Below, piece by piece: positions 1 through 49,674 of a DNA stretch of 49,674 bases. Numbering within the stretch: position 1 is the stretch's first letter; the number at the start of each line of letters is the position of its first letter. This stretch comes from an uncultured Coriobacteriaceae bacterium (lineage in GTDB: Bacteria > Actinomycetota > Coriobacteriia > Coriobacteriales > Atopobiaceae): positions 1 through 49,674 of the forward strand of contig CADBJR010000008.1 of NCBI GenBank assembly GCA_902795065.1. The letters run 5' to 3'. The translations under genes and the position numbers were made by a program. A model generated the notes under the pieces. The model ran no database searches and was not told the DNA's origin. It worked only from the letters and a program-made list of their open reading frames with translations.

Positions 1-69
1 TGGGCGCCTTTTCGGTATCTCCGTACCGCTCTTAAAGGTCGGTAATCATTGTAATTCCAACCCTATGAA

Positions 70-100
70 TTGCACTGCTTTGTAACATTCACGCTATATA
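70..100 (+). promoter_or_regulatory. Possible promoter of the trpB leader transcript
   Basis: A TTGCAC box at 70-75 and a TATATA box at 95-100 lie in an AT-rich stretch ahead of the short leader reading frame at 259. The spacer is 19 bases, longer than the usual 17, so this is a weak prediction. The rest of positions 1-250 shows no gene that can be supported. Confidence 0.3.
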
Positions 101-258
101 TGCAGAATTCCGCATTTTTTACTCATTCAACCCATATCCGTATAGCGGATAAGGCATTTCGTAAGAAGCTTGCATGTTACAGATTCTTTAACCGGCTGGA
201 TTTATCCGAACGTCACAGCCATACTCATCCCAAGCAACATCCGCTCGGAAGGAACGCC

Positions 259-336
259 ATGACCAAGAGCACGCATAACTCCGTTCGCGCTGCGCTCGTG
301 CGCCGCGCTGGTCGATGGCAACTCGGCAGGGCCTGA
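259..336 (+). CDS. Putative 25-residue leader peptide upstream of trpB
   Basis: An ATG at 259 is preceded at good distance by GGAAGGA (248-254) and opens a 25-codon frame ending in TGA at 334-336. The peptide is basic and has one tryptophan, residue 20, close to its C terminus. It is followed 40 bases later by a strong intrinsic terminator (376-404), and trpB starts at 505. A short translated frame with a tryptophan codon, then a terminator, then a tryptophan biosynthesis gene is the arrangement of leader-peptide attenuation. Classical trp leaders carry two or three adjacent tryptophans, so the single codon makes this weaker. A TnaC-like arrest peptide with one critical tryptophan is another possibility. 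No T-box sequence was found. Confidence 0.4.
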   Translation: MTKSTHNSVRAALVRRAGRWQLGRA

Positions 337-375
337 ACTCGGATTACTGGGGCTTTTGCCGTTGCGCGCAGGGAA

Positions 376-404
376 GTCTCCGGTTGTCCGGGGGCTTTTT
401 TCTT
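376..404 (+). terminator. Intrinsic terminator or attenuator before trpB
   Basis: GTCTCCGG (376-383) pairs with CCGGGGGC (388-395), with two G-U pairs, around a TTGT loop, and is followed directly by TTTTTTCTT. It lies between the candidate leader peptide and trpB on the same strand with no gene end just before it. That favours a regulatory attenuator over an end-of-operon terminator. Confidence 0.65.
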
Positions 405-504
405 GCCGTGAGCTGGATTTCCAACCCATAACCTCCCAACTCACCTGGCATTGATGACGTGAGCGCGCTCGCCGCTTAAGAGCCCTCTTCCGAAAGGATC
501 CATC

Positions 505-1911
505 ATGGCCGAGAAGAACCCGTACCGCATCTACCTGTCCGAGGACCAGATCCCCACCGCCTACTACAACCTCCGCGCCGATATGCCCACCAAGCCCGGC
601 CGCATGCTGCTCCCCAACGGCGTGCCCGCCGAGGTCGCCCATATCTCGCCCGTCTTCGCCGAGGAGCTCTGCCGCCAGGAGCTCGACGATGAGACGCGCT
701 ACGTGCCCATCCCCGAGGGCATTCGCGAGATGTACAAGATCTACCGTCCCAGCCCCCTCTGCCGCGCCTACAACCTTGAGCAGGCGCTCGGAACGCCCGC
801 CAAGATCTACTACAAGTTCGAGGGCAACAACACGAGCGGCTCGCACAAGCTCAACTCCGCGCTCGCGCAGGCCTACTACGCTTACCAGCAGGGCCTCTCC
901 ACCATCACCACCGAGACGGGCGCAGGCCAGTGGGGCACCGCTCTCTCCGAGGCGGCCGCCCGTTTCGGCCTGGAGTGCGACGTTTTCATGGTACGCGCGA
1001 GCTACGAGCAGAAGCCGTTCCGCCGCTCCGTGATGGAGACCTTCGGCGCGCAGGTCACGCCCTCACCCTCGGATACCACCGAGATCGGCCGCAAGATGCT
1101 CGAGGATCCCGCCAACTACACCGGCTCGCTCGGCACCGCCATCTCCGAGGCAGTGGAGCGCGCGCTGCACGTTCCCGAGAACCGCGGCCGTTACCAGCTG
1201 GGCAGCGTGCTCAACCAGGTGCTGCTCCACCAGTCGATCATCGGCCTCGAGTGCGAGACGGCCTTCCAGCAGCTCGGCGAGTACCCCGACGTGGTGGTGG
1301 GTTGCGCGGGCGGCGGCTCCAACCTCGGCGGCCTCATCGCCCCGTTCATGCGCGACAAGCTCACCGGCGTGCATCCCGACACGCGCTTCGTGGCCGTGGA
1401 GCCCGCGAGCTGCCCCAGCCTCACGCGCGGCCGCTATGCCTACGATTTCCCCGACACCGGCCGCACCGCACCGCTCTGCAAGATGTACACGCTGGGCAAC
1501 GGCTTCATCCCCAGCCCCGATCACGCCGGCGGCCTGCGCTTCCACGGCATGGCGCCCATCCTCTCGCAGCTCAAGCACGACGGTTACCTCGAGGCCGTCG
1601 CCGTGAAGCAGACCGACGTCTTCGGGGCGGCCGAGCTCTTCGCCAAGCTCGAGACCATCCTCCCCGCCCCCGAGAGCGCTCACGCCATCCTCGGCGCCAT
1701 CAACGAGGCGAAGAAGTGCATCGAGACGGGCGAGGAGAAGGTCATCCTCTTCGGCCTCACCGGCACCGGCTACTTCGATCTGACCGCCTACGAGGCCTAC
1801 AACAACGGCACGATGGTCGACCACGTTCCCACCGACGAGGAGCTCGAGGCCGGATTCGCAACCATCCCCGCCGTTCCCGGCATCCAGGCGGAAGGCGGTC
1901 TGCCGCTGTAG
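505..1911 (+). CDS. trpB: Tryptophan synthase beta chain, TrpB2 type
   Basis: PLP-dependent enzyme that condenses indole with L-serine to give tryptophan in the cytoplasm. The 468-residue product is longer than classical TrpB1 (about 400) and has the extended N-terminal part of the TrpB2 family. Visible motifs are GSHKLNSA near residue 113, with the lysine that binds PLP; TETGAGQWG, with the catalytic glutamate; the phosphate-binding GGGSN near 271; and a C-terminal GLTGTGYFD. The start at 505 has AAAGGA eight bases upstream. No trpA or other trp gene is adjacent, as is common for TrpB2, which may act alone on free indole or with another partner. The leader peptide and terminator upstream suggest transcription control by tryptophan supply, which is an inference. 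A large palindrome begins at its stop codon. Confidence 0.95.
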   Translation: MAEKNPYRIYLSEDQIPTAYYNLRADMPTKPGRMLLPNGVPAEVAHISPVFAEELCRQELDDETRYVPIPEGIREMYKIYRPSPLCRAYNLEQALGTPAKIYYKFEGNNTSGSHKLNSALAQAYYAYQQGLSTITTETGAGQWGTALSEAAARFGLECDVFMVRASYEQKPFRRSVMETFGAQVTPSPSDTTEIGRKMLEDPANYTGSLGTAISEAVERALHVPENRGRYQLGSVLNQVLLHQSIIGLECETAFQQLGEYPDVVVGCAGGGSNLGGLIAPFMRDKLTGVHPDTRFVAVEPASCPSLTRGRYAYDFPDTGRTAPLCKMYTLGNGFIPSPDHAGGLRFHGMAPILSQLKHDGYLEAVAVKQTDVFGAAELFAKLETILPAPESAHAILGAINEAKKCIETGEEKVILFGLTGTGYFDLTAYEAYNNGTMVDHVPTDEELEAGFATIPAVPGIQAEGGLPL

Positions 1912-2011
1912 CACATGGGGACAGGTTGTTCGTTCCCTTTTGGCACAGAGGGACGGGTTTGAAACCCGTCCCTCTGTGCCAAAAGGGAACGAACAACCTG
2001 TCCCCATGTGC
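1911..2011. repeat. 101-bp perfect palindrome of REP type
   Basis: Positions 1911-1960 are the exact reverse complement of 1962-2011, giving 50-base arms around a single G. The arms contain the words GGGGACAGGTTGTTC and GGGACGGGTTT. Related words recur in the palindrome at 10425-10523 and in the ends of the RAYT unit at 20805-21656. The trpB stop codon (1909-1911) shares its last base with the repeat. No T-run follows, so it is not a typical intrinsic terminator. It is best read as two REP units inserted head to head. Confidence 0.8.
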
Positions 2012-2056
2012 GAGAATGGTGATATGAACTGCACGCACGAAACGTAGGGAGCCGCC

Positions 2057-2878
2057 ATGTCCTCCGACATCCGCCTTGTCATCTGCGACGCCGACCACAC
2101 CCTCGCCAACAAGGAGCGCATGCTCTCCGAACGCACCAAGGCGATGGTCGCGCGCCTCGGCGAGCAGGGCATCCTCTTCGGCATCGCGAGCGGCCGTCCC
2201 GTCGAGGACTCGCTGCGCTTCTGCGAGCGCTGGGGCCTGCCCGAGCAGCCCGGCGTCATGATCGGCTACAACGGCAGCGAGCTGTGGATGCGCGACGGCG
2301 ACCGCATGTTCACGTACCACATCCTCGGCAAGGACGTCCTGGAATACATCGTCAAGCAGATGTCCGAGCTCTTCCCGTTCGCCAACCCGCAGTTCTACAT
2401 CCCGGGCACGCTGCTCGTGGGCTTCGAGGACGACAGGTACCTGGGCTCCGCCGCGCGCGCGGGCCGCACGCCGCGCATCGCCGGCGACCTCAGCGAGTTC
2501 TATGCCGACGACAACCCCAAGATCATGTACCGCGTGCCTGCCGACCGCATGGACGAGGTCGAGGCGTATTGGAACGATCACCCCAGCGACCGGTTCATCA
2601 CCCTGCGCACCCAGCCCACCATGTTCGAGTTCTGCCACCCCGACGCCGGCAAGGGCTATGCGCTGCTCAAGTGGTGCGAGATGACCGGCACCGACCCCGA
2701 GCAGGTCATGGCGTTCGGCGATGACATGAACGACCTCTCGATGATCGAGGTGTGCGTGGGCGTCGCGGTGGAGAACGCCATCCCCGCCATCAAGGCCGCC
2801 GCGCGCTACGTGACGCGGTTCGACCACGACAACGACGGCGTCGCCGACTTCGTCGAGGCGCACGTCCTCAACGGATGA
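2057..2878 (+). CDS. Cof-type HAD-IIB family hydrolase
   Basis: A 273-residue haloacid dehalogenase superfamily phosphatase, probably acting on sugar phosphates or similar small metabolites in the cytosol. Motif I is DADHT (Asp 11 and Asp 13), where most Cof proteins have DxDGT. Motif II is the serine in ASGRP near residue 45, and motif IV is GDDMND near 222. A central cap domain of the C2 type fits the length. The start has GGGAG six bases upstream. The gene stands alone between the palindrome after trpB and the PTS fragment, so its substrate cannot be deduced. Confidence 0.85.
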   Translation: MSSDIRLVICDADHTLANKERMLSERTKAMVARLGEQGILFGIASGRPVEDSLRFCERWGLPEQPGVMIGYNGSELWMRDGDRMFTYHILGKDVLEYIVKQMSELFPFANPQFYIPGTLLVGFEDDRYLGSAARAGRTPRIAGDLSEFYADDNPKIMYRVPADRMDEVEAYWNDHPSDRFITLRTQPTMFEFCHPDAGKGYALLKWCEMTGTDPEQVMAFGDDMNDLSMIEVCVGVAVENAIPAIKAAARYVTRFDHDNDGVADFVEAHVLNG

Positions 2879-2956
2879 GCGCCGTTTGCCCAATTTCCTC
2901 GCGCTTCTTCGAATTCAGGCTATGAAACCAGCGGTTTGAGGGCATGATGGAAATAA

Positions 2957-2977
2957 GGATGCGAACGATTCGCATCC
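2957..2977. promoter_or_regulatory. Perfect 9-3-9 palindrome, likely operator
   Basis: GGATGCGAA, three bases, then TTCGCATCC form a perfect inverted repeat 48 bases upstream of the PTS IIB fragment. Size and symmetry resemble an operator for a LacI- or ROK-like repressor. No regulator gene is next to it, so the binding protein is unknown. Confidence 0.4.
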
Positions 2978-3025
2978 ACGTACCACCCGGCCGGATGGCC
3001 ATGGGAGAAAGAGCAGGTAGCAACC

Positions 3026-3260
3026 ATGAAGAAGCTTTCCGAGATCAAGGTCTGCGTCGGCGTCACCAGCTGCGCCACCGGCATCGCCCACACCTACATG
3101 GCGGCCGACGCCATCAAGAAGGCGTGCAAGAAGCGCGGCATCAAGGTCAAGGTCGAGGAAGATCGAGCGCTTCGCGGGCAAGGACGACATCCTCTTCTCC
3201 TGCCGCCCCGGCGACGTCATCGCCAAGCCCGACCTGATCTTCAGCAAGTGCGAGCAGTAA
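3026..3260 (+). pseudogene. Frameshifted, shortened PTS fructose-type IIB fragment
   Basis: The first 45 codons encode a PTS IIB start with CATGIAHTYMAADAI, matching the phosphocysteine loop and following helix of fructose-family IIB domains. An extra G near 3161-3163 then changes frame. A sensible continuation (ERFAGKDDILFSCRPGD, ending at the TAA of 3258-3260) is read one base over. Even after joining the two frames the product is only about 78 residues, short of the usual 100 or so, and no IIA or IIC gene is adjacent. It is probably a decaying remnant of a sugar transporter. A true short IIB protein with a sequencing error cannot be excluded. Confidence 0.6.
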
Positions 3261-3291
3261 CGGGCATCTGAGAGCACACGCTCGAAAACCC

Positions 3292-3325
3292 ACGGCCCCC
3301 GCAGCGATGCGGGGCCGTTCCTTTT
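3292..3325 (+). terminator. Intrinsic terminator after the PTS fragment
   Basis: ACGGCCCC (3292-3299) pairs with GGGGCCGT (3311-3318), the stem continuing as GC/GC beyond one bulged C, around AGCGAT. TCCTTTTC follows. It separates the fragment from the ATP synthase operon. Confidence 0.7.
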
Positions 3326-3352
3326 CGGCCTCTTCATGCGTCTTCGAGGTAT

Positions 3353-3419
3353 TTGACAGCATTCAAGGGTGTTCTTTGTTCCCCCACACAATCAATAATT
3401 CATGCGAGTATCGTACAAT
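3353..3419 (+). promoter_or_regulatory. Promoter region of the ATP synthase operon
   Basis: This AT-rich stretch contains a consensus TTGACA at 3353-3358, with only a poor -10 at the right distance, and a good TACAAT at 3414-3419, with only a poor -35. Either could start the operon transcript. The first gene begins at 3455 after a GGAAGGG site. Confidence 0.4.
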
Positions 3420-3454
3420 CTCATTCTGTCGAACACTGTTTGGAAGGGCTCTGC

Positions 3455-3820
3455 ATGATCGAGGAGCATCGCAAGGTCTACCGCATCTCGCTTGCCATCG
3501 TGCTTGCGGTTGCCATCCTCGCCCTGCCCGCCGATCGCACGATCTCGTACGGCCTCATCCTGGGAATCGGCCTCTACCCCATCTACCTGCTCATCCTCAC
3601 CCGCTCGGTAACCGTCCAGCTTGAGACGGCGGCCGGCCGTCGCAGCAGCAGCCCGGCCATTCCCGCGCTGTTCCTTCTGCGCGTGGCCGTTCTCGCTGCG
3701 CCGCTGTTCGTAGCCGCCAAGCTGCCACAGTATTTCAACATTCTTGCTGTTTTCGCACCGCTCTTCTTGAATCATATCCTGACCTATATACTGTATGGTC
3801 GGAAGGAGGTTGCCGCATGA
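3455..3820 (+). CDS. AtpI-like small membrane protein, first gene of ATP synthase operon
   Basis: A 121-residue hydrophobic protein with about four predicted membrane helices (roughly residues 9-24, 28-47, 63-83 and 88-110). It stands where atpI is usually found, directly before the a subunit, and the two genes overlap by four bases (ATGA). AtpI proteins help assemble the c-ring in some bacteria. Sequence alone does not prove membership, so the call rests on position, size and topology. The ATG at 3455 was chosen because GGAAGGG lies just upstream; an earlier in-frame start would run through the promoter region. Confidence 0.7.
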   Translation: MIEEHRKVYRISLAIVLAVAILALPADRTISYGLILGIGLYPIYLLILTRSVTVQLETAAGRRSSSPAIPALFLLRVAVLAAPLFVAAKLPQYFNILAVFAPLFLNHILTYILYGRKEVAA

Positions 3821-4509
3821 CGCTCGTCGTCCAGAAGGAAGTCCCGTCGATCATCATCATCACGGCGCTGCTGTGCGCGTTCTGCGTCTTTGCCGGCAGC
3901 AGGATCAAGAAGGCCGACCCCTACGAGAAGCCCAAGGGCATCGTCTTCGCCGCCCTCTGGCTCATCGAATGGGTGGACGGCACGGTCGAGTCCATGATGG
4001 GAAAGGGCAACGTGAAGGCGTTCGGCCCCTACATCGGCTCGCTGGCCATGTATCTCATCTGCGCCAACCTCTCGGGCCTCTTCGGGTTCAACACGCCCAC
4101 CATGAACCTCTCCGTCACGCTGTCGCTGGCGCTCATCACCTGGGCGCTCATCCAGTGGGCGACCGTCAAGTCCAACGGCGTGGGCGGCTACGTCAAGGGC
4201 CTGTTCGAACCCATACCGCTCCTGTTCCTGGGCAACCTCATCGGCAAGTTCTCGCCGCTCATCTCGCTCTCCATGCGTCTGTTCGGCAACATCCTGTCGG
4301 GCTCCATCCTCATGTCGCTCGTCTACACGGCATGCAGCGCGCTCTCGAACGCCGTCCTGGGATGGACCGGCCTCAACTTCAACGTCTTCGGCGTCGTCCT
4401 GGCGCCGGTGCTGCACGCGTATTTCGACGTGTTCGCAGGATTCATCCAGATGTACATCTTCATCTCGCTCACCATGGCATTGGTGTCCAACGAGTTGGAC
4501 GACGAATAG
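3817..4509 (+). CDS. atpB: ATP synthase Fo subunit a
   Basis: Membrane stator subunit that provides the two half-channels for the coupling ion. The 230-residue product has multiple membrane helices and the family signature SLSMRLFGN, in which Arg 154 is the essential arginine facing the c-ring. It ends in a helix rich in hydrophobic residues followed by the acidic tail NELDDE. Translation is probably coupled to the preceding gene through the ATGA overlap at 3817-3820. The neighbouring c subunit suggests possible sodium coupling, so the a-subunit residues lining the channel would be worth comparing with sodium enzymes. Confidence 0.96.
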   Translation: MTLVVQKEVPSIIIITALLCAFCVFAGSRIKKADPYEKPKGIVFAALWLIEWVDGTVESMMGKGNVKAFGPYIGSLAMYLICANLSGLFGFNTPTMNLSVTLSLALITWALIQWATVKSNGVGGYVKGLFEPIPLLFLGNLIGKFSPLISLSMRLFGNILSGSILMSLVYTACSALSNAVLGWTGLNFNVFGVVLAPVLHAYFDVFAGFIQMYIFISLTMALVSNELDDE

Positions 4510-4521
4510 GAGGAAACACGT

Positions 4522-4755
4522 ATGGATATCGCAAGGGGTCTGGTTGCCATCGCCGCCGCGATCGCCGTCTTCACCGGTTTCGCAACCGGTATCGGCGAGG
4601 GCAAGGTCGCCACGCAGGCTGTCGAGTCCGTGGGCAAGAACCCGGAGGCCTTCGACAAGATCCGCACCATCATGATCATGGGCGACGCAATCTCGGAGAC
4701 CTGCGCCATCTACGGCCTGCTCATCGCAATCCTGTTGATCTTCGTCTTCGCATAA
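4522..4755 (+). CDS. atpE: ATP synthase Fo subunit c with two-carboxylate ion site
   Basis: A 77-residue hairpin protein forming the rotor ring. The first helix carries GIGEG with Glu 26, the polar loop is VGKNPEA, and the second helix carries SETCAIY with Glu 59. The separation of 33 residues equals that between Gln 32 and Glu 65 in the sodium-binding Ilyobacter tartaricus c subunit. Here the glutamine position is a glutamate, as in the two-carboxylate c-ring of Fusobacterium nucleatum. Thr 60 and Tyr 64 match the hydroxyl and tyrosine positions of such sites. Sodium coupling is therefore plausible but is inferred. The start has AGGAGG upstream. Confidence 0.96.
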   Translation: MDIARGLVAIAAAIAVFTGFATGIGEGKVATQAVESVGKNPEAFDKIRTIMIMGDAISETCAIYGLLIAILLIFVFA

Positions 4756-4769
4756 GGCAGGAGCAGGGC

Positions 4770-5285
4770 GTGGATATCGAAGTTGCCGAGCAACTCTTTC
4801 CCAACATCCTGACGATCGTCACGCAGCTCTGCGCCACCGGCGTGCTCCTGTACTTCGCCAAGAAGTTCCTGTGGGCACCCGGCCGCGAGATGATCGCGAA
4901 GCGGCAGAACCTCATGCAGAGCCGCCTCACCGACGCAGAGAAGCTCAAGGAGGCGGCTGCCGAGGAGAAGGCGAACGCCGACATGGAGCTCAGGGCGATG
5001 CAGAACCGCGTCAAGAGCATGATCGAGAGCGCCAAGGACGAGGCGAACACCGAGAAGGAGCGCATCCTCGAGGACGCCGCACGCCAAGCGGAGGCCACCC
5101 TCGAGAATGCCAATGCCACGATCGAGAAGCAGAAGGCAGAGATGCGCAAGGATCTCCAGCGCGAGATCGTCGATGTCGCCCTCGCCGCCAGCACCAAGCT
5201 GATGGGCAAGGACGACCTCGCGGAGCAGGACCAGCGCGCGCTCGAGTCCTTCGTGAAGGAGATCCAGGATGAATCCGGTCGCTGA
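4770..5285 (+). CDS. atpF: ATP synthase Fo subunit b
   Basis: Peripheral stalk subunit of 171 residues linking the membrane part to F1. It has one membrane helix near residues 10-30 (TIVTQLCATGVLLYFAKKF), then a long charged helix rich in Ala, Glu and Lys that would form the dimeric right-handed coiled coil. It starts with GTG at 4770 behind CAGGAGC, 14 bases after atpE. An earlier start in the same frame would lie inside atpE and atpB and is unlikely. It overlaps atpH by 17 bases, suggesting translational coupling. Confidence 0.94.
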   Translation: MDIEVAEQLFPNILTIVTQLCATGVLLYFAKKFLWAPGREMIAKRQNLMQSRLTDAEKLKEAAAEEKANADMELRAMQNRVKSMIESAKDEANTEKERILEDAARQAEATLENANATIEKQKAEMRKDLQREIVDVALAASTKLMGKDDLAEQDQRALESFVKEIQDESGR

Positions 5286-5799
5286 GCGATACGCGCAGGC
5301 GTTCTTCTCGCTCGCCAAGGATGAGGGTCGCGTGGCCGAGTTCAAGGACGAGGCCGTCACCCTGCGCCGCGCATGCAGCCGCGAGCTCGTGCGCCTGCTC
5401 GACTTGCGCTCGATCGGCAAGGATGAGAAGAAGGCCCTCTTCGCCGAGTGCCTCGCCGGTGCGGACCCGTATCTGATGAACCTCCTGTACCTGCTCATCG
5501 ACAAGGGCCGCGGCCGCTACCTCCCCGAGATCCTCGATGCATTCGTGAAGTATTGCAACGTGGAGCTCAACATCCAGGAGGCGCTGGTCTACTCCGCCCG
5601 TCCGCTGACGGAGGAGGAGTCCGCGCAGATCGCGCAGGCCATCGGCACCAGGTTCGGAAAGCAGGTGGAGATCACCAACAGGATCGACGAGAGCTTGCTC
5701 GCGGGAACGCGCATTTTCATCAACGACCGCGTCTACGACTCATCCCTCAAGGCCAAGGTCAGGTCCTTGAAAGAGGAGCTGCTGAAGGAAAGCTGGTAG
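5269..5799 (+). CDS. atpH: ATP synthase F1 subunit delta
   Basis: A 176-residue soluble stalk subunit that joins b to the top of the alpha3beta3 head. The start reads NPVAERYAQAFFSLAKDEG, typical of the N-terminal helical domain of delta/OSCP. The C-terminal part carries the family pattern around EITNRIDESLLAGTRIFIND near residues 133-152. It begins inside the 3' end of atpF and ends four bases before the GTG of atpA. Size and place in the operon agree with the call. Confidence 0.94.
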   Translation: MNPVAERYAQAFFSLAKDEGRVAEFKDEAVTLRRACSRELVRLLDLRSIGKDEKKALFAECLAGADPYLMNLLYLLIDKGRGRYLPEILDAFVKYCNVELNIQEALVYSARPLTEEESAQIAQAIGTRFGKQVEITNRIDESLLAGTRIFINDRVYDSSLKAKVRSLKEELLKESW

Positions 5800-5802
5800 G
5801 AA

Positions 5803-7323
5803 GTGGATCTGAGACCCGAAGAGATCAGCGCTCTGATCAAAGAGCGCATCAAGCACTACGAGGACAAGATCGAGGCGGACGACATCGGCCGCGTCATCAC
5901 CGTGGGCGACGGCATCGCGCTGGCGCAGGGCCTCGACGCCGCCATGGCCTCCGAGCTCGTGGAGTTCGAGGACGGCACCATGGGCATGATCCTCAACCTC
6001 GAGGAGGAGTCCGTCGGCATCGTCATCCTCGGCAGCGACCGCAACATCAAGGAGGGCCAGTCCGTCAAGCGCACCCGCGAGATCGCCGAGGTCAAGGTGG
6101 GCGACGGCATGCTCGGCCGCGTGGTCAACGCGCTGGGCGAGCCCATCGACGGCAAGGGTCCCATCGAGGGTGACCGCTACCGTCCCATCGAGCGCGTCGC
6201 GCCGGGCGTCATGACCCGCAAGAGCGTCCACCAGCCGCTCATGACCGGCCTCAAGGTCATCGACTCGATGATCCCCATCGGCAAGGGCCAGCGCGAGCTC
6301 ATCATCGGCGACCGCCAGACGGGCAAGACCGCCATCGCCATCGACGCGATCATCAACCAGAAGGGCAAGGACGTCCTCTGCATCTACGTGGCCATCGGCC
6401 AGAAGGCGTCCACCGTTGCCCAGCTCGTCGAGAAACTCCGCCAGAACGGCGCCATGGACTACACCACCGTCGTCGTCGCCACGGCATCCGAGTCGGCGCC
6501 GATGCTCTACATCGCCCCGTATGCAGGCTGCGCCATCGGCGAGGAGTGGATGGAGGAGGGCAAGCACGTCCTCATCGTCTACGATGATCTGTCCAAGCAC
6601 GCCGTGGCCTACCGCGCCATGTCGCTGCTGCTCCGCCGTCCGCCCGGACGCGAGGCATTCCCCGGCGACGTCTTCTACCTGCATTCGCGCCTGCTCGAGC
6701 GCGCCTGCAAGCTCAACGACGACCTCGGAGGCGGCTCGATCACGGCATTGCCGATCATCGAGACGCAGGCCGGCGACATCTCGGCCTACATCCCCACCAA
6801 CGTGATCTCCATCACCGACGGCCAGCTGTTCCTGCAGACCGAGCTGTTCAACGCAGGCATCCGCCCCGCCGTCGACTCCGGCCTGTCGGTCTCGCGCGTG
6901 GGTTCCGCCGCCCAGACGAAGGCCATGAAGTCCGTGGCCAAGTCGCTCAAACTCGAGCTCGCCCAGTACGCCGAGCTGCTCAGCTTCACGCAGTTCGGCA
7001 GCGACCTCGACCCCATCACCCAGAAGACCATCGACCACGGTGCGCGCCTGCAGGCCGTCCTCGTGCAGCCCCAGTACGCACCGCTCACCATGCCGCAGCA
7101 GGTCGTTTCGCTCTACGCGGTTGAGCACGGTTTCATGGACACCATCGACATCGAGCGCATCTCCGCCTTCGAGCGGGCGCTCCATCGCGATATGCAGGCA
7201 AAACACGCCGATCTCCTCGACGCTATCGAGGAGAAGGGCGTGCTCGACGATGACATGGTGAAGGAGCTCGAGGCCGGTATCACCGAGTCCCTGAACGATT
7301 TCATGCTGATCAACGGAGCATAA
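5803..7323 (+). CDS. atpA: ATP synthase F1 subunit alpha
   Basis: A 506-residue non-catalytic nucleotide-binding subunit. The Walker A loop GDRQTGKT lies at residues 169-176, and [15 protein letters not shown] near 360 is the family signature containing the arginine finger. The gene starts with GTG three bases after the atpH stop. The length matches the usual 500-510 residues and nothing is missing. It is followed by atpG with a three-base gap, as expected for a single transcript. Confidence 0.97.
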
Positions 7324-7326
7324 GGC

Positions 7327-8181
7327 ATGGCAGGCAACCGACAGGCCATACAATCGCGCATCCGATCCGTCAAATCGACGAAGAAGATCACCAAGGCCAT
7401 GCAGATGATCGCCAATGCGAAGCTGGCCAAATCGCGCAAGAAGATGGAGTCGAACCGCTTCTACGCGGGCGAGCTGCAGAAGCTTGTCACCGAGATCCTG
7501 CACTCCGAAGAGCCGTTCGAGTCGCGCTTCCTGCGCGAGCACACGAGCGGACGCGCCTACACGATCTTCTTCTGCTCCGATCTGAGCCTGTGCGGCGGCT
7601 ACAACGCCAACGTCGTCAAGTTCGCGCAGCAGAACCTCAGCAAGGAGGACCCGATCCTGATCATCGGCACCCACGCGTACAACCAGCTGGTGCGCGAGGG
7701 GTTCAACGTCGTCAACGACGGGCCGATCTCCGTGGACGCGCTCGACGAGCCGGCGCTCACCAAGGCCATCTCGACCGCGGTCGACCTCTATCTGGACGAC
7801 GAGGTCGGCAAGGTCCAGATCTGCTACACGCGCTTCGTCAACACGATGACCTTCGAGCCCACGCTCGACGTGCTCATCCCCTACGACGACGCGCACATCG
7901 CAGACGATGCTGCCGGAAAGCGGCTGACCGAGATCATCTTCGATCCCAGCATCGACGAGGTGCTCGACAACCTGATCGTGCAGATGATCCAGAACGTCGC
8001 CTATGCGCATGCGCTCGAGACCAAGACGGCCGAGCAGGGCGCGCGTCGCCTCGCGATGGAGACCGCAACCGACAACGCAGAGGAGCTCGAGGAGAAGCTC
8101 GTGCTCCAGTTCAACCAGGCCCGCCAGGCCGCGATCACGCAGGAGCTGACCGAGATCGTCGGCACTGCGAACGCACTGTAA
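7327..8181 (+). CDS. atpG: ATP synthase F1 subunit gamma
   Basis: Central rotor shaft of 284 residues. The N terminus (IQSRIRSVKSTKKITKAMQM) forms the first coiled-coil helix, and the C terminus (MKTA-type pattern ALETKTAEQGARRLAMETAT) forms the second; both are typical of gamma. The middle part contains the Rossmann-like domain starting near YTIFFCSDLSLCGGYN. It lies between atpA and atpD in canonical order. Confidence 0.96.
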   Translation: MAGNRQAIQSRIRSVKSTKKITKAMQMIANAKLAKSRKKMESNRFYAGELQKLVTEILHSEEPFESRFLREHTSGRAYTIFFCSDLSLCGGYNANVVKFAQQNLSKEDPILIIGTHAYNQLVREGFNVVNDGPISVDALDEPALTKAISTAVDLYLDDEVGKVQICYTRFVNTMTFEPTLDVLIPYDDAHIADDAAGKRLTEIIFDPSIDEVLDNLIVQMIQNVAYAHALETKTAEQGARRLAMETATDNAEELEEKLVLQFNQARQAAITQELTEIVGTANAL

Positions 8182-9987
<1,806 letters not shown>

Positions 9988-9991
<4 letters not shown>

Positions 9992-10635
9992 GGCTGCGGA
10001 ACCGCGAGAAACAGGTCGCCCTCCCCCTCGAAGAGCACCACGCAGGTGCCGTCCTCGAGCAGGGCGGCCTCGCATGCGTCGCCTGTTCCCTCGAGATGGG
10101 CGGGCTTCCAGTCGAGCTCGCCCGGATCGACCTCGTCGGGAACGTAGAGGTCGACGATCGCGAAGCGGCTCCCATCGTCGAGCATGACGATCTCGGCTCT
10201 CGCCTCCGCGGGTGCCGCGCTGTCCGCTTCCATGAGCCTGTCGGACGCCACGTCGTTCTCCTCGGCGGCGCCCTCGGGCTCGCCCGACGTTATCAGGACG
10301 ATCCCTCCATCGGTTCCGGAATCCTTGGGCGACCTGTCGGCGGGGATGATCTGCGTTCCCACGATCACGCCGACGAGCAGGACGGCTGCGATCGACGCGG
10401 GGGCGACCCAGCGCCAACGACGACCTGTCAAAGGGACAGGTTGTTTGACAGGATTTCCCGCGTGCTTCTTCCCATCGCCATCGACATCGGACAATCCTGT
10501 CAAACAACCTGTCCCTTTGACAGAATCCGCTTCGGCGGCGAGGAGGTTGGCCAGGATACGGTCCTCGGCCTCGGGGCTCATCCTCACGTCCGCATACGCC
10601 TCGCGGACCCGCTCCTCGAGCTCCTCATCCGTCAT
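9988..10635 (-). CDS. Membrane-anchored partner of the ECF sigma factor, probable anti-sigma factor
   Basis: A 215-residue protein whose start overlaps the end of the sigma factor gene by four bases, the usual place for an anti-sigma factor. The N terminus (about residues 1-37) is acidic and helical and would bind sigma in the cytosol. One membrane helix spans about 76-96. The rest is predicted outside the cell and shows the segment ARAEIVMLDDGSRFAIVDLY. No zinc-binding HxxxCxxC motif is present, so it is not a ZAS-type anti-sigma factor and the call rests on context. Residues 38-70 are encoded entirely by a 99-bp REP-like inverted repeat inserted in frame, which lengthens the linker between the sigma-binding part and the membrane. 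Confidence 0.65.
10425..10523. repeat. REP-like inverted repeat inserted in frame in a gene
   Basis: Arms of 31 bases, 10425-10455 and 10493-10523, are exact reverse complements around 37 bases. The arms contain GGGACAGGTTGTT, shared with the palindrome at 1911-2011. The whole unit is 99 bp, a multiple of three, and keeps the reading frame of the sigma-factor partner open. Confidence 0.8.
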
Positions 10636-11126
10636 GTCCCGCCACCTCCTTCCAGCTCCTTCCTCAACAGCGCCCGCGCATCTGCGAGCCGGTTCCTGAC
10701 CGTCGAGGGCGGCGAGCCCAGCATGCGGGCGATCTCGTCGGTCTTCCGCCCCTCGACGTAGTGCAGGAAGACCACATACTTGTACTTCTCGGGCAGGCGC
10801 AGGACCGCCTGCATGACCTCGCCCGGCTCATCCGCGAACACCTCGTCCTCCACGGAGGGTTCGGGCACGCTCTCGTCGAGCGCGACGACGCGGCTGTACG
10901 ACGCGCTCCTGAGCACGTCGAGGCAGTGGTTCTTGGCGGCGACGATGAGCCACGCCTTCTCATGCTCCTCGCTCTCGAAGCTGCGCGGATGCTCCACGAG
11001 CTTCATGAACGTCGCCTGGACCGCGTCCTCCGCATCGGCCGCCGAACCCAGGTAGGAGTAGCAGACGCGGTAGACGGTCTGCACGTGGCGGCGGTAGATG
11101 CCCTCTATGCCGTTCGTGCGCGCCAT
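10632..11126 (-). CDS. ECF-type RNA polymerase sigma factor
   Basis: A 164-residue alternative sigma factor with only regions 2 and 4. Region 2 runs from about residue 12 (YRRHVQTVYRVCYSYLGS) with DAEDAVQATF. Region 4 covers LRLPEKYKYVVFLHYVEG and the helix-turn-helix KTDEIARMLGSPPSTVRNRL. It directs polymerase to a small regulon, probably in response to an envelope signal sensed by the downstream membrane partner, with which it overlaps by ATGA. The start at 11126 follows AGGAGGG at proper distance; seven further in-frame codons upstream include the ribosome-binding site itself and are unlikely to be translated. Confidence 0.9.
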   Translation of the reverse strand: MARTNGIEGIYRRHVQTVYRVCYSYLGSAADAEDAVQATFMKLVEHPRSFESEEHEKAWLIVAAKNHCLDVLRSASYSRVVALDESVPEPSVEDEVFADEPGEVMQAVLRLPEKYKYVVFLHYVEGRKTDEIARMLGSPPSTVRNRLADARALLRKELEGGGGT

Positions 11127-11260
11127 CTGCCCTCCTATCATGAACACGAATGTGCGAGCTTGCTTGTCGCCGCTATCTTATCGCATCGGCGATGAAGCCA
11201 TGCGGTAGGATGAAACCATAGCCTGACGAAAAAGCACCTCGAGAGGAACGGGAGCCCCTT

Positions 11261-12454
11261 ATGGACAACTTCATGTTCGACATGCCCACCAGATTCGTGA
11301 TGGAGACCGGCGGGGAGAACCGCCTCGGCCAGCTCATCGCCAGCTTCGGCGGCACGCGCGCCCTCATCCACTGGGGCGGCGACTACGTGAAGGCCACCGG
11401 GCTGCTCGACCGCATCCACGCGAGCCTCGAGGCTGCCGGCGTCTCTTTCGTCGACCTCGACGGCGTGGTGCCCAACCCGCGCATGTCGCTCGTGCTCAAG
11501 GGCATCGAGCTCTGCCGGGCGGAAGGCGTCGACTTCCTGCTCGCCATCGGCGGCGGATCGGCCATCGACTCGACCAAGGCCATCGCGGTCGGCCTCGGCA
11601 CCGGCGAGGACCCGACCGGCTACTACCGTCGCGCCATCTTCGGCGAGGCCAAGGCCATCTTCCCCTTCGGCGTGCTCGCCACCACGGCGGCCGCCGGCTC
11701 CGAGGCATCCATCTCGTCGGTCGTCGACGTGGAGAACGCCGACGGCACCATCGACAAGCTCATGTACCAGGACCCCAAGATGCGCCCGCTCTTCTCAGTG
11801 CTCGCGCCCGACCTGACCACCACCCTGCCCGCCTTCCAGACGGCCTGCGGCGCGGTGGACATCGTCTGCCACGTGTGCGAGCGCTACTTCGTGCACACCG
11901 TGCACACCGAGACCATGGACGCCATGGCCGAGGCCATCATGCGCACCGTCGTCAACCTCACGCCCGAAGTGCTCGCCGATCCCGGCAACGTGGACCTGCG
12001 CGCCAACCTCATGTGGTGCGCCGCGATGGCGCAGAGCAACATCGTGGGCATCGGCCATGGCCACGAGTGGACGACCCACGCGCTGGGCAATCCCTTCTCG
12101 GCGATCTGGGACACCACGCACGGCGCCACGCTCTCGGCCCTGTTCCCGCACTGGGCGCGCTACGTCATGGACACCTGCCCCGAGCGCTTCGCGCAGTTCG
12201 CGGTGAACGTCTTCGGCGTCGATCCCGACTTCTCGGACCCCAAGCTCACCGGTCTGCGCGGCATCGCCGCCTACGAGCGCTGGTGCCACTCTATCGGCAT
12301 GCCCACCACCATCTCCGAGATGGGCGTGGATCCCACCGACGAGGAGCTCCGCAGGATCGCCCAGGACATCTGCGTCGGCCGCGGCGGCACCTGCGGCTTC
12401 TTCCAGGTCCTCACGGTCGACGATGTGGAGAGGATCCTCCTCAACGCACGGTAG
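11261..12454 (+). CDS. Iron-containing alcohol dehydrogenase, BDH/YqhD-like
   Basis: A 397-residue group III alcohol dehydrogenase that probably reduces aldehydes or butyraldehyde-like substrates with NAD(P)H during fermentation. The nucleotide-binding turn is [11 protein letters not shown] near residues 93-103. Metal ligands are suggested by Asp and His in the first half of the C-terminal domain, by [12 protein letters not shown] near 266-277, and by DTTHGATLS near 286-294. GGGAG lies upstream of the ATG. It is a single gene between the divergent sigma operon and a terminator. The real substrate cannot be told from sequence. Confidence 0.9.
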
Positions 12455-12483
12455 GCACGGCTCGAGCTGCATATGGATTCGCC

Positions 12484-12518
12484 ATGCCCGCAACCTGGAG
12501 TCCGCAGGTTGCGGGCAT
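12484..12518. repeat. 14-bp perfect inverted repeat after the alcohol dehydrogenase
   Basis: ATGCCCGCAACCTG (12484-12497) and its exact reverse complement (12505-12518) surround a seven-base loop. There is no T-run, so it may be a processing hairpin, an operator or another small repeat. It does not share the GGGAC core of the REP-like units. Confidence 0.5.
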
Positions 12519-12537
12519 GTTCCGCTTCCGGCTCCAA

Positions 12538-12565
12538 GGCACGCCCTTCGGGGCGTGTTTTCGTC
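12538..12565 (+). terminator. Intrinsic terminator after the alcohol dehydrogenase
   Basis: CACGCCC (12540-12546) and GGGCGTG (12551-12557) form a stem closed by the stable TTCG loop, followed by TTTTCGTCT. Confidence 0.75.
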
Positions 12566-12659
12566 TCCCGGCTCCTTCGATGGCATTCCTGATCGCCGCC
12601 CGAAGGGTTCGCACGATACACTGATGGCAGGGAGAAGCGGATTGGGAGGAGGGAGATGC

Positions 12660-13328
12660 ATGAAGGCTGTTTGCCAACTCTGCGGATACGTCTATGACGA
12701 CGAGAAGGAGTCCGTGCCCGTCGCGGAGCTGCCCGATGACTGGACCTGCCCGTGCTGCGGCGCTCCGAAGGAGTTCTTCGAGATCGAGGGGTCGCCGGAG
12801 GAAGCGGCGGAACCCGTCGCGGACGCGCATGACGAGGCCGTCCGCGTCGCCGTCGATGCCGAGGGCGATATGATGGCGGGCCTGTCGGCAGGCCAGGTCG
12901 CGGCCCTGTGCGGCAACCTCGCGCGCGGGTGCGAGAAGCAGAACCTGCCGCGCGAGAGCGCGCTGTTCGCCCAGCTTGCCGAGAGCTTCACCGCGCAGGT
13001 CGAACCTATCGACGGTGCGGATATCCAGGGGCTGGCCGACCTGCTGATGGGCGACGCGGGACGCTATGCCGCCGCGCGGAACGCAGCCAAGGCCGCAGGC
13101 GACCGCGGATCGCTGCGCGCCCTGACCTGGGGCGAGCGCATCACCAACATGCTCTCGTATCTGGTGGGACGCTACCTGAAGGACGGCGAGGCGTTCCTGA
13201 GGGACACCGAGGTGTGGGTGTGCACGGCATGCGGGTTCATCTATGTGGGCGATGAGGCCCCCGAGCTCTGCCCCGTGTGCAAGGTGCCCGCGTGGAAGTT
13301 CGAGAAGATGGAGGTGAGGGCCTCATGA
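12660..13328 (+). CDS. Double-rubredoxin protein with helical middle domain
   Basis: A 222-residue electron-transfer protein. Residues 1-45 form a rubredoxin-like iron site ([10 protein letters not shown], then CPCCGAP), and residues 190-222 form a second rubredoxin-like site (CTACGFIY, then CPVC). Between them is a helical domain of about 120 residues that looks like a degenerate rubrerythrin or ferritin-like bundle, though the diiron Glu/His set is not evident. Such proteins usually act in oxygen or peroxide defence or pass electrons between redox partners. The ATG at 12660 was chosen for the strong GGGAGGAGGGAG upstream. The gene overlaps the ferredoxin gene that follows by four bases, so the two are probably made together. 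Confidence 0.8.
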
Positions 13329-13825
13329 GCACGCCTCGGAAGTATGCGGTGAGGAACCTGCGCCTGTGCACGAAGGACTGCATCTGCCTGTTCGTGTGCC
13401 CATACGGCGTCACCGACACCGAGGACAGCGTCATCGATGTGGACAAGTGCGTCGGGTGCGGCGCATGCGCCGAGGCATGCCCAAGCGGTGCGATCCACAT
13501 GGTGCCCGCAACCTATCCGCCCCAGCAGAAGAAGCAGGATCCCGTGCTCGAGGCGATGGGCGAGCTCTCGCGTGCCAAGGCCGACGAGGAGCAGATCGCC
13601 CGCCAGATCGCGGCGGGAACCGGCGAGGACGGCCTCGCCCGCCTGATGCAGGCGGCAGTCAAGTCCATGCGCCTGGTGCATGAGGACGTCATGCGCGAGT
13701 CGGGCTACATGCTGCCGCAATCCGCCAACGCGCAGGCGCTGCTCGCGCGCATCGCAGACGGCGCGGGCGCTTCCGCGCAGGCGGCGAAAGAACTTCTGGA
13801 TATGATTCCCTGCAACGAGCCCTAG
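13325..13825 (+). CDS. 4Fe-4S ferredoxin-like protein
   Basis: A 166-residue protein with one clear cluster motif, [14 protein letters not shown] near residues 40-53, and a second cysteine group, [14 protein letters not shown] near 15-28, giving a probable two-cluster ferredoxin domain in the first 65 residues. The remaining 100 residues are helical, without known motifs. Its start overlaps the stop of the double-rubredoxin gene (ATGA at 13325-13328). The pair probably forms a redox module in which electrons pass between ferredoxin and rubredoxin centres. This is inferred from the pairing. Confidence 0.85.
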
Positions 13826-13849
13826 GAGCGTCCGGACACAACCCGACGA

Positions 13850-14707
13850 TCAGCTCGACGGCTGCCTGAGGAACGCCGGCAGCTCGCCTTTGAGCGATGC
13901 TGCGGCGATCTCGAGCAGCGCCTTGGCAACGCTCCCCTCGCGGCAATCGCCGATCTCGAAGCGTGCAGCCTCCTTGGCCTCGGAGCAGGCATTGGCTACG
14001 GCGACGGAGTACGGCACGGCATCGAACATGGCGACGTCGTTCTCGGAATCGCCGAACACGCAGACCTCGTCGGCGCGGATGCCCAGCTCGCGTGCGATGG
14101 CGAGCACCGCCGCGCCCTTGCTCCAGTCGGCAGGCGTGTAGTCGAGCGCGGGGATCACGTTGCTCGGACGGAAGAAATCGAGCTCGGGGACGAGCGCTTT
14201 GAGCTTCTCGCGCACCTCGGTGACATAGTCCTGGTCATCGCGGGTGAAGAAGATGCAGCCCTTCACGAAGGACCCCTCCCCCAGCCCCACGCGGGCGGTC
14301 TTCGCATAGGGGAATGTCTGGGGCACCTTGTCGATCCCCTCGGGACGCAGCGTCACGAAGGCTCCCTTCGAATCGTCGTCGAGGTCGAGCAGGGCGATCA
14401 GAACGCCATCCATCTCGTCGATTGCCGCGACGGTTCGTTCGATGACATCGCGGGGAATCGACGCCGTGTGGCACAACCGTCCGTCCACATAGACGACCTG
14501 CCCGTTGGAGAACGCGCCCGTTGCGAAGCACGCGGGGTCGTTGCCGAACATCCACGACATCGAGCGCGGGGGACGCCCCGACACGGGCCCGAAGTGGACG
14601 CCGGCGTCGAGCAGCTCGTGGATGGCCGCGCGGGCGAAGTCGCTCACGCCGGGGTCTCCGAAGGGGATGAGCGTATCGTCGAGATCTGTGAGGACGAGTT
14701 TGATCAT
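13850..14707 (-). CDS. HAD-IIB family hydrolase
   Basis: A 285-residue HAD phosphatase. Motif I is DLDDT (Asp 8 and Asp 10), the serine of motif II is in VSGRPP near residue 43, and motif IV is GDSENDVAMFD near 219. The cap domain is of the Cof type. It lies three bases downstream of the aldolase-like gene on the same strand, so the two are likely co-transcribed, and the phosphatase may act on a sugar phosphate from that pathway. The substrate is unknown. Confidence 0.85.
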   Translation of the reverse strand: MIKLVLTDLDDTLIPFGDPGVSDFARAAIHELLDAGVHFGPVSGRPPRSMSWMFGNDPACFATGAFSNGQVVYVDGRLCHTASIPRDVIERTVAAIDEMDGVLIALLDLDDDSKGAFVTLRPEGIDKVPQTFPYAKTARVGLGEGSFVKGCIFFTRDDQDYVTEVREKLKALVPELDFFRPSNVIPALDYTPADWSKGAAVLAIARELGIRADEVCVFGDSENDVAMFDAVPYSVAVANACSEAKEAARFEIGDCREGSVAKALLEIAAASLKGELPAFLRQPSS

Positions 14708-14710
14708 GCG

Positions 14711-15985
14711 CTACGCCCCGAGCACCTCGCGCAGGCGCGCGCCGAGGCCCTCGAGGTTGTAGCCCTCGACGAACTGGCGGATGGAGCGCTTGATGCAGTC
14801 CACGGCGTAGCGCTGGGCGTCGATATGGCACGCGGCGAGGTTGGCGGCGTTCTTGGCAACCTCTGCCTTGACGGGCTCCTCGTTGAACGTGTAGTGGCCC
14901 GCGATGTCGAGGATGACGAGCGCCTTCTCGGGGTCTGCGAAGATCTGCTCGACGGTGAGCTTGGTGTCCTCCCCCACCATCCACTTGCGCCAGCGCTCGG
15001 TGAGGATGGCGCGCTCGAGCAGGACGTCGCGCAGACGCGACGGCTCCGCCACGAGGCCCTTCTCCGCGAGCTTGCCCTCGAGCTCGGCCAGGCGCAGCAG
15101 CGCACGGGTCTCCTCGGTGCCGAACTGCGGCGCCACGTTGCTCGCGGTCACGCCGGCGGGCGCATGGATGAGCATGGTGATGTCGTCGAGGTAGTCGCAG
15201 TTGTGCTCCTTGAGGCCCACGCCGTAGCTCGCGGCCATCTTGGCGAGCGACACCGCGTTGTCGAAATCGTAGTGGCCGACCTGCTCGGTGAGGCGCGTGA
15301 GCGTGCCGGTCTGGCCCACGATGAAGGTGGGCATGGGCAGGCCGCGCGCGCAGAGCTCCACCTTGAGGCGCTCGATGAACTCCTGGTACTTCTCGGTCGA
15401 GGTGAGGCCGCCGTTGGTCTCCTCGGTGCCCACCTCGTAGCCGATCTCGGGAAGGCCCAGCGCACGGCGCTCGTCCTCGCAGTACTGGATGAGGTCGACG
15501 GTGCGGGAGAGCACCACGTCGAGCGGGATGACCTTGCCAATCTGGTAGGGATCCTTGGTGGGGTCGATCATGAGCAGGTCGAAGCCGGCCTCGAGGTCGG
15601 CCTTGTAGGACATGCGGGCGAGCGCCATGGCCTCGTCCTCGGGCAGATGCGCGTTGCGCTCGCCGTCGCGCTGCCACGGACCGCCGTGGTCGCGGCAGAG
15701 GTAGTAGTCGCCCTCGTAGCCCACGGCCTCGGCCGCAGCCTTGATGTCCGCGGCGAAGCGGAACTGATCCCAGCCGTTCACGTAGCCGCCGCCCAGCTCA
15801 TCGAGGTCGACCTGGTTGCGGCTCGCGATGAACATGGGCGGGAAATCGCAGTCACGGGCAAGCTCGAACGTGGCCTGCAGCAGGTTGGGGCTCATGGGAC
15901 CGATGCCGATCAGCGTGGACGGGCGTCCCTGCGCGGTCAGCTCGATCATTCCCTCGACGGTCTGCATCATGGTCAGCTTGCTCAT
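14711..15985 (-). CDS. Tagatose-1,6-bisphosphate aldolase non-catalytic subunit-like protein (GatZ/KbaZ family)
   Basis: A 424-residue protein of the GatZ/KbaZ family. In enterobacteria this subunit stabilises the class II aldolase GatY/KbaY that splits tagatose bisphosphate in galactitol and N-acetylgalactosamine breakdown. Family-like stretches include CRDHGGPWQRDGE near residue 100, DLLMIDPTKDP near 145 and GYEVGTEETNGG near 187. The start at 15985 has AAGGGAGAA eight bases upstream and is preferred to a longer frame. No catalytic partner is adjacent; the downstream neighbour is a HAD phosphatase. It may work alone or with a distant subunit. Confidence 0.8.
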   Translation of the reverse strand: MSKLTMMQTVEGMIELTAQGRPSTLIGIGPMSPNLLQATFELARDCDFPPMFIASRNQVDLDELGGGYVNGWDQFRFAADIKAAAEAVGYEGDYYLCRDHGGPWQRDGERNAHLPEDEAMALARMSYKADLEAGFDLLMIDPTKDPYQIGKVIPLDVVLSRTVDLIQYCEDERRALGLPEIGYEVGTEETNGGLTSTEKYQEFIERLKVELCARGLPMPTFIVGQTGTLTRLTEQVGHYDFDNAVSLAKMAASYGVGLKEHNCDYLDDITMLIHAPAGVTASNVAPQFGTEETRALLRLAELEGKLAEKGLVAEPSRLRDVLLERAILTERWRKWMVGEDTKLTVEQIFADPEKALVILDIAGHYTFNEEPVKAEVAKNAANLAACHIDAQRYAVDCIKRSIRQFVEGYNLEGLGARLREVLGA

Positions 15986-16107
15986 GTGATTCTCCCTTGG
16001 TGATGGACGGATGGCGCCACCTAGTGTAGCGCGATTCGGAACCGCAGGGCCCATCCTTGCGCTACGATAAATACTTACCACACGCGACGGAGCGGAAGGA
16101 GGGCACG

Positions 16108-18690
16108 ATGGACGCTGGAGAGGGGCGCGACCCGTTCGCGTACGGCTCGCTCGGCGAGCTCGTGCCCTGGCCGGACGACGAGCACTTCCCCAACATCCCC
16201 GCCGATGAGGCGCTCGACCTCTTCCTGAGCTGGGTGGAGTCGCGCGGGCTCGAGCTCTGGGAGCACCAGGAGGAGGCGCTCGTCGACCTCGCCGCGGGCA
16301 GCCATGTGATCCTGGGCACCCCCACCGGCTCCGGCAAGAGCCTGGTCGCGCTCGGCCTGTGCTTCGTGGCCATGTGCACCGACCGCCGCTCCTACTACAC
16401 CGCTCCCATCAAGGCCCTCGTGAGCGAGAAGTTCTTCGAGCTCTGCGACGTCCTCGGCCGCGACAACGTGGGCATGATCACCGGCGACACCGTGATCAAC
16501 GCCGAGGCGCCCGTGATCTGCTGCACCGCGGAGATCCTCGCGAACGACGCGCTGCGCTGGGGCGAGGCCGCAGACATCGGCTGCGTGGCGATGGACGAGT
16601 TCCACTTCTACGGCGACCGCGACCGCGGCTGGGCGTGGCAGGTCCCCCTGCTCACCCTGCCCCACGTGCAGTTCCTGCTCATGAGCGCCACGCTCGGCGA
16701 CGTCTCGGCCATCTCGGACATGCTCGAGCGCCAGACCGCCCGGCCGGTCGACCTCGTGCTCGACGCGCCGCGCCCCGTGCCGCTCACCTTCGAGTTCGTC
16801 GAGACGCCGCTCGAGGCGACCATCGAGCTCGCGATCAAGAACGGCGCGGCACCTATCTACGCCGTCCATTTCGCGCAGGACGACGCGCTCAACAGCGCGC
16901 AGTCGCTCGCGAACTACGGCATCTCGACCAAGGAGCAGCGCGAGGCCCTCAAGGATGCCGTCAAGGGCACGGCCTTCTCGACCGCGTTCGGCAAGACGCT
17001 CAAGCGCCTGCTGCTCGCGGGCGTGGGCGTCCACCATGCCGGCATGCTCCCCCGCTACCGCCTGCTCGTGGAGAAGCTCGCACAGCAGGGGCTCCTGCCC
17101 GTGATCTGCGGCACCGACACCCTGGGCGTGGGCATCAACGTGCCCATCCACACCGTCCTCATGACCGCGCTCGCCAAGTACGACGGGCATCGCCAGAGGC
17201 GGCTCAACGCGCGCGAGTTCCATCAGATCGCGGGCCGAGCGGGCCGTTCGGGCTTCGACACCGAGGGGCTCGTCCTCGTGCAGGCGACCGAGTACGACAT
17301 CGACGCCGCCCGCGCGCTGGCCAAGGCCGGCGGCGACGCCAAAGCGGCGCGCAAGCTGCGCACCAAGAAGCCGCCCGAGGGGTTCGTGGGCTGGACCAGG
17401 CAGAACTTCGAGAAGCTCGTCGACGCGCAGCCCGAGGCGCTGAAGCCGCATATGAAGGTCACCCACTCCATGGTGCTCGCGGAGTGCGCGCAGGGCGGGC
17501 GCGCCATGGAGCGCGTGGCGAAGATCGTCGAGGATTCCGACCAGACGCCCGCCGAGAAGGCAGCTCTGCACGCGCGCGCCGACGAAGTGCTCGCGACGCT
17601 CGTCGAGACGGGCGTGGTCGAGCCCATCGCCGAGGCCGACGGAGAATGGCGCCTCACCATCGACCTGCCCGAGGACTTCGCCCTCGACCAGCCGCTCTCG
17701 CCCTTCCTGCTCGCAGCCCTCGAGCTGCTCGACCCCGAGAGCGACACCTACGCGCTCGACGTGATCTCGATGGCCGAGGCAACGCTCGAGGACCCGTACC
17801 AGATCCTGCGCCGTCAGGAGAAGCTCGCCCGCGAGGAGGCCAACGCCCGCATGAAGGCGGACGGCATCGACTACGAGGAGCGCATCGAGCGCCTCCAGGA
17901 GATCACCTACGCGCGGCCGCTCGAGGACCTGCTCGTCCCCGCCTTCGAGCAGTATTGCGCCGAGGTGCCGTGGGCGCGCGACTTCGAGCTGCGGCCCAAG
18001 TCGATCTTGCGCGACATGATCGAATGCGCGAGCGACTTCCGCGGCTACGTCACCCACGTGGGCATCGCGCGCTCCGAGGGCCTGCTGCTGCGCTACCTCT
18101 CCGACGCCTACCGCGTGCTCGACCGCACGATCCCGCCCGAGAAGGTGGACGACCGCCTGGCCGACATCATCTCGTGGCTCCGCGTAGTCGTGCGCACCGT
18201 CGACTCCTCGCTCATCGACGAGTGGGCCGGCGCTGGGCAGCCGGGCATCGGCGAGCAGCTCGCCGCGCCGGGAGCTGCGAACGAGGTCGTGCACGACCGC
18301 CGCGGCGTGACGCTGCTGGTGCGCAACGCCCTCTGGCGGCGCGTGCGGCTCATCTCCTTCGACGACGCCCGCGCGCTCGGCGAGCTCGACGCGGAGTGGG
18401 GCTGGCGCGAGACGCGCTGGCGGCAGGCGCTCGACAGCTTCTACGACGTCCACGAGGACGTGCTGGTCGACGACACCGCGCGCCGCTGGGAGTATCTCGC
18501 CATCGACGAGAAGGACGAGCTGTCCGCCCACGTCTGGCACGTGCGCCAGACCCTCTGCGACACCGACGGGGACCATGACTTCCTCATCTCGGCAGATGTG
18601 GACCTCGACGCCACGCAGGAGACGGGCGAGGTCGTGTTCGCGAACTACCGCGCAGGCTTCTTCGAGGACCTGCAGACCGTGGAGGCATGA
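16108..18690 (+). CDS. Ski2-like DEAD/DEAH-box helicase with DUF3516-type C terminus
   Basis: An 860-residue superfamily 2 helicase. Walker A is GTPTGSGKS at residues 70-78, and motif II is DEFH at 163-166 in place of the common DEVH. MSATL marks motif III near 193, GVHHAGMLP near 309 and the Q-x-x-G-R-x-G-R motif (QIAGRAGRSG) near 373 mark the second RecA domain. The long C-terminal part resembles DUF3516 of actinobacterial helicases. A role in RNA unwinding or decay is likely from the family. The start has AAGGAGGG upstream. The stop overlaps the next gene by four bases, linking it to the HelD-like protein. Confidence 0.88.
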   Translation: MDAGEGRDPFAYGSLGELVPWPDDEHFPNIPADEALDLFLSWVESRGLELWEHQEEALVDLAAGSHVILGTPTGSGKSLVALGLCFVAMCTDRRSYYTAPIKALVSEKFFELCDVLGRDNVGMITGDTVINAEAPVICCTAEILANDALRWGEAADIGCVAMDEFHFYGDRDRGWAWQVPLLTLPHVQFLLMSATLGDVSAISDMLERQTARPVDLVLDAPRPVPLTFEFVETPLEATIELAIKNGAAPIYAVHFAQDDALNSAQSLANYGISTKEQREALKDAVKGTAFSTAFGKTLKRLLLAGVGVHHAGMLPRYRLLVEKLAQQGLLPVICGTDTLGVGINVPIHTVLMTALAKYDGHRQRRLNAREFHQIAGRAGRSGFDTEGLVLVQATEYDIDAARALAKAGGDAKAARKLRTKKPPEGFVGWTRQNFEKLVDAQPEALKPHMKVTHSMVLAECAQGGRAMERVAKIVEDSDQTPAEKAALHARADEVLATLVETGVVEPIAEADGEWRLTIDLPEDFALDQPLSPFLLAALELLDPESDTYALDVISMAEATLEDPYQILRRQEKLAREEANARMKADGIDYEERIERLQEITYARPLEDLLVPAFEQYCAEVPWARDFELRPKSILRDMIECASDFRGYVTHVGIARSEGLLLRYLSDAYRVLDRTIPPEKVDDRLADIISWLRVVVRTVDSSLIDEWAGAGQPGIGEQLAAPGAANEVVHDRRGVTLLVRNALWRRVRLISFDDARALGELDAEWGWRETRWRQALDSFYDVHEDVLVDDTARRWEYLAIDEKDELSAHVWHVRQTLCDTDGDHDFLISADVDLDATQETGEVVFANYRAGFFEDLQTVEA

Positions 18691-20789
18691 TGGACGAGGT
18701 GTTCGAGCAGGAGCAGGCGCATCTCGCGGAGGTATACGCCAAGCTCGAGGGCATCCGCGACGAGCTCACGGCAGGCCTCGAGAGCGGCCACGAGGGCGCT
18801 GCGCAGGACCTCATCGACATGAGCGAGGAGATCCGCCTCAACTTCAACAGCTCCGACGAGACCATGGAGACGCTCGCCGCCATCGAGACCCTGAACAGCA
18901 TCATCGACGCCTACAACCAGTACCACGACATCAAGCTCGACAAGCTCAGGCGCACCGTCCTGCTGCTGCGCCAGCCCTACTTCGCGAAGGTCGTCCTCAA
19001 GACCGCCGCCGGCAGGGCGCCGCGCGATGTCTACATCGGGTCGGCGGGCATGACCGATGCCGACTACGTGTCGCTCGTCGTCGACTGGCGCAGCCCCATC
19101 GCCGAGACCTACTACAACCAGCAGATGGGCGAGATGAGCTATCTCGTGGACGGCAGGCCGCGCACCGTGGAGCTGCTGCAGCGCCGCCAGTTCGACATCG
19201 TGCGCGACCAGCTCAGGGGCTACTTCGACACCACCGTCGCCATCGAGGACTCGCTCCTGCTGGCGGCGCTCAAGGCCGACCACACCGAGAAGCTCCGCGC
19301 CATCACCGCCACGATCCAGCGCGAGCAGAACGTCGTCGTGCGCCATGAGGACGTGCCGGTGCTGCTCGTCTCCGGCATCGCGGGTTCGGGAAAGACGAGC
19401 GTCATGCTCCAGCGCATCGCCTACCTCTTCTACCGCATGCGCGCCACGCTCGACCCCGCGCAGGTCTTCCTGTTCACGCCCAACCAGATGTTCGTGCGCT
19501 ACATCGACACCGTGCTGCCCACGCTCGGCGAGTCGAACCCGCAGACCGTGACCTGGGACGCCTTCATGGCCTCGCTCGGCCTCGCGGACCGCAACTCCGG
19601 CGCCGATGGCGATCCGTCCGAGCTCGAGCGCCTCGAGGAGCGCGTGGCGGACCTCGTCCTCGAGACGGGCGACCTCCGCGAGATCAAGATCGACGGCGTG
19701 AGGCTCCTCTCGACGGCGCAGATCAAGAACGCGATCGACAAGTTCAAGCGCGTTCCCGCAGGTCCGCGCCTCGCTGCCCTCGTCGAGGACGAGCTGCACG
19801 AGAAGCTCGAGCGGCGCTTCGACGCGCTTTCGAAGGACGACGAGATCCAGGAGGACATGCTCGGGCTCGACGTGGAGGACCAGCTCGCGTACTTCGGCTC
19901 GACCATCGCGCCCTACGACGAGGAGGAGACCCGCAAGCTCGCCCGCATCTACGCGGAGAAGCGCTTCGCACGCGCCCACGACGACATCGATTCCGCCGCG
20001 TGGCTGCGCATCGACCGCATCGGCATGCGCCTGCTCGACCGCGGCGACCTCACGGCAGCCGAATGGCTCTACACCAAGCTCCTCGTGGCGGGCGGGCAGG
20101 CGAAGCAGGTACGCTTCGTCATGGTCGACGAGGTGCAGGACTACACGAAGGTCCAGCTCATGGTGCTCGCGCGCTATTTCTCGAAGGCGCACTTCCTGCT
20201 TTTGGGCGACGAGAACCAGGCGATCTTCGAGAACAGCGCGAGCTTCGACGAGCTGCGCGCGGTCTTCTCGGCCGTCCATGGGGATGTCGCCGAGTGCTCG
20301 CTCACCACGAGCTACCGCTCGAGCCCCGAGATCACGCGGCTCTTTGCGAGCCTGCTCGACGCCGACGTGGCCATGAACCTCTCGTCGGTGCGGCGCGCGG
20401 GAACCGAGCCCGAGATGCACGACTGCGCAGACCGCGACGGGTATCTCTCGACCCTCAACGCCGTCATCGACCGGGCACTCGACGAGGATGGGCTCTCCTC
20501 GATCATCGTCCAGCGCAAGGAGACGGCGCACTGGCTCAAGAAGCAGCTCGGCGACCGCGTGCGCCTGCTCGACCGCACCGACTCGCTGCCCGCGAAGGGC
20601 GTCGTGCTGCTCACGCTCGCGCTCGCGAAGGGCCTCGAGTTCGACCACGTGATCGTCGCGGATGCCGACGGGCAGGACTACCCCGACACGCCGCTGGCAC
20701 GGAGGCGCCTCTACACCGCCATCTCGCGCGCCATGCACCGCATCACCCTGATCGCGCAAGGCGGCCTGTCTCCGCTTCTGCAACGATAA
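18687..20789 (+). CDS. helD: HelD/HelR-like RNA polymerase-associated ATPase
   Basis: A 700-residue superfamily 1 UvrD-like ATPase with the HelD layout. The N-terminal antiparallel coiled coil (residues 1-90) is known in HelD to enter the polymerase secondary channel. Next is a segment with VVDWRSPIAETYYN near 132, then Walker A GIAGSGKT at 230-237. A large insertion separates this from MVDEVQDYTK (motif II), followed by TTSYRSSPEI and a C-terminal KGLEFDHVIVADADG. HelD releases stalled RNA polymerase and in actinobacteria can give rifampicin tolerance. It is translationally coupled to the helicase upstream, suggesting a shared job in clearing RNA or transcription complexes. Confidence 0.85.
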   Translation: MMDEVFEQEQAHLAEVYAKLEGIRDELTAGLESGHEGAAQDLIDMSEEIRLNFNSSDETMETLAAIETLNSIIDAYNQYHDIKLDKLRRTVLLLRQPYFAKVVLKTAAGRAPRDVYIGSAGMTDADYVSLVVDWRSPIAETYYNQQMGEMSYLVDGRPRTVELLQRRQFDIVRDQLRGYFDTTVAIEDSLLLAALKADHTEKLRAITATIQREQNVVVRHEDVPVLLVSGIAGSGKTSVMLQRIAYLFYRMRATLDPAQVFLFTPNQMFVRYIDTVLPTLGESNPQTVTWDAFMASLGLADRNSGADGDPSELERLEERVADLVLETGDLREIKIDGVRLLSTAQIKNAIDKFKRVPAGPRLAALVEDELHEKLERRFDALSKDDEIQEDMLGLDVEDQLAYFGSTIAPYDEEETRKLARIYAEKRFARAHDDIDSAAWLRIDRIGMRLLDRGDLTAAEWLYTKLLVAGGQAKQVRFVMVDEVQDYTKVQLMVLARYFSKAHFLLLGDENQAIFENSASFDELRAVFSAVHGDVAECSLTTSYRSSPEITRLFASLLDADVAMNLSSVRRAGTEPEMHDCADRDGYLSTLNAVIDRALDEDGLSSIIVQRKETAHWLKKQLGDRVRLLDRTDSLPAKGVVLLTLALAKGLEFDHVIVADADGQDYPDTPLARRRLYTAISRAMHRITLIAQGGLSPLLQR

Positions 20790-20823
20790 AAAGGGACGGG
20801 TACCGTTAAAAAGGGACGGGTAC
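20787..20823 (+). repeat. Two direct 17-bp REP words before the RAYT gene
   Basis: TAAAAAGGGACGGGTAC occurs at 20787-20803 and again at 20807-20823. The reverse complement of the same word is at 21638-21654, after the transposase gene. The second left copy belongs to the terminal inverted repeat of the RAYT unit; the first overlaps the helD stop codon. Confidence 0.8.
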
Positions 20824-21656
20824 ATTTTTACGTTTCTCGTTTACGTTTTTGGAAGGACAGCAGCCAAGATGGCGCGAACACCGAGAAAACGCAGCGAATC
20901 CGACATCTACCACATCATCATCCGCGGTGTTGGGCAGCAGATATTGTTCGAGGATGATGAAGACAGAGGCTTCTTCATGGGGCTTCTCGGCGATGCAATC
21001 GCCGGCAAAGAGATCCAGGTACTCGCGTGGTGCCTCATGGCGAACCACGTCCACATGCTGATTGCAGCGCCAATCGAAGCGGTTTCGGTCCTCATGAAGA
21101 CAATCGAATCGCGCTACGCGAACCACTTCAACAGCCGCCACGAGCGCGTTGGAACGCTGTTTCAGGGACGCTTCACGAGCATCCCCATCGAAGGGGACGA
21201 GCAACTGCTCAGCACGGTGAGCTACATTCACCATAACCCTGCGAAAGCGGGTTATGGCCTTGATGTCAAGTGGAGCAGCTATCGCGACTACATCGGGACG
21301 GGCGAATGCCTCGTCACGAGCACGGAGTTCGTCCTCGAGGTATTCGGCAGTGTCGATGAGTTCGTGCGCTTCCACGCCCTGCAGCAAGAGGATGATCAAG
21401 CCGGTATTCCTCGTTCACGTATTCCCGAGTCGCAGGCGCTCGAAGTTGCGAAGACGGTGCTCGGCAGGTTAAGCCCTTACGACGTGAAAGCGCAGGGGAA
21501 GGAGCAGAGAAACGCTTGCATTGTCGCCCTCTACAACGCAGGGCTGTCGGCAAGGCAGATCTCGAGGATAACCTCGATCGGTACAGGCATCATCTATCGC
21601 GCCATCAAATAGCCCGACTGCATGAATACGTTAAAATGTACCCGTCCCTTTTTAAC
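20805..21656. mobile_element. REP-bounded RAYT transposase unit
   Basis: Twenty-eight-base ends at 20805-20832 and 21629-21656 are inverted copies of each other with one mismatch and enclose a single transposase gene. The ends carry GGGACGGGTAC, related to the words in the palindromes at 1911-2011 and 10425-10523. This is the expected form of a REP-associated tyrosine transposase together with its own REP sequences. Immediately to the right is a 38-bp tandem duplication of the end of the neighbouring gene. Confidence 0.75.
20869..21612 (+). CDS. REP-associated tyrosine transposase (RAYT, Y1/TnpA_REP family)
   Basis: A 247-residue single-strand nuclease of the HUH Y1 family. The N-terminal half has NHVHMLI with the two metal-binding histidines near residues 59-61. 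The characteristic YIHHNPAKAGYG near 121-132 contains the likely catalytic tyrosine. The C-terminal 80 residues carry a helix-turn-helix-like tail. RAYTs recognise REP hairpins and are thought to spread them through the genome. The gene has GGAAGGA upstream of the ATG and is enclosed by inverted REP words. The reading frame is intact, so the enzyme may be active and responsible for the palindromes elsewhere in this window. Confidence 0.9.
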   Translation: MARTPRKRSESDIYHIIIRGVGQQILFEDDEDRGFFMGLLGDAIAGKEIQVLAWCLMANHVHMLIAAPIEAVSVLMKTIESRYANHFNSRHERVGTLFQGRFTSIPIEGDEQLLSTVSYIHHNPAKAGYGLDVKWSSYRDYIGTGECLVTSTEFVLEVFGSVDEFVRFHALQQEDDQAGIPRSRIPESQALEVAKTVLGRLSPYDVKAQGKEQRNACIVALYNAGLSARQISRITSIGTGIIYRAIK

Positions 21657-21724
21657 GTGCACTACCTCGTGACCAGCAGGTACTCGTTTTTAACGTGCAC
21701 TACCTCGTGACCAGCAGGTACTCG
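21649..21724. repeat. 38-bp perfect tandem duplication next to the RAYT unit
   Basis: Positions 21649-21686 and 21687-21724 are identical. The right copy contains the last codons and stop of the DUF218 gene (21700); the left copy directly adjoins the RAYT end. It looks like a duplication produced when the unit inserted or by slippage afterwards. Confidence 0.85.
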
Positions 21725-23172
21725 AGGATGCCGTACAGGGCGACGATGGCGGCGCAGTTCATGGCGATGGGCAGCGCTCGCGCCGCGAGCATGCCCACGA
21801 ATTCACGGAGGAACGCATTGGGCCAGAAGTACAGCTTGGTCGGAGCCGCGATGCCCTCGGCCTCCATGCCCGCCATGTGGGCGAACACGTAGCCGCGCAG
21901 CACGTGGTAGTTGGTCGTCGAGAAGGCCACGCGCTGCTCGGATGCGGGAGCGTCGGCATCCGCCTCGATGACCTGCGCGGAGAAGGCCATGTTCTCGCGC
22001 GTGGTGGTCGAGCGGTCCTCGAGCAGGATGCGCGCACCCGAGTCCGCTCCGATGTAGCGGCCCATCGACTCAGCCTCTGAGCAGACCTCGTCGCCGCCCT
22101 GCCCCCCGCTGGGAACGAAGGCGGGGGCGTCGAAGCCCGCTGCCGTCTGGCGCTCTGCGAACGCGCGGGCGGCATCCACACGGCCCGCGAGCAGCGGCGT
22201 CGGCGTGCCGTCATCGCGCAGGCCGCAGCCGAGGATGATCAGGTAGTCGCGCGGGAAGGACGGCGTGTGGCGCGCGGCGAAAAGCGCCGTGATGCTCACG
22301 CCCAGGAACAGCGCCAGCGCGTAGGCGAGCACCGCGGCGAGCGCGGAGTCGACCAGGACAAAGACGTAGGGGTTCGTGATGAAGGCGCCCATGTTCTCGT
22401 GGAAGGCGCGGATCCCGAAGAAGGCGGCGGCCCAGAGGATGGTCGCGATGACGCCGAGCAGGTTGGTGAACGCCCTCCCCTCGCGGCGCAGCAGCACCAC
22501 GTTCGACGCGCTCACGAACAGGGCGATAGCCGCCATCGGGATGGCCATCGCCTCGATGAAGCGGTTCATCATGGTGATGGCGGCGGCGGCGAAATCCGAG
22601 AAGGTCGCGAACCACCCGCTCAGGAAGAACACCGCGAACTGGATCGCATGGAGCAGGAAGAAGACCGCCCCGCCGATGTAGGCCGCCATCTCGTAGCCGT
22701 ACCACGAGCGGCGCCAGAGCGAGATGATGGCGCTCGAGCACAGCACGCCGATACAGCCGGAGACGAGGATCAGGCTGATGCAGATGTACTCCCAGCCCAT
22801 GACGTCGAAACCTTCGGAGACGACCACGCCGCTCTTGGTGGTCTGCATCTCGAACATCGTGCCGCCGTCTTCGAAGCCGATGAGCACCATGCCCTTTTCA
22901 GGTGTGCCCGCGCGGAACACGACATGGGGAATGCCCTCATCATCCTGCCAGATGTCCCCCACCTCGACTATGCCGGGAGGATCGATCTGGATTTTGTCCG
23001 CTGTGAGCTCCTTGCCGGCGAAGTCTTGGAATGCAAGCTCGTAGGATCCGCCGACCGCGATGATGTGCGCGCGCGTGATGAGGATGCACGCGATGATGAG
23101 GGGGACGAGCACGAGGAAGCGCAGGCGTATGCGGCGCTGCCCCGCGTGCATCCTGTCGGTCGGATCGGACAA
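21700..23172 (-). CDS. Multi-spanning membrane protein with DUF218 (YdcF/SanA-type) domain
   Basis: A 490-residue protein with one N-terminal helix, an extracytoplasmic loop of about 100 residues, then several membrane helices between roughly 125 and 305. A DUF218 domain follows from about residue 320 (YLIILGCGLRDDGTPTPLLAGRV, interrupted here for length), and a last membrane helix lies near the C terminus. DUF218 proteins are linked to envelope and peptidoglycan precursor functions. The start is a TTG at 23172 behind GAGGAGC; an ATG seven codons later lacks a good site. The last codons lie in the 38-bp duplication beside the RAYT unit, and the reading frame is preserved. Confidence 0.8.
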   Translation of the reverse strand: MSDPTDRMHAGQRRIRLRFLVLVPLIIACILITRAHIIAVGGSYELAFQDFAGKELTADKIQIDPPGIVEVGDIWQDDEGIPHVVFRAGTPEKGMVLIGFEDGGTMFEMQTTKSGVVVSEGFDVMGWEYICISLILVSGCIGVLCSSAIISLWRRSWYGYEMAAYIGGAVFFLLHAIQFAVFFLSGWFATFSDFAAAAITMMNRFIEAMAIPMAAIALFVSASNVVLLRREGRAFTNLLGVIATILWAAAFFGIRAFHENMGAFITNPYVFVLVDSALAAVLAYALALFLGVSITALFAARHTPSFPRDYLIILGCGLRDDGTPTPLLAGRVDAARAFAERQTAAGFDAPAFVPSGGQGGDEVCSEAESMGRYIGADSGARILLEDRSTTTRENMAFSAQVIEADADAPASEQRVAFSTTNYHVLRGYVFAHMAGMEAEGIAAPTKLYFWPNAFLREFVGMLAARALPIAMNCAAIVALYGILEYLLVTR

Positions 23173-23237
23173 CGTTAGAGCTCCTCTTCGGTACGGATGG
23201 CCGGTCGAATCTATGATACAGGTTGGCCGTCCTCCCC

Positions 23238-23325
23238 GCGTGACAGTTCTCCTCGTAGGACTTTTGTCATCTTTTTGATGACAAAAGTCCTACGAGGAGA
23301 ACTGTCACGCGGAGAACTGTCACCC
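23238..23325. repeat. 34-bp inverted repeat with a third partial arm
   Basis: Arms 23238-23271 and 23277-23310 are exact reverse complements around TTTTT, and GGAGAACTGTCAC of the right arm is repeated at 23311-23323. It lies between two genes on the minus strand. The T/A-rich loop and long arms could stop transcription, but the build resembles the other REP-like palindromes. Confidence 0.75.
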
Positions 23326-23331
23326 ACAAGC

Positions 23332-24234
23332 TTATGCGTCCAGATACGCCCTCAGAGCATCGAGGTTCTCGAAGCAGTCGTAGACGCCCAGCCAGTACAG
23401 GTCGCCGAGCCTCTCGACATCGCCCTCCATGTTGCTGATGGCAACAGGCTCGGACGGCGCGATGCGGAAGATCCTCCCCTCCCCGTGGAGCCGCTCGATC
23501 TCGTCGCACTGGAAGTTGTAGCGCTCCCCCGCCGTGGCAAGGTTGTCCACGAGCTCGGGGTAGCCGCGGTACATGACCTCCGCCAGCTTCACGTCCTTGT
23601 CGGCCTTCCTGTAGGAGAGGTCGCGCGTGCGGATGACCACGATCTTGTCGTAGCCCTGCTCGAGCGCCCAATCGTAGGGAATCCTGTTGGAGCAGGCGCC
23701 ATCGAGGTACGGCTCGCCATCGACCATCACCATGGGCGTCGTGTAGGGCATGCTCGCCGAGGCGCGCACGGCCTGGTTGATGTCGCTGCAGGAACCCTTC
23801 TCGAAGAAGGTCGCGGCGCCCGTACGGCAGTTGGTGGCGACGGCGAGGAAACGCTGCTCGGGGCGGTTGAAGCGCTCCCAGTCGAAGGGTTCCAGGATGC
23901 CGCGATCCTCGAGCAGGAAGCCCACGTCGAGCATGGAGCGGCTGTTCAGGAACGCGCGCCAGCCGATGTAGCGGCTGTCGTGACGGTAGCCGATGTTGAT
24001 GCGCGCGGCACGGCCGACCTGCCCGGACACGTAGCCCATGCCGGTGAGCGCGCCAGCCGAGACACCGACGACGCACGAGAAGTTGATGTCGAGCAGCATC
24101 AGCGTATCGACGATGCCCTGCGTGTAGAGCCCGCGGAACGCCCCGCCCTCCAGGACGAGGCAGCCCTCGGTCAGCCGCTCGGACGCGTGCCCGGTCGGAA
24201 TGCTGTCGAACTTCGAGTACGGCCTGTGTCCCAT
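23332..24234 (-). CDS. Patatin-like phospholipase family protein
   Basis: A 300-residue serine acyl hydrolase of the bacterial patatin family. The oxyanion-hole motif GGAFRG is near residue 31, the nucleophile serine is in GVSAG near 58, and the aspartate of the dyad is in DGA near 162. These enzymes cleave acyl groups from phospholipids; no signal peptide is visible, so it is probably cytosolic. The start at 24234 is supported by GGGAGG seven bases upstream. A longer frame would run across the tRNA promoter and is rejected. It is the last chromosomal gene before the tRNA where the mobile element begins. Confidence 0.88.
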   Translation of the reverse strand: MGHRPYSKFDSIPTGHASERLTEGCLVLEGGAFRGLYTQGIVDTLMLLDINFSCVVGVSAGALTGMGYVSGQVGRAARINIGYRHDSRYIGWRAFLNSRSMLDVGFLLEDRGILEPFDWERFNRPEQRFLAVATNCRTGAATFFEKGSCSDINQAVRASASMPYTTPMVMVDGEPYLDGACSNRIPYDWALEQGYDKIVVIRTRDLSYRKADKDVKLAEVMYRGYPELVDNLATAGERYNFQCDEIERLHGEGRIFRIAPSEPVAISNMEGDVERLGDLYWLGVYDCFENLDALRAYLDA

Positions 24235-24301
24235 GGCGATGCCTCCCGTGATTCTCCCGAGCATCATTATAGGGAACCGTCGCTTCGCGCAGAATTCTCG
24301 T

Positions 24302-24329
24302 TTGACTTTTCCCATGGGGGTGCTATGAT
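24302..24329 (+). promoter_or_regulatory. Promoter of the initiator tRNA gene
   Basis: TTGACT (24302-24307) and TATGAT (24324-24329) are 16 bases apart, with a TGC extension ahead of the -10 box. The tRNA begins 27 bases after the -10. Confidence 0.7.
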
Positions 24330-24355
24330 GAATATCCGCGCGCAAGCGCCCATAG

Positions 24356-24432
<77 letters not shown>

Positions 24433-24440
24433 AGAATCCG

Positions 24441-24476
24441 CAGGTCAGAGGCTTATTCTCTGGCCTGTTTTTTGTT
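24441..24476 (+). terminator. Intrinsic terminator of the tRNA gene
   Basis: CAGGTCAGAG (24441-24450) pairs along its full length with CTCTGGCCTG (24458-24467), one pair being T-G, around GCTTATT, and is followed by TTTTTT. Confidence 0.85.
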
Positions 24477-24477
24477 G

Positions 24478-24511
24478 TGTGTGCTGAAGTGTGTGCTGAA
24501 TGTGTGCTGAA
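24478..24511 (+). repeat. Three direct 11-bp repeats beside the tRNA, possible integrase arm sites
   Basis: TGTGTGCTGAA occurs at 24478-24488, 24490-24500 and 24501-24511. Short direct repeats just inside the end of an element integrated at a tRNA 3' end are typical binding sites for the N-terminal domain of tyrosine integrases. No integrase gene is next to them, so the role is inferred from place and pattern. Confidence 0.55.
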
Positions 24512-24591
24512 AAGGCCTGCGAAGACCGACGAACAAGGGTGAATAAAGCACAGAAAACACATCACTAGGAAGCCGTCTCAATACCATGAAT

Positions 24592-24632
24592 AGCGGGCGT
24601 GCGCTCGTCGATGGGACAAGGGCACGCCCGCT
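24592..24632. terminator. 11-bp inverted repeat after the repressor gene
   Basis: AGCGGGCGTGC (24592-24602) and its exact reverse complement (24622-24632) surround 19 bases, just beyond the stop of the minus-strand repressor. Neither strand has a good T-run, so termination is possible but uncertain. The rest of 24512-24657 shows no gene. Confidence 0.4.
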
Positions 24633-24657
24633 TCTTGTGGTCGCTCGTAGGTCAGCC

Positions 24658-25146
24658 CTACTCCTTTGCTGCATCCTCCGGATTATTCCCGTTGTTGATG
24701 TTGACGGTGGCATCGCCGGAACAGTTGACGACAGAAGCCCTGTCACCCATCACGAGGCTGTTGTTGCCGTCGCCGATCTGACTGACATCGTTGTTATTGA
24801 TCGTGCAGTCCCTGTACATGAGCGCGTTTGCCACATCGATCAGAGCTCCCCTGCTGCTCTCGTTCATCTGATAATACGCGTTGAGAACGGGCACGCACTG
24901 AGCGCAAGCGCCGGTGCCCTGGGAACTTGTCTTGAAGTTCGAGAGGCCGAGCATCCAGTCGACTGTCACCCCGTAGCATCTCGCCATCCTGATGAGAGCG
25001 TCACCCGTTACATCGGATTGAGCCTGCTCGTACCTTGCGAGGGTAGAGAGGGGGATGCCGAGAGCAATGGCAGCTTCTTTCTGACGATACCCACTATCAA
25101 CCCTAGCTTCACGGAGCCTTGAGGCAACCAGCTCATCACCGCTCAT
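24658..25146 (-). CDS. XRE-family repressor of the integrated element
   Basis: A 162-residue regulator. An HTH_3-type DNA-binding domain covers about residues 5-65 (RQKEAAIALGIPLSTLARYE, with helix 3 in the second half). The C-terminal part from about 110 is rich in Asn, Asp and Gly in a repeating pattern and is not recognised. It is transcribed away from the cro-like gene at 25278 across a region with AACTCAT palindromes, the layout of an ImmR/CI-type switch controlling excision and transfer. The second of two ATG codons (25146) was taken as the start because GGAGG stands six bases before it, while it touches the first. Confidence 0.8.
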   Translation of the reverse strand: MSGDELVASRLREARVDSGYRQKEAAIALGIPLSTLARYEQAQSDVTGDALIRMARCYGVTVDWMLGLSNFKTSSQGTGACAQCVPVLNAYYQMNESSRGALIDVANALMYRDCTINNNDVSQIGDGNNSLVMGDRASVVNCSGDATVNINNGNNPEDAAKE

Positions 25147-25199
25147 TTCCATCCTCCTTCTCTCGCCATAACTCTATTATGCACTATTTTGGCAATAAG

Positions 25200-25267
25200 A
25201 ACTCATAAATGAGTTGCAGAATCCATATTTGTTGCCTAAGATAGTAATAACTCATATTCGAGTTATT
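25200..25267 (+). promoter_or_regulatory. Divergent control region: promoter with two palindromic operators
   Basis: A plus-strand promoter is read as TTGCAG (25214-25219), 17 bases, TAAGAT (25237-25242). A perfect palindrome AACTCAT-AA-ATGAGTT (25200-25215) overlaps the -35 box. AATAACTC with GAGTTATT (25246-25267) lies just after the -10. The shared AACTC half sites suggest binding by the XRE repressor next door, which would block the promoter from both sides. Confidence 0.6.
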
Positions 25268-25277
25268 GGAGATTGAA

Positions 25278-25562
25278 ATGGTCAGATATGGTAACAACAT
25301 CGCAGCGGAACGGGCACGCGCGGGCATCCGCCGCGCTGAGCTCGCGGAGGCGACGGGCTTCACCATCCACCAGCTGAGGTCTTGGGAGGAGGGGAAGGCG
25401 CAGATGAACGGGGAACAGATCATCGCACTCGCCCGCTTCTTCAACGTCTCGAGCGACTTCCTGCTCGGGCTCAGTGATTACAGGCTCCCTGTCCCAAATG
25501 TCGTTCTTACAGGAATCCCCATCCAGCCGGATGGCTTCGTCGAAGAGTCCAAGGAGGTCTGA
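25278..25562 (+). CDS. Cro-like XRE-family DNA-binding protein
   Basis: A 94-residue protein with an HTH_3 domain over about residues 5-60 (RAELAEATGFTIHQLRSWE) and the segment FFNVSSDFLLGLSDYR, which is typical of the end of such domains. It diverges from the repressor gene and is the first gene of the rightward transcript, as Cro-like proteins are. The ATG at 25278 has GGAG seven bases upstream and was preferred to an in-frame TTG. The C-terminal 30 residues show no motif. Confidence 0.78.
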   Translation: MVRYGNNIAAERARAGIRRAELAEATGFTIHQLRSWEEGKAQMNGEQIIALARFFNVSSDFLLGLSDYRLPVPNVVLTGIPIQPDGFVEESKEV

Positions 25563-25564
25563 AG

Positions 25565-25819
25565 ATGCCGAAGATCGTTCCGCGCGAGACCATAATGATG
25601 GTGTTCGATCGGATTCCGCTCTATGATCCCTCGAAGCCGATGACAACCAAGCAGGTGGCAAATTTCTTCGGCTTCTCAACCAGATACGTCTATGAGCTGG
25701 TCGAAGCGAAGAAGCTCCCTGCCACTAAGATCGGGAACCGGCTCTTCTTCAACCCGAGAACCATCTACGAGATGGCGGGGATGAGCGACTACCTCCCCCA
25801 GGACTTCGAGCTGGTATAG
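25565..25819 (+). CDS. Excisionase-like helix-turn-helix protein
   Basis: An 84-residue protein with a MerR/excisionase-type winged helix: MTTKQVANFFGFSTRYVYEL near residues 26-45, then KKLPATKIGNRLFFN, the wing pattern of HTH_17 proteins. Proteins of this kind act as recombination directionality factors or as small transcription regulators. It starts two bases after the cro-like gene. No integrase is seen in this window, so excisionase function cannot be confirmed. Confidence 0.65.
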   Translation: MPKIVPRETIMMVFDRIPLYDPSKPMTTKQVANFFGFSTRYVYELVEAKKLPATKIGNRLFFNPRTIYEMAGMSDYLPQDFELV

Positions 25820-25831
25820 GACGGTCGCAGG

Positions 25832-26083
25832 GTGAGGAACAACGTATCCATCGAGAGGATGAGGGCAAATTTGACCCGCGAGGAGCTCGCAGACAGGCTG
25901 GGCTATCGCGGGACCTCATCCGTTCGGAGAATCGAGGCTGGGGAGCAGCCCCTCACCGACGAGCAGCTCGTCGTACTCGCAAAGACATTCGGATGCACCG
26001 TCGACTACCTCCTGCGCCTCAGCGACTACAGGAAGCCCATGGTGCTCACGGTCTTGGATAGGAAGCGGGAGGGGCGGGACTGA
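25832..26083 (+). CDS. Small XRE-family regulator
   Basis: An 83-residue HTH_3 protein (LTREELADRLGYRGTSSVRR near residues 14-33, then TFGCTVDYLLRLSDYRKP) starting with GTG at 25832. It resembles the cro-like protein two genes upstream in the second half, where both read DYLL/FLL followed by LSDYR, so the two may be paralogues. The three small regulators are tightly packed and probably co-transcribed. Its stop overlaps the ATG of a short frame (TGATG). Confidence 0.7.
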   Translation: MRNNVSIERMRANLTREELADRLGYRGTSSVRRIEAGEQPLTDEQLVVLAKTFGCTVDYLLRLSDYRKPMVLTVLDRKREGRD

Positions 26084-26220
26084 TGCGGGATTTGGCAAGA
26101 ACCGACCGCTATCCGAGCGGTTCCCCACAGGGGATGCGCTGTTCTGCTCACATCCTGCTTCGTAAGGAGAAGGGCGCATCTAGCTGGGAGAATCGTGATA
26201 TGCAGTACATGGGAACGTAG
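26083..26220 (+). CDS. Possible 45-residue small protein
   Basis: The ATG at 26083 overlaps the stop of the preceding regulator as TGATG, a form that allows coupled translation, and the frame ends at 26220. The product is basic and polar with no motif. Nothing but size and coupling supports it. Confidence 0.3.
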   Translation: MRDLARTDRYPSGSPQGMRCSAHILLRKEKGASSWENRDMQYMGT

Positions 26221-26228
26221 CTACCAGA

Positions 26229-26283
26229 CCCTGCCTCGGAGGCCTTCCACACTCCCCGCAGGGATAGAGATCCGTATGAGAGA
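26229..26283 (+). other. Copy A of a three-copy conserved hairpin element
   Basis: This copy has CTTCCAC (26244-26250), a small hairpin TCCC-CGCA-GGGA (26253-26264) and the tail TCCGTATGAGAGA (26271-26283), ending 11 bases before the next gene. The same order of parts occurs at 30877-30924 and 39397-39452. An alternative larger pairing, CCCTGC (26229-26234) with GCAGGG (26258-26263), also exists here. Confidence 0.5.
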
Positions 26284-26294
26284 AGGGGCGAGAC

Positions 26295-26834
26295 ATGCCG
26301 TTCGATGCCGGCGATGACGCTGGGAAGGAAAGCACGCAGTTCATGTCGATGATGACCCGGGAGTTCGTCCGCCATTCAGTGTTCCCGGCAATCGGAAATC
26401 GGCTTCGTTCCCAAGATCCGCAACAAGAGGATACGGCTGCCCATGCAGCGCAATCGGCGAACCCGGGGCCCGGATACGACCTCATGGTCATGACGTACGG
26501 CTTCGACAGCGAGGCGAGACGCGACGCCTTCGTCTCGCGCCTTGAGGAGAAGGGTATCCTCGTACAGCCGAACAGGAACCAATCCAACGGGCAGTATGTC
26601 GCGACGGTCGCGTTCGACCCCTTGGCTGGCGAGGTCTCCATCGTCAACTCTGCGCTCGCATCCGTCCAGCGCGATGCGGTGGCAGTCGATGAGCTGATTA
26701 TCGAGGGACGCGATGCCGACTACGACCTCTCGGTCGACGACGAGCTCGAGGACGCCTCATCCGTCCTCGCACAGGAGGAGGCAGATGCCGGCATCGGGGA
26801 GATCGTCGCAGATATCGCGGAGCAGGTGAGATAG
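26295..26834 (+). CDS. Hypothetical acidic protein of the element
   Basis: A 179-residue protein not recognised as any family. It has no membrane segment or signal peptide. The middle (about residues 58-110) looks folded, with the pattern YDLMVMTYGFDSEARRDAFV and a later beta-rich part. The last 50 residues are strongly acidic. It starts just after copy A of the repeated hairpin element and its stop abuts the ATG of the next gene, so it probably belongs to the replication or maintenance part of the element. Confidence 0.65.
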   Translation: MPFDAGDDAGKESTQFMSMMTREFVRHSVFPAIGNRLRSQDPQQEDTAAHAAQSANPGPGYDLMVMTYGFDSEARRDAFVSRLEEKGILVQPNRNQSNGQYVATVAFDPLAGEVSIVNSALASVQRDAVAVDELIIEGRDADYDLSVDDELEDASSVLAQEEADAGIGEIVADIAEQVR

Positions 26835-27305
26835 ATGAGGAGCATCTTTATCGAAGAGGCCCGCAGGCAGAATCTCGCGCTCGGTCTCAACCCCGACGGC
26901 ACTTGCCTTGGCGACATAGCGAAGCCGTTCGCATGGTGCAGGACGATCACGACGTCCTCTGGAAGGTCCGACCCGTTCTGCCAGGACGTCCTTGCCGTAC
27001 TCGTCAGAATGGCGAGCGCCCGCCTCGTCGACGGCAGCCCGTTCGGGGGATGGTACGGGGAGACCTGCTGCGATGAGGAGGGCTTCTTCCGCATCTCCTA
27101 CACCAGGCTGGCAGATAAGTTCAACACCTACGCGAAGAGGGTGAAGAGGGCGGTCGTGAAGCTCGAGCAGCTCGGCGTCATCGAGCGCCGCGTCCGCATC
27201 GACGACATCCCCTCAGATAGCGGCACCGTGAGGGGTCAGAACTCCCTCTACATCAGGATCGTCCCCGAAGGGCTCGCTGCCCTCTCGGAAGACGGAGGGC
27301 ATTAA
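26835..27305 (+). CDS. Winged-helix protein, probable replication or maintenance factor
   Basis: A 156-residue protein with a winged-helix-like segment near residues 88-123 (ISYTRLADKFNTYAKRVKRA, then VVKLEQLGVIERRVRI). The same pattern, SYxxLAxxFNxxxxRVKxA followed by LExLGVxxR, occurs in the larger protein encoded at 27319, so the two probably arose from a common ancestor. Its ATG follows the previous stop directly. DNA binding is likely; whether it starts replication or regulates it is unknown. Confidence 0.65.
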   Translation: MRSIFIEEARRQNLALGLNPDGTCLGDIAKPFAWCRTITTSSGRSDPFCQDVLAVLVRMASARLVDGSPFGGWYGETCCDEEGFFRISYTRLADKFNTYAKRVKRAVVKLEQLGVIERRVRIDDIPSDSGTVRGQNSLYIRIVPEGLAALSEDGGH

Positions 27306-27318
27306 GGGCGAAGCGACG

Positions 27319-28590
27319 ATGGGAAAGGTCAACTTCACACCGAACGAGCGCGTCAACCAGATGGCCGGGTTCTCCTGGCCTGCCGGCGACGTCATCCCCC
27401 ATTACTGGCGCCAGACCATCGTCGACCCGTCCAAGGCACGCAACGGGAAGACGGGAAAGCCCGAGTGGCTCGCCATGCTGATCCTCTCCCACATCGTCTA
27501 CAAGTACATGCCCTACGAGGAGGCCCGCTACGTCGGAGACGAGCACATCATCGACTACAGGATGAAGTTCGACCGCAGGCACGAGTTCTACCAGACGAGC
27601 TACAGGGAGCTCGCGGCCCTTTTCAACGAGACGAAGGACCGCGTCAAGGCCGCCCTGGCGGTGCTCGAGGAGCTGGGCGTCGTCAAGAGGATCCTCACCA
27701 CCGAGTCCTACCACGGCCAGACCCTCAACAACTGCCTGAACATCGACATAGACATCGACAGGCTCAAGCAGCTCACATTCCCCGTCCCTGCAGAGGGGAG
27801 CGCAGCGGGGGTGGGGTCGGAAAGTGACCCCACCTATGGGGAAAAACGCACACAGGTGGGGCCAGTTTCTGGTCCCCCCTATGGGGAAATTCCCGCACCC
27901 CTCCCCCCGGATTTGCCCCCACGTACACTAAGAAAGACCTATGAGAATAAGAACCCTAACCCAGAGGAGGCGGGTGATCCGCTGCCGCTGGGTGCGGATG
28001 GGTTCGGGTCAGGGTCCATCGAAGACGAAAAACCTCCGACCATCATCCCCGTCATGGAAGGCCTCGAGGACTCCGAGGAGTTCAAGGCCGCGTGGGATGC
28101 GGTCCCAGCATCGAAGCGCACGGCCCGCTCGAAGAGGGCTGCGCTCGGGGCGTGGGCGGACGCAGTCCAGGAGAGGGGCATCGACGGCTCCCTCATCTCC
28201 GAGGGCTACACGAGCTATTCCGACATCCGCAGGGAGGAGGGGTGCGAGGAGCGCTACATCGCCGCGCTCTCCACCTGGATCTCGCCATCCCAGCCCATGG
28301 AGGGGCTCACGCTGGAATCCCTCGTCGAGGCCCGCAGGAGGGCAGACGAGGTGCACCGCGCCGAGGAGGAGGCCCGCGCATCGGCCACAGCCGAGGATGC
28401 GGCAGAAGAGCGCGAGGAGCGCTTCGTCAGGAAGCTCATCGCAACCGACGAGGAGGCGAGGCGCCTCCATGCCCTCGCATTCCCCGACACGCCCTCGAGA
28501 AGGATCACCGACCGCCTTGAGCATCTCAGGGCATGGTCCGCTTACCTCGCAGAGAAGAGGGACCATGCGTCCTCCGAGGGGGCGGCCTGA
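27319..28590 (+). CDS. Replication-initiator-like winged-helix protein
   Basis: A 423-residue protein. The N-terminal 150 residues hold a winged helix (SYRELAALFNETKDRVKAAL near 94-113, then EELGVVKRI), as in plasmid replication or phage replisome organiser proteins. Residues 155-225 are a proline- and glycine-rich linker. The C-terminal 150 residues are helical and strongly charged. It is followed by the coupling protein with a TGATG overlap, so maintenance and transfer genes share a transcript. Another reading is a regulator of transfer. The exact family was not identified. Confidence 0.6.
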   Translation: MGKVNFTPNERVNQMAGFSWPAGDVIPHYWRQTIVDPSKARNGKTGKPEWLAMLILSHIVYKYMPYEEARYVGDEHIIDYRMKFDRRHEFYQTSYRELAALFNETKDRVKAALAVLEELGVVKRILTTESYHGQTLNNCLNIDIDIDRLKQLTFPVPAEGSAAGVGSESDPTYGEKRTQVGPVSGPPYGEIPAPLPPDLPPRTLRKTYENKNPNPEEAGDPLPLGADGFGSGSIEDEKPPTIIPVMEGLEDSEEFKAAWDAVPASKRTARSKRAALGAWADAVQERGIDGSLISEGYTSYSDIRREEGCEERYIAALSTWISPSQPMEGLTLESLVEARRRADEVHRAEEEARASATAEDAAEEREERFVRKLIATDEEARRLHALAFPDTPSRRITDRLEHLRAWSAYLAEKRDHASSEGAA

Positions 28591-30950
28591 TGAAGAGGGA
28601 GATGGCGGGGGGAATCGCTGCGATCGCCTCTGGCGCGGTGCTCGCCTACCTCGGCAACCGCTGGGGGGCGCTCATCGCCGCATCGCAGGACCCAGCATCG
28701 GAGATGTTCGGGTCAGCCCTGCGGGGAACGATACCGTCCATCATCTCGGACCCACTCACCCTCTCCCCGTCGATCCCAGCGCTCGTCTGCTCGGCGCTCC
28801 TCTTCTGCGCCCCGACGCTCCTCTGGTCGTGGTCCCTCCTCCGGCACACGGACGTCGAGGTCGAGGGAACCCACGGCAAGTCGCGCAAGGGCAGGGTGTC
28901 GGAGGCATCCGCCTACAGGGACCGGGAAAACCCCGACAACAACATCATCCTGACCAAGAACCTCGGCATCGCCCTCCGCCCCGGTCCCGGTGTCGGGAAG
29001 GGCATCAACAACCGCAACGTCCTCATCGTCGGCGGCTCCGGCTCGGGCAAGACGGCGGGCTACGTCGAGCCCAACATCCTGCAGCTCGGGGCAGACCGCG
29101 ACCTCGTCGTCATAGACACCAAGGGGATGGACATCAAGCGCTGCGGGATGGCGCTCGTGAGAGCCGGCATAGAGCCCGTCCAGCTCGACCTCGTGGACCT
29201 CGACAGGTCCGTCAAGTGGAACCCGCTCGCCGCCATCGAGACCCACGCGCAGGTCGACACCTTCGTCGAGTGCCTCATCAGGAACACCAACAACGGGCGC
29301 GAGTCGAACGACCCCATCTGGGACAACGGCGAGCGCCTGCTCTACCAGGCGATACTCTACTTGCTCCTCGACTGGTTCCCGAGGAGCCAGTTCACGCTTA
29401 GGAGCTTCTTCAAGTTCACGAGCTACCTCAGAGTCGAGGATGAGGGCGGGAGGTCCCGCCCCTGCCCCGTCGACCTGATCTTCAGGCAGATCGAGACCGG
29501 CTTCAAGGCCGTCCCCTCGGGCGCCGCCGCCGAGGCGCCGGCGGGCGCCCGCAAGGTCCACGCCGCGCAGGGCCGCAGGAGGACCCCCACCAAGATGAGG
29601 AGGAGGGACGGCGCGGACCCCTCCGCGGCGAGGCTCCGCCGCGGGGCCATGAGGAGGGGGCTTGCCGTCACCGAGGACATGGCCCTCCGGAAATGGCGCC
29701 AGTTCAGGAGCGGAGCGGGAAAGACCCTCCGTTCCTTCGTCATCTCGTCGCACGCCCGCATGACGTCGCTCTGCTCGGACGACGTCCTCGACATGCTCTC
29801 CGGCATCGACGGGGCGGACGAGCTCCACCTCGAGCAGCTCGGCCAGGACCGGGTCGGGGCGGTGGTCGCGGACGACGGGACGGTCGTCTCGAGGGGCGAC
29901 CGCAGGGCCCCGCGCGCCATCTTCGTCCGCACCTCGGACTTCGACGGGAAGCTCAACGCCCTGCTCTCCATCCTCATGTGGCAGGCGATCTTCCTGCCGA
30001 TGTCGGAGGCGGACAGGCAGGGAGGCAGGCTCCCGCGCCCCGTCTCGATCATCATGGACGAGTTCAAGAACATCGGGAGGCTCCCCTCCTTCGACCAGTG
30101 CATCGCCGTCGTCCGCTCCCGCAACATCGACCTCACGGTCATCCTGCAGAACCTCTCCCAGCTCAAGGAGGTCTACGGGCAGGAGACCGCAGACACCATA
30201 CGCGGCAACTGCGCCACGACGGTCTTCCTCGCAGGCGGGCAGGACTACGCCACGGCGCGCCAGCTCGCAGAGGAGAGCGGGAAGCGCACCATCACGGTCC
30301 AGTCGGAGACGGTGCATGCCGGCATCGTCCCCGACGTCTCCTACCAGTACTCGCAGAAGGACCAGGAGGTCTTCGAGGCGTCGGAGCTCGCGCACATGGA
30401 CGCGGGCCACGCCGTCGTCTGGATGGGGTCCGAGTACCCCGTCGAGGACGCGAAGAGCTGGGTCTTCGAGCACAGGAACTACGACCCCGCCTACATGTTC
30501 GACCCCAACGACCCGCCCGAGCGGCACCACGAGTTCGACTTCCCGGACTGGAGGGCCAACGGATCCCCGCTCGGGAGGGACGCGGAGCCGTGGAGGCGCT
30601 CGCTCGAGGCGAGGCAGGACGCCGCCCACGCGCGGATGGCCGTCGTCGAGGCGGAGGACGACGTCCGCGCAGCAGAGGAATCCCTCGCCAGGGCGAGGGG
30701 CCGCGCCACCGAGCGGAAGGCGAATCAGCTGCTCGAGGAGAGGCGGGCGATCCTCCGCCGCCGCCTCGACGAGCGGGACAGGGCCTCCGCCGCCCTCGAG
30801 GCGCTGGAGGAGCAGCAGATTGATTGCGGGAATGAGAAGGGCCGCCCGGGCGACGACATGGTCGCGACGATGCATTGGGCTTCCACCCCCGCCGCATCCC
30901 GGGCAGCCCGATCCGTACGAGAGAAGGCCCGCAGGCGGGCTTCCCCGTGA
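28590..30950 (+). CDS. VirD4/TraG-type coupling protein
   Basis: A 786-residue membrane ATPase that would deliver the relaxase-DNA complex to the secretion channel. Two N-terminal membrane helices (about 8-30 and 61-82) are followed by Walker A GGSGSGKT at 148-155 and Walker B IIMDEFKNIG near 486-495. ILQNLSQLKEVYG near 512 is typical of TraG/VirD4. An unusual arginine- and alanine-rich insertion covers about 310-355. The C-terminal 100 residues form a charged coiled-coil-like tail. The start at 28590 overlaps the previous stop. The final codons lie inside copy B of the repeated hairpin element. Confidence 0.9.
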   Translation: MKREMAGGIAAIASGAVLAYLGNRWGALIAASQDPASEMFGSALRGTIPSIISDPLTLSPSIPALVCSALLFCAPTLLWSWSLLRHTDVEVEGTHGKSRKGRVSEASAYRDRENPDNNIILTKNLGIALRPGPGVGKGINNRNVLIVGGSGSGKTAGYVEPNILQLGADRDLVVIDTKGMDIKRCGMALVRAGIEPVQLDLVDLDRSVKWNPLAAIETHAQVDTFVECLIRNTNNGRESNDPIWDNGERLLYQAILYLLLDWFPRSQFTLRSFFKFTSYLRVEDEGGRSRPCPVDLIFRQIETGFKAVPSGAAAEAPAGARKVHAAQGRRRTPTKMRRRDGADPSAARLRRGAMRRGLAVTEDMALRKWRQFRSGAGKTLRSFVISSHARMTSLCSDDVLDMLSGIDGADELHLEQLGQDRVGAVVADDGTVVSRGDRRAPRAIFVRTSDFDGKLNALLSILMWQAIFLPMSEADRQGGRLPRPVSIIMDEFKNIGRLPSFDQCIAVVRSRNIDLTVILQNLSQLKEVYGQETADTIRGNCATTVFLAGGQDYATARQLAEESGKRTITVQSETVHAGIVPDVSYQYSQKDQEVFEASELAHMDAGHAVVWMGSEYPVEDAKSWVFEHRNYDPAYMFDPNDPPERHHEFDFPDWRANGSPLGRDAEPWRRSLEARQDAAHARMAVVEAEDDVRAAEESLARARGRATERKANQLLEERRAILRRRLDERDRASAALEALEEQQIDCGNEKGRPGDDMVATMHWASTPAASRAARSVREKARRRASP
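30877..30924 (+). other. Copy B of the three-copy conserved hairpin element
   Basis: GGGC (30877-30880) pairs with GCCC (30906-30909). Within are TTCCAC and a hairpin CCCG/CGGG (30888-30891 with 30900-30903) whose loop contains GCA, then the tail TCCGTACGAGAGA (30912-30924). It overlaps the end of the coupling protein gene and is followed by a GC-rich hairpin (30925-30940). Confidence 0.5.
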
Positions 30951-31018
30951 GACGAGGATAGCAGATTTCACCGAGCGGGGACCCTCCCCGCACGGGCAGG
31001 AGAACGAAGGGAGAAACG

Positions 31019-31306
31019 ATGAGGGGAGCCATCGCCAAGGGAATCGGGACCGTCCTCGCAGCGGAGGGCTACGACGCGCAGGGCACGCTTACCTCGATCC
31101 TCAACACCATCTCTCAGGGCGTCTTCTTCATAGGCGCCGCGATCATGGGATGGGGGTTCGTGCAGATCGGCATCGCGGTCTTCAGCGACACCAAGGGCGG
31201 CGGGGCGCAGATCATCTCCGCCTTCCAGGCCATCGTCGCCGGTGCGATCATCATGGTCGCCTCCGCGATCTTCGGCGGGCTTCCGACGCAGTGGGTCTCC
31301 ATGTGA
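31019..31306 (+). CDS. Small two-helix membrane protein, Maff2-like or pilin-like
   Basis: A 95-residue protein with two hydrophobic segments (about 30-52 and 66-88) separated by a short polar loop, FSDTKGGGAQ. Size, topology and place between the coupling protein and PrgI match the Maff2-type proteins of Tn1549-like elements, which take the position of VirB2 pilin genes. The start has AAGGGAG upstream. Whether it is assembled at the surface or is a channel part is unknown. Confidence 0.7.
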   Translation: MRGAIAKGIGTVLAAEGYDAQGTLTSILNTISQGVFFIGAAIMGWGFVQIGIAVFSDTKGGGAQIISAFQAIVAGAIIMVASAIFGGLPTQWVSM

Positions 31307-31316
31307 GGGCTGCGCC

Positions 31317-31739
31317 GTGCTCACCACGAACATACACGCCGACCTCACGAAGTACCGCCCCAAGATCGTCGGGGGCCTCACGGCGCGCACGCTCGCGTGC
31401 ATCGTCCTCGCGCTCGCTACGGCGGTGGCCATCGCCGCGGTCGCATGGCTCGCGTTCGGGGCGGGGGCAGACTCCGTCGGAATCATCGTCTTCGTCGCCG
31501 TCATCCCCTTCTGGTCGATCGGGTTCCTCGAGCCCGATGGGATGAGGTTCGAGCAGTGGCTTCCGCTCTGGATGCGCCACAACTTCGGAGGAGACGAGCT
31601 CGTCTACGAGAACAGGTCGAGGTACGAGGAGGCCGGCTTCGGCGGGCTGACGCATAGGGGAAGGAGGGCGCATGCCGTTTCCAAGGCTTACGGGAGGTAC
31701 CGCGGGAAAAGGGGCTTCGAGCGATGGCCCTCGGTTTGA
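31317..31739 (+). CDS. PrgI-family transfer protein (VirB3-like)
   Basis: A 140-residue inner-membrane protein. The N terminus HADLTKYRPKIVGGLTARTL is the PrgI pattern, and two membrane helices follow (about 26-50 and 52-68). PrgI proteins sit next to VirB4 in Gram-positive conjugation systems and correspond to VirB3. A GTG at 31317 with GAGGG upstream was chosen as start. The last 68 bases overlap the start of the VirB4 gene in another frame, an unusually long overlap. Confidence 0.8.
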   Translation: MLTTNIHADLTKYRPKIVGGLTARTLACIVLALATAVAIAAVAWLAFGAGADSVGIIVFVAVIPFWSIGFLEPDGMRFEQWLPLWMRHNFGGDELVYENRSRYEEAGFGGLTHRGRRAHAVSKAYGRYRGKRGFERWPSV

Positions 31740-34443
31740 CCTGGGAAGGAGGTGCCCCTCCTGCCACGAGCAGGTGGGATCCGGCGACAGGTACTGCCCC
31801 GCATGCGGCTCCGAGCTCCCCGTCGACGTGAGCGACGTCTACGAGGAGGGCCCGGTCGAGGTGTACGACCTCGGCGACGCGGAGCCCCTCCCCCGGGAAG
31901 AGCATGCGCCAGCGGAGCCTCCCGTGGAGGGGACGAAGGGCATCGCCGCCCGCATCAGGGCAGCCCTCGCCCCGCGCAAGGAGGATGACGGCGATGACGA
32001 GGTCTCCTACAAGGAGGCCATGGAGCGGTTCCGCGCACGGGACAAGACCCTCGCCTCGGCTATGGACGAGAAGAGGCGTAACCGGAGGAGGGCCCGCAGC
32101 GTCTACGACGCGATCGGCTTCGACCTCATGTACAGCGACGGGATATGCGAGGTCGAGGAGGGCCTCTTCTCCCAGACGCTCTCCTTCGAGGACGTGAGCT
32201 ACCAGACCGCGCGGGTGGAGTCCCAGTCGGAGATGTTCCGCGAGCTCTGCCGCCTGGTCGACCACTTCGGGCCGAACACGTCGATCCAGTTCACGATAGC
32301 CAACACGCTCCTCTCCGAGGAGGACATCGAGTCGAGGCGCTTCTTCGACCCCGCCGAGTGCGGGGAGAACGCCGATGCCGCCCGCGTGTTCAACTCGATA
32401 CTGTCCGCCAAGATGCGCGAGGGCTCGTCGAACATCAGGAGGGACCGCTACATCACCTTCTCCACGCTCGCACCGAACCTGCAGCGCGCCACCCAGCTCC
32501 TCGCGAGGAGCAGGGGATGGGTCCGCCAGAGCTTCAACGTCCTGAAGTCGAGGACCCACAGGCTCGACGGCGAGGAACGCCTCGCGGTCATCTCCTCGAT
32601 CCTGCGCCCCGGGAAGCTCTTCACGTTCAGCTACGACCGCGACCTCAGCTCCACCTCCCCGCTCACGGCGAAGGACTACGTCTGCCCGGCCTCGCTCAAC
32701 TTCAAGCCGAGCGGGTCGGAGGCCGTCTGCTACCGGAGCGGTGATGTCTGGTGCCAAATCCTCGTCTTCCGACCTGACTTCGCGGCGGAGGTGACCGACC
32801 GCGCCATCGCATCGATCCTCGACCTCCCCATCCCCATGGCAGTCTCCTGGCACCTGCAGCCCATCGACAAGTCCAAGGCGATCGAGATGTCGCGCACGCA
32901 GGCGGGCTGGATCCAGAAGGAGGTCATCGAGGAACAGAGGCGCGCGATCAGGGGCGGATACGATTACGAGCTCCTCTCCCCAGGCCTCGCCGAGGCCAAG
33001 GACGAGAACGCGCGCGTGCTCGACCTCCTCATGCACCTGAGCCAGCGCTCCTACTACTTCAGCGGGCTCGTCTTCACCTACGCGGGCACGAAGGCGAGGC
33101 TCCACGAGCAGGCCCAGCAGATCATCTCCGCCGCGCAGGCGGAGGGCATCGAGCTCGAGGCGTACGCCCTGCGCCAGAGGGAGGGCCTGAACTCGGTGCT
33201 GCCCCTCGGGCACAACCACTGCGACATCTACCGGGACCTCATGACGAGGGAGCTCGGGATCTTCGTGCCGTTCACGACGCTCGAGCTCGACATGGAGGGC
33301 GGCGGCTACTACGGGCAGAACGCGCTCTCCGGGAACCTCGTCATCTGCAACCGCGAGGAGCTCATGAGCCCGCACGGGTTCGTCTGCGGGATGTCCGGCT
33401 CCGGGAAGTCCTTCGCGGTGAAGCGCGAGATTACGAACACCGTGCTCTCGCACCCCAGGTCGCGCATCTTCATCCAGGACAGCACCGGGGAGTACACCTA
33501 CCTCGTGAGGAGCCTCCACGGCATCGAGTACGCCTACGGCCCCGACTCGGACGTCCACTACAACCCGTTCGCGCTCGACGAGGGCGACGACCTCACCTAC
33601 CAGGCCAAGCTCGCCTGGAAGATCGACGCGGTGCTGGCGATGACGTCCGCCCTGAAGTCCGATGCGGACGCATCGCTCACGCAGGAGGAGCGCTCGATCA
33701 TAACCAAGGTCGTCGAATCGATGTACCGCGATTTCGACGGGGCGTTCTCCGAGCCCCTGATGGAGGACTTCGTGGAGCGGCTCGAGGCCTACGAGGGCAC
33801 GGGCGAGGATGAGGCGAGGCGCCTCGCGCTCGTCTTCGGCCGCTACACCTCAGGTACCTTCTCCTTCCTCAACCACCCCTCCACCCCGCAGGACGCCTCC
33901 GCGAACCTCATCTCCTTCAACATCAAGGACGTGCCGGGCGACATGCGCTCGCTCGCGATGATCTCGATGCTCGAGAGCATCCGCCAGGAGATGTACGCGA
34001 ACCACGGGAAGGGGATCTCCACATGGGTCTACATCGACGAGATCCAGTCCCTCACGGGAAGGACGGCGGTCCTCGAGTACCTGGCGAGGCTCTGGAGGGA
34101 GGGCCGCAAGTACGGCCTCATCTGCACGGGCATGACGCAGTCGGGCATGGCGATCGGCGACAACGACCTCACCCGCGACCTGATCGACCAATCGGGGTTC
34201 GTTCTGCTCCTCAGGCAGGGCGACGAGGACAGGGCCTACTGGGCGGAGCGCAAGGGGCTCTCGCAGCGGGAGCTCGAGGCCATTGACGAGAACTGCGAGC
34301 CGGGATGCGGGCTGCTCATCGCCGACGGCGCGCGCGTCCCCTTCCGCGATGACTTCCCCAAGGGCAACGTCCTCTACGACATCTTCAACACCGACCCCAA
34401 GGAGTACGCGCGCAGGATGGCGCGCGAGAAGGGGGCGGGCTGA
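31672..34443 (+). CDS. VirB4-type conjugation ATPase with N-terminal zinc ribbon
   Basis: A 923-residue ATPase that powers the type IV secretion channel. Residues 28-45 form a zinc ribbon (Cys 28, 31, 42 and 45), followed by an acidic linker to about 110. The VirB4 N-terminal region runs from about 140. Walker A GMSGSGKS is near 573-580, Walker B WVYIDEIQSL near 784-793, and TGMTQSG near 820 completes the core. A zinc ribbon is not usual in VirB4. The start lies within prgI but is backed by AAGGAGGG directly upstream. The stop overlaps the next ATG (TGATG). Confidence 0.92.
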   Translation: MPFPRLTGGTAGKGASSDGPRFDLGRRCPSCHEQVGSGDRYCPACGSELPVDVSDVYEEGPVEVYDLGDAEPLPREEHAPAEPPVEGTKGIAARIRAALAPRKEDDGDDEVSYKEAMERFRARDKTLASAMDEKRRNRRRARSVYDAIGFDLMYSDGICEVEEGLFSQTLSFEDVSYQTARVESQSEMFRELCRLVDHFGPNTSIQFTIANTLLSEEDIESRRFFDPAECGENADAARVFNSILSAKMREGSSNIRRDRYITFSTLAPNLQRATQLLARSRGWVRQSFNVLKSRTHRLDGEERLAVISSILRPGKLFTFSYDRDLSSTSPLTAKDYVCPASLNFKPSGSEAVCYRSGDVWCQILVFRPDFAAEVTDRAIASILDLPIPMAVSWHLQPIDKSKAIEMSRTQAGWIQKEVIEEQRRAIRGGYDYELLSPGLAEAKDENARVLDLLMHLSQRSYYFSGLVFTYAGTKARLHEQAQQIISAAQAEGIELEAYALRQREGLNSVLPLGHNHCDIYRDLMTRELGIFVPFTTLELDMEGGGYYGQNALSGNLVICNREELMSPHGFVCGMSGSGKSFAVKREITNTVLSHPRSRIFIQDSTGEYTYLVRSLHGIEYAYGPDSDVHYNPFALDEGDDLTYQAKLAWKIDAVLAMTSALKSDADASLTQEERSIITKVVESMYRDFDGAFSEPLMEDFVERLEAYEGTGEDEARRLALVFGRYTSGTFSFLNHPSTPQDASANLISFNIKDVPGDMRSLAMISMLESIRQEMYANHGKGISTWVYIDEIQSLTGRTAVLEYLARLWREGRKYGLICTGMTQSGMAIGDNDLTRDLIDQSGFVLLLRQGDEDRAYWAERKGLSQRELEAIDENCEPGCGLLIADGARVPFRDDFPKGNVLYDIFNTDPKEYARRMAREKGAG

Positions 34444-36092
34444 TGGCGGAGGCGGCGGTCAAGAAGGCGCGGGAACGCGCCGCCCTGTCGGTCTGGGGCA
34501 TCGGCGACGATGCCGCGGAATGTTACCCCTATAACGGGCATAAGGGACGTTATGCCCGTTATAGGGGTAACATCCCTTATGCCGCCGGAAGGAAGAGGCA
34601 TAGGCAATACATTGCGGATATTTCGGCCGTCAACGCCGTCGGATCGGACGACGGTGACGGAGATGGGACGGAGGAGCCTACCGCCGAGCGCATGGTGCGC
34701 TTCGCGGTAGCGGACGCCTCCGCAGCTGCCCCTACCATCCCGACGACGGTTAAGACCGTCGCGCACCCCCTCAGGAGGCTCCAGGCGAGGGCGAACGCCC
34801 GGGAGTCGAGAAGGCTCCACGAGGAGGGGGCGTCCATCGGATCTGCCGCATCCCGGAGCATCGCAGGCGCCGTATCCGAGGCGACGGGCGCGGTCGCATC
34901 GCTCGTCTCCGCAGCCGCCGTCCAAGCGGCATCGCTCCTCATCCCCATGCTCATCCCAGTCCTGGCCGCGATCGCCATCCTCTCGGCGCTCCCGACCTGC
35001 ACCGCGACGCTCACGCTCCTCCCGCAGGGCACGGGAGGCGCCGCGGTCGCGCGGACGGCGCTCTCCGAATACCGCATCGGCGAGGAATCCGGGAGCTACG
35101 GGCACGGCGAGCCGAAGTACTGGAACCGCGTCTTCGGCGGCGGGTTCGTGAACGGATACCAGACGCCCTGGTGCGCCTGCTTCGTCTCCTGGTGCGCAGA
35201 CGAGGCGGGATCCGTCGGCCAGGGGCTCGTCCCGGTGCTCGGGGGATGCGGGGGCTTCCTCGAGTGGTATGCGTCCCATCCCGATGCGGGCACCGTGTAC
35301 CACGGCTTCGCGGGCTACTTCCCCCAGGTCGGGGACTTCATCATCTACAACTCGACGGGAGGCCCCGGCATCGGCCACGACCATATCGGCATCGTCGCCC
35401 GGGTGCACGACGACGGGAGCTTCGACACCGTCGAGGGCAACACCTACGCACCGCATTCGAGCATGTGCGGCTTGTCCGACAACCACTGCGGCATCCACTA
35501 CCACCAGCGCGTCGGGGACGGGTGGCCCTCGGCCGACAGGACGGGCAACGGCCGCGGGGGCGGCGAGCCGTCCTTCATCCGCCCCGCCTACGCAGCATCC
35601 GGCATTGGAGAGATAGCCATCCCCGAGTACAGCAGCGGCACCTGCCCCGCAGGGCATTCCTTCGAGAACGTGTGCGTGGGGACGTACGCCACGCACGAGT
35701 GGGATCTGGCGGAGAACAGCTTCGCCGCCGGCACCGCGCAGGCGCGCGTCCAGGCGCTCTGGCGGAGCGCGGGATCCGTCACCGACTCCGCCGGGTTCAA
35801 CACGCTCGACGGTTGCTATCTCATCGCCTGCACCTCTGTCTTCGGGGACGTGGGCGACAGGATCACCTTCTACTTCGACGACGGCACGGCCATCGAGTGC
35901 GTGAAGGTCGACGCCAAGGCGGAGTCCGTCGCGTCTCATGACGGGCATCCCGCCACCCGATGGGGGCATGCCCACGATGCGAACGTGCTGGAGTTCTGCG
36001 GGACGGACGCCATCGGGGACGATCCCTACCTAGCGCTCGGCCTCGACGGGCGGCGCGTAGTGTCCGCGACGAACCACGGCTCGATCCTCTAG
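34443..36092 (+). CDS. Membrane-anchored CHAP-domain peptidoglycan hydrolase of the transfer system
   Basis: A 549-residue protein with one strong membrane segment near 158-185 and an outer CHAP-type amidase/peptidase domain. PWCACFVSWCADEAG near 243-257 gives the likely catalytic Cys 244, and GHDHIGIV near 311-318 the likely histidine. Such enzymes open the cell wall for the conjugation channel, the role of VirB1. The C-terminal 150 residues resemble a second small sortase-like or beta-rich fold that is not identified. Codons 27-47 are made by a palindromic insertion (34521-34583). Translation is coupled to virB4 by the TGATG overlap. Confidence 0.82.
   Translation: MAEAAVKKARERAALSVWGIGDDAAECYPYNGHKGRYARYRGNIPYAAGRKRHRQYIADISAVNAVGSDDGDGDGTEEPTAERMVRFAVADASAAAPTIPTTVKTVAHPLRRLQARANARESRRLHEEGASIGSAASRSIAGAVSEATGAVASLVSAAAVQAASLLIPMLIPVLAAIAILSALPTCTATLTLLPQGTGGAAVARTALSEYRIGEESGSYGHGEPKYWNRVFGGGFVNGYQTPWCACFVSWCADEAGSVGQGLVPVLGGCGGFLEWYASHPDAGTVYHGFAGYFPQVGDFIIYNSTGGPGIGHDHIGIVARVHDDGSFDTVEGNTYAPHSSMCGLSDNHCGIHYHQRVGDGWPSADRTGNGRGGGEPSFIRPAYAASGIGEIAIPEYSSGTCPAGHSFENVCVGTYATHEWDLAENSFAAGTAQARVQALWRSAGSVTDSAGFNTLDGCYLIACTSVFGDVGDRITFYFDDGTAIECVKVDAKAESVASHDGHPATRWGHAHDANVLEFCGTDAIGDDPYLALGLDGRRVVSATNHGSIL
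34521..34583. repeat. 52-bp palindrome in frame within the CHAP gene
   Basis: Arms 34521-34543 and 34550-34572 are exact 23-base reverse complements around GGGACG. TCCCTTATGCC (34573-34583) is a further inverse copy of 34537-34547. The whole stretch is 63 bp, keeps the frame, and contributes a Tyr/Gly/Arg-rich segment in the cytosolic N-terminal part of the protein. Confidence 0.8.
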
Positions 36093-36101
36093 GAGGCGGA
36101 A

Positions 36102-36911
36102 ATGCGCGATTATCTGGAAAGGCTCCTCTCCACGTGGCCCGGGCGCATCGCTGCGATCTTCGCCATCGCGCTCGTGCTGTCGCTCCTCGCGTTCTGCGCG
36201 CGGGGCGGTGGCGAGGACGAGGAGGCCTCGACCGGACCCAATGAGGTGCCGGCACCCGCCTCGGCGTCAACACCCGATGCGGCGCTCCCCGACGGGATGG
36301 TCGCCCCATCCGAGCCTGCGCCTGACACCGCCTACTCCCCGGACAACCCGGATCTCTCCACCGAGATCATGGGTTGGCTCGTCGAGCACGGCTTCCCCTA
36401 CACCGCATCGGTCACCGCCGTCTCAGACGAGGTGGTCGATGTCGGGAACGGCGCGACCGCCCGCCTCGTCATCTGGTCGGTCGAGGACGGGGAGGCGTAC
36501 ATCGCAGGACAGCAGCAGGACGGCAGGTGGACCGTCTGGACGCCCGACGGCCCCGATGGAAGCGAGGCGCCGTCGATGAGGTCGTACGACGGCATGCTCT
36601 CCATCTACCAGGCGGACGCGCTCGCCGAGCTCATGCCGCGCGAGCTCGCGGAGAGCCTCGTCGACCCCTGGCTCTCATTCGCTGGATCGCGCAGGGTCTC
36701 GGGCACCTCGGCACGCATCCCCACCTCGTCGGTCTCGGCGGATGGTGATGCCGCCTCGTTCCTGCTCGTCGTCGACGACTTCGACGGGAGCATCCCCGAG
36801 ACGCGCTTCTTCCTCGCAGCATGCAGCCGCTCCAAGAAGGGCTGGAAATGCTCCTTCGAGGAAATCGGCGCGGACGAGGCGCGTGAGTCCATCGGGAAGG
36901 AGGGCATCTGA
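36102..36911 (+). CDS. Single-pass membrane-anchored extracellular protein of the transfer operon
   Basis: A 269-residue protein with one membrane helix at about 13-33 (IAAIFAIALVLSLLAFCA), a low-complexity Pro/Ala/Ser linker to about 80, and an outer domain of about 180 residues. Topology and position between the CHAP enzyme and the VirB6-like protein recall TcpC/VirB8-type scaffold proteins, but no sequence motif proves this. The stop overlaps the next start (TGATG). Confidence 0.65.
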   Translation: MRDYLERLLSTWPGRIAAIFAIALVLSLLAFCARGGGEDEEASTGPNEVPAPASASTPDAALPDGMVAPSEPAPDTAYSPDNPDLSTEIMGWLVEHGFPYTASVTAVSDEVVDVGNGATARLVIWSVEDGEAYIAGQQQDGRWTVWTPDGPDGSEAPSMRSYDGMLSIYQADALAELMPRELAESLVDPWLSFAGSRRVSGTSARIPTSSVSADGDAASFLLVVDDFDGSIPETRFFLAACSRSKKGWKCSFEEIGADEARESIGKEGI

Positions 36912-37870
36912 TGGCGAAGGGAAGGAAGCTGGGGCATGCGGCAGTCGCGGCCGGAGCCACGCTCGCCATCGCCCCGACGGCCGCATATGCCGCGACGCTC
37001 CAGGAGCAGGCGGAGGCGTTCCTCGCCAAGTTCCTCATCGACGCTGCGAACGCCCAGTTCGCGGGCATCGCGGAGCACACCTCGCAGATCGCCCATGCAT
37101 CAGGCCTCATGGACCCCCTGAGGGACGCGCTGGGCGACGGGGGCGCCTTCTACACCCAGGTGACGGCCGCATCCTACGTGGTCGTCCGCCCGATCGCCCT
37201 CTCCATCCTCTGCCTCGTCGTGCTCGTGCAGCTCCTCGAGATATCGCGCAAGTACGACGCCAACGCCCAGCTCCCCGTCGTCAAGGAGGTGCTCACCCTT
37301 GCAGTGTACTTCGCCATCTGCGTCTGGCTCATCAACATCAGCACCCGCCTCTGCGAGGCGATCTTCGACATCTCCGCGGGGATCATCAACGCATTCAGCT
37401 CCCAGCTGAACGCGGGGGGCATCGAGGAGATGGTGACCCCCGAGCTCACCTATAGCAGCGTGAGCGTCGGAGAGGTCATCGGCATCGCGCTCGCCGCCCT
37501 CATCACGGGCCTGCTCTCCACGGTCGCGGGGGCAGTCACCCAGCTCGTGGTCATGGCGCGCGTGCTCCAGGTCTACGCTATGGTCTTCCTCTCACCCATC
37601 CCCCTCTCGCTCATGGGCATGGAGCAGACGAGGCAGTTCGCCGTCGGGTTCCTCAGGAGCTTCGCCTCTCTCGCGCTCGCGGGCGTCATGATGTTCTTCA
37701 TCATCGCCGCCTATCCGACGATCCTGAACATCCTCATCGTCGCCTCCAACCATCTCGCGGAGGAGGGCGGGCTCTACATGAACTGGATCACCTCCTCCCT
37801 GATCATGAATGTCCTCTACATCTGGGCCCTCACCAGGTCGGGTGCCTGGGCGCAGTCCCTGTTCGGATAG
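36911..37870 (+). CDS. VirB6/TrbL-like polytopic membrane protein
   Basis: A 319-residue protein starting with a signal-like segment (residues 8-27, AAYAA), then a polar helix region and at least five membrane helices between about 85 and 305. The size, number of helices and place in the operon fit VirB6/TrbL, which lines the inner-membrane channel of type IV secretion systems. VFLSPIPLSLMG near 226 is a pattern seen in such proteins of Gram-positive elements. Coupled to the previous gene by an overlapping stop and start. Confidence 0.75.
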   Translation: MAKGRKLGHAAVAAGATLAIAPTAAYAATLQEQAEAFLAKFLIDAANAQFAGIAEHTSQIAHASGLMDPLRDALGDGGAFYTQVTAASYVVVRPIALSILCLVVLVQLLEISRKYDANAQLPVVKEVLTLAVYFAICVWLINISTRLCEAIFDISAGIINAFSSQLNAGGIEEMVTPELTYSSVSVGEVIGIALAALITGLLSTVAGAVTQLVVMARVLQVYAMVFLSPIPLSLMGMEQTRQFAVGFLRSFASLALAGVMMFFIIAAYPTILNILIVASNHLAEEGGLYMNWITSSLIMNVLYIWALTRSGAWAQSLFG

Positions 37871-37883
37871 GAGGGCTGCGACG

Positions 37884-38495
37884 ATGGATGCGAGATACGT
37901 CGGGAGGTGCCCCCGCTGCGGGGGGCGCGTGCTGGATGCGGGCAGGCTCTACGCCTGCGAGAACGCCATGGCCAGGGAGAAGAAGGGGCAGGCCGCCTGC
38001 AACTGGAGGCTCTGGAAGGTCTTCCGGCGGTGCGCCATCACCGAAGGGGCGCTGGGTCGCCTCCTCGCGGGCGATGAGGTCGTCATCGAGTGCGCCACGG
38101 AATCAGGCGACGCCTACAGGCTGACCGTGTTCCTCGACCCCGACCGCAATTTCGCGCTCTACCCCGTCAGAAGGGTCGTCGGCGAGTGCCCCGCATGCGG
38201 CGGAAGGCTCCTCGAGAGCGACCGCGCGGTCCGTTGCGAGAACAACCGGACCCATCAGGTCGGCGGGAGATGGGTGAACGACGGGACTTGCTCCTTCCGC
38301 GTCCAGAAGGACATCAACGGAGTCCGCCTGTCGACAGCCGAGATCGCAAGGCTCGCGTCGGGCGAGGAGGTCTTCCTCCGCGGGCTCGCGGGGAAGGGCG
38401 GGAGGAAGCTGGACGCTTGGATGAGGCTCGACAGGAGGGACGGTTTCAAGCCTGCCTTCCGCCTCGACGGAAAGGGGGATCACAGTGGAGACTGA
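37884..38495 (+). CDS. Protein with two tandem topoisomerase-type zinc ribbons
   Basis: A 203-residue protein made of two similar halves. Each begins with CPxCGGRxL (residues 9 and about 110), then CEN, then a further Cys before a W/F-R segment, and ends with a LL/LA-x-GxEV stretch. This is the layout of the C-terminal DNA-binding zinc domains of type IA topoisomerases, but no topoisomerase catalytic part is present. It may bind DNA during transfer. ATG at 37884 follows GGAGGG. The frame overlaps the start of the next gene by 11 bases. Confidence 0.7.
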   Translation: MDARYVGRCPRCGGRVLDAGRLYACENAMAREKKGQAACNWRLWKVFRRCAITEGALGRLLAGDEVVIECATESGDAYRLTVFLDPDRNFALYPVRRVVGECPACGGRLLESDRAVRCENNRTHQVGGRWVNDGTCSFRVQKDINGVRLSTAEIARLASGEEVFLRGLAGKGGRKLDAWMRLDRRDGFKPAFRLDGKGDHSGD

Positions 38496-39336
38496 GAGGG
38501 ACGGAGGGATGGAAGCCCGCGGGAACCGGACCAGACGGGTGATAGCGGCCTTCGGGATCGCGGTCGCCATCGCGGCGATCCTAGCCACCCGATCGTGTGT
38601 CCCCGCATCCACCACGGAGGCGACGCCCCATGCTGCCCCGCAGCAGACCGAGGCAGTCGAGACGGACAGACGCGGCGCGGAACGGGAGCATACGCCCCAG
38701 AGGGAGGGTCCCGCCTCCGACGGAACGGACATGCGCACCGGAAGCACGCCAGGCACCCAGCAGGACACGATCTCCAGAACGCGCCGACGCGAAACCGCCG
38801 CCGGTCAGGATGCGACAGCGCCTTCCGATGGAGGCAGCATGGCGGAGCCTCCCGCTCCATCTGCATCGGACAGCGGCTCCGGGAGCCAGAGCGGCAGCTC
38901 GGTCGATGCGCCGGCGCCGATGCCCGAGAAGAGGGCCTGCCAGGCATGCGGCGGGACGGGCTCGGTCAAAACAGGGTCGAGGACCGTCACCGACAGCGCC
39001 GCCTGGGACGAATGGGTCGTCGACAGCCCCGCATGGGACGAGTGGGTCGTCGACAGCCCGGCATGGGACGAGACGGTCTACCTCGGCATCCAGCTCTCAG
39101 ACGGCACCTTCTTCGCCGCCGGGGACGAGGCATCTGCGGACGCCTACGAGGAATCGGTCGTCCTCGCGGGGGGATCAATCTCGAGCAGCAACGTCTACGG
39201 CTCGGTCCACCACGACGAGGTCGGGCACACCGTGCACCACGACGAGACCGGCCATGCGGTCCACCACGACGCCATCACCCATACCGAGGACGCCTACGGG
39301 ACCTGCCCCGCCTGTGGCGGGAGCGGGACCGTGTAG
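38485..39336 (+). CDS. Membrane-anchored repeat protein with split DnaJ-like cysteine motifs
   Basis: A 283-residue protein. One membrane helix (about 19-37) precedes a long low-complexity region rich in Thr, Ser, Pro and Ala. From about 152 comes CQACGGTGSV, and the last residues are CPACGGSGTV. Both are CxxCxGxG motifs as in DnaJ zinc centres, here about 120 residues apart. Between them are three copies of an AWDEWVVDSP-like repeat and then a histidine-rich repeat (VHHDEVGH and variants). The two cysteine pairs could close one metal site and the histidines could bind further metal. The GTG at 38485 has GGGGG eight bases upstream. Function unknown; similar DE/His repeat proteins occur in Gram-positive conjugative elements. 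Confidence 0.65.
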   Translation: METERDGGMEARGNRTRRVIAAFGIAVAIAAILATRSCVPASTTEATPHAAPQQTEAVETDRRGAEREHTPQREGPASDGTDMRTGSTPGTQQDTISRTRRRETAAGQDATAPSDGGSMAEPPAPSASDSGSGSQSGSSVDAPAPMPEKRACQACGGTGSVKTGSRTVTDSAAWDEWVVDSPAWDEWVVDSPAWDETVYLGIQLSDGTFFAAGDEASADAYEESVVLAGGSISSSNVYGSVHHDEVGHTVHHDETGHAVHHDAITHTEDAYGTCPACGGSGTV

Positions 39337-39396
39337 GCAAACCCGAGAGGAGGACGCACTTGGCCACCTGAGCATCCAGCACCCATCCGAGTGAAC

Positions 39397-39452
39397 ACGG
39401 AGCCGTGCTTCCACGCCCCAGCAAGGGCCGCGGCTCCGTTCCGTACGAGAGA
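39397..39452 (+). other. Copy C of the three-copy conserved hairpin element
   Basis: ACGGAGCCG (39397-39405) pairs exactly with CGGCTCCGT (39431-39439). Inside are CTTCCAC (39408-39414) and a hairpin GCCC-CAGCAA-GGGC (39415-39428). The tail TCCGTACGAGAGA (39440-39452) follows directly. It lies in the 243-base gap before the surface protein gene. Confidence 0.55.
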
Positions 39453-39474
39453 GCACGCAGAACTGAGGCACCCC

Positions 39475-39579
39475 ATGAAACGCAAGCAGCATGACTGCAG
39501 CAACCAACCAACGCCTCCCTTCTCCATGCTCCGAATGCGGCACGGCAAGAGCATTCAGCCAGAAGAAAGGAGTCGATGA
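39475..39579 (+). CDS. Possible 34-residue small protein before the adhesin gene
   Basis: An ATG at 39475 opens a short basic frame whose stop (39577-39579) directly touches the ATG of the adhesin gene. There is no motif and no strong ribosome-binding site. It could be a leader frame coupled to the large gene or chance. Confidence 0.25.
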   Translation: MKRKQHDCSNQPTPPFSMLRMRHGKSIQPEERSR

Positions 39580-42500
39580 ATGCAGAAGCACAAGAAGAGA
39601 CAGAGAACGGTCCGCCTCATCAGTTGGGGCATGGGCACGGGAAGGAGGATCGAGACGGCGATCGTCACGCTCGTCCTCGTCCTCAACCAATGCCTCTGGC
39701 CCCTCGGACCCTCGAAGATGGCCCTCGCTGAGGAGGCCGATGGCGGAGATTCCGCCATTATCATCGAGGCGGCGCCCGATGAGGCCCCCGAAGCCGTCGT
39801 CGAGGAGGAGCCTTCGGTCCCCGACGCCCCCGACGTTGCTGCGGAGCCAATCACCGAGCAGGAAGGATCCGAGCTGCCCGATGACGAGCCCGGCCTTCCC
39901 GACGCGAACGCCCCTCCGACTGGGCAGACCGAGGAGCCATCGCTCCCGAAAGCACCATCCACCATCGATGTCACCTACAAGGTCGTCAGAGGAGCGGACG
40001 AGGAAGCCTTCACCGATCCCGCGGCGGTCGAGGCGGGAGCGACCTCCAACCGCGTCCGGCTCGATACCGACCTCGGATTCGAAGACGGGACAGAGGTCGA
40101 GCTCCGCATCTCGATCCTCCTCGACGGGAACGACATCACGGACAGGGCGGAGGTCGCCCCCGACGGGAGCTGGATCGAAATGCCAGCGGAGATCGACCTC
40201 TCCAAGGTCGAGATCGAGGTGACGGCCACCGCAGCCATGCCCGAGGAGGTCTCCCCCGAAGCAGCCGAGCCCATCGAGGCTGAGGAAGCGCCTTCTGCAG
40301 CCGAGGAGGACCAGATGATCTCCGAGCAGCCAGCGGAGGATACCGGGGATGGCATGGACCAGCCCGCACCGAACGAGCCGGATCAGGAAGCGTCCGAGCA
40401 GCCGGACGATCTCCTTCCGGACGATGGCGATGGGGAGGATTCCGGGGAGGCAGATGCCGAGGAGCTCGACGGCGAGGCCATCGCCGCCCAGATGGCGGAG
40501 TTCGAGGCCTTCTTCGAGGAGGCCGGCCTCGGCGAGGACGAGCAGCAGGCCTTCATGATGCAGGTCGGCATCCCGCTCCTCGCGGCAGCAGGGTCCACGG
40601 GAACCATCACGAGCATGAGGTCCACGGGCCTCGGCGACGGCATCACCGCAGGCTACACCTGGACGCTCGACGGCAGGCAGGCGTACTGCATGTCCGGGTA
40701 CTTCGCAGACCCCGTCGTAGGACAGACGCTCACCCGCTACAGCGGGAACCTCGGCATCAAGGAGCTCGACTATGTCCTCTACCACGGCTACGACGGTGTG
40801 ACCGTCACGAGCGTGGGAGGGCTCAACGCGATGAGGTCAATCGCAGCCACCCAGGCGGCGGTCTGGTACGTCGTCGGGGACAAGCGTCCCGACATCCTCA
40901 ACACCCACGGATACAGCCATAACGAGAACTACTACAACCGTCTCTACGGCCTCGACGTCATCGACGGAAGGCAGGACATCTTCCGCGCGGCCAAGGCGCT
41001 CGTCGACGCCGCGACCGCATACGCGAACTCTGGCGGAGGCGGCCCCGAGGCGGGCTTCGCGCAGGTCTACCTCAACGACGGCTCCGTCCACGACAGCGCA
41101 GGCTACCTCATCCAGCACATGGCGGCGGTCGGCGAGAAGACGGGCACCCTCCGGCTCGTCAAGGTATCCGCGAGCCCGTCTCTGACGACCAACCTCGCAT
41201 GCTACGACCTCGCAGGCGCGGAGTACGGCGTCTACACGGACTCCAGCTGCTCCGCGAGCTCGCTCGCAGCCACAATCAGGACCGATACGAACGGAGAGGG
41301 ATCCGCGACGCTTCCCGCAGGCACCTACTACGTCAAGGAGACCAAGGCGAGCTCGGGCTTCCTGCTCGACACCGAGGTCCACACCGTCACGGTGCCTACG
41401 GGCGGGACGGGCACCGTGACGTCGACCGAACAGCCAGGCAACGACCCCATGAACGCGCGCGTCGTGAAGCGCGACAAGGACACCGGCGAGGCGAGCCCCC
41501 AGGGAGGAGGCACCCTCGCGGGGGCGGAGTTCACGCTCCGCTACTACGACAACACCGACGGCGATACCGCCGGTGCACCCACCCGTTCATGGGTGTTCGC
41601 GACAAATGCAAACGGCGTGGTCCTGTTCAGGTCCGCGACGCCGATCTCCGGCGATGAGTTCTTCATCGGGGCGGGCGGGACGCGCATCTTCCCCGTGGGA
41701 ACCTACACCATCCAGGAGACCAAGGCGCCCGAGGGATACATACTGCCCTCGGGAGGGTCAGAAGTCCACACGCAGGTCGTCAGAGTCGCAGGCGACGGCC
41801 AGACCGTCACCGAGATGAACGACATCATCGTCGACGAGCAGGTAAAGCGCGGAGACGTCCGCTGGGTGAAGACCGACGACTCCGGCAGGCCGATGGCCAA
41901 CGTCGAGTTCGAAATCACCTCGCAGACCACCGGCGAGAAGGTCACCGTCAGGACCGATGCGGACGGCGTCTTCGACTCGAGCCGCGCATCCGACAAGCGG
42001 CAGGCTTGGATGCCCCATTCGAGCACGCCCGACTCCTCGCTCGGAGCCTTCCCCTACGACACCTACTCGGTGAGGGAGCTGCGGAGCGATGCGAACCGAT
42101 CAGCGAGCACCCTCCTGAGCTTCACCTTCACCATCGACGACTCAACGGCTGGCAAGACAACCGACCTCGGGACCGTCGAAAACAGGATCGTCACCATCGG
42201 CACCACCCTCACCGAGGACGGAGGCACGCACTACGTTCCCGCCATCGGAACCGTGACCCTCACCGACACCATCTCCTACACCAACCTCGAGGTGGGCGCG
42301 ACCTACTGGTTCGAAGGCGAGCTCTACGACAAGGAGAGCGGCGAGAGCCTCAGCATCACCGCGAAGGGAACCGAATTCATCCCAACCAAGACGAATGGAA
42401 CCGCATCGATGACCTACGAGGTCGATGCGGAGGAGCTTGCTGGGAAGACCGTCGTCTGCTTCGAGACCCTGCACTGCAAGGACGACGACGGCTTCACCGT

Positions 42501-44373
42501 CTCCCACGAGGACATCGACGACGTGGCCCAGACCGTGTACTTCCCCGAGATCGGAACCACCCTCACTGGCGATGAGGGAGAGCACGAGATCGTGCTCTCC
42601 GAGAACATCGTCCTCACCGACACCGTGGAGTACACCAACCTCGAACCCGGAAAGACCTACACCATCACGGGCGAGCTCATGGACAAGGCAACCGGAAAAG
42701 CCAACGGCATCACGGCGTCCACGACCTTCACGCCTGCCGAGAAGGACGGCGAGGTCGAGGTGACCTTCACCTTCAAGGGCGTCGAGGTCGCGGGCAAGAC
42801 CGTGGTGGCCTTCGAGACCGTGGAGCGCGACGGCAAGACCTGGGCGGTCCATGCCGACATCGACGACGAGAACCAGACGGTCAACTTCCCCGAGATCTCG
42901 ACCACCATGGTCGACGCGCAGGGCGAGCACGAGTCCGTCGTGACCGACGAGACCGTGACGCTCACCGACACGGTCGAGTACAAGGCGCTCCGCCCCGGCG
43001 AGGCCTACACGATGCAGGCTGAGCTCATCGACAAGGACACCGAGGACGTCATCGCCACCGCAGAGACCGACTTCGTCCCCGAGGCGGCCGACGGCACCGT
43101 CGACGTGGTCTTCGAGGTTCCGTTTGCGGACGTCGAGGGCAAGGTCACGGTCTGCTTCGAGACGCTCACCAGCGAAGGCCGTCCAGTTGCGATCCATGCC
43201 GATATCGCCGACGAGGGCCAGACGGTGAACTTCCCCTCCGGCGGCACCACCCTCACGGATGCAGACGGCAACCACGAGGTGCTCGCCACCGAGAGCCTGA
43301 CCCTCACCGATACGATCGAGTACAAGGGCCTCATCGTCGGCAAGACCTACTCGGTCCGAGGCGAGCTCATGGACAAGGAGACCGGCGAGGCGACCGGCAT
43401 CGTCTCGGGTGCGATCTTCACTCCCGAGGCGTCCTCCGGCACGGTGACGGTCGAGTTCACCTTCGACGGCATCGAGATGGCAGGCCATACCCTCGTCGCC
43501 TTCGAGACCGTCTCCCGTGACGGCCGCGATGTCATCGTCCATGCCGACATCGAGGATGAGGACCAGACGGTCACGATCCCCAAGATCGGTACCACGCTCA
43601 CCGACGAGGAGGGCACCAAGGAGGTCGTCTCCGAGGGCCCGATCACCCTCAAGGACACCGTCGCCTACGAGAACCTCACTCCCGGCAGGACCTATGTGGT
43701 CTCAGGCGAGCTCTACGACAAGGCCACGAACGAGAGCCTGGGCATCACCGCCACCGCCGAGCTCGTACCCGAGGAGGCCGACGGCACCGTCGACGTCATG
43801 TTCGAGATCGCCGACGCCTCCGCCCTCAAGGGTAGGACCGTGGTCGCGTTCGAGACCGTCGAGGCCGATGGCCGCACCGTGGCGGTCCACGCCGACATCG
43901 ACGACGTCGAGCAGACGGTCGAGTTCCCCGAGATCCGCACGAAGGCCGCAGGCGACAACGGCACGAATCGCGTGCTGGCAGGCAATCCCGCCACCATCGT
44001 GGATACCGTGAGCTACACCAACCTCGTGCCGCACAAGACCTACACGATGAGGGGCGTGCTGCACGTGCAAAACGCCGACGGCACCGACGGCGGCGAGCTC
44101 AAGATCGACGGCAAGGCCGTGACGGCGGAGACCACCTTCACCCCGACCGCCGGGAACGGCACGGTCGAGATGGCCTTCACGTTCGATGCCTCCGCGCTTG
44201 CCGGTAAGAGCGTCGTCGTGTTCGAGCAGTGCTACGACGGCGAGAGGCTCGTGGCGGCCCATGCCGACATCGCAGACGCCAACCAGACGGTCGAGGTCTA
44301 CGCGGCAGCCGGCATGGCGATGGCGGCGATAGGCGCCTACCTCGCCCGAGTCCGCAAGGAGCAGTCGCTCTAG
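39580..44373 (+). CDS. Large surface adhesin: thioester domain, Cna-B/SpaA domains and six VaFE repeats
   Basis: A 1597-residue secreted protein. A signal peptide ends near residue 50 (ALA-EE). Residues 55-330 are acidic linker with a possible small beta domain near 130-220. A thioester domain follows: Cys 370 in YCMSG and Gln 425 in TQAAVW should form the internal thioester that bonds covalently to host or other surfaces. Three SpaA/Cna-B-like domains cover about 525-865. Six VaFE repeats of about 115 residues, each with TLTDT, LxGKTVVxFE and QTVxF-like ends, run from 870 to 1580. The end is a short hydrophobic stretch and RVRKEQSL. No LPxTG sorting motif is present, although the gene otherwise looks sortase-anchored. 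GAAAGGAG lies upstream. Confidence 0.88.
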   Translation: MQKHKKRQRTVRLISWGMGTGRRIETAIVTLVLVLNQCLWPLGPSKMALAEEADGGDSAIIIEAAPDEAPEAVVEEEPSVPDAPDVAAEPITEQEGSELPDDEPGLPDANAPPTGQTEEPSLPKAPSTIDVTYKVVRGADEEAFTDPAAVEAGATSNRVRLDTDLGFEDGTEVELRISILLDGNDITDRAEVAPDGSWIEMPAEIDLSKVEIEVTATAAMPEEVSPEAAEPIEAEEAPSAAEEDQMISEQPAEDTGDGMDQPAPNEPDQEASEQPDDLLPDDGDGEDSGEADAEELDGEAIAAQMAEFEAFFEEAGLGEDEQQAFMMQVGIPLLAAAGSTGTITSMRSTGLGDGITAGYTWTLDGRQAYCMSGYFADPVVGQTLTRYSGNLGIKELDYVLYHGYDGVTVTSVGGLNAMRSIAATQAAVWYVVGDKRPDILNTHGYSHNENYYNRLYGLDVIDGRQDIFRAAKALVDAATAYANSGGGGPEAGFAQVYLNDGSVHDSAGYLIQHMAAVGEKTGTLRLVKVSASPSLTTNLACYDLAGAEYGVYTDSSCSASSLAATIRTDTNGEGSATLPAGTYYVKETKASSGFLLDTEVHTVTVPTGGTGTVTSTEQPGNDPMNARVVKRDKDTGEASPQGGGTLAGAEFTLRYYDNTDGDTAGAPTRSWVFATNANGVVLFRSATPISGDEFFIGAGGTRIFPVGTYTIQETKAPEGYILPSGGSEVHTQVVRVAGDGQTVTEMNDIIVDEQVKRGDVRWVKTDDSGRPMANVEFEITSQTTGEKVTVRTDADGVFDSSRASDKRQAWMPHSSTPDSSLGAFPYDTYSVRELRSDANRSASTLLSFTFTIDDSTAGKTTDLGTVENRIVTIGTTLTEDGGTHYVPAIGTVTLTDTISYTNLEVGATYWFEGELYDKESGESLSITAKGTEFIPTKTNGTASMTYEVDAEELAGKTVVCFETLHCKDDDGFTVSHEDIDDVAQTVYFPEIGTTLTGDEGEHEIVLSENIVLTDTVEYTNLEPGKTYTITGELMDKATGKANGITASTTFTPAEKDGEVEVTFTFKGVEVAGKTVVAFETVERDGKTWAVHADIDDENQTVNFPEISTTMVDAQGEHESVVTDETVTLTDTVEYKALRPGEAYTMQAELIDKDTEDVIATAETDFVPEAADGTVDVVFEVPFADVEGKVTVCFETLTSEGRPVAIHADIADEGQTVNFPSGGTTLTDADGNHEVLATESLTLTDTIEYKGLIVGKTYSVRGELMDKETGEATGIVSGAIFTPEASSGTVTVEFTFDGIEMAGHTLVAFETVSRDGRDVIVHADIEDEDQTVTIPKIGTTLTDEEGTKEVVSEGPITLKDTVAYENLTPGRTYVVSGELYDKATNESLGITATAELVPEEADGTVDVMFEIADASALKGRTVVAFETVEADGRTVAVHADIDDVEQTVEFPEIRTKAAGDNGTNRVLAGNPATIVDTVSYTNLVPHKTYTMRGVLHVQNADGTDGGELKIDGKAVTAETTFTPTAGNGTVEMAFTFDASALAGKSVVVFEQCYDGERLVAAHADIADANQTVEVYAAAGMAMAAIGAYLARVRKEQSL

Positions 44374-44419
44374 CACCGGAAAAAAGCCCATGCCCTCCAA
44401 GCAACGGGAGGGCATGGGC
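44139..44419 (+). repeat. Direct repeat copy 1: 3' end of the adhesin gene and its hairpin
   Basis: This 281-bp segment, the last codons of the adhesin gene plus the hairpin after it, recurs almost unchanged at 46450-46714. The main difference is 14 bases present here and absent in copy 2. The two copies enclose the hydrolase and TetR genes. Confidence 0.9.
44380..44419 (-). terminator. 13-bp hairpin after the adhesin gene, terminator on the minus strand or both
   Basis: GCCCATGCCCTCC (44386-44398) pairs fully with its inverse (44407-44419). On the plus strand an A-run (44380-44385) precedes it and no T-run follows, so read on the minus strand it is a typical hairpin with T-run. It probably also stops or stabilises the plus-strand message. 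Confidence 0.6.
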
Positions 44420-44451
44420 GCATCGCCATCTGCGTCAAAATAATCGTTAGT

Positions 44452-44561
44452 TACCGTACACCGTACTATTTCTACCGTTCACGGTACCTGCGTGAAGCCC
44501 GAGATTATAACAGTACGTTGTACGGTAATATCTCGGACAACGAACAGTACAACGTACTGTT
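44452..44561 (+). promoter_or_regulatory. Three GTAC-N3-GTAC operators before the hydrolase gene
   Basis: Sites at 44452-44470, 44509-44527 and 44543-44561 share GTAC, three bases, GTAC. The last is a perfect palindrome with 8-base arms (AACAGTAC and GTACTGTT). A possible -10 box TAATAT (44526-44531) lies between the second and third. The TetR-type gene downstream of the hydrolase is the likely binder. Confidence 0.6.
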
Positions 44562-44585
44562 AAACATCCAAGAGAGGAGCACAAC

Positions 44586-45728
44586 ATGGCAGTCCGTCCC
44601 CGTCCCGGCGCGCAGAACCCCGGCCGCATGATCTCCGGCGGCATGAACATCGAGGACTTCATCGAGCTCACCAACCGCACCGAGTGCGACTGCACCTGCG
44701 TGGGCAAGAGCTTCACGCCCGTTCCGGAAGACCAGCGCGAGGACTTCGTCGACGTGGCCGAGGAGATCGGCAACCGCAACCTCGCCTATGCCGAGGAGAT
44801 GGAGAAGGCGGGCAACCTCGTGACCGCGTCCGACTTCTACGCCCGCGCAGAGGCGATGTTCCGTGTTGCCGACTACGGCATCCACGACGCGATCACCGAC
44901 GAGAAGAAGCGCATCTACTCCAAGATTCCCTACTGCTTCCAGAAGTCGTGGGCGCTTCGCCCCGAGCACGTAGAGACCGTTGAAATCCCCTTCGAGGGAA
45001 AGACGATGGAGGCCTACTTCGCCATCCCCGACAACTGCCCCACCGACTCCCCCGTCCTCGTGATGATCCCCGGCGCCACGGGCTTCAAGGAGGAGAACTA
45101 CTCCACCTGCTGGTACTTCTACCAGCGCGGCATCCCGTTCATCATCTTCGACGGCCCCGGCCAGGGCACCTCGCTCTACTTCAAGGAGATGTGGCTCACC
45201 GAGACCAACTACACCGACGCCGTGCGCGAGGTCATCAACTTCGTGAAGGCCGACCCGCGCGTGGGCGACAAGATCGCGCTCTATGGCATGAGCTACGGCG
45301 GCTACCTCGCCACCGCGGCGGCTTGCGAGCTCAACGACGACATCTGCGGCCTCATCGTGCGCGGAGGCACCGACAAGACCGACACCCTCACCAAGCACCC
45401 CTGGGTGGGCATCGAGAACTTCTACCTGGGCGGATTCCAGCTCAAGTTCAACAAGCCCCTCGATGTGTGCAGCGAGATGTCCACGCGCATGGAGTGCACG
45501 GACGACCTGCACAAGATCACGTGCCCGCTCCTCATCATCCACAGCCACGCAGACCCGATCATCGGCATCGACGGCCCGCACCGCATCTACGACATGGTCT
45601 CCTCCAAGGTCAAGCACTATGCGGACTATCCTGGCATGGCCCACTGCGTGAATGACAAGATGGACTCCGCCGGCTGCTTCGGCGCCGACTGGATGGTTCC
45701 ACGCATGCTCGAGGCCGCCCGCGCATAG
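44586..45728 (+). CDS. Alpha/beta hydrolase (FrsA / dihydroxypseudooxynicotine hydrolase-like)
   Basis: A 380-residue cytosolic hydrolase with a helical N-terminal region (1-135) and an alpha/beta hydrolase core. The nucleophile serine is in GMSYGGYL near 237, the acid is in HSHADPIIG near 320, and the histidine is in GMAHCVND near 352. The oxyanion region reads MIPGATGF near 160. The overall layout resembles FrsA-type esterases and C-C bond hydrolases of the 2,6-dihydroxypseudooxynicotine type; the substrate is unknown. Three palindromic operators precede it and a TetR-type gene follows, so expression is probably induced by a small ligand. The pair lies between direct copies of the adhesin 3' end, which suggests it moves as a cassette. 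Confidence 0.82.
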   Translation: MAVRPRPGAQNPGRMISGGMNIEDFIELTNRTECDCTCVGKSFTPVPEDQREDFVDVAEEIGNRNLAYAEEMEKAGNLVTASDFYARAEAMFRVADYGIHDAITDEKKRIYSKIPYCFQKSWALRPEHVETVEIPFEGKTMEAYFAIPDNCPTDSPVLVMIPGATGFKEENYSTCWYFYQRGIPFIIFDGPGQGTSLYFKEMWLTETNYTDAVREVINFVKADPRVGDKIALYGMSYGGYLATAAACELNDDICGLIVRGGTDKTDTLTKHPWVGIENFYLGGFQLKFNKPLDVCSEMSTRMECTDDLHKITCPLLIIHSHADPIIGIDGPHRIYDMVSSKVKHYADYPGMAHCVNDKMDSAGCFGADWMVPRMLEAARA

Positions 45729-45811
45729 GCGCAGCTGGTAGAATGAACGTGTGAGAATCGCGGCCCCGCGGCTCAATGCCGTGGGGCCGCCGCACGACGG
45801 GAGGCCAAACG

Positions 45812-46447
45812 GTGGCGAGGGGCGAGGGGCGTTCCAACATATGCGAGGCGGCGGTGCGCCTCTTTAACGAGCAGGGCTACGACAGCGTGAGCCTCCGCCA
45901 GATCGCGGCGGAGGCGGGCACCACCATCGGAAACCTCACCTACCACTTCAGGCGCAAGGAGGACCTGCTCGCCGCCATCCTCACCGACCTCCATCAGGGC
46001 TTCTCCGGGGGTCTGGACCGCAGCCTGCGCGGGCGCGACCTCGTAGCGAGGCTGCTCGAGCTCTTCGTCGAGAACGAGGCCAACCACGCGCGCTACCCCT
46101 TCTACTTCGAGAACCTGTCGCAGATCATGACGTCGTTCCCCTCCATCAAGGCCGAGAACGACGCTTTCGTGCGCGACCTCTACGAGTACTACCGGTGGGC
46201 CTTCGGACAGCTGGTGCGCGACGGGTGGCTCTCGCACAAGGCGGACGGCGGCACGCCGTCCGCGCTGGCCTACGTGCTCATCGCAATGCAGTCCGGGTGG
46301 GTCCAGGCGTCCTCGCCCTACCGCAACGAGCTGCTTCCCACGATCGCACTCCCGAAGGCGGCGGCCACGCTCCTGCGCACGCACGTGGCCGACGCGATGC
46401 TCGCAGAGTACGACGAGGCTTGCGTCGAAGCCGGCATCGCAGGCTAG
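45812..46447 (+). CDS. TetR/AcrR-family transcriptional regulator
   Basis: A 211-residue regulator. The N-terminal helix-turn-helix covers residues 8-55 (CEAAVRLFNEQGYDSVSLRQ, then AAEAGTTIGNLTYHFRRKEDL), typical of TetR. The C-terminal part is an all-helical ligand domain. A GTG at 45812 with GGGAGG seven bases upstream was chosen; an ATG 12 codons earlier lacks a site. It follows the hydrolase gene by 83 bases that contain a GC-rich hairpin (about 45763-45792). It probably represses the hydrolase and itself through the GTAC-type operators. The stop codon is two bases before the start of the second direct repeat. Confidence 0.85.
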   Translation: MARGEGRSNICEAAVRLFNEQGYDSVSLRQIAAEAGTTIGNLTYHFRRKEDLLAAILTDLHQGFSGGLDRSLRGRDLVARLLELFVENEANHARYPFYFENLSQIMTSFPSIKAENDAFVRDLYEYYRWAFGQLVRDGWLSHKADGGTPSALAYVLIAMQSGWVQASSPYRNELLPTIALPKAAATLLRTHVADAMLAEYDEACVEAGIAG

Positions 46448-46449
46448 CC

Positions 46450-46670
46450 CACCCCGACCGCCGGGAACGGCACGGTCGAGATGGCCTTCACGTTCGATGC
46501 CTCCGCGCTTGCCGATAAGAGCGTCGTCGTGTTCGAGCAGTGCTACGACGGCGAGAGGCTCGTGGCGGCCCATGCCGACATCGCAGACGCCAACCAGACG
46601 GTCGAGGTCTACGCCGATGGCGGCGATAGGCGCCTACCTCGCCCGCGTCCGCAAGGAGCAGTCGCTCTAG
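46450..46670 (+). pseudogene. Duplicated 3' fragment of the adhesin gene
   Basis: The fragment repeats the last part of the final VaFE repeat (MAFTFDASALADKSVVVFEQ onward) and the RVRKEQSL tail. A deletion of 14 bases relative to the complete gene shifts the frame just after QTVEVY. No start or upstream gene part exists. It is a dead copy, nearly identical in DNA to the functional end, so the duplication is recent. Confidence 0.85.
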
Positions 46671-46676
46671 CAACGG

Positions 46677-46714
46677 AAAAGCCCATGCCCTCCGACGAAC
46701 GGGAGGGCATGGGC
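46677..46714 (-). terminator. 13-bp hairpin, copy 2
   Basis: GCCCATGCCCTCC (46681-46693) pairs with 46702-46714; AAAA precedes it, giving a T-run on the minus strand. It is in place to end transcripts from the minus-strand gene at 46799. The remaining gap to 46798 holds nothing else I can support. Confidence 0.6.
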
Positions 46715-46798
46715 TCATAGACATAATATGGGATGAAAACAAAGCGGGCCGGGTCGTGCTTGGGCGGTCAGTTTGCCCTGGGCGCCTCGTCAACATCT

Positions 46799-47098
46799 TT
46801 ACTTTGAGAACAGCCTCTTGCAACGCTCGACGCCCTCGGGCGTGAACACCGCATGTGCGGTCCCATAGCCGGGCCTGCCGAACGAGCTGAGATACCCTTG
46901 CTCGATCAGCTCGTCCATGTACGACCTTACCTGCTCGAAATCGTAGTAGCAGCCGTTGACGTAGCCGATGTCGAAGAAGACCCCGAGCTCGTCCCGCTCG
47001 GTCTTTTTCTGGGCCTCGCTGCGATTCTCATACTCTGCGAACAGGTTCTTCAGAAAACGCGTCGCCCGCTCCGACGGCTCCGCAAGCTGCTCGGACAT
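46799..47098 (-). CDS. Small winged-helix-like hypothetical protein
   Basis: A 99-residue protein without membrane segments. The second half (EQVRSYMDELIEQGYLSSFG, then AVFTPEGVERCKRLF) has the helix-helix-wing rhythm of small winged-helix DNA-binding proteins, but no family is recognised. The start at 47098 was chosen for AAGGGG seven bases upstream; a longer frame begins in AT-rich intergenic DNA. It stands alone, facing the duplicated adhesin end. Confidence 0.6.
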   Translation of the reverse strand: MSEQLAEPSERATRFLKNLFAEYENRSEAQKKTERDELGVFFDIGYVNGCYYDFEQVRSYMDELIEQGYLSSFGRPGYGTAHAVFTPEGVERCKRLFSK

Positions 47099-47271
47099 CG
47101 CACGCCCCTTCGTCGAGATACCCATGGACACAGGGCTATTGTATCTCTGGAAATTGCTGATTCTGCTGATCGGACTTTGCCACATTCAGCCGATTTGACA
47201 AAAACCCTGAGACGAAACCGCCATGAGGTCCGTACTATGGATAACGAGGCATATGCGAAAGGAGTTCACCG

Positions 47272-47754
47272 ATGAATATCATGAAGAAGATCTCGGCTCT
47301 CGCCGCCACGGCCGTTCTGGCGCTCGCCGTCACCGCATGTATGGGCAACGGAGGCTCGGGCGCCCCCGAGCAGCCCGCCGACGATTCCGGCGCCGCGATC
47401 GAGCAGCTCGCCAACGTGAGCGGCTACGCCGTCCATCTGAGCGAGGAGAACAAGCAGGCCACCGTCGAGGTCGAGGTGGCCGAGGGCGAGAGCCTCTATC
47501 AGATGTCGCGTCTCGATACGGGCGAGGCAGAGTCCAGCACCTCGCACGACGGCGAGTGGCTCACCAGCGATTACTTCTACGAGGGCTCTGGCGCCGGCAT
47601 GATGGGCGTCGATCCGGGCACCTACACCATCGAGGTCTCCACGGAGGATGCAACCGGAACCATCTGGATCTTCGCGTACACCTCCGATGCCGTCGACTAC
47701 GAGAGCATGGATGCCGACCAGATCGTCGACTTCCTCCTCGGCGAGATTTCGTAG
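47272..47754 (+). CDS. Putative lipoprotein
   Basis: A 160-residue exported protein. The signal peptide runs to a lipobox LAVTAC with Cys 23, so the mature protein is probably lipid-anchored outside the membrane. The mature part is acidic, has a short linker to about residue 40 and a compact beta-rich domain of about 110 residues (ATVEVEVAEGESLYQMSRLD; later GTYTIEVSTEDATGTIWIFA). No known family was recognised. AAAGGAG precedes the ATG and a strong terminator follows, so it is a single-gene unit. Confidence 0.8.
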   Translation: MNIMKKISALAATAVLALAVTACMGNGGSGAPEQPADDSGAAIEQLANVSGYAVHLSEENKQATVEVEVAEGESLYQMSRLDTGEAESSTSHDGEWLTSDYFYEGSGAGMMGVDPGTYTIEVSTEDATGTIWIFAYTSDAVDYESMDADQIVDFLLGEIS

Positions 47755-47780
47755 CGCTCCCGCTGCATAACCGCACCAAA

Positions 47781-47820
47781 AAAGGCGCCGCATCCCCTAT
47801 AAGATGCGGCGCCTTTCTTA
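47781..47820 (+). terminator. Strong intrinsic terminator after the lipoprotein gene
   Basis: A 14-bp perfect stem, 47781-47794 with 47803-47816, around CCCTATAA; the arms begin with AAA and end with TTT, so it can act on both strands. Confidence 0.85.
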
Positions 47821-47872
47821 GCAGCAGGGCTTGGGGACTTAGAAAAGAGCCATCCCCTTTGTCAGGCCGAGG

Positions 47873-48070
47873 CTACTCCTCGATCTCCTCGGCAACGCGC
47901 TCGACGAGCTCGCCGAAGGTCTTCATCTTCATGACCTCGTGGATGGTGACCTCGGCATCGAGCTCGTTCTCGATGGTGGAGGTGAGGGCGATCATCTTCA
48001 TGGAGCCCTTGCCAAGCTCGTCGAAGGTGGTGTCGGGGGTGATCTCGCCGTCGTACTGGTAGGCGGTGTT
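47873..48070 (-). pseudogene. Acyl carrier protein gene lacking its 5' end
   Basis: Sixty-five codons of an acyl carrier protein C-terminal part are open on the minus strand. FDELGKGSMKMIALTSTIEN contains the serine (in KGSMKM) that would carry phosphopantetheine, followed by the typical helix III region and an acidic end. The reading frame has no start: it runs into the 22-bp repeat at 48068-48089, where an in-frame stop appears. The first 10-15 residues of the protein are missing, so the gene was cut by a rearrangement at the repeat. Confidence 0.75.
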
Positions 48071-48089
48071 GAATCTACCTTACAAACGT
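48068..48089 (+). repeat. 22-bp direct repeat, left copy
   Basis: An identical 22-bp sequence (begins GTTGAATCTACC, ends ACAAACGT) is at 49069-49090. Weaker identity continues for about 16 bases to the right in both. The left copy joins the cut acyl carrier protein gene to a terminase fragment. Confidence 0.85.
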
Positions 48090-48462
48090 GAGCCATGTTC
48101 AACTCGATTCTCTCATCTACGCGGACGAGACCGGCGAGGAGCCCTACTACCATGACCAGGTGGTTCGGGTAGACGACACGCCCGACGGGAAGGTCCAGAC
48201 GAGCGTTTACAGGCGCGGCCTCGGCATACGCGCACGCCCTGCCCGCAAGGGGCGGATGCGCAAGCTTTCCTACGAATGGCTGGCAGGACTGCGGGAGATC
48301 GTGATAGACCCGGTGCGGTGCCCGCTCACCTTCGAGGAGTTCGCCATGAAGGAGTACGAGCGCGACCGCGACGGGAACTGGCTCGACATCATCCCGGACG
48401 GCGACGACCATTCCATAGATGCGGTGCGCTATGCGGTAATGGACGACGTGTTGCGTGGGTGA
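48088..48462 (+). pseudogene. C-terminal fragment of a phage terminase large subunit
   Basis: The 124-codon frame begins with GTG at the end of the 22-bp repeat and has no proper N-terminal ATPase domain. Its second half (FEEFAMKEYERDRDGNWLD, then DDHSIDAVRYAVMDD) matches the end of the nuclease domain in PBSX-type terminases, where DDHxxDAxRYA is highly conserved. It is a remnant of a prophage; phage packaging function is lost. The end overlaps the 3' end of the kinase-like gene on the other strand. Confidence 0.75.
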
Positions 48463-48986
48463 AGCTCTTCTAGCACGGTCTTTATCGTTTCTTCGTAATC
48501 CGACTCGATGAGCGTGACCTTCTCCCCGCCTTCCTTGAAGGCGTCGATGTAGCGACGGTTGTCTTCTTTAAGCTCATCAGGCGTGCATACAGCATCGTTC
48601 AGCCGTGCTTCGATGGCGCAGGCGTTTTCCCTTATCTCGCCGAAATGGGCGTCGATGAAGGCGTCCGACATGCCCAGGCAGACGAACTCTATTGAGCGCA
48701 GGTATTCTTCTTCAAAATCCTTTCGCCAGGCAGGCGGTATGTAGCAGCCTTCGACGATGAGGTTCTGCCTGTTCTCGATAGCCGTCTCCACCATTTCACG
48801 AACTATAGGCCAGAGGTATTCCGTGAGCTCTTCGTCGTCCTCAGGCGTAAGGGCTGTGTTTCCGCTTCGGATGAGGCCCATCTTCAGGTGGTCGATGGAC
48901 AGATAGGGGTATCCGAATACTTCGAGCATCCTTTGTGCCAGGAGGGTCTTCCCCGTGTGTGACGCGCCGGCTACAAGAATGACCAT
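48429..48986 (-). CDS. P-loop kinase-like protein
   Basis: A 185-residue nucleotide-binding protein. Walker A is GASHTGKT near residues 7-14. SIDHLKMGLIRSG near 30 and NLIVEGCYIPP near 75 recall small-molecule or nucleoside kinases of the AAA_33/AAA_18 groups. The C-terminal end reaches into the terminase fragment. No ribosome-binding site is evident before the ATG. Substrate unknown. Another P-loop kinase-like gene starts at 49435. Confidence 0.7.
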   Translation of the reverse strand: MVILVAGASHTGKTLLAQRMLEVFGYPYLSIDHLKMGLIRSGNTALTPEDDEELTEYLWPIVREMVETAIENRQNLIVEGCYIPPAWRKDFEEEYLRSIEFVCLGMSDAFIDAHFGEIRENACAIEARLNDAVCTPDELKEDNRRYIDAFKEGGEKVTLIESDYEETIKTVLEELHPRNTSSITA

Positions 48987-49068
48987 GGTATTTTAAGGCA
49001 TGGGCGAGGTTGTGACGATGGGTGACGCTTCATCACGATGATTTCTGCGGCTGATGGAGGTCTTCTCA

Positions 49069-49090
49069 GTTGAATCTACCTTACAAACGT
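49069..49090 (+). repeat. 22-bp direct repeat, right copy
   Basis: Identical to 48068-48089. Its last base is part of the stop codon of the portal fragment on the minus strand. Confidence 0.85.
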
Positions 49091-49329
49091 TAACCACGTT
49101 CAGCGCAGACGCGCATAGCCGGGTGGATCGAGCGCCGATGCACCTCATACACACGCCCCATGCCGTCCTTGTCCCTATAGTCGTAGAACTCGCCCCTGGC
49201 GCTCATCCAGTCATCCCAAGATCTAATCCAGGGCTCCATGTCGTCCAGGGGAAGAACAAACCCGAGCTTGCGCAGATAGTCCTTCACATGCTCCGGCACC
49301 CAATACTCGTCCAGACCGTTAGCACCCAT
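49090..49329 (-). pseudogene. N-terminal fragment of a phage portal-like protein
   Basis: A 79-residue frame with a proper start (ATG at 49329, GGAGGT six bases upstream) resembles the beginning of portal proteins that follow terminase genes in PBSX-like phages: LRKLGFVLPLDDMEPWIRSW, then FYDYRD and MRVCAERG. It stops abruptly where the 22-bp repeat begins, well short of the 450 or so residues of a portal protein. Together with the terminase fragment it marks a broken prophage. The family match is from pattern memory only. Confidence 0.55.
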
Positions 49330-49434
49330 GCGCACACCTCCATCAATCTGCCGATAAGGTCAGGTGAAGAATGCGCCACCGTCACAATCCCGCATAGAAT
49401 GTTGAGAAGGACGAGGACGAGAAGGACGCGCGCG

Positions 49435-49674
49435 ATGAAGAAGCTCTACCTCATAGGCGGCACCATGGGCGTGGGCAAGACGGCCACCTGCCAGCAGCTC
49501 AAGTCCATGCTGTCGAACGCGGTGCTCTTGGACGGGGACTGGTGCTGGGACGCCGACCCATTCGTGGTCACAGACGAGACCAAGGCGATGGTGATGGACA
49601 ACGTCTGCCACCTGCTGGGCAACTTCCTTCGCTGCAGCGCCTATGAGAACGTCATCTTCTGCTGGGTCATGCAC
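49435..49674 (+). CDS. P-loop kinase-like protein, cut by window end
   Basis: The first 80 codons of a gene running off the right edge. It starts with ATG at 49435 behind GAAGGA. MKKLYLIGGTMGVGKTATCQ contains Walker A GGTMGVGKT, and LLDGDWCWDADPF follows as in small nucleotide or nucleoside kinases. The product may be related to the other P-loop protein at 48429-48986. The full length and C-terminal motifs cannot be seen. Confidence 0.7.
   Translation, partial: MKKLYLIGGTMGVGKTATCQQLKSMLSNAVLLDGDWCWDADPFVVTDETKAMVMDNVCHLLGNFLRCSAYENVIFCWVMH

Follow-up and report, generated by a model that had tools for sequence, protein, structure and literature searches.

Small stem-loops with a constant loop, placed over the ribosome binding site or a short way upstream of it, are known from the coat protein operator of RNA phages and from ribosomal protein leaders. 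At the level of whole mobile elements, the passages of PMC4605294 used here describe AcaCD/SetCD sites that are common to IncC plasmids, SXT-type ICEs and SGI1-type mobilizable islands. The LoaP-dfn system, as it appears in excerpts of PMC12691694, is a 5′-leader hairpin of long operons with a UNCG tetraloop, found at more than one locus per genome. We analyzed a hairpin element that had been predicted in three copies in an ICE on a 49,674-nucleotide stretch of Coriobacteriaceae DNA (the window). We give about even odds (probability of roughly 0.5) to the reading that it is a cis-acting 5′-leader RNA serving as the shared operator of a mobile-element regulon. The best reading of its distribution is that it is lineage specific and places genes of the ICE and of integrative mobilizable elements (IMEs) under one putative reader. 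Among the papers listed by our literature searches, judged by the openings of their abstracts, no such element could be recognized.

Copies in the ICE and in mobilizable elements

The three copies are captured by the pattern CTTCCACN{8,35}TCCGTAYGAGAGA, which matches the window at 26244-26283, 30880-30924 and 39408-39452, all on the plus strand, and gave no match in 100 shuffles. Since the pattern was derived from these copies themselves, copies found elsewhere are a better control than the shuffles. In total, 13 copies were retrieved, 7 from the genome of the window and 6 from two sister species. The original prediction saw the element confined to one mobile element, with no copy in the chromosomal parts. 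The second statement holds within the window, but the same genome has four further copies, distributed over three IMEs, where they precede parA or mobC; together with the copies in elements of the sister species, these contradict the first statement. The ICE carries three copies (A, B and C) and one IME carries two, and each of the three positive genomes has copies in an ICE as well as in an IME, as for a site shared between helper and island. The sister-species genome G080 holds the orthologues of A and B (A2 and B2), and B has a second orthologue, B3.

Among the 396 genomes of the class that were scanned, the pattern matched only the genome of the window and G408 (control, 6 matches). The G408 match and a match in viral contig L008 lack the context of the true copies, and no copies were found in the viral contigs and plasmids searched. 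Three matches in other genera lie inside open reading frames and are fewer than the 10 of a backward control pattern. The three positive genomes contain 28 GTACGAGAGR sites, 11 of which are copies; the remaining 17 have no CTTCCAC within the 60 nt inspected, and at 16 of them an open frame extends across 201 nt. The persistence of the element in related elements, on which the original prediction had staked its claim, is divided: orthologous ICE and IME copies pair, but the related ICEs of ten genomes (VirB4 42 to 57% identical) are without copies, the stem originally described for B is disrupted in B2, and F is without a stem. A comparison of 11-mers that recur in nine regions of related ICEs was uninformative, since it covered at most 14 per region and missed the motif in the window's own ICE.

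In a comparison with Rfam 15 (4,227 models, including the Collinsella-1 motif that had been suggested for comparison), nothing in the window reached the gathering score except a tRNA, and none of the 13 matches with E values up to 5 in the region 24000-45000 overlaps A, B or C. If our main reading is true, the element would thus represent a compact RNA operator family without an Rfam 15 match. A covariance model (R2) searched against 140 genomes of the family gave 9 weak matches outside the genus, which were judged by eye: no CTTCCAC occurs in the stretch inspected, and four recur at one place within one genus. The negatives of R2 are weak, because no more than 40 candidates per genome were scored and because copies A, F, I and A2 were missed. 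Another model (R1) matched the leader of rpsP in G079, where CTTCCAC is part of a stem; we took this match as a coincidence, since the other four genomes of the genus have the stem but no CTTCCAC there.

Constant sequences and stem pairing

CTTCCAC is identical in all 13 copies, and the tail reads YYGTAYGAGAG in 12 of them, the exception being A2 with one inserted base. The two blocks are separated by 11 to 26 nt. This variation speaks against a double-strand DNA site of fixed geometry, and, since the differences in spacing are not multiples of three, a protein-coding reading of the copies was rejected. The original prediction had listed a short hairpin whose loop contains GCA as a third constant part. 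CTTCCAC and the tail stand, but this hairpin is absent from the IME copies, and the minimum free energy (MFE) fold of A does not use it. Nine to eleven nucleotides of the tail, GUACGAGAG(GA), equal what we take to be the sarcin-ricin loop sequence of 23S rRNA; by eye, most copies have no flanking complement for the rRNA stem, so the agreement is one of letters only.

What varies between loci is the stem (Table 1). In an alignment of 8 of the 13 copies, which was fitted to the structure, all 47 cells are paired, and 4 of the 6 pairs are altered on both sides (mean in shuffles, 1.1). Among 500 shuffles, none reached the real values for paired cells, double changes or covariation score, and 11 reached the real number of pair types. 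When the loop-adjacent stem was compared with shuffled pieces without a fitted alignment, the real length was reached in 0 to 2.4% for seven copies, 7% for I, 19% for F and 51% for B2, and in 100% for A and A2, both of which have their stems elsewhere. In all 12 copies folded, CUUCCAC is predicted to be unpaired at 0.80 to 1.00 (shuffled-flank averages, 0.52 to 0.81); the share of 200 shuffles with an equally high value was 0.000 to 0.06 in 10 copies, while B had a share of 0.285 and F one of 0.42. The number of loop-enclosing pairs is not above shuffles for most folded copies (share equally high, 0.05 to 0.755), A, A2, C, C2 and D are the only copies with a clearly low free energy, and the folds of whole leaders are ordinary except in C and D (z, −2.8 and −2.0). 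With the tail included, the loop region of G and I preferably pairs to the Shine-Dalgarno region, so that their loops are unpaired at 0.50 and 0.45. The tail itself is predicted to be unpaired at only 0.29 to 0.72, so that a single-stranded tail is unsupported by prediction. On the 8 copies aligned and the 12 of 13 folded, we find a conserved structure with compensatory change, with the exceptions of F, which has no stem, and B2, in which the earlier-described stem is disrupted.

Copies A, B and C had been described unequally, A as lacking a clear outer stem and B and C as having one. Copy A does have an enclosing stem, CCCTGC/GCAGGG, plus GGAG/CTCC, and A2 pairs at the same positions with altered bases (CCTGCC/GGCGGG and GGGG/CCCC). 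The stem of C is solid, with a predicted fold of −26.5 kcal/mol. For B, the described stem ATTGGGC/GCCCGAT can form, but the MFE fold without the tail is the alternative one, whose 8-nt apical loop contains CTTCCAC, and the single base change in B2 disrupts the described stem while leaving the alternative intact. Just 3′ of B there is a second hairpin, which in G080 reads GCTCGC AG GCGAGC, changed on both sides; no hairpin of this kind was seen after the other copies in the copy sequences inspected.

Copies of a small repeat that was spread by recombination and has no present function would also be expected in mobile elements only, where all of them are seen, and copy F does resemble a deletion product. 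We consider such remnants very unlikely, given that stems are altered on both sides, that loop and pairing are maintained in A and A2 despite the inserted base in the A2 tail, and that copy B keeps 55 of 56 bases in G080 while the neighboring sequence diverges (25 of 33 identical just before it, 35 of 42 and 12 of 33 after it). Overall, the predicted structured element, used repeatedly for genes of mobile elements, is supported by the 13 sense-strand copies, the two-sided stem changes and the predicted unpaired loop; it is the GCA-hairpin model that has to be given up.

Table 1. Positions of the copies, their stems and the surrounding genes in the window
Feature	Position	Strand	Details
Copy A	26229..26283	+	CTTCCAC 26244-26250 in loop; tail TCCGTATGAGAGA 26271-26283
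Copy A stems	outer 26229-26234 / 26258-26263; inner 26238-26241 / 26252-26255	+	CCCTGC / GCAGGG; GGAG / CTCC
Unknown protein after copy A	26295-26834	+	No family found in Pfam, NCBIfam and PHROGs searches
Replication-initiation-like genes after copy A	26835-27305, 27319-28590	+	PHROGs matches to replication initiation families
virD4-like coupling protein, CD1115 family	28533..30950	+	Pfam, NCBIfam; ORF spans copy B
Copy B	30869..30924	+	CTTCCAC 30880-30886; tail TCCGTACGAGAGA 30912-30924; two competing folds
Copy B, fold 1	30874-30880 / 30906-30912	+	ATTGGGC / GCCCGAT
Copy B, fold 2	30869-30873 / 30894-30898; 30876-30879 / 30888-30891	+	GATGC / GCATC; TGGG / CCCG
Second hairpin just 3′ of copy B	30927..30940	+	GCCCGC AG GCGGGC; alignment with G080
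Transfer genes downstream of copy B	31019..38495	+	PrgI, VirB4 (CD1110 family), CHAP hydrolase, TrbL_2, others; Pfam, NCBIfam
Small protein, presumably trbC-like	31019-31306	+	Named by position; no family match
Copy C	39397..39452	+	11-bp stem ACGGAGCCGTG 39397-39407 / CGCGGCTCCGT 39429-39439; tail 39440-39452
Copy C interior	39408-39414; 39415-39418 / 39425-39428	+	CTTCCAC as 7-nt bulge; inner hairpin GCCC / GGGC
Small ORF, 34 amino acids	39475..39579	+	Start 23 nt past GAGAG of copy C
Large surface adhesin downstream of copy C	39580..44373	+	Thioester, SpaA and TQ domains; Pfam

Position ahead of genes and possible action

All 13 copies have the orientation of the gene that follows them, and in 10 of them the GAGAG end is 8 to 23 nt upstream of the ATG, as would suit a cis-regulatory leader; it is 12 nt away in A (ATG at 26295) and 11 nt in A2, when measured to the orthologous start (an earlier out-of-frame ATG lies at 6 nt). 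In B, B2 and B3 the distance is 95, 92 and 96 nt. The predicted placement on the plus strand ahead of genes of the element is hence confirmed for the strand and for A and C, but the position of B ahead of a gene is not a clean one: in the window it falls within the 3′ end of the long virD4 ORF, while in G080 the virD4 stop precedes B2. The stop codon of the 34-amino-acid ORF behind C abuts the adhesin start codon, and this ORF has a counterpart in G081 (94% over 34 amino acids). The first protein after A, considered as a candidate reader, gave a poor predicted structure (pLDDT, 44.8), which was not used. A scan for sigma-70 type promoters around five copies (A, D, E, H and I) found none.

A hairpin with a constant flank on one side and in a single orientation is typical of single-strand DNA sites. 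The copies resemble such hairpins and reside in mobile elements, so that they might serve as priming sites, or as secondary relaxase or recombinase sites, in transfer or replication. The proximity of 10 of the 13 copies to a start codon, which priming does not need, makes this reading rather unlikely, as does the presence of a distinct hairpin upstream of the mobC-relaxase genes of the family, which by resemblance we take to be the oriT. This hairpin shares with the element the intergenic region upstream of mobC, and in G and H it lies separately, 31 to 41 nt before CTTCCAC. Of the 17 other mobC loci examined in the family, 15 have this hairpin and none has the element; the hairpin was not seen in the 80 to 150 nt inspected before copies D and I, which precede parA. 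With three copies in one ICE and two in one IME, and given its absence from these 17 mobC loci, we rejected the element as an oriT or nick site. A MobC search of the genome contigs returned one locus, apparently on the contig of G080.

A stem shortly upstream of the start codon might also stabilize the 5′ end of the mRNA or mark a processing site for an RNase, without a dedicated regulator, and the constant tail could then serve as the cleavage site. For such a role there would be no need to keep a 7-nt loop and a tail constant over differing stems, nor would the role explain the restriction to mobile elements of one genus, and we regard it as improbable.

For the leader RNA operator, we infer that the RNA is the active form, that a reader exists and that it would act on translation, by repression or activation. 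The locus-variable stem would display the constant CUUCCAC, followed by the constant tail YYGUAYGAGAG, which would abut or overlap the Shine-Dalgarno region belonging to the following gene or to a very small coupled ORF. A reader acting in trans, protein or small RNA, might bind loop and tail and thereby control how ribosomes gain access or what becomes of the leader in several operons simultaneously, with replication-like genes, type IV secretion and the adhesin as putative targets in the ICE, and parA and mobC-relaxase in the IMEs. Scanning of the ICE proteins for a regulator returned HTH, excisionase-like and Rep-like families, and no reader was found among the proteins scanned. The natural variants (A, B, C, the IME forms and the deletion-like F) would provide a ready mutant series for identifying it. 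More tentatively, the IMEs, which differ in backbone, may borrow the ICE's leader RNA operator before parA and mobC, such that partition and relaxosome proteins would be made alongside the ICE transfer machine.

Comparison with known systems

The element is similar to the protein-bound operator hairpins in having a constant loop near the ribosome binding site, but it differs in being used at seven sites in one genome, and its cognate reader is putative. With LoaP-dfn, as presented in excerpts of PMC12691694, it shares the form of a 5′-leader hairpin of long operons that is present at more than one locus. Because LoaP binds an RNA hairpin of such a kind early in long operons (PMC12691694), the copies could be recruitment sites for processive antitermination, read by LoaP, another NusG paralogue or a similar protein. 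We consider this the least probable of the readings: the LoaP hairpin is, in the same excerpts, of the UNCG type, which was not seen in the loops of the copies, where CUUCCAC and a constant tail are found instead. Moreover, among the five genomes of the genus, LoaP exceeds the cutoff only in G078 and G079, which are both without the element; of the three positive genomes, G000 has a match below it (90 bits), and none was found in G080 or G081, which are both 68% complete.

There is also a functional likeness with AcaCD/SetCD, for which the passages of PMC4605294 used here describe one signal before the transfer genes of a self-transmissible element and before the genes of the island that depends on it. 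If the more tentative reading of the IMEs is true, the element would be an RNA-level, post-transcriptional counterpart of helper hijacking of the AcaCD-SGI1 type. The difference would lie in the nature of the signal: AcaCD/SetCD sites are DNA sites bound by activators of the FlhDC family, whereas the present element looks like a leader RNA beside the start codon; if that is true, ICE and mobilizable elements would here be coupled via RNA and not via a DNA-binding activator.

Copies of the element in the genus

Three copies (A, B, and C in the table) of a motif with two blocks, CTTCCAC and, after a gap of 20 to 25 nt, TCCGTAYGAGAGA, lie in the window's conjugative element (ICE). The pattern built from them had 0 matches among 100 shuffles, which is expected because it was written after the fact, so the useful control is occurrence elsewhere. 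In the window's own genome (G000), this strict pattern retrieved only the same three copies, while the looser CTTCCACN{8,38}CCGTAYGAGAG added four on contigs other than that of the window (C8). Judged from sequence, the stretches with these four copies look like three integrative mobilizable elements (IMEs), encoding a tyrosine integrase, a NikA-like MobC, a MobA/VirD2-type relaxase, and an ATPase, which is ParA on C3 and of the DnaB type on C36 and C39 (gene calls from Pfam for C3 and C36 proteins and from ORFs and similarity for C39). Two sister species contribute three copies each: G080 has B2 and A2, orthologues of B and A, and a mobC copy, H, and G081 has B3 and C2, orthologues of B and C, as well as I. 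A2 escaped the patterns because one base is inserted in its tail. Overall, there are 13 copies in three of the five genomes of the genus. The original prediction was thus right about the three copies and about the kind of element, but its scope was too narrow, since copies in IMEs and in sister-species elements do not fit confinement to one mobile element, and its structural detail did not hold.

Copies of the element in G000
Copy	Location	Positions	Strand	Found by
A	window (contig C8)	26244-26283	+	sequence pattern
B	window (contig C8)	30880-30924	+	sequence pattern
C	window (contig C8)	39408-39452	+	sequence pattern
D	contig C3			looser pattern
E	contig C3			looser pattern
F	contig C36	11332-11370 of stretch L022		looser pattern
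G	contig C39			looser pattern

No integrase or relaxase was detected among the ICE ORFs scanned (window 24432-44373), whereas on the G080 contig an integrase-like ORF lies upstream of the corresponding ICE genes; the ICE of the window may not be complete, or it may depend on other elements' relaxases. The start of its CHAP ORF contains a near-perfect inverted repeat of 23-27 bp with a 6-nt spacer (window 34517-34576; L026 4896-4947), both arms of which differ in the G081 orthologue in a compensating manner (by eye), and which may be an operator or transfer site. At 44440-46680, the adhesin 3' end and its terminator-like hairpin appear a second time after a hydrolase/TetR pair, an arrangement that insertion of the pair with a duplication would give. 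Two further near-perfect inverted repeats, with arms of 51 and 39 bp, lie outside the ICE (1909-2013 and 23233-23315).

Predicted structure

CTTCCAC is constant in all 13 copies and the tail YYGTAYGAGAG in 12, A2 being the exception. These two blocks, and not the small GCA-loop hairpin, enclosed in B and C by an outer stem, that was described earlier, are what persists across copies; the stem described for B is broken in B2, and B itself has two competing folds. With a model from three IME copies, eight copies (D, E, G, H, I, B, C, and C2) were aligned under guidance of the structure. All 47 cells pair in this alignment, and changes on both sides occur in four of six base pairs, versus a shuffle mean of 1.1. 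This partly bears out the compensatory change proposed earlier, although the alignment was fitted to the structure. Outside it were A and B2 (both poorly aligned), B3 (repeats B), F (without the 5' arm), and A2 (a later find).

Because of this fitting, each copy was also tested alone. CUUCCAC was predicted to be unpaired at 0.80-1.00 in 12 of 12 folded copies, with shuffled-flank averages of 0.52-0.81; the share of shuffles leaving it as unpaired was ≤0.06 in ten copies, 0.285 in B, and 0.42 in F. In minimum free energy folds without the tail, nine copies place it in a hairpin loop and C and C2 in a 7-nt bulge; in F, all but its first base lies outside any stem. The loop GCCUUCCACA sits on GGAG/CUCC within CCCUGC/GCAGGG in A and on GGGG/CCCC within CCUGCC/GGCGGG in A2. 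Counting against the structural case, the tail is predicted to be unpaired at only 0.29-0.72, and G and I, when folded with it, favor pairing between the loop and Shine-Dalgarno regions. The number of loop-enclosing pairs did not exceed that of shuffles in most copies. Whole-leader folding energies are likewise ordinary in most copies, and the case is therefore built on the constancy of loop and tail, together with covariation and position, rather than on stability.

A comparison with Rfam, suggested earlier, gave no match, and the element is unlike anything we found. A sigma-factor site is disfavored by the variable spacing between blocks (11-26 nt). LoaP antitermination is unlikely, given that the hairpin type differs and that loaP exceeds the cut-off only in the two genus genomes without the element. 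Resemblance to the rpsP leader is a coincidence; that leader keeps a stem like GCGGTGC...GCACCGC in all five genus genomes (L057-L061).

Position and distribution

In 10 of the 13 copies, the end of the tail core GAGAG lies 8 to 23 nt upstream of the start codon (8 nt upstream of parA in D; 8-9 nt upstream of mobC in E, F, and G). For C and I, this codon opens a tiny ORF adjoining the real gene, of 34 codons in C and 26 in I, and the ORF of I ends in a stop that overlaps the parA start. B, B2, and B3 lie 95, 92, and 96 nt upstream of the next start. B falls within the virD4 reading frame, and virD4 of G080 ends just ahead of the block. B and B2 share 55 of 56 motif bases, versus 25/33 flanking bases just before, 35/42 just after, and 12/33 further on.

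Upstream of mobC there is a hairpin, GCGGGGGA..CCCCGC..CCCT (CCCT within CCCCT), which by its resemblance we take to be oriT-like. In IMEs it lies upstream of the element, from which it is distinct (seen by pattern for G and H and by eye for E and F), and it is strongly kept, occurring in 15 of 17 family mobC loci without the element (L090-L108). Longer inverted repeats precede it at some of these loci. In copy F, it is joined directly to CTTCCAC with the 5' arm removed, which looks like a natural deletion.

The pattern CTTCCACN{8,30}YGTAYGAGAG occurs in 6 of 140 family genomes, three of them outside the genus with single matches within open reading frames; a backward control pattern had 10 matches. 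Across 396 class genomes, the looser pattern was present in two, G000 and one with an unconvincing match (control, 6 matches). Related VirB4 proteins are found in 32 family genomes, three of which have the element; no copy was seen around VirB4 in ten of the other 29 (42-57% identical VirB4; 5.8 to 39 kb each), two of these ten being the genus members G078 and G079. The G000 mobC locus on C17 and the 120 nt upstream of parA in the G080 IME also lack it. The element therefore belongs to a single lineage, is either recent or rapidly changing, and was seen nowhere but in mobile elements. On G080 contig C159 (L206), a strong GC hairpin comes immediately after GTACGAGAGG, which CTTCCGGAC precedes, possibly a diverged copy or chance.

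Proposed role

Most likely, the element is a leader RNA operator whose stems, differing in sequence, present CUUCCAC. A putative trans-acting reader would contact loop and tail beside the ribosome binding site and set expression of the gene that follows. Genes in this position encode Rep-like proteins, type IV secretion, an adhesin, ParA, and MobC-relaxase, which an element requires jointly for transfer and maintenance. Both an ICE and an IME with the motif occur in each of the three positive genomes, and the two negative genomes have neither; in five genomes of one genus, this co-occurrence is suggestive only. Unless shared RNA-level control is proven, the element is ordinary in kind. The closest precedent for such a logic is SGI1, which, according to PMC4605294, reads the AcaCD signal of the IncC plasmid; as presented there, AcaCD acts via a DNA site, whereas the element described here would act as leader RNA.

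Follow-up and report, generated by a model that had tools for sequence, protein, structure and literature searches.

Recent direct copies of an adhesin gene 3' end enclose a hydrolase-TetR gene pair in an uncultured Coriobacteriaceae bacterium

Integrative elements of the tRNA- or gene-end integrating kinds leave their target gene with a restored 3' end. Single-crossover insertion-duplication of the Campbell type predicts an intact gene followed by the insert, a truncated 3' copy of the gene, and the original downstream DNA. The locus described here resembles both arrangements. As with gene-end integrating elements, a full gene lies on one side and its 3' end is repeated on the other side, and as in Campbell-type events, the full gene, insert and truncated 3' copy are in direct order. 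However, the enclosed unit lacks an integrase, the second copy is decaying, and the repeat, which includes the gene's own hairpin, greatly exceeds usual att cores in length. The unit is not a member of the integrase-driven gene-end elements. For a Campbell-type event, which is a candidate route, neither a donor molecule nor a same-species empty site was found. The closest relatives of the full gene are the VaFE / T-Q ester-bond adhesins located beside CD1110/CD1115-type conjugation genes. The adhesin of this locus has the same domain make-up and the same neighbours, in that VirD4, VirB4 and PrgI genes adjoin it, but differs in that its LPxTG motif has been deleted, whereas the motif is present in the orthologue of a relative (genome G004).

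The window is the whole stretch of DNA that was analysed, 49,674 nucleotides in length. Its features relevant to this arrangement are as follows.

39580-44373, plus strand: VaFE/T-Q ester-domain surface adhesin of 1597 amino acids (Pfam, NCBIfam; C terminus compared with the G004 orthologue).
44139-44419, plus strand: copy 1, 281 bp, comprising the last 235 bp of the adhesin open reading frame and a hairpin; the true 3' end.
44386-44419, no strand assigned: terminator-like hairpin with a 13-bp stem behind the adhesin stop codon; T-run only on the minus strand.
44450-44565, plus strand: hydrolase upstream region with GTAC palindromes; similar palindromes lie upstream of the orthologues in L012, G134 and G139.
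44586-45728, plus strand: alpha/beta hydrolase of 380 amino acids (Pfam Hydrolase_4).
45812-46447, plus strand: TetR-family regulator, GTG start preferred (Pfam TetR_N, 2.7e-16); its orthologues adjoin hydrolase orthologues.
46450-46714, plus strand: copy 2, 265 bp, a shortened, non-coding duplicate of the adhesin 3' end and hairpin with a 14-bp frameshifting gap.
46681-46714, no strand assigned: copy 2 hairpin, which could end the transcript of TetR (plus strand) or of 46799-47185 (minus strand).

The initial annotation had described recent direct copies of the adhesin 3' end, nearly identical segments of 281 and 265 bp, around an alpha/beta hydrolase and a TetR-type regulator, with the second copy starting two bases after the TetR stop. 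Each of these points is borne out. The copies have 259 matches and six mismatches, corresponding to 97.7% identity over 265 ungapped columns, and the remaining 16 columns are one 14-bp gap and one 2-bp gap, both in copy 2. Exact runs extend for 65, 99, 31 and 26 bp, the longest being that of 99 bp. The TetR stop codon TAG (46445-46447) is followed by CC and then by the CACCCC that begins copy 2, and no clear origin was seen for this junction. Only copy 1 belongs to an open reading frame, and the 14-bp gap shifts the frame in copy 2. When copy 1 was used as a query against the whole genome, copy 2 was the only near match (E 1e-117), and the next-best places, at 72%, were repeats inside the same adhesin gene. 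When aligned with each other, these internal repeats are 61-81% alike versus 97.7% for the copies, and therefore the copies represent a specific duplication rather than ordinary internal repetition. This is a real and recent duplication with an ordinary explanation. Literature searches returned no description of a hydrolase-TetR pair between adhesin tail copies.

The adhesin carries a thioester domain, two SpaA domains and six TQ/VaFE domains. Pfam matches include TQ (E 3.5e-160), SpaA and TED, and the NCBIfam VaFE_rpt model matches with E 3.7e-188 and 614.8 bits, above its curated cut-off of 24. The gene is located beside a conjugation module encoding VirD4 (CD1115 type), VirB4 (CD1110 type), PrgI, CHAP and TrbL-like proteins. 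No relaxase or integrase was recognised among the proteins scanned from this module (24658-44373); a relaxase, a NikA-like protein and a tyrosine integrase are present on another contig (G000:C17:4518-9388). What was not expected is the loss of the sorting motif. No C-terminal LPxTG motif was found in the window adhesin, whose tail reads ...TVEVYAAAGMAMAAIGAYLARVRKEQSL, whereas the tail of the G004 orthologue, ...TVEVYSLPHTGDATDLASASWAAAAGMAMAAIGAYLAHVRKEQSL, carries this motif as LPHTG. Relative to G004, the window adhesin lacks 51 bp holding LPHTG as an in-frame gap at 44300-44373, and its attachment to the cell wall may have been lost. The 51-bp loss is common to both copies, and copy 2 lacks 14 bp more. 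Thus, the loss is most simply older than the duplication.

Between the copies there are only the hydrolase and TetR genes, and no integrase, relaxase, insertion sequence (IS) or recombinase was found in this unit. The nearest solved sequence relative of the hydrolase is the 2,6-dihydroxy-pseudo-oxynicotine hydrolase 2jbw (E 9.9e-15). For the TetR gene, the GTG at 45812 is probably better placed as the start codon than the ATG at 45776, as judged from the preceding GGGAGG and the alignment with relatives. The GTAC palindromes upstream of the hydrolase, such as AACAGTACAACGTACTGTT at 44543-44561, are probable TetR operators through which the regulator would repress the hydrolase. The upstream region in L012 carries, for example, the similar palindrome CGTACAGTACAACGTACTGTACG, and a GTACACCGTAC stretch is common to the hydrolase upstream regions. 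A scan for sigma-70 promoters found nothing.

The same gene pair occurs, as an ordinary pair, in three other and distantly related genomes. It is in tandem in G134 and G139 (hydrolase 60-63% and TetR about 49% identity) and divergent in L012 (hydrolase 82% and TetR 49% identity), and beside none of these three pairs is there a stretch matching the window's adhesin tail. The recurrence of the pair with similar upstream palindromes indicates that hydrolase, tetR and operator region belong to one unit that predates this locus. At E <= 1e-60, the hydrolase was found among 140 family genomes only in G134 and G139 besides the window genome. At E <= 1e-100 it is rare, passing in 3 of 396 class genomes when the window genome is counted, and the other two are G134 and one genome of another family. 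Among the genomes found, only that of the window has the unit linked to an adhesin. A search of plasmid records with the hydrolase returned only Rhodococcus hydrolases at 27% identity, and neither the adhesin tail nor the TetR-copy 2 junction was found in viral contigs.

The comparison covered one genome per species, and G004 (68% complete) is another species of the same genus. It matches window positions 29630-41543, the conjugation-module/adhesin block, with 95.6% identity over 11.9 kb, and positions 43395-44430 with 88%, gaps included. Besides the window genome, it is the only one of the 140 family genomes with a close adhesin 3' end. Its adhesin orthologue is split across contigs, and the 3' end is present once; the region behind it is unrelated, contains an aldo/keto-reductase-like open reading frame and has no hydrolase. 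The homology between G004 and copy 1 runs to 44430, stopping 11 bp behind the hairpin, and behind all three adhesin ends, those of G004, copy 1 and copy 2, the DNA turns unrelated at almost the same point. For positions 46700-47260, immediately after copy 2, no match was found in those genus members that were searched. The initial annotation had proposed comparing related strains for versions with one copy and no cassette; this state exists in a relative, but that relative is another species with different flanking DNA. G004 does not qualify as a strict empty site, since what lies downstream of its adhesin bears no relation to the DNA behind copy 2. Identity to the G004 3' end is 93.5% for copy 1 and 90.9% for copy 2. 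Since the copies are closer to each other (97.7%) than to G004 and have the LPxTG loss in common, the duplication took place after G004 had split off.

We give about even odds to the reading that a single recent rearrangement, involving two adhesin 3' ends, left this arrangement as its scar, with copy 2 now a fossil. The hydrolase-TetR unit with its operators would thereby have come to adjoin the adhesin hairpin, and what remains behind the unit would be another adhesin 3' end, cut by an illegitimate join two bases past the TetR stop. The likeliest route is that two adhesins of one element lineage flanked the unit and that a deletion spared only the final 265 bp of the second. The same map would result if a molecule carrying 'hydrolase-TetR-adhesin 3' end' had integrated by a single crossover. 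The differences between the copies are unevenly placed, with 2 in 221 coding positions versus 4 in 44 from the stop to the hairpin end (Fisher p 0.008, or p 5e-5 if extended to 44430), although the differences are few and the split point was chosen post hoc. Moreover, the end of copy 2 has AGCAACGGAAAAGCC and CCGA in common with an adhesin-tail-like fragment on G004 contig C61, which is 85% identical to copy 2 over 73 bp and 81% identical to copy 1 over 70 bp. Together, these observations suggest, as a hint and not as proof, that the end of copy 2 derives from another adhesin locus, which was truncated where it stood or was introduced via a single crossover. No genome was found in which two full adhesins flank the unit.

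A less probable but still credible account is local replicative duplication. Here the unit would already have followed the adhesin when a template switch placed a copy of the adhesin 3' end, with its hairpin, after the TetR stop, providing TetR with a hairpin. Template switching accounts for the near-identity of the copies about as well as a rearrangement between two adhesin 3' ends does, and it agrees with the coding parts carrying only 2 substitutions in 221 bp, with copy 2 beginning 2 bp past the TetR stop, and with a second adhesin not being seen. The excess of post-stop differences and their resemblance to the C61 fragment speak against it.

It is improbable that an assembly or binning artefact joined two adhesin-end contigs. 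This is a draft assembly of 53 contigs and the adhesin is repetitive, with its G004 orthologue split across contigs. Nevertheless, the window is one contig that extends from core genes through both copies. Substitutions and two gaps separate the copies, and their longest exact run is below the usual read length, making a plain assembly duplication unlikely on the letters of the sequence.

We consider it similarly doubtful that the 2.3-kb unit is a live cassette that excises as a circle via the copies and re-enters other adhesin 3' ends, so that strains switch between carrying and lacking it. The direct orientation of the repeats, their exact runs of 99 and 65 bp, and the one-copy state of G004 are compatible with such exchange, but the unit has no recombinase, the hydrolase is found in so few class genomes, and the adhesin linkage is seen only here. 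G004, as another species with different downstream DNA and a retained LPxTG motif, is not the reciprocal product. Excision had also been expected to be neat and to leave the adhesin intact. Scripted joining of the copies restored the present 1597-amino-acid protein when the crossover was placed in the ~60 bp downstream of the 14-bp gap. Over most of the homology excision would not be neat, because crossovers upstream of the gap gave a frameshifted product of 1609 amino acids without the hydrophobic end; from the upstream ~165 bp, the tail reads ...VYADGGDRRLPRPRPQGAVALATEKPMPSDEREGMGS with no hydrophobic segment. The term 'intact' fails in a second way, in that the adhesin is already without the LPxTG motif of its G004 orthologue. 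The lost motif and the frameshift from most excisions are the most useful corrections to the initial annotation. Its proposal that an insertion had rebuilt the end of the target gene finds no support in an integrase-driven sense: there is no recombinase, and relatives carry the pair without the adhesin tail. Overall, the structure looks like an ordinary recombination scar and not a self-moving cassette.

It is highly improbable that a recombinase-free cassette enters and leaves the adhesin 3' end by homologous recombination, exchanging the tail and switching the protein among LPxTG wall-anchored, membrane-tailed and secreted forms. If population-level tail exchange were shown, it would be a simple means of changing adhesin anchoring. 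An IS composite transposon is rejected, as the flanking repeats are adhesin ends and not insertion sequences with transposase. On a small scale, the locus illustrates how repetitive adhesin genes located at the edge of an element gather recombination scars and neighbouring genes.

The hairpin in each copy has a 13-bp stem and a predicted energy near -30 kcal/mol, and the T-run behind it, on the minus strand only, has six T residues in copy 1 and four in copy 2. The copy 2 hairpin may serve as a transcription end. Given the strand of its T-run, it would fit best as the end for the leftward gene at 46799-47185, and is a weak candidate for a typical rightward TetR terminator.

Several other observations were made in the surrounding DNA and in G004. 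The tail-like sequence on contig C61 of G004 (L055, 1306-1376, minus strand) is decayed, is accompanied by a hairpin, and is flanked by a SUKH/SMI1 gene and a mobilisation-type gene on a contig without an adhesin. An isolated VaFE-repeat-like fragment in G004 (L053, contig C83, 5430-5639) is near a contig end and on the strand opposite to another open reading frame; it could represent another adhesin fragment or an artefact of the contig end. In the window, a small lipoprotein-like open reading frame (47272-47754) has a paralogue with 69% identity at G000:C49:646-1180. Two copies of a ~36-bp sequence, GTTGAATCTACCTTACAAACGTGAGCCATGTTCAAC, are spaced about 1 kb apart (48069-48105 and 49070-49106), and a third, with different flanks, is at G000:C3:110459; the four congeners lack the 21-base core of this sequence. 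Its copy at 48069-48105 adjoins an acyl-carrier-like fragment (47873-48071; 96% to G002). The block between the two copies matches G002 at 93%, and positions 49092-49313 are inverted relative to it there. An isolated terminase C-terminal-like open reading frame at 48088-48462 is likely a phage remnant (Pfam Terminase_3C, just below the cut-off).
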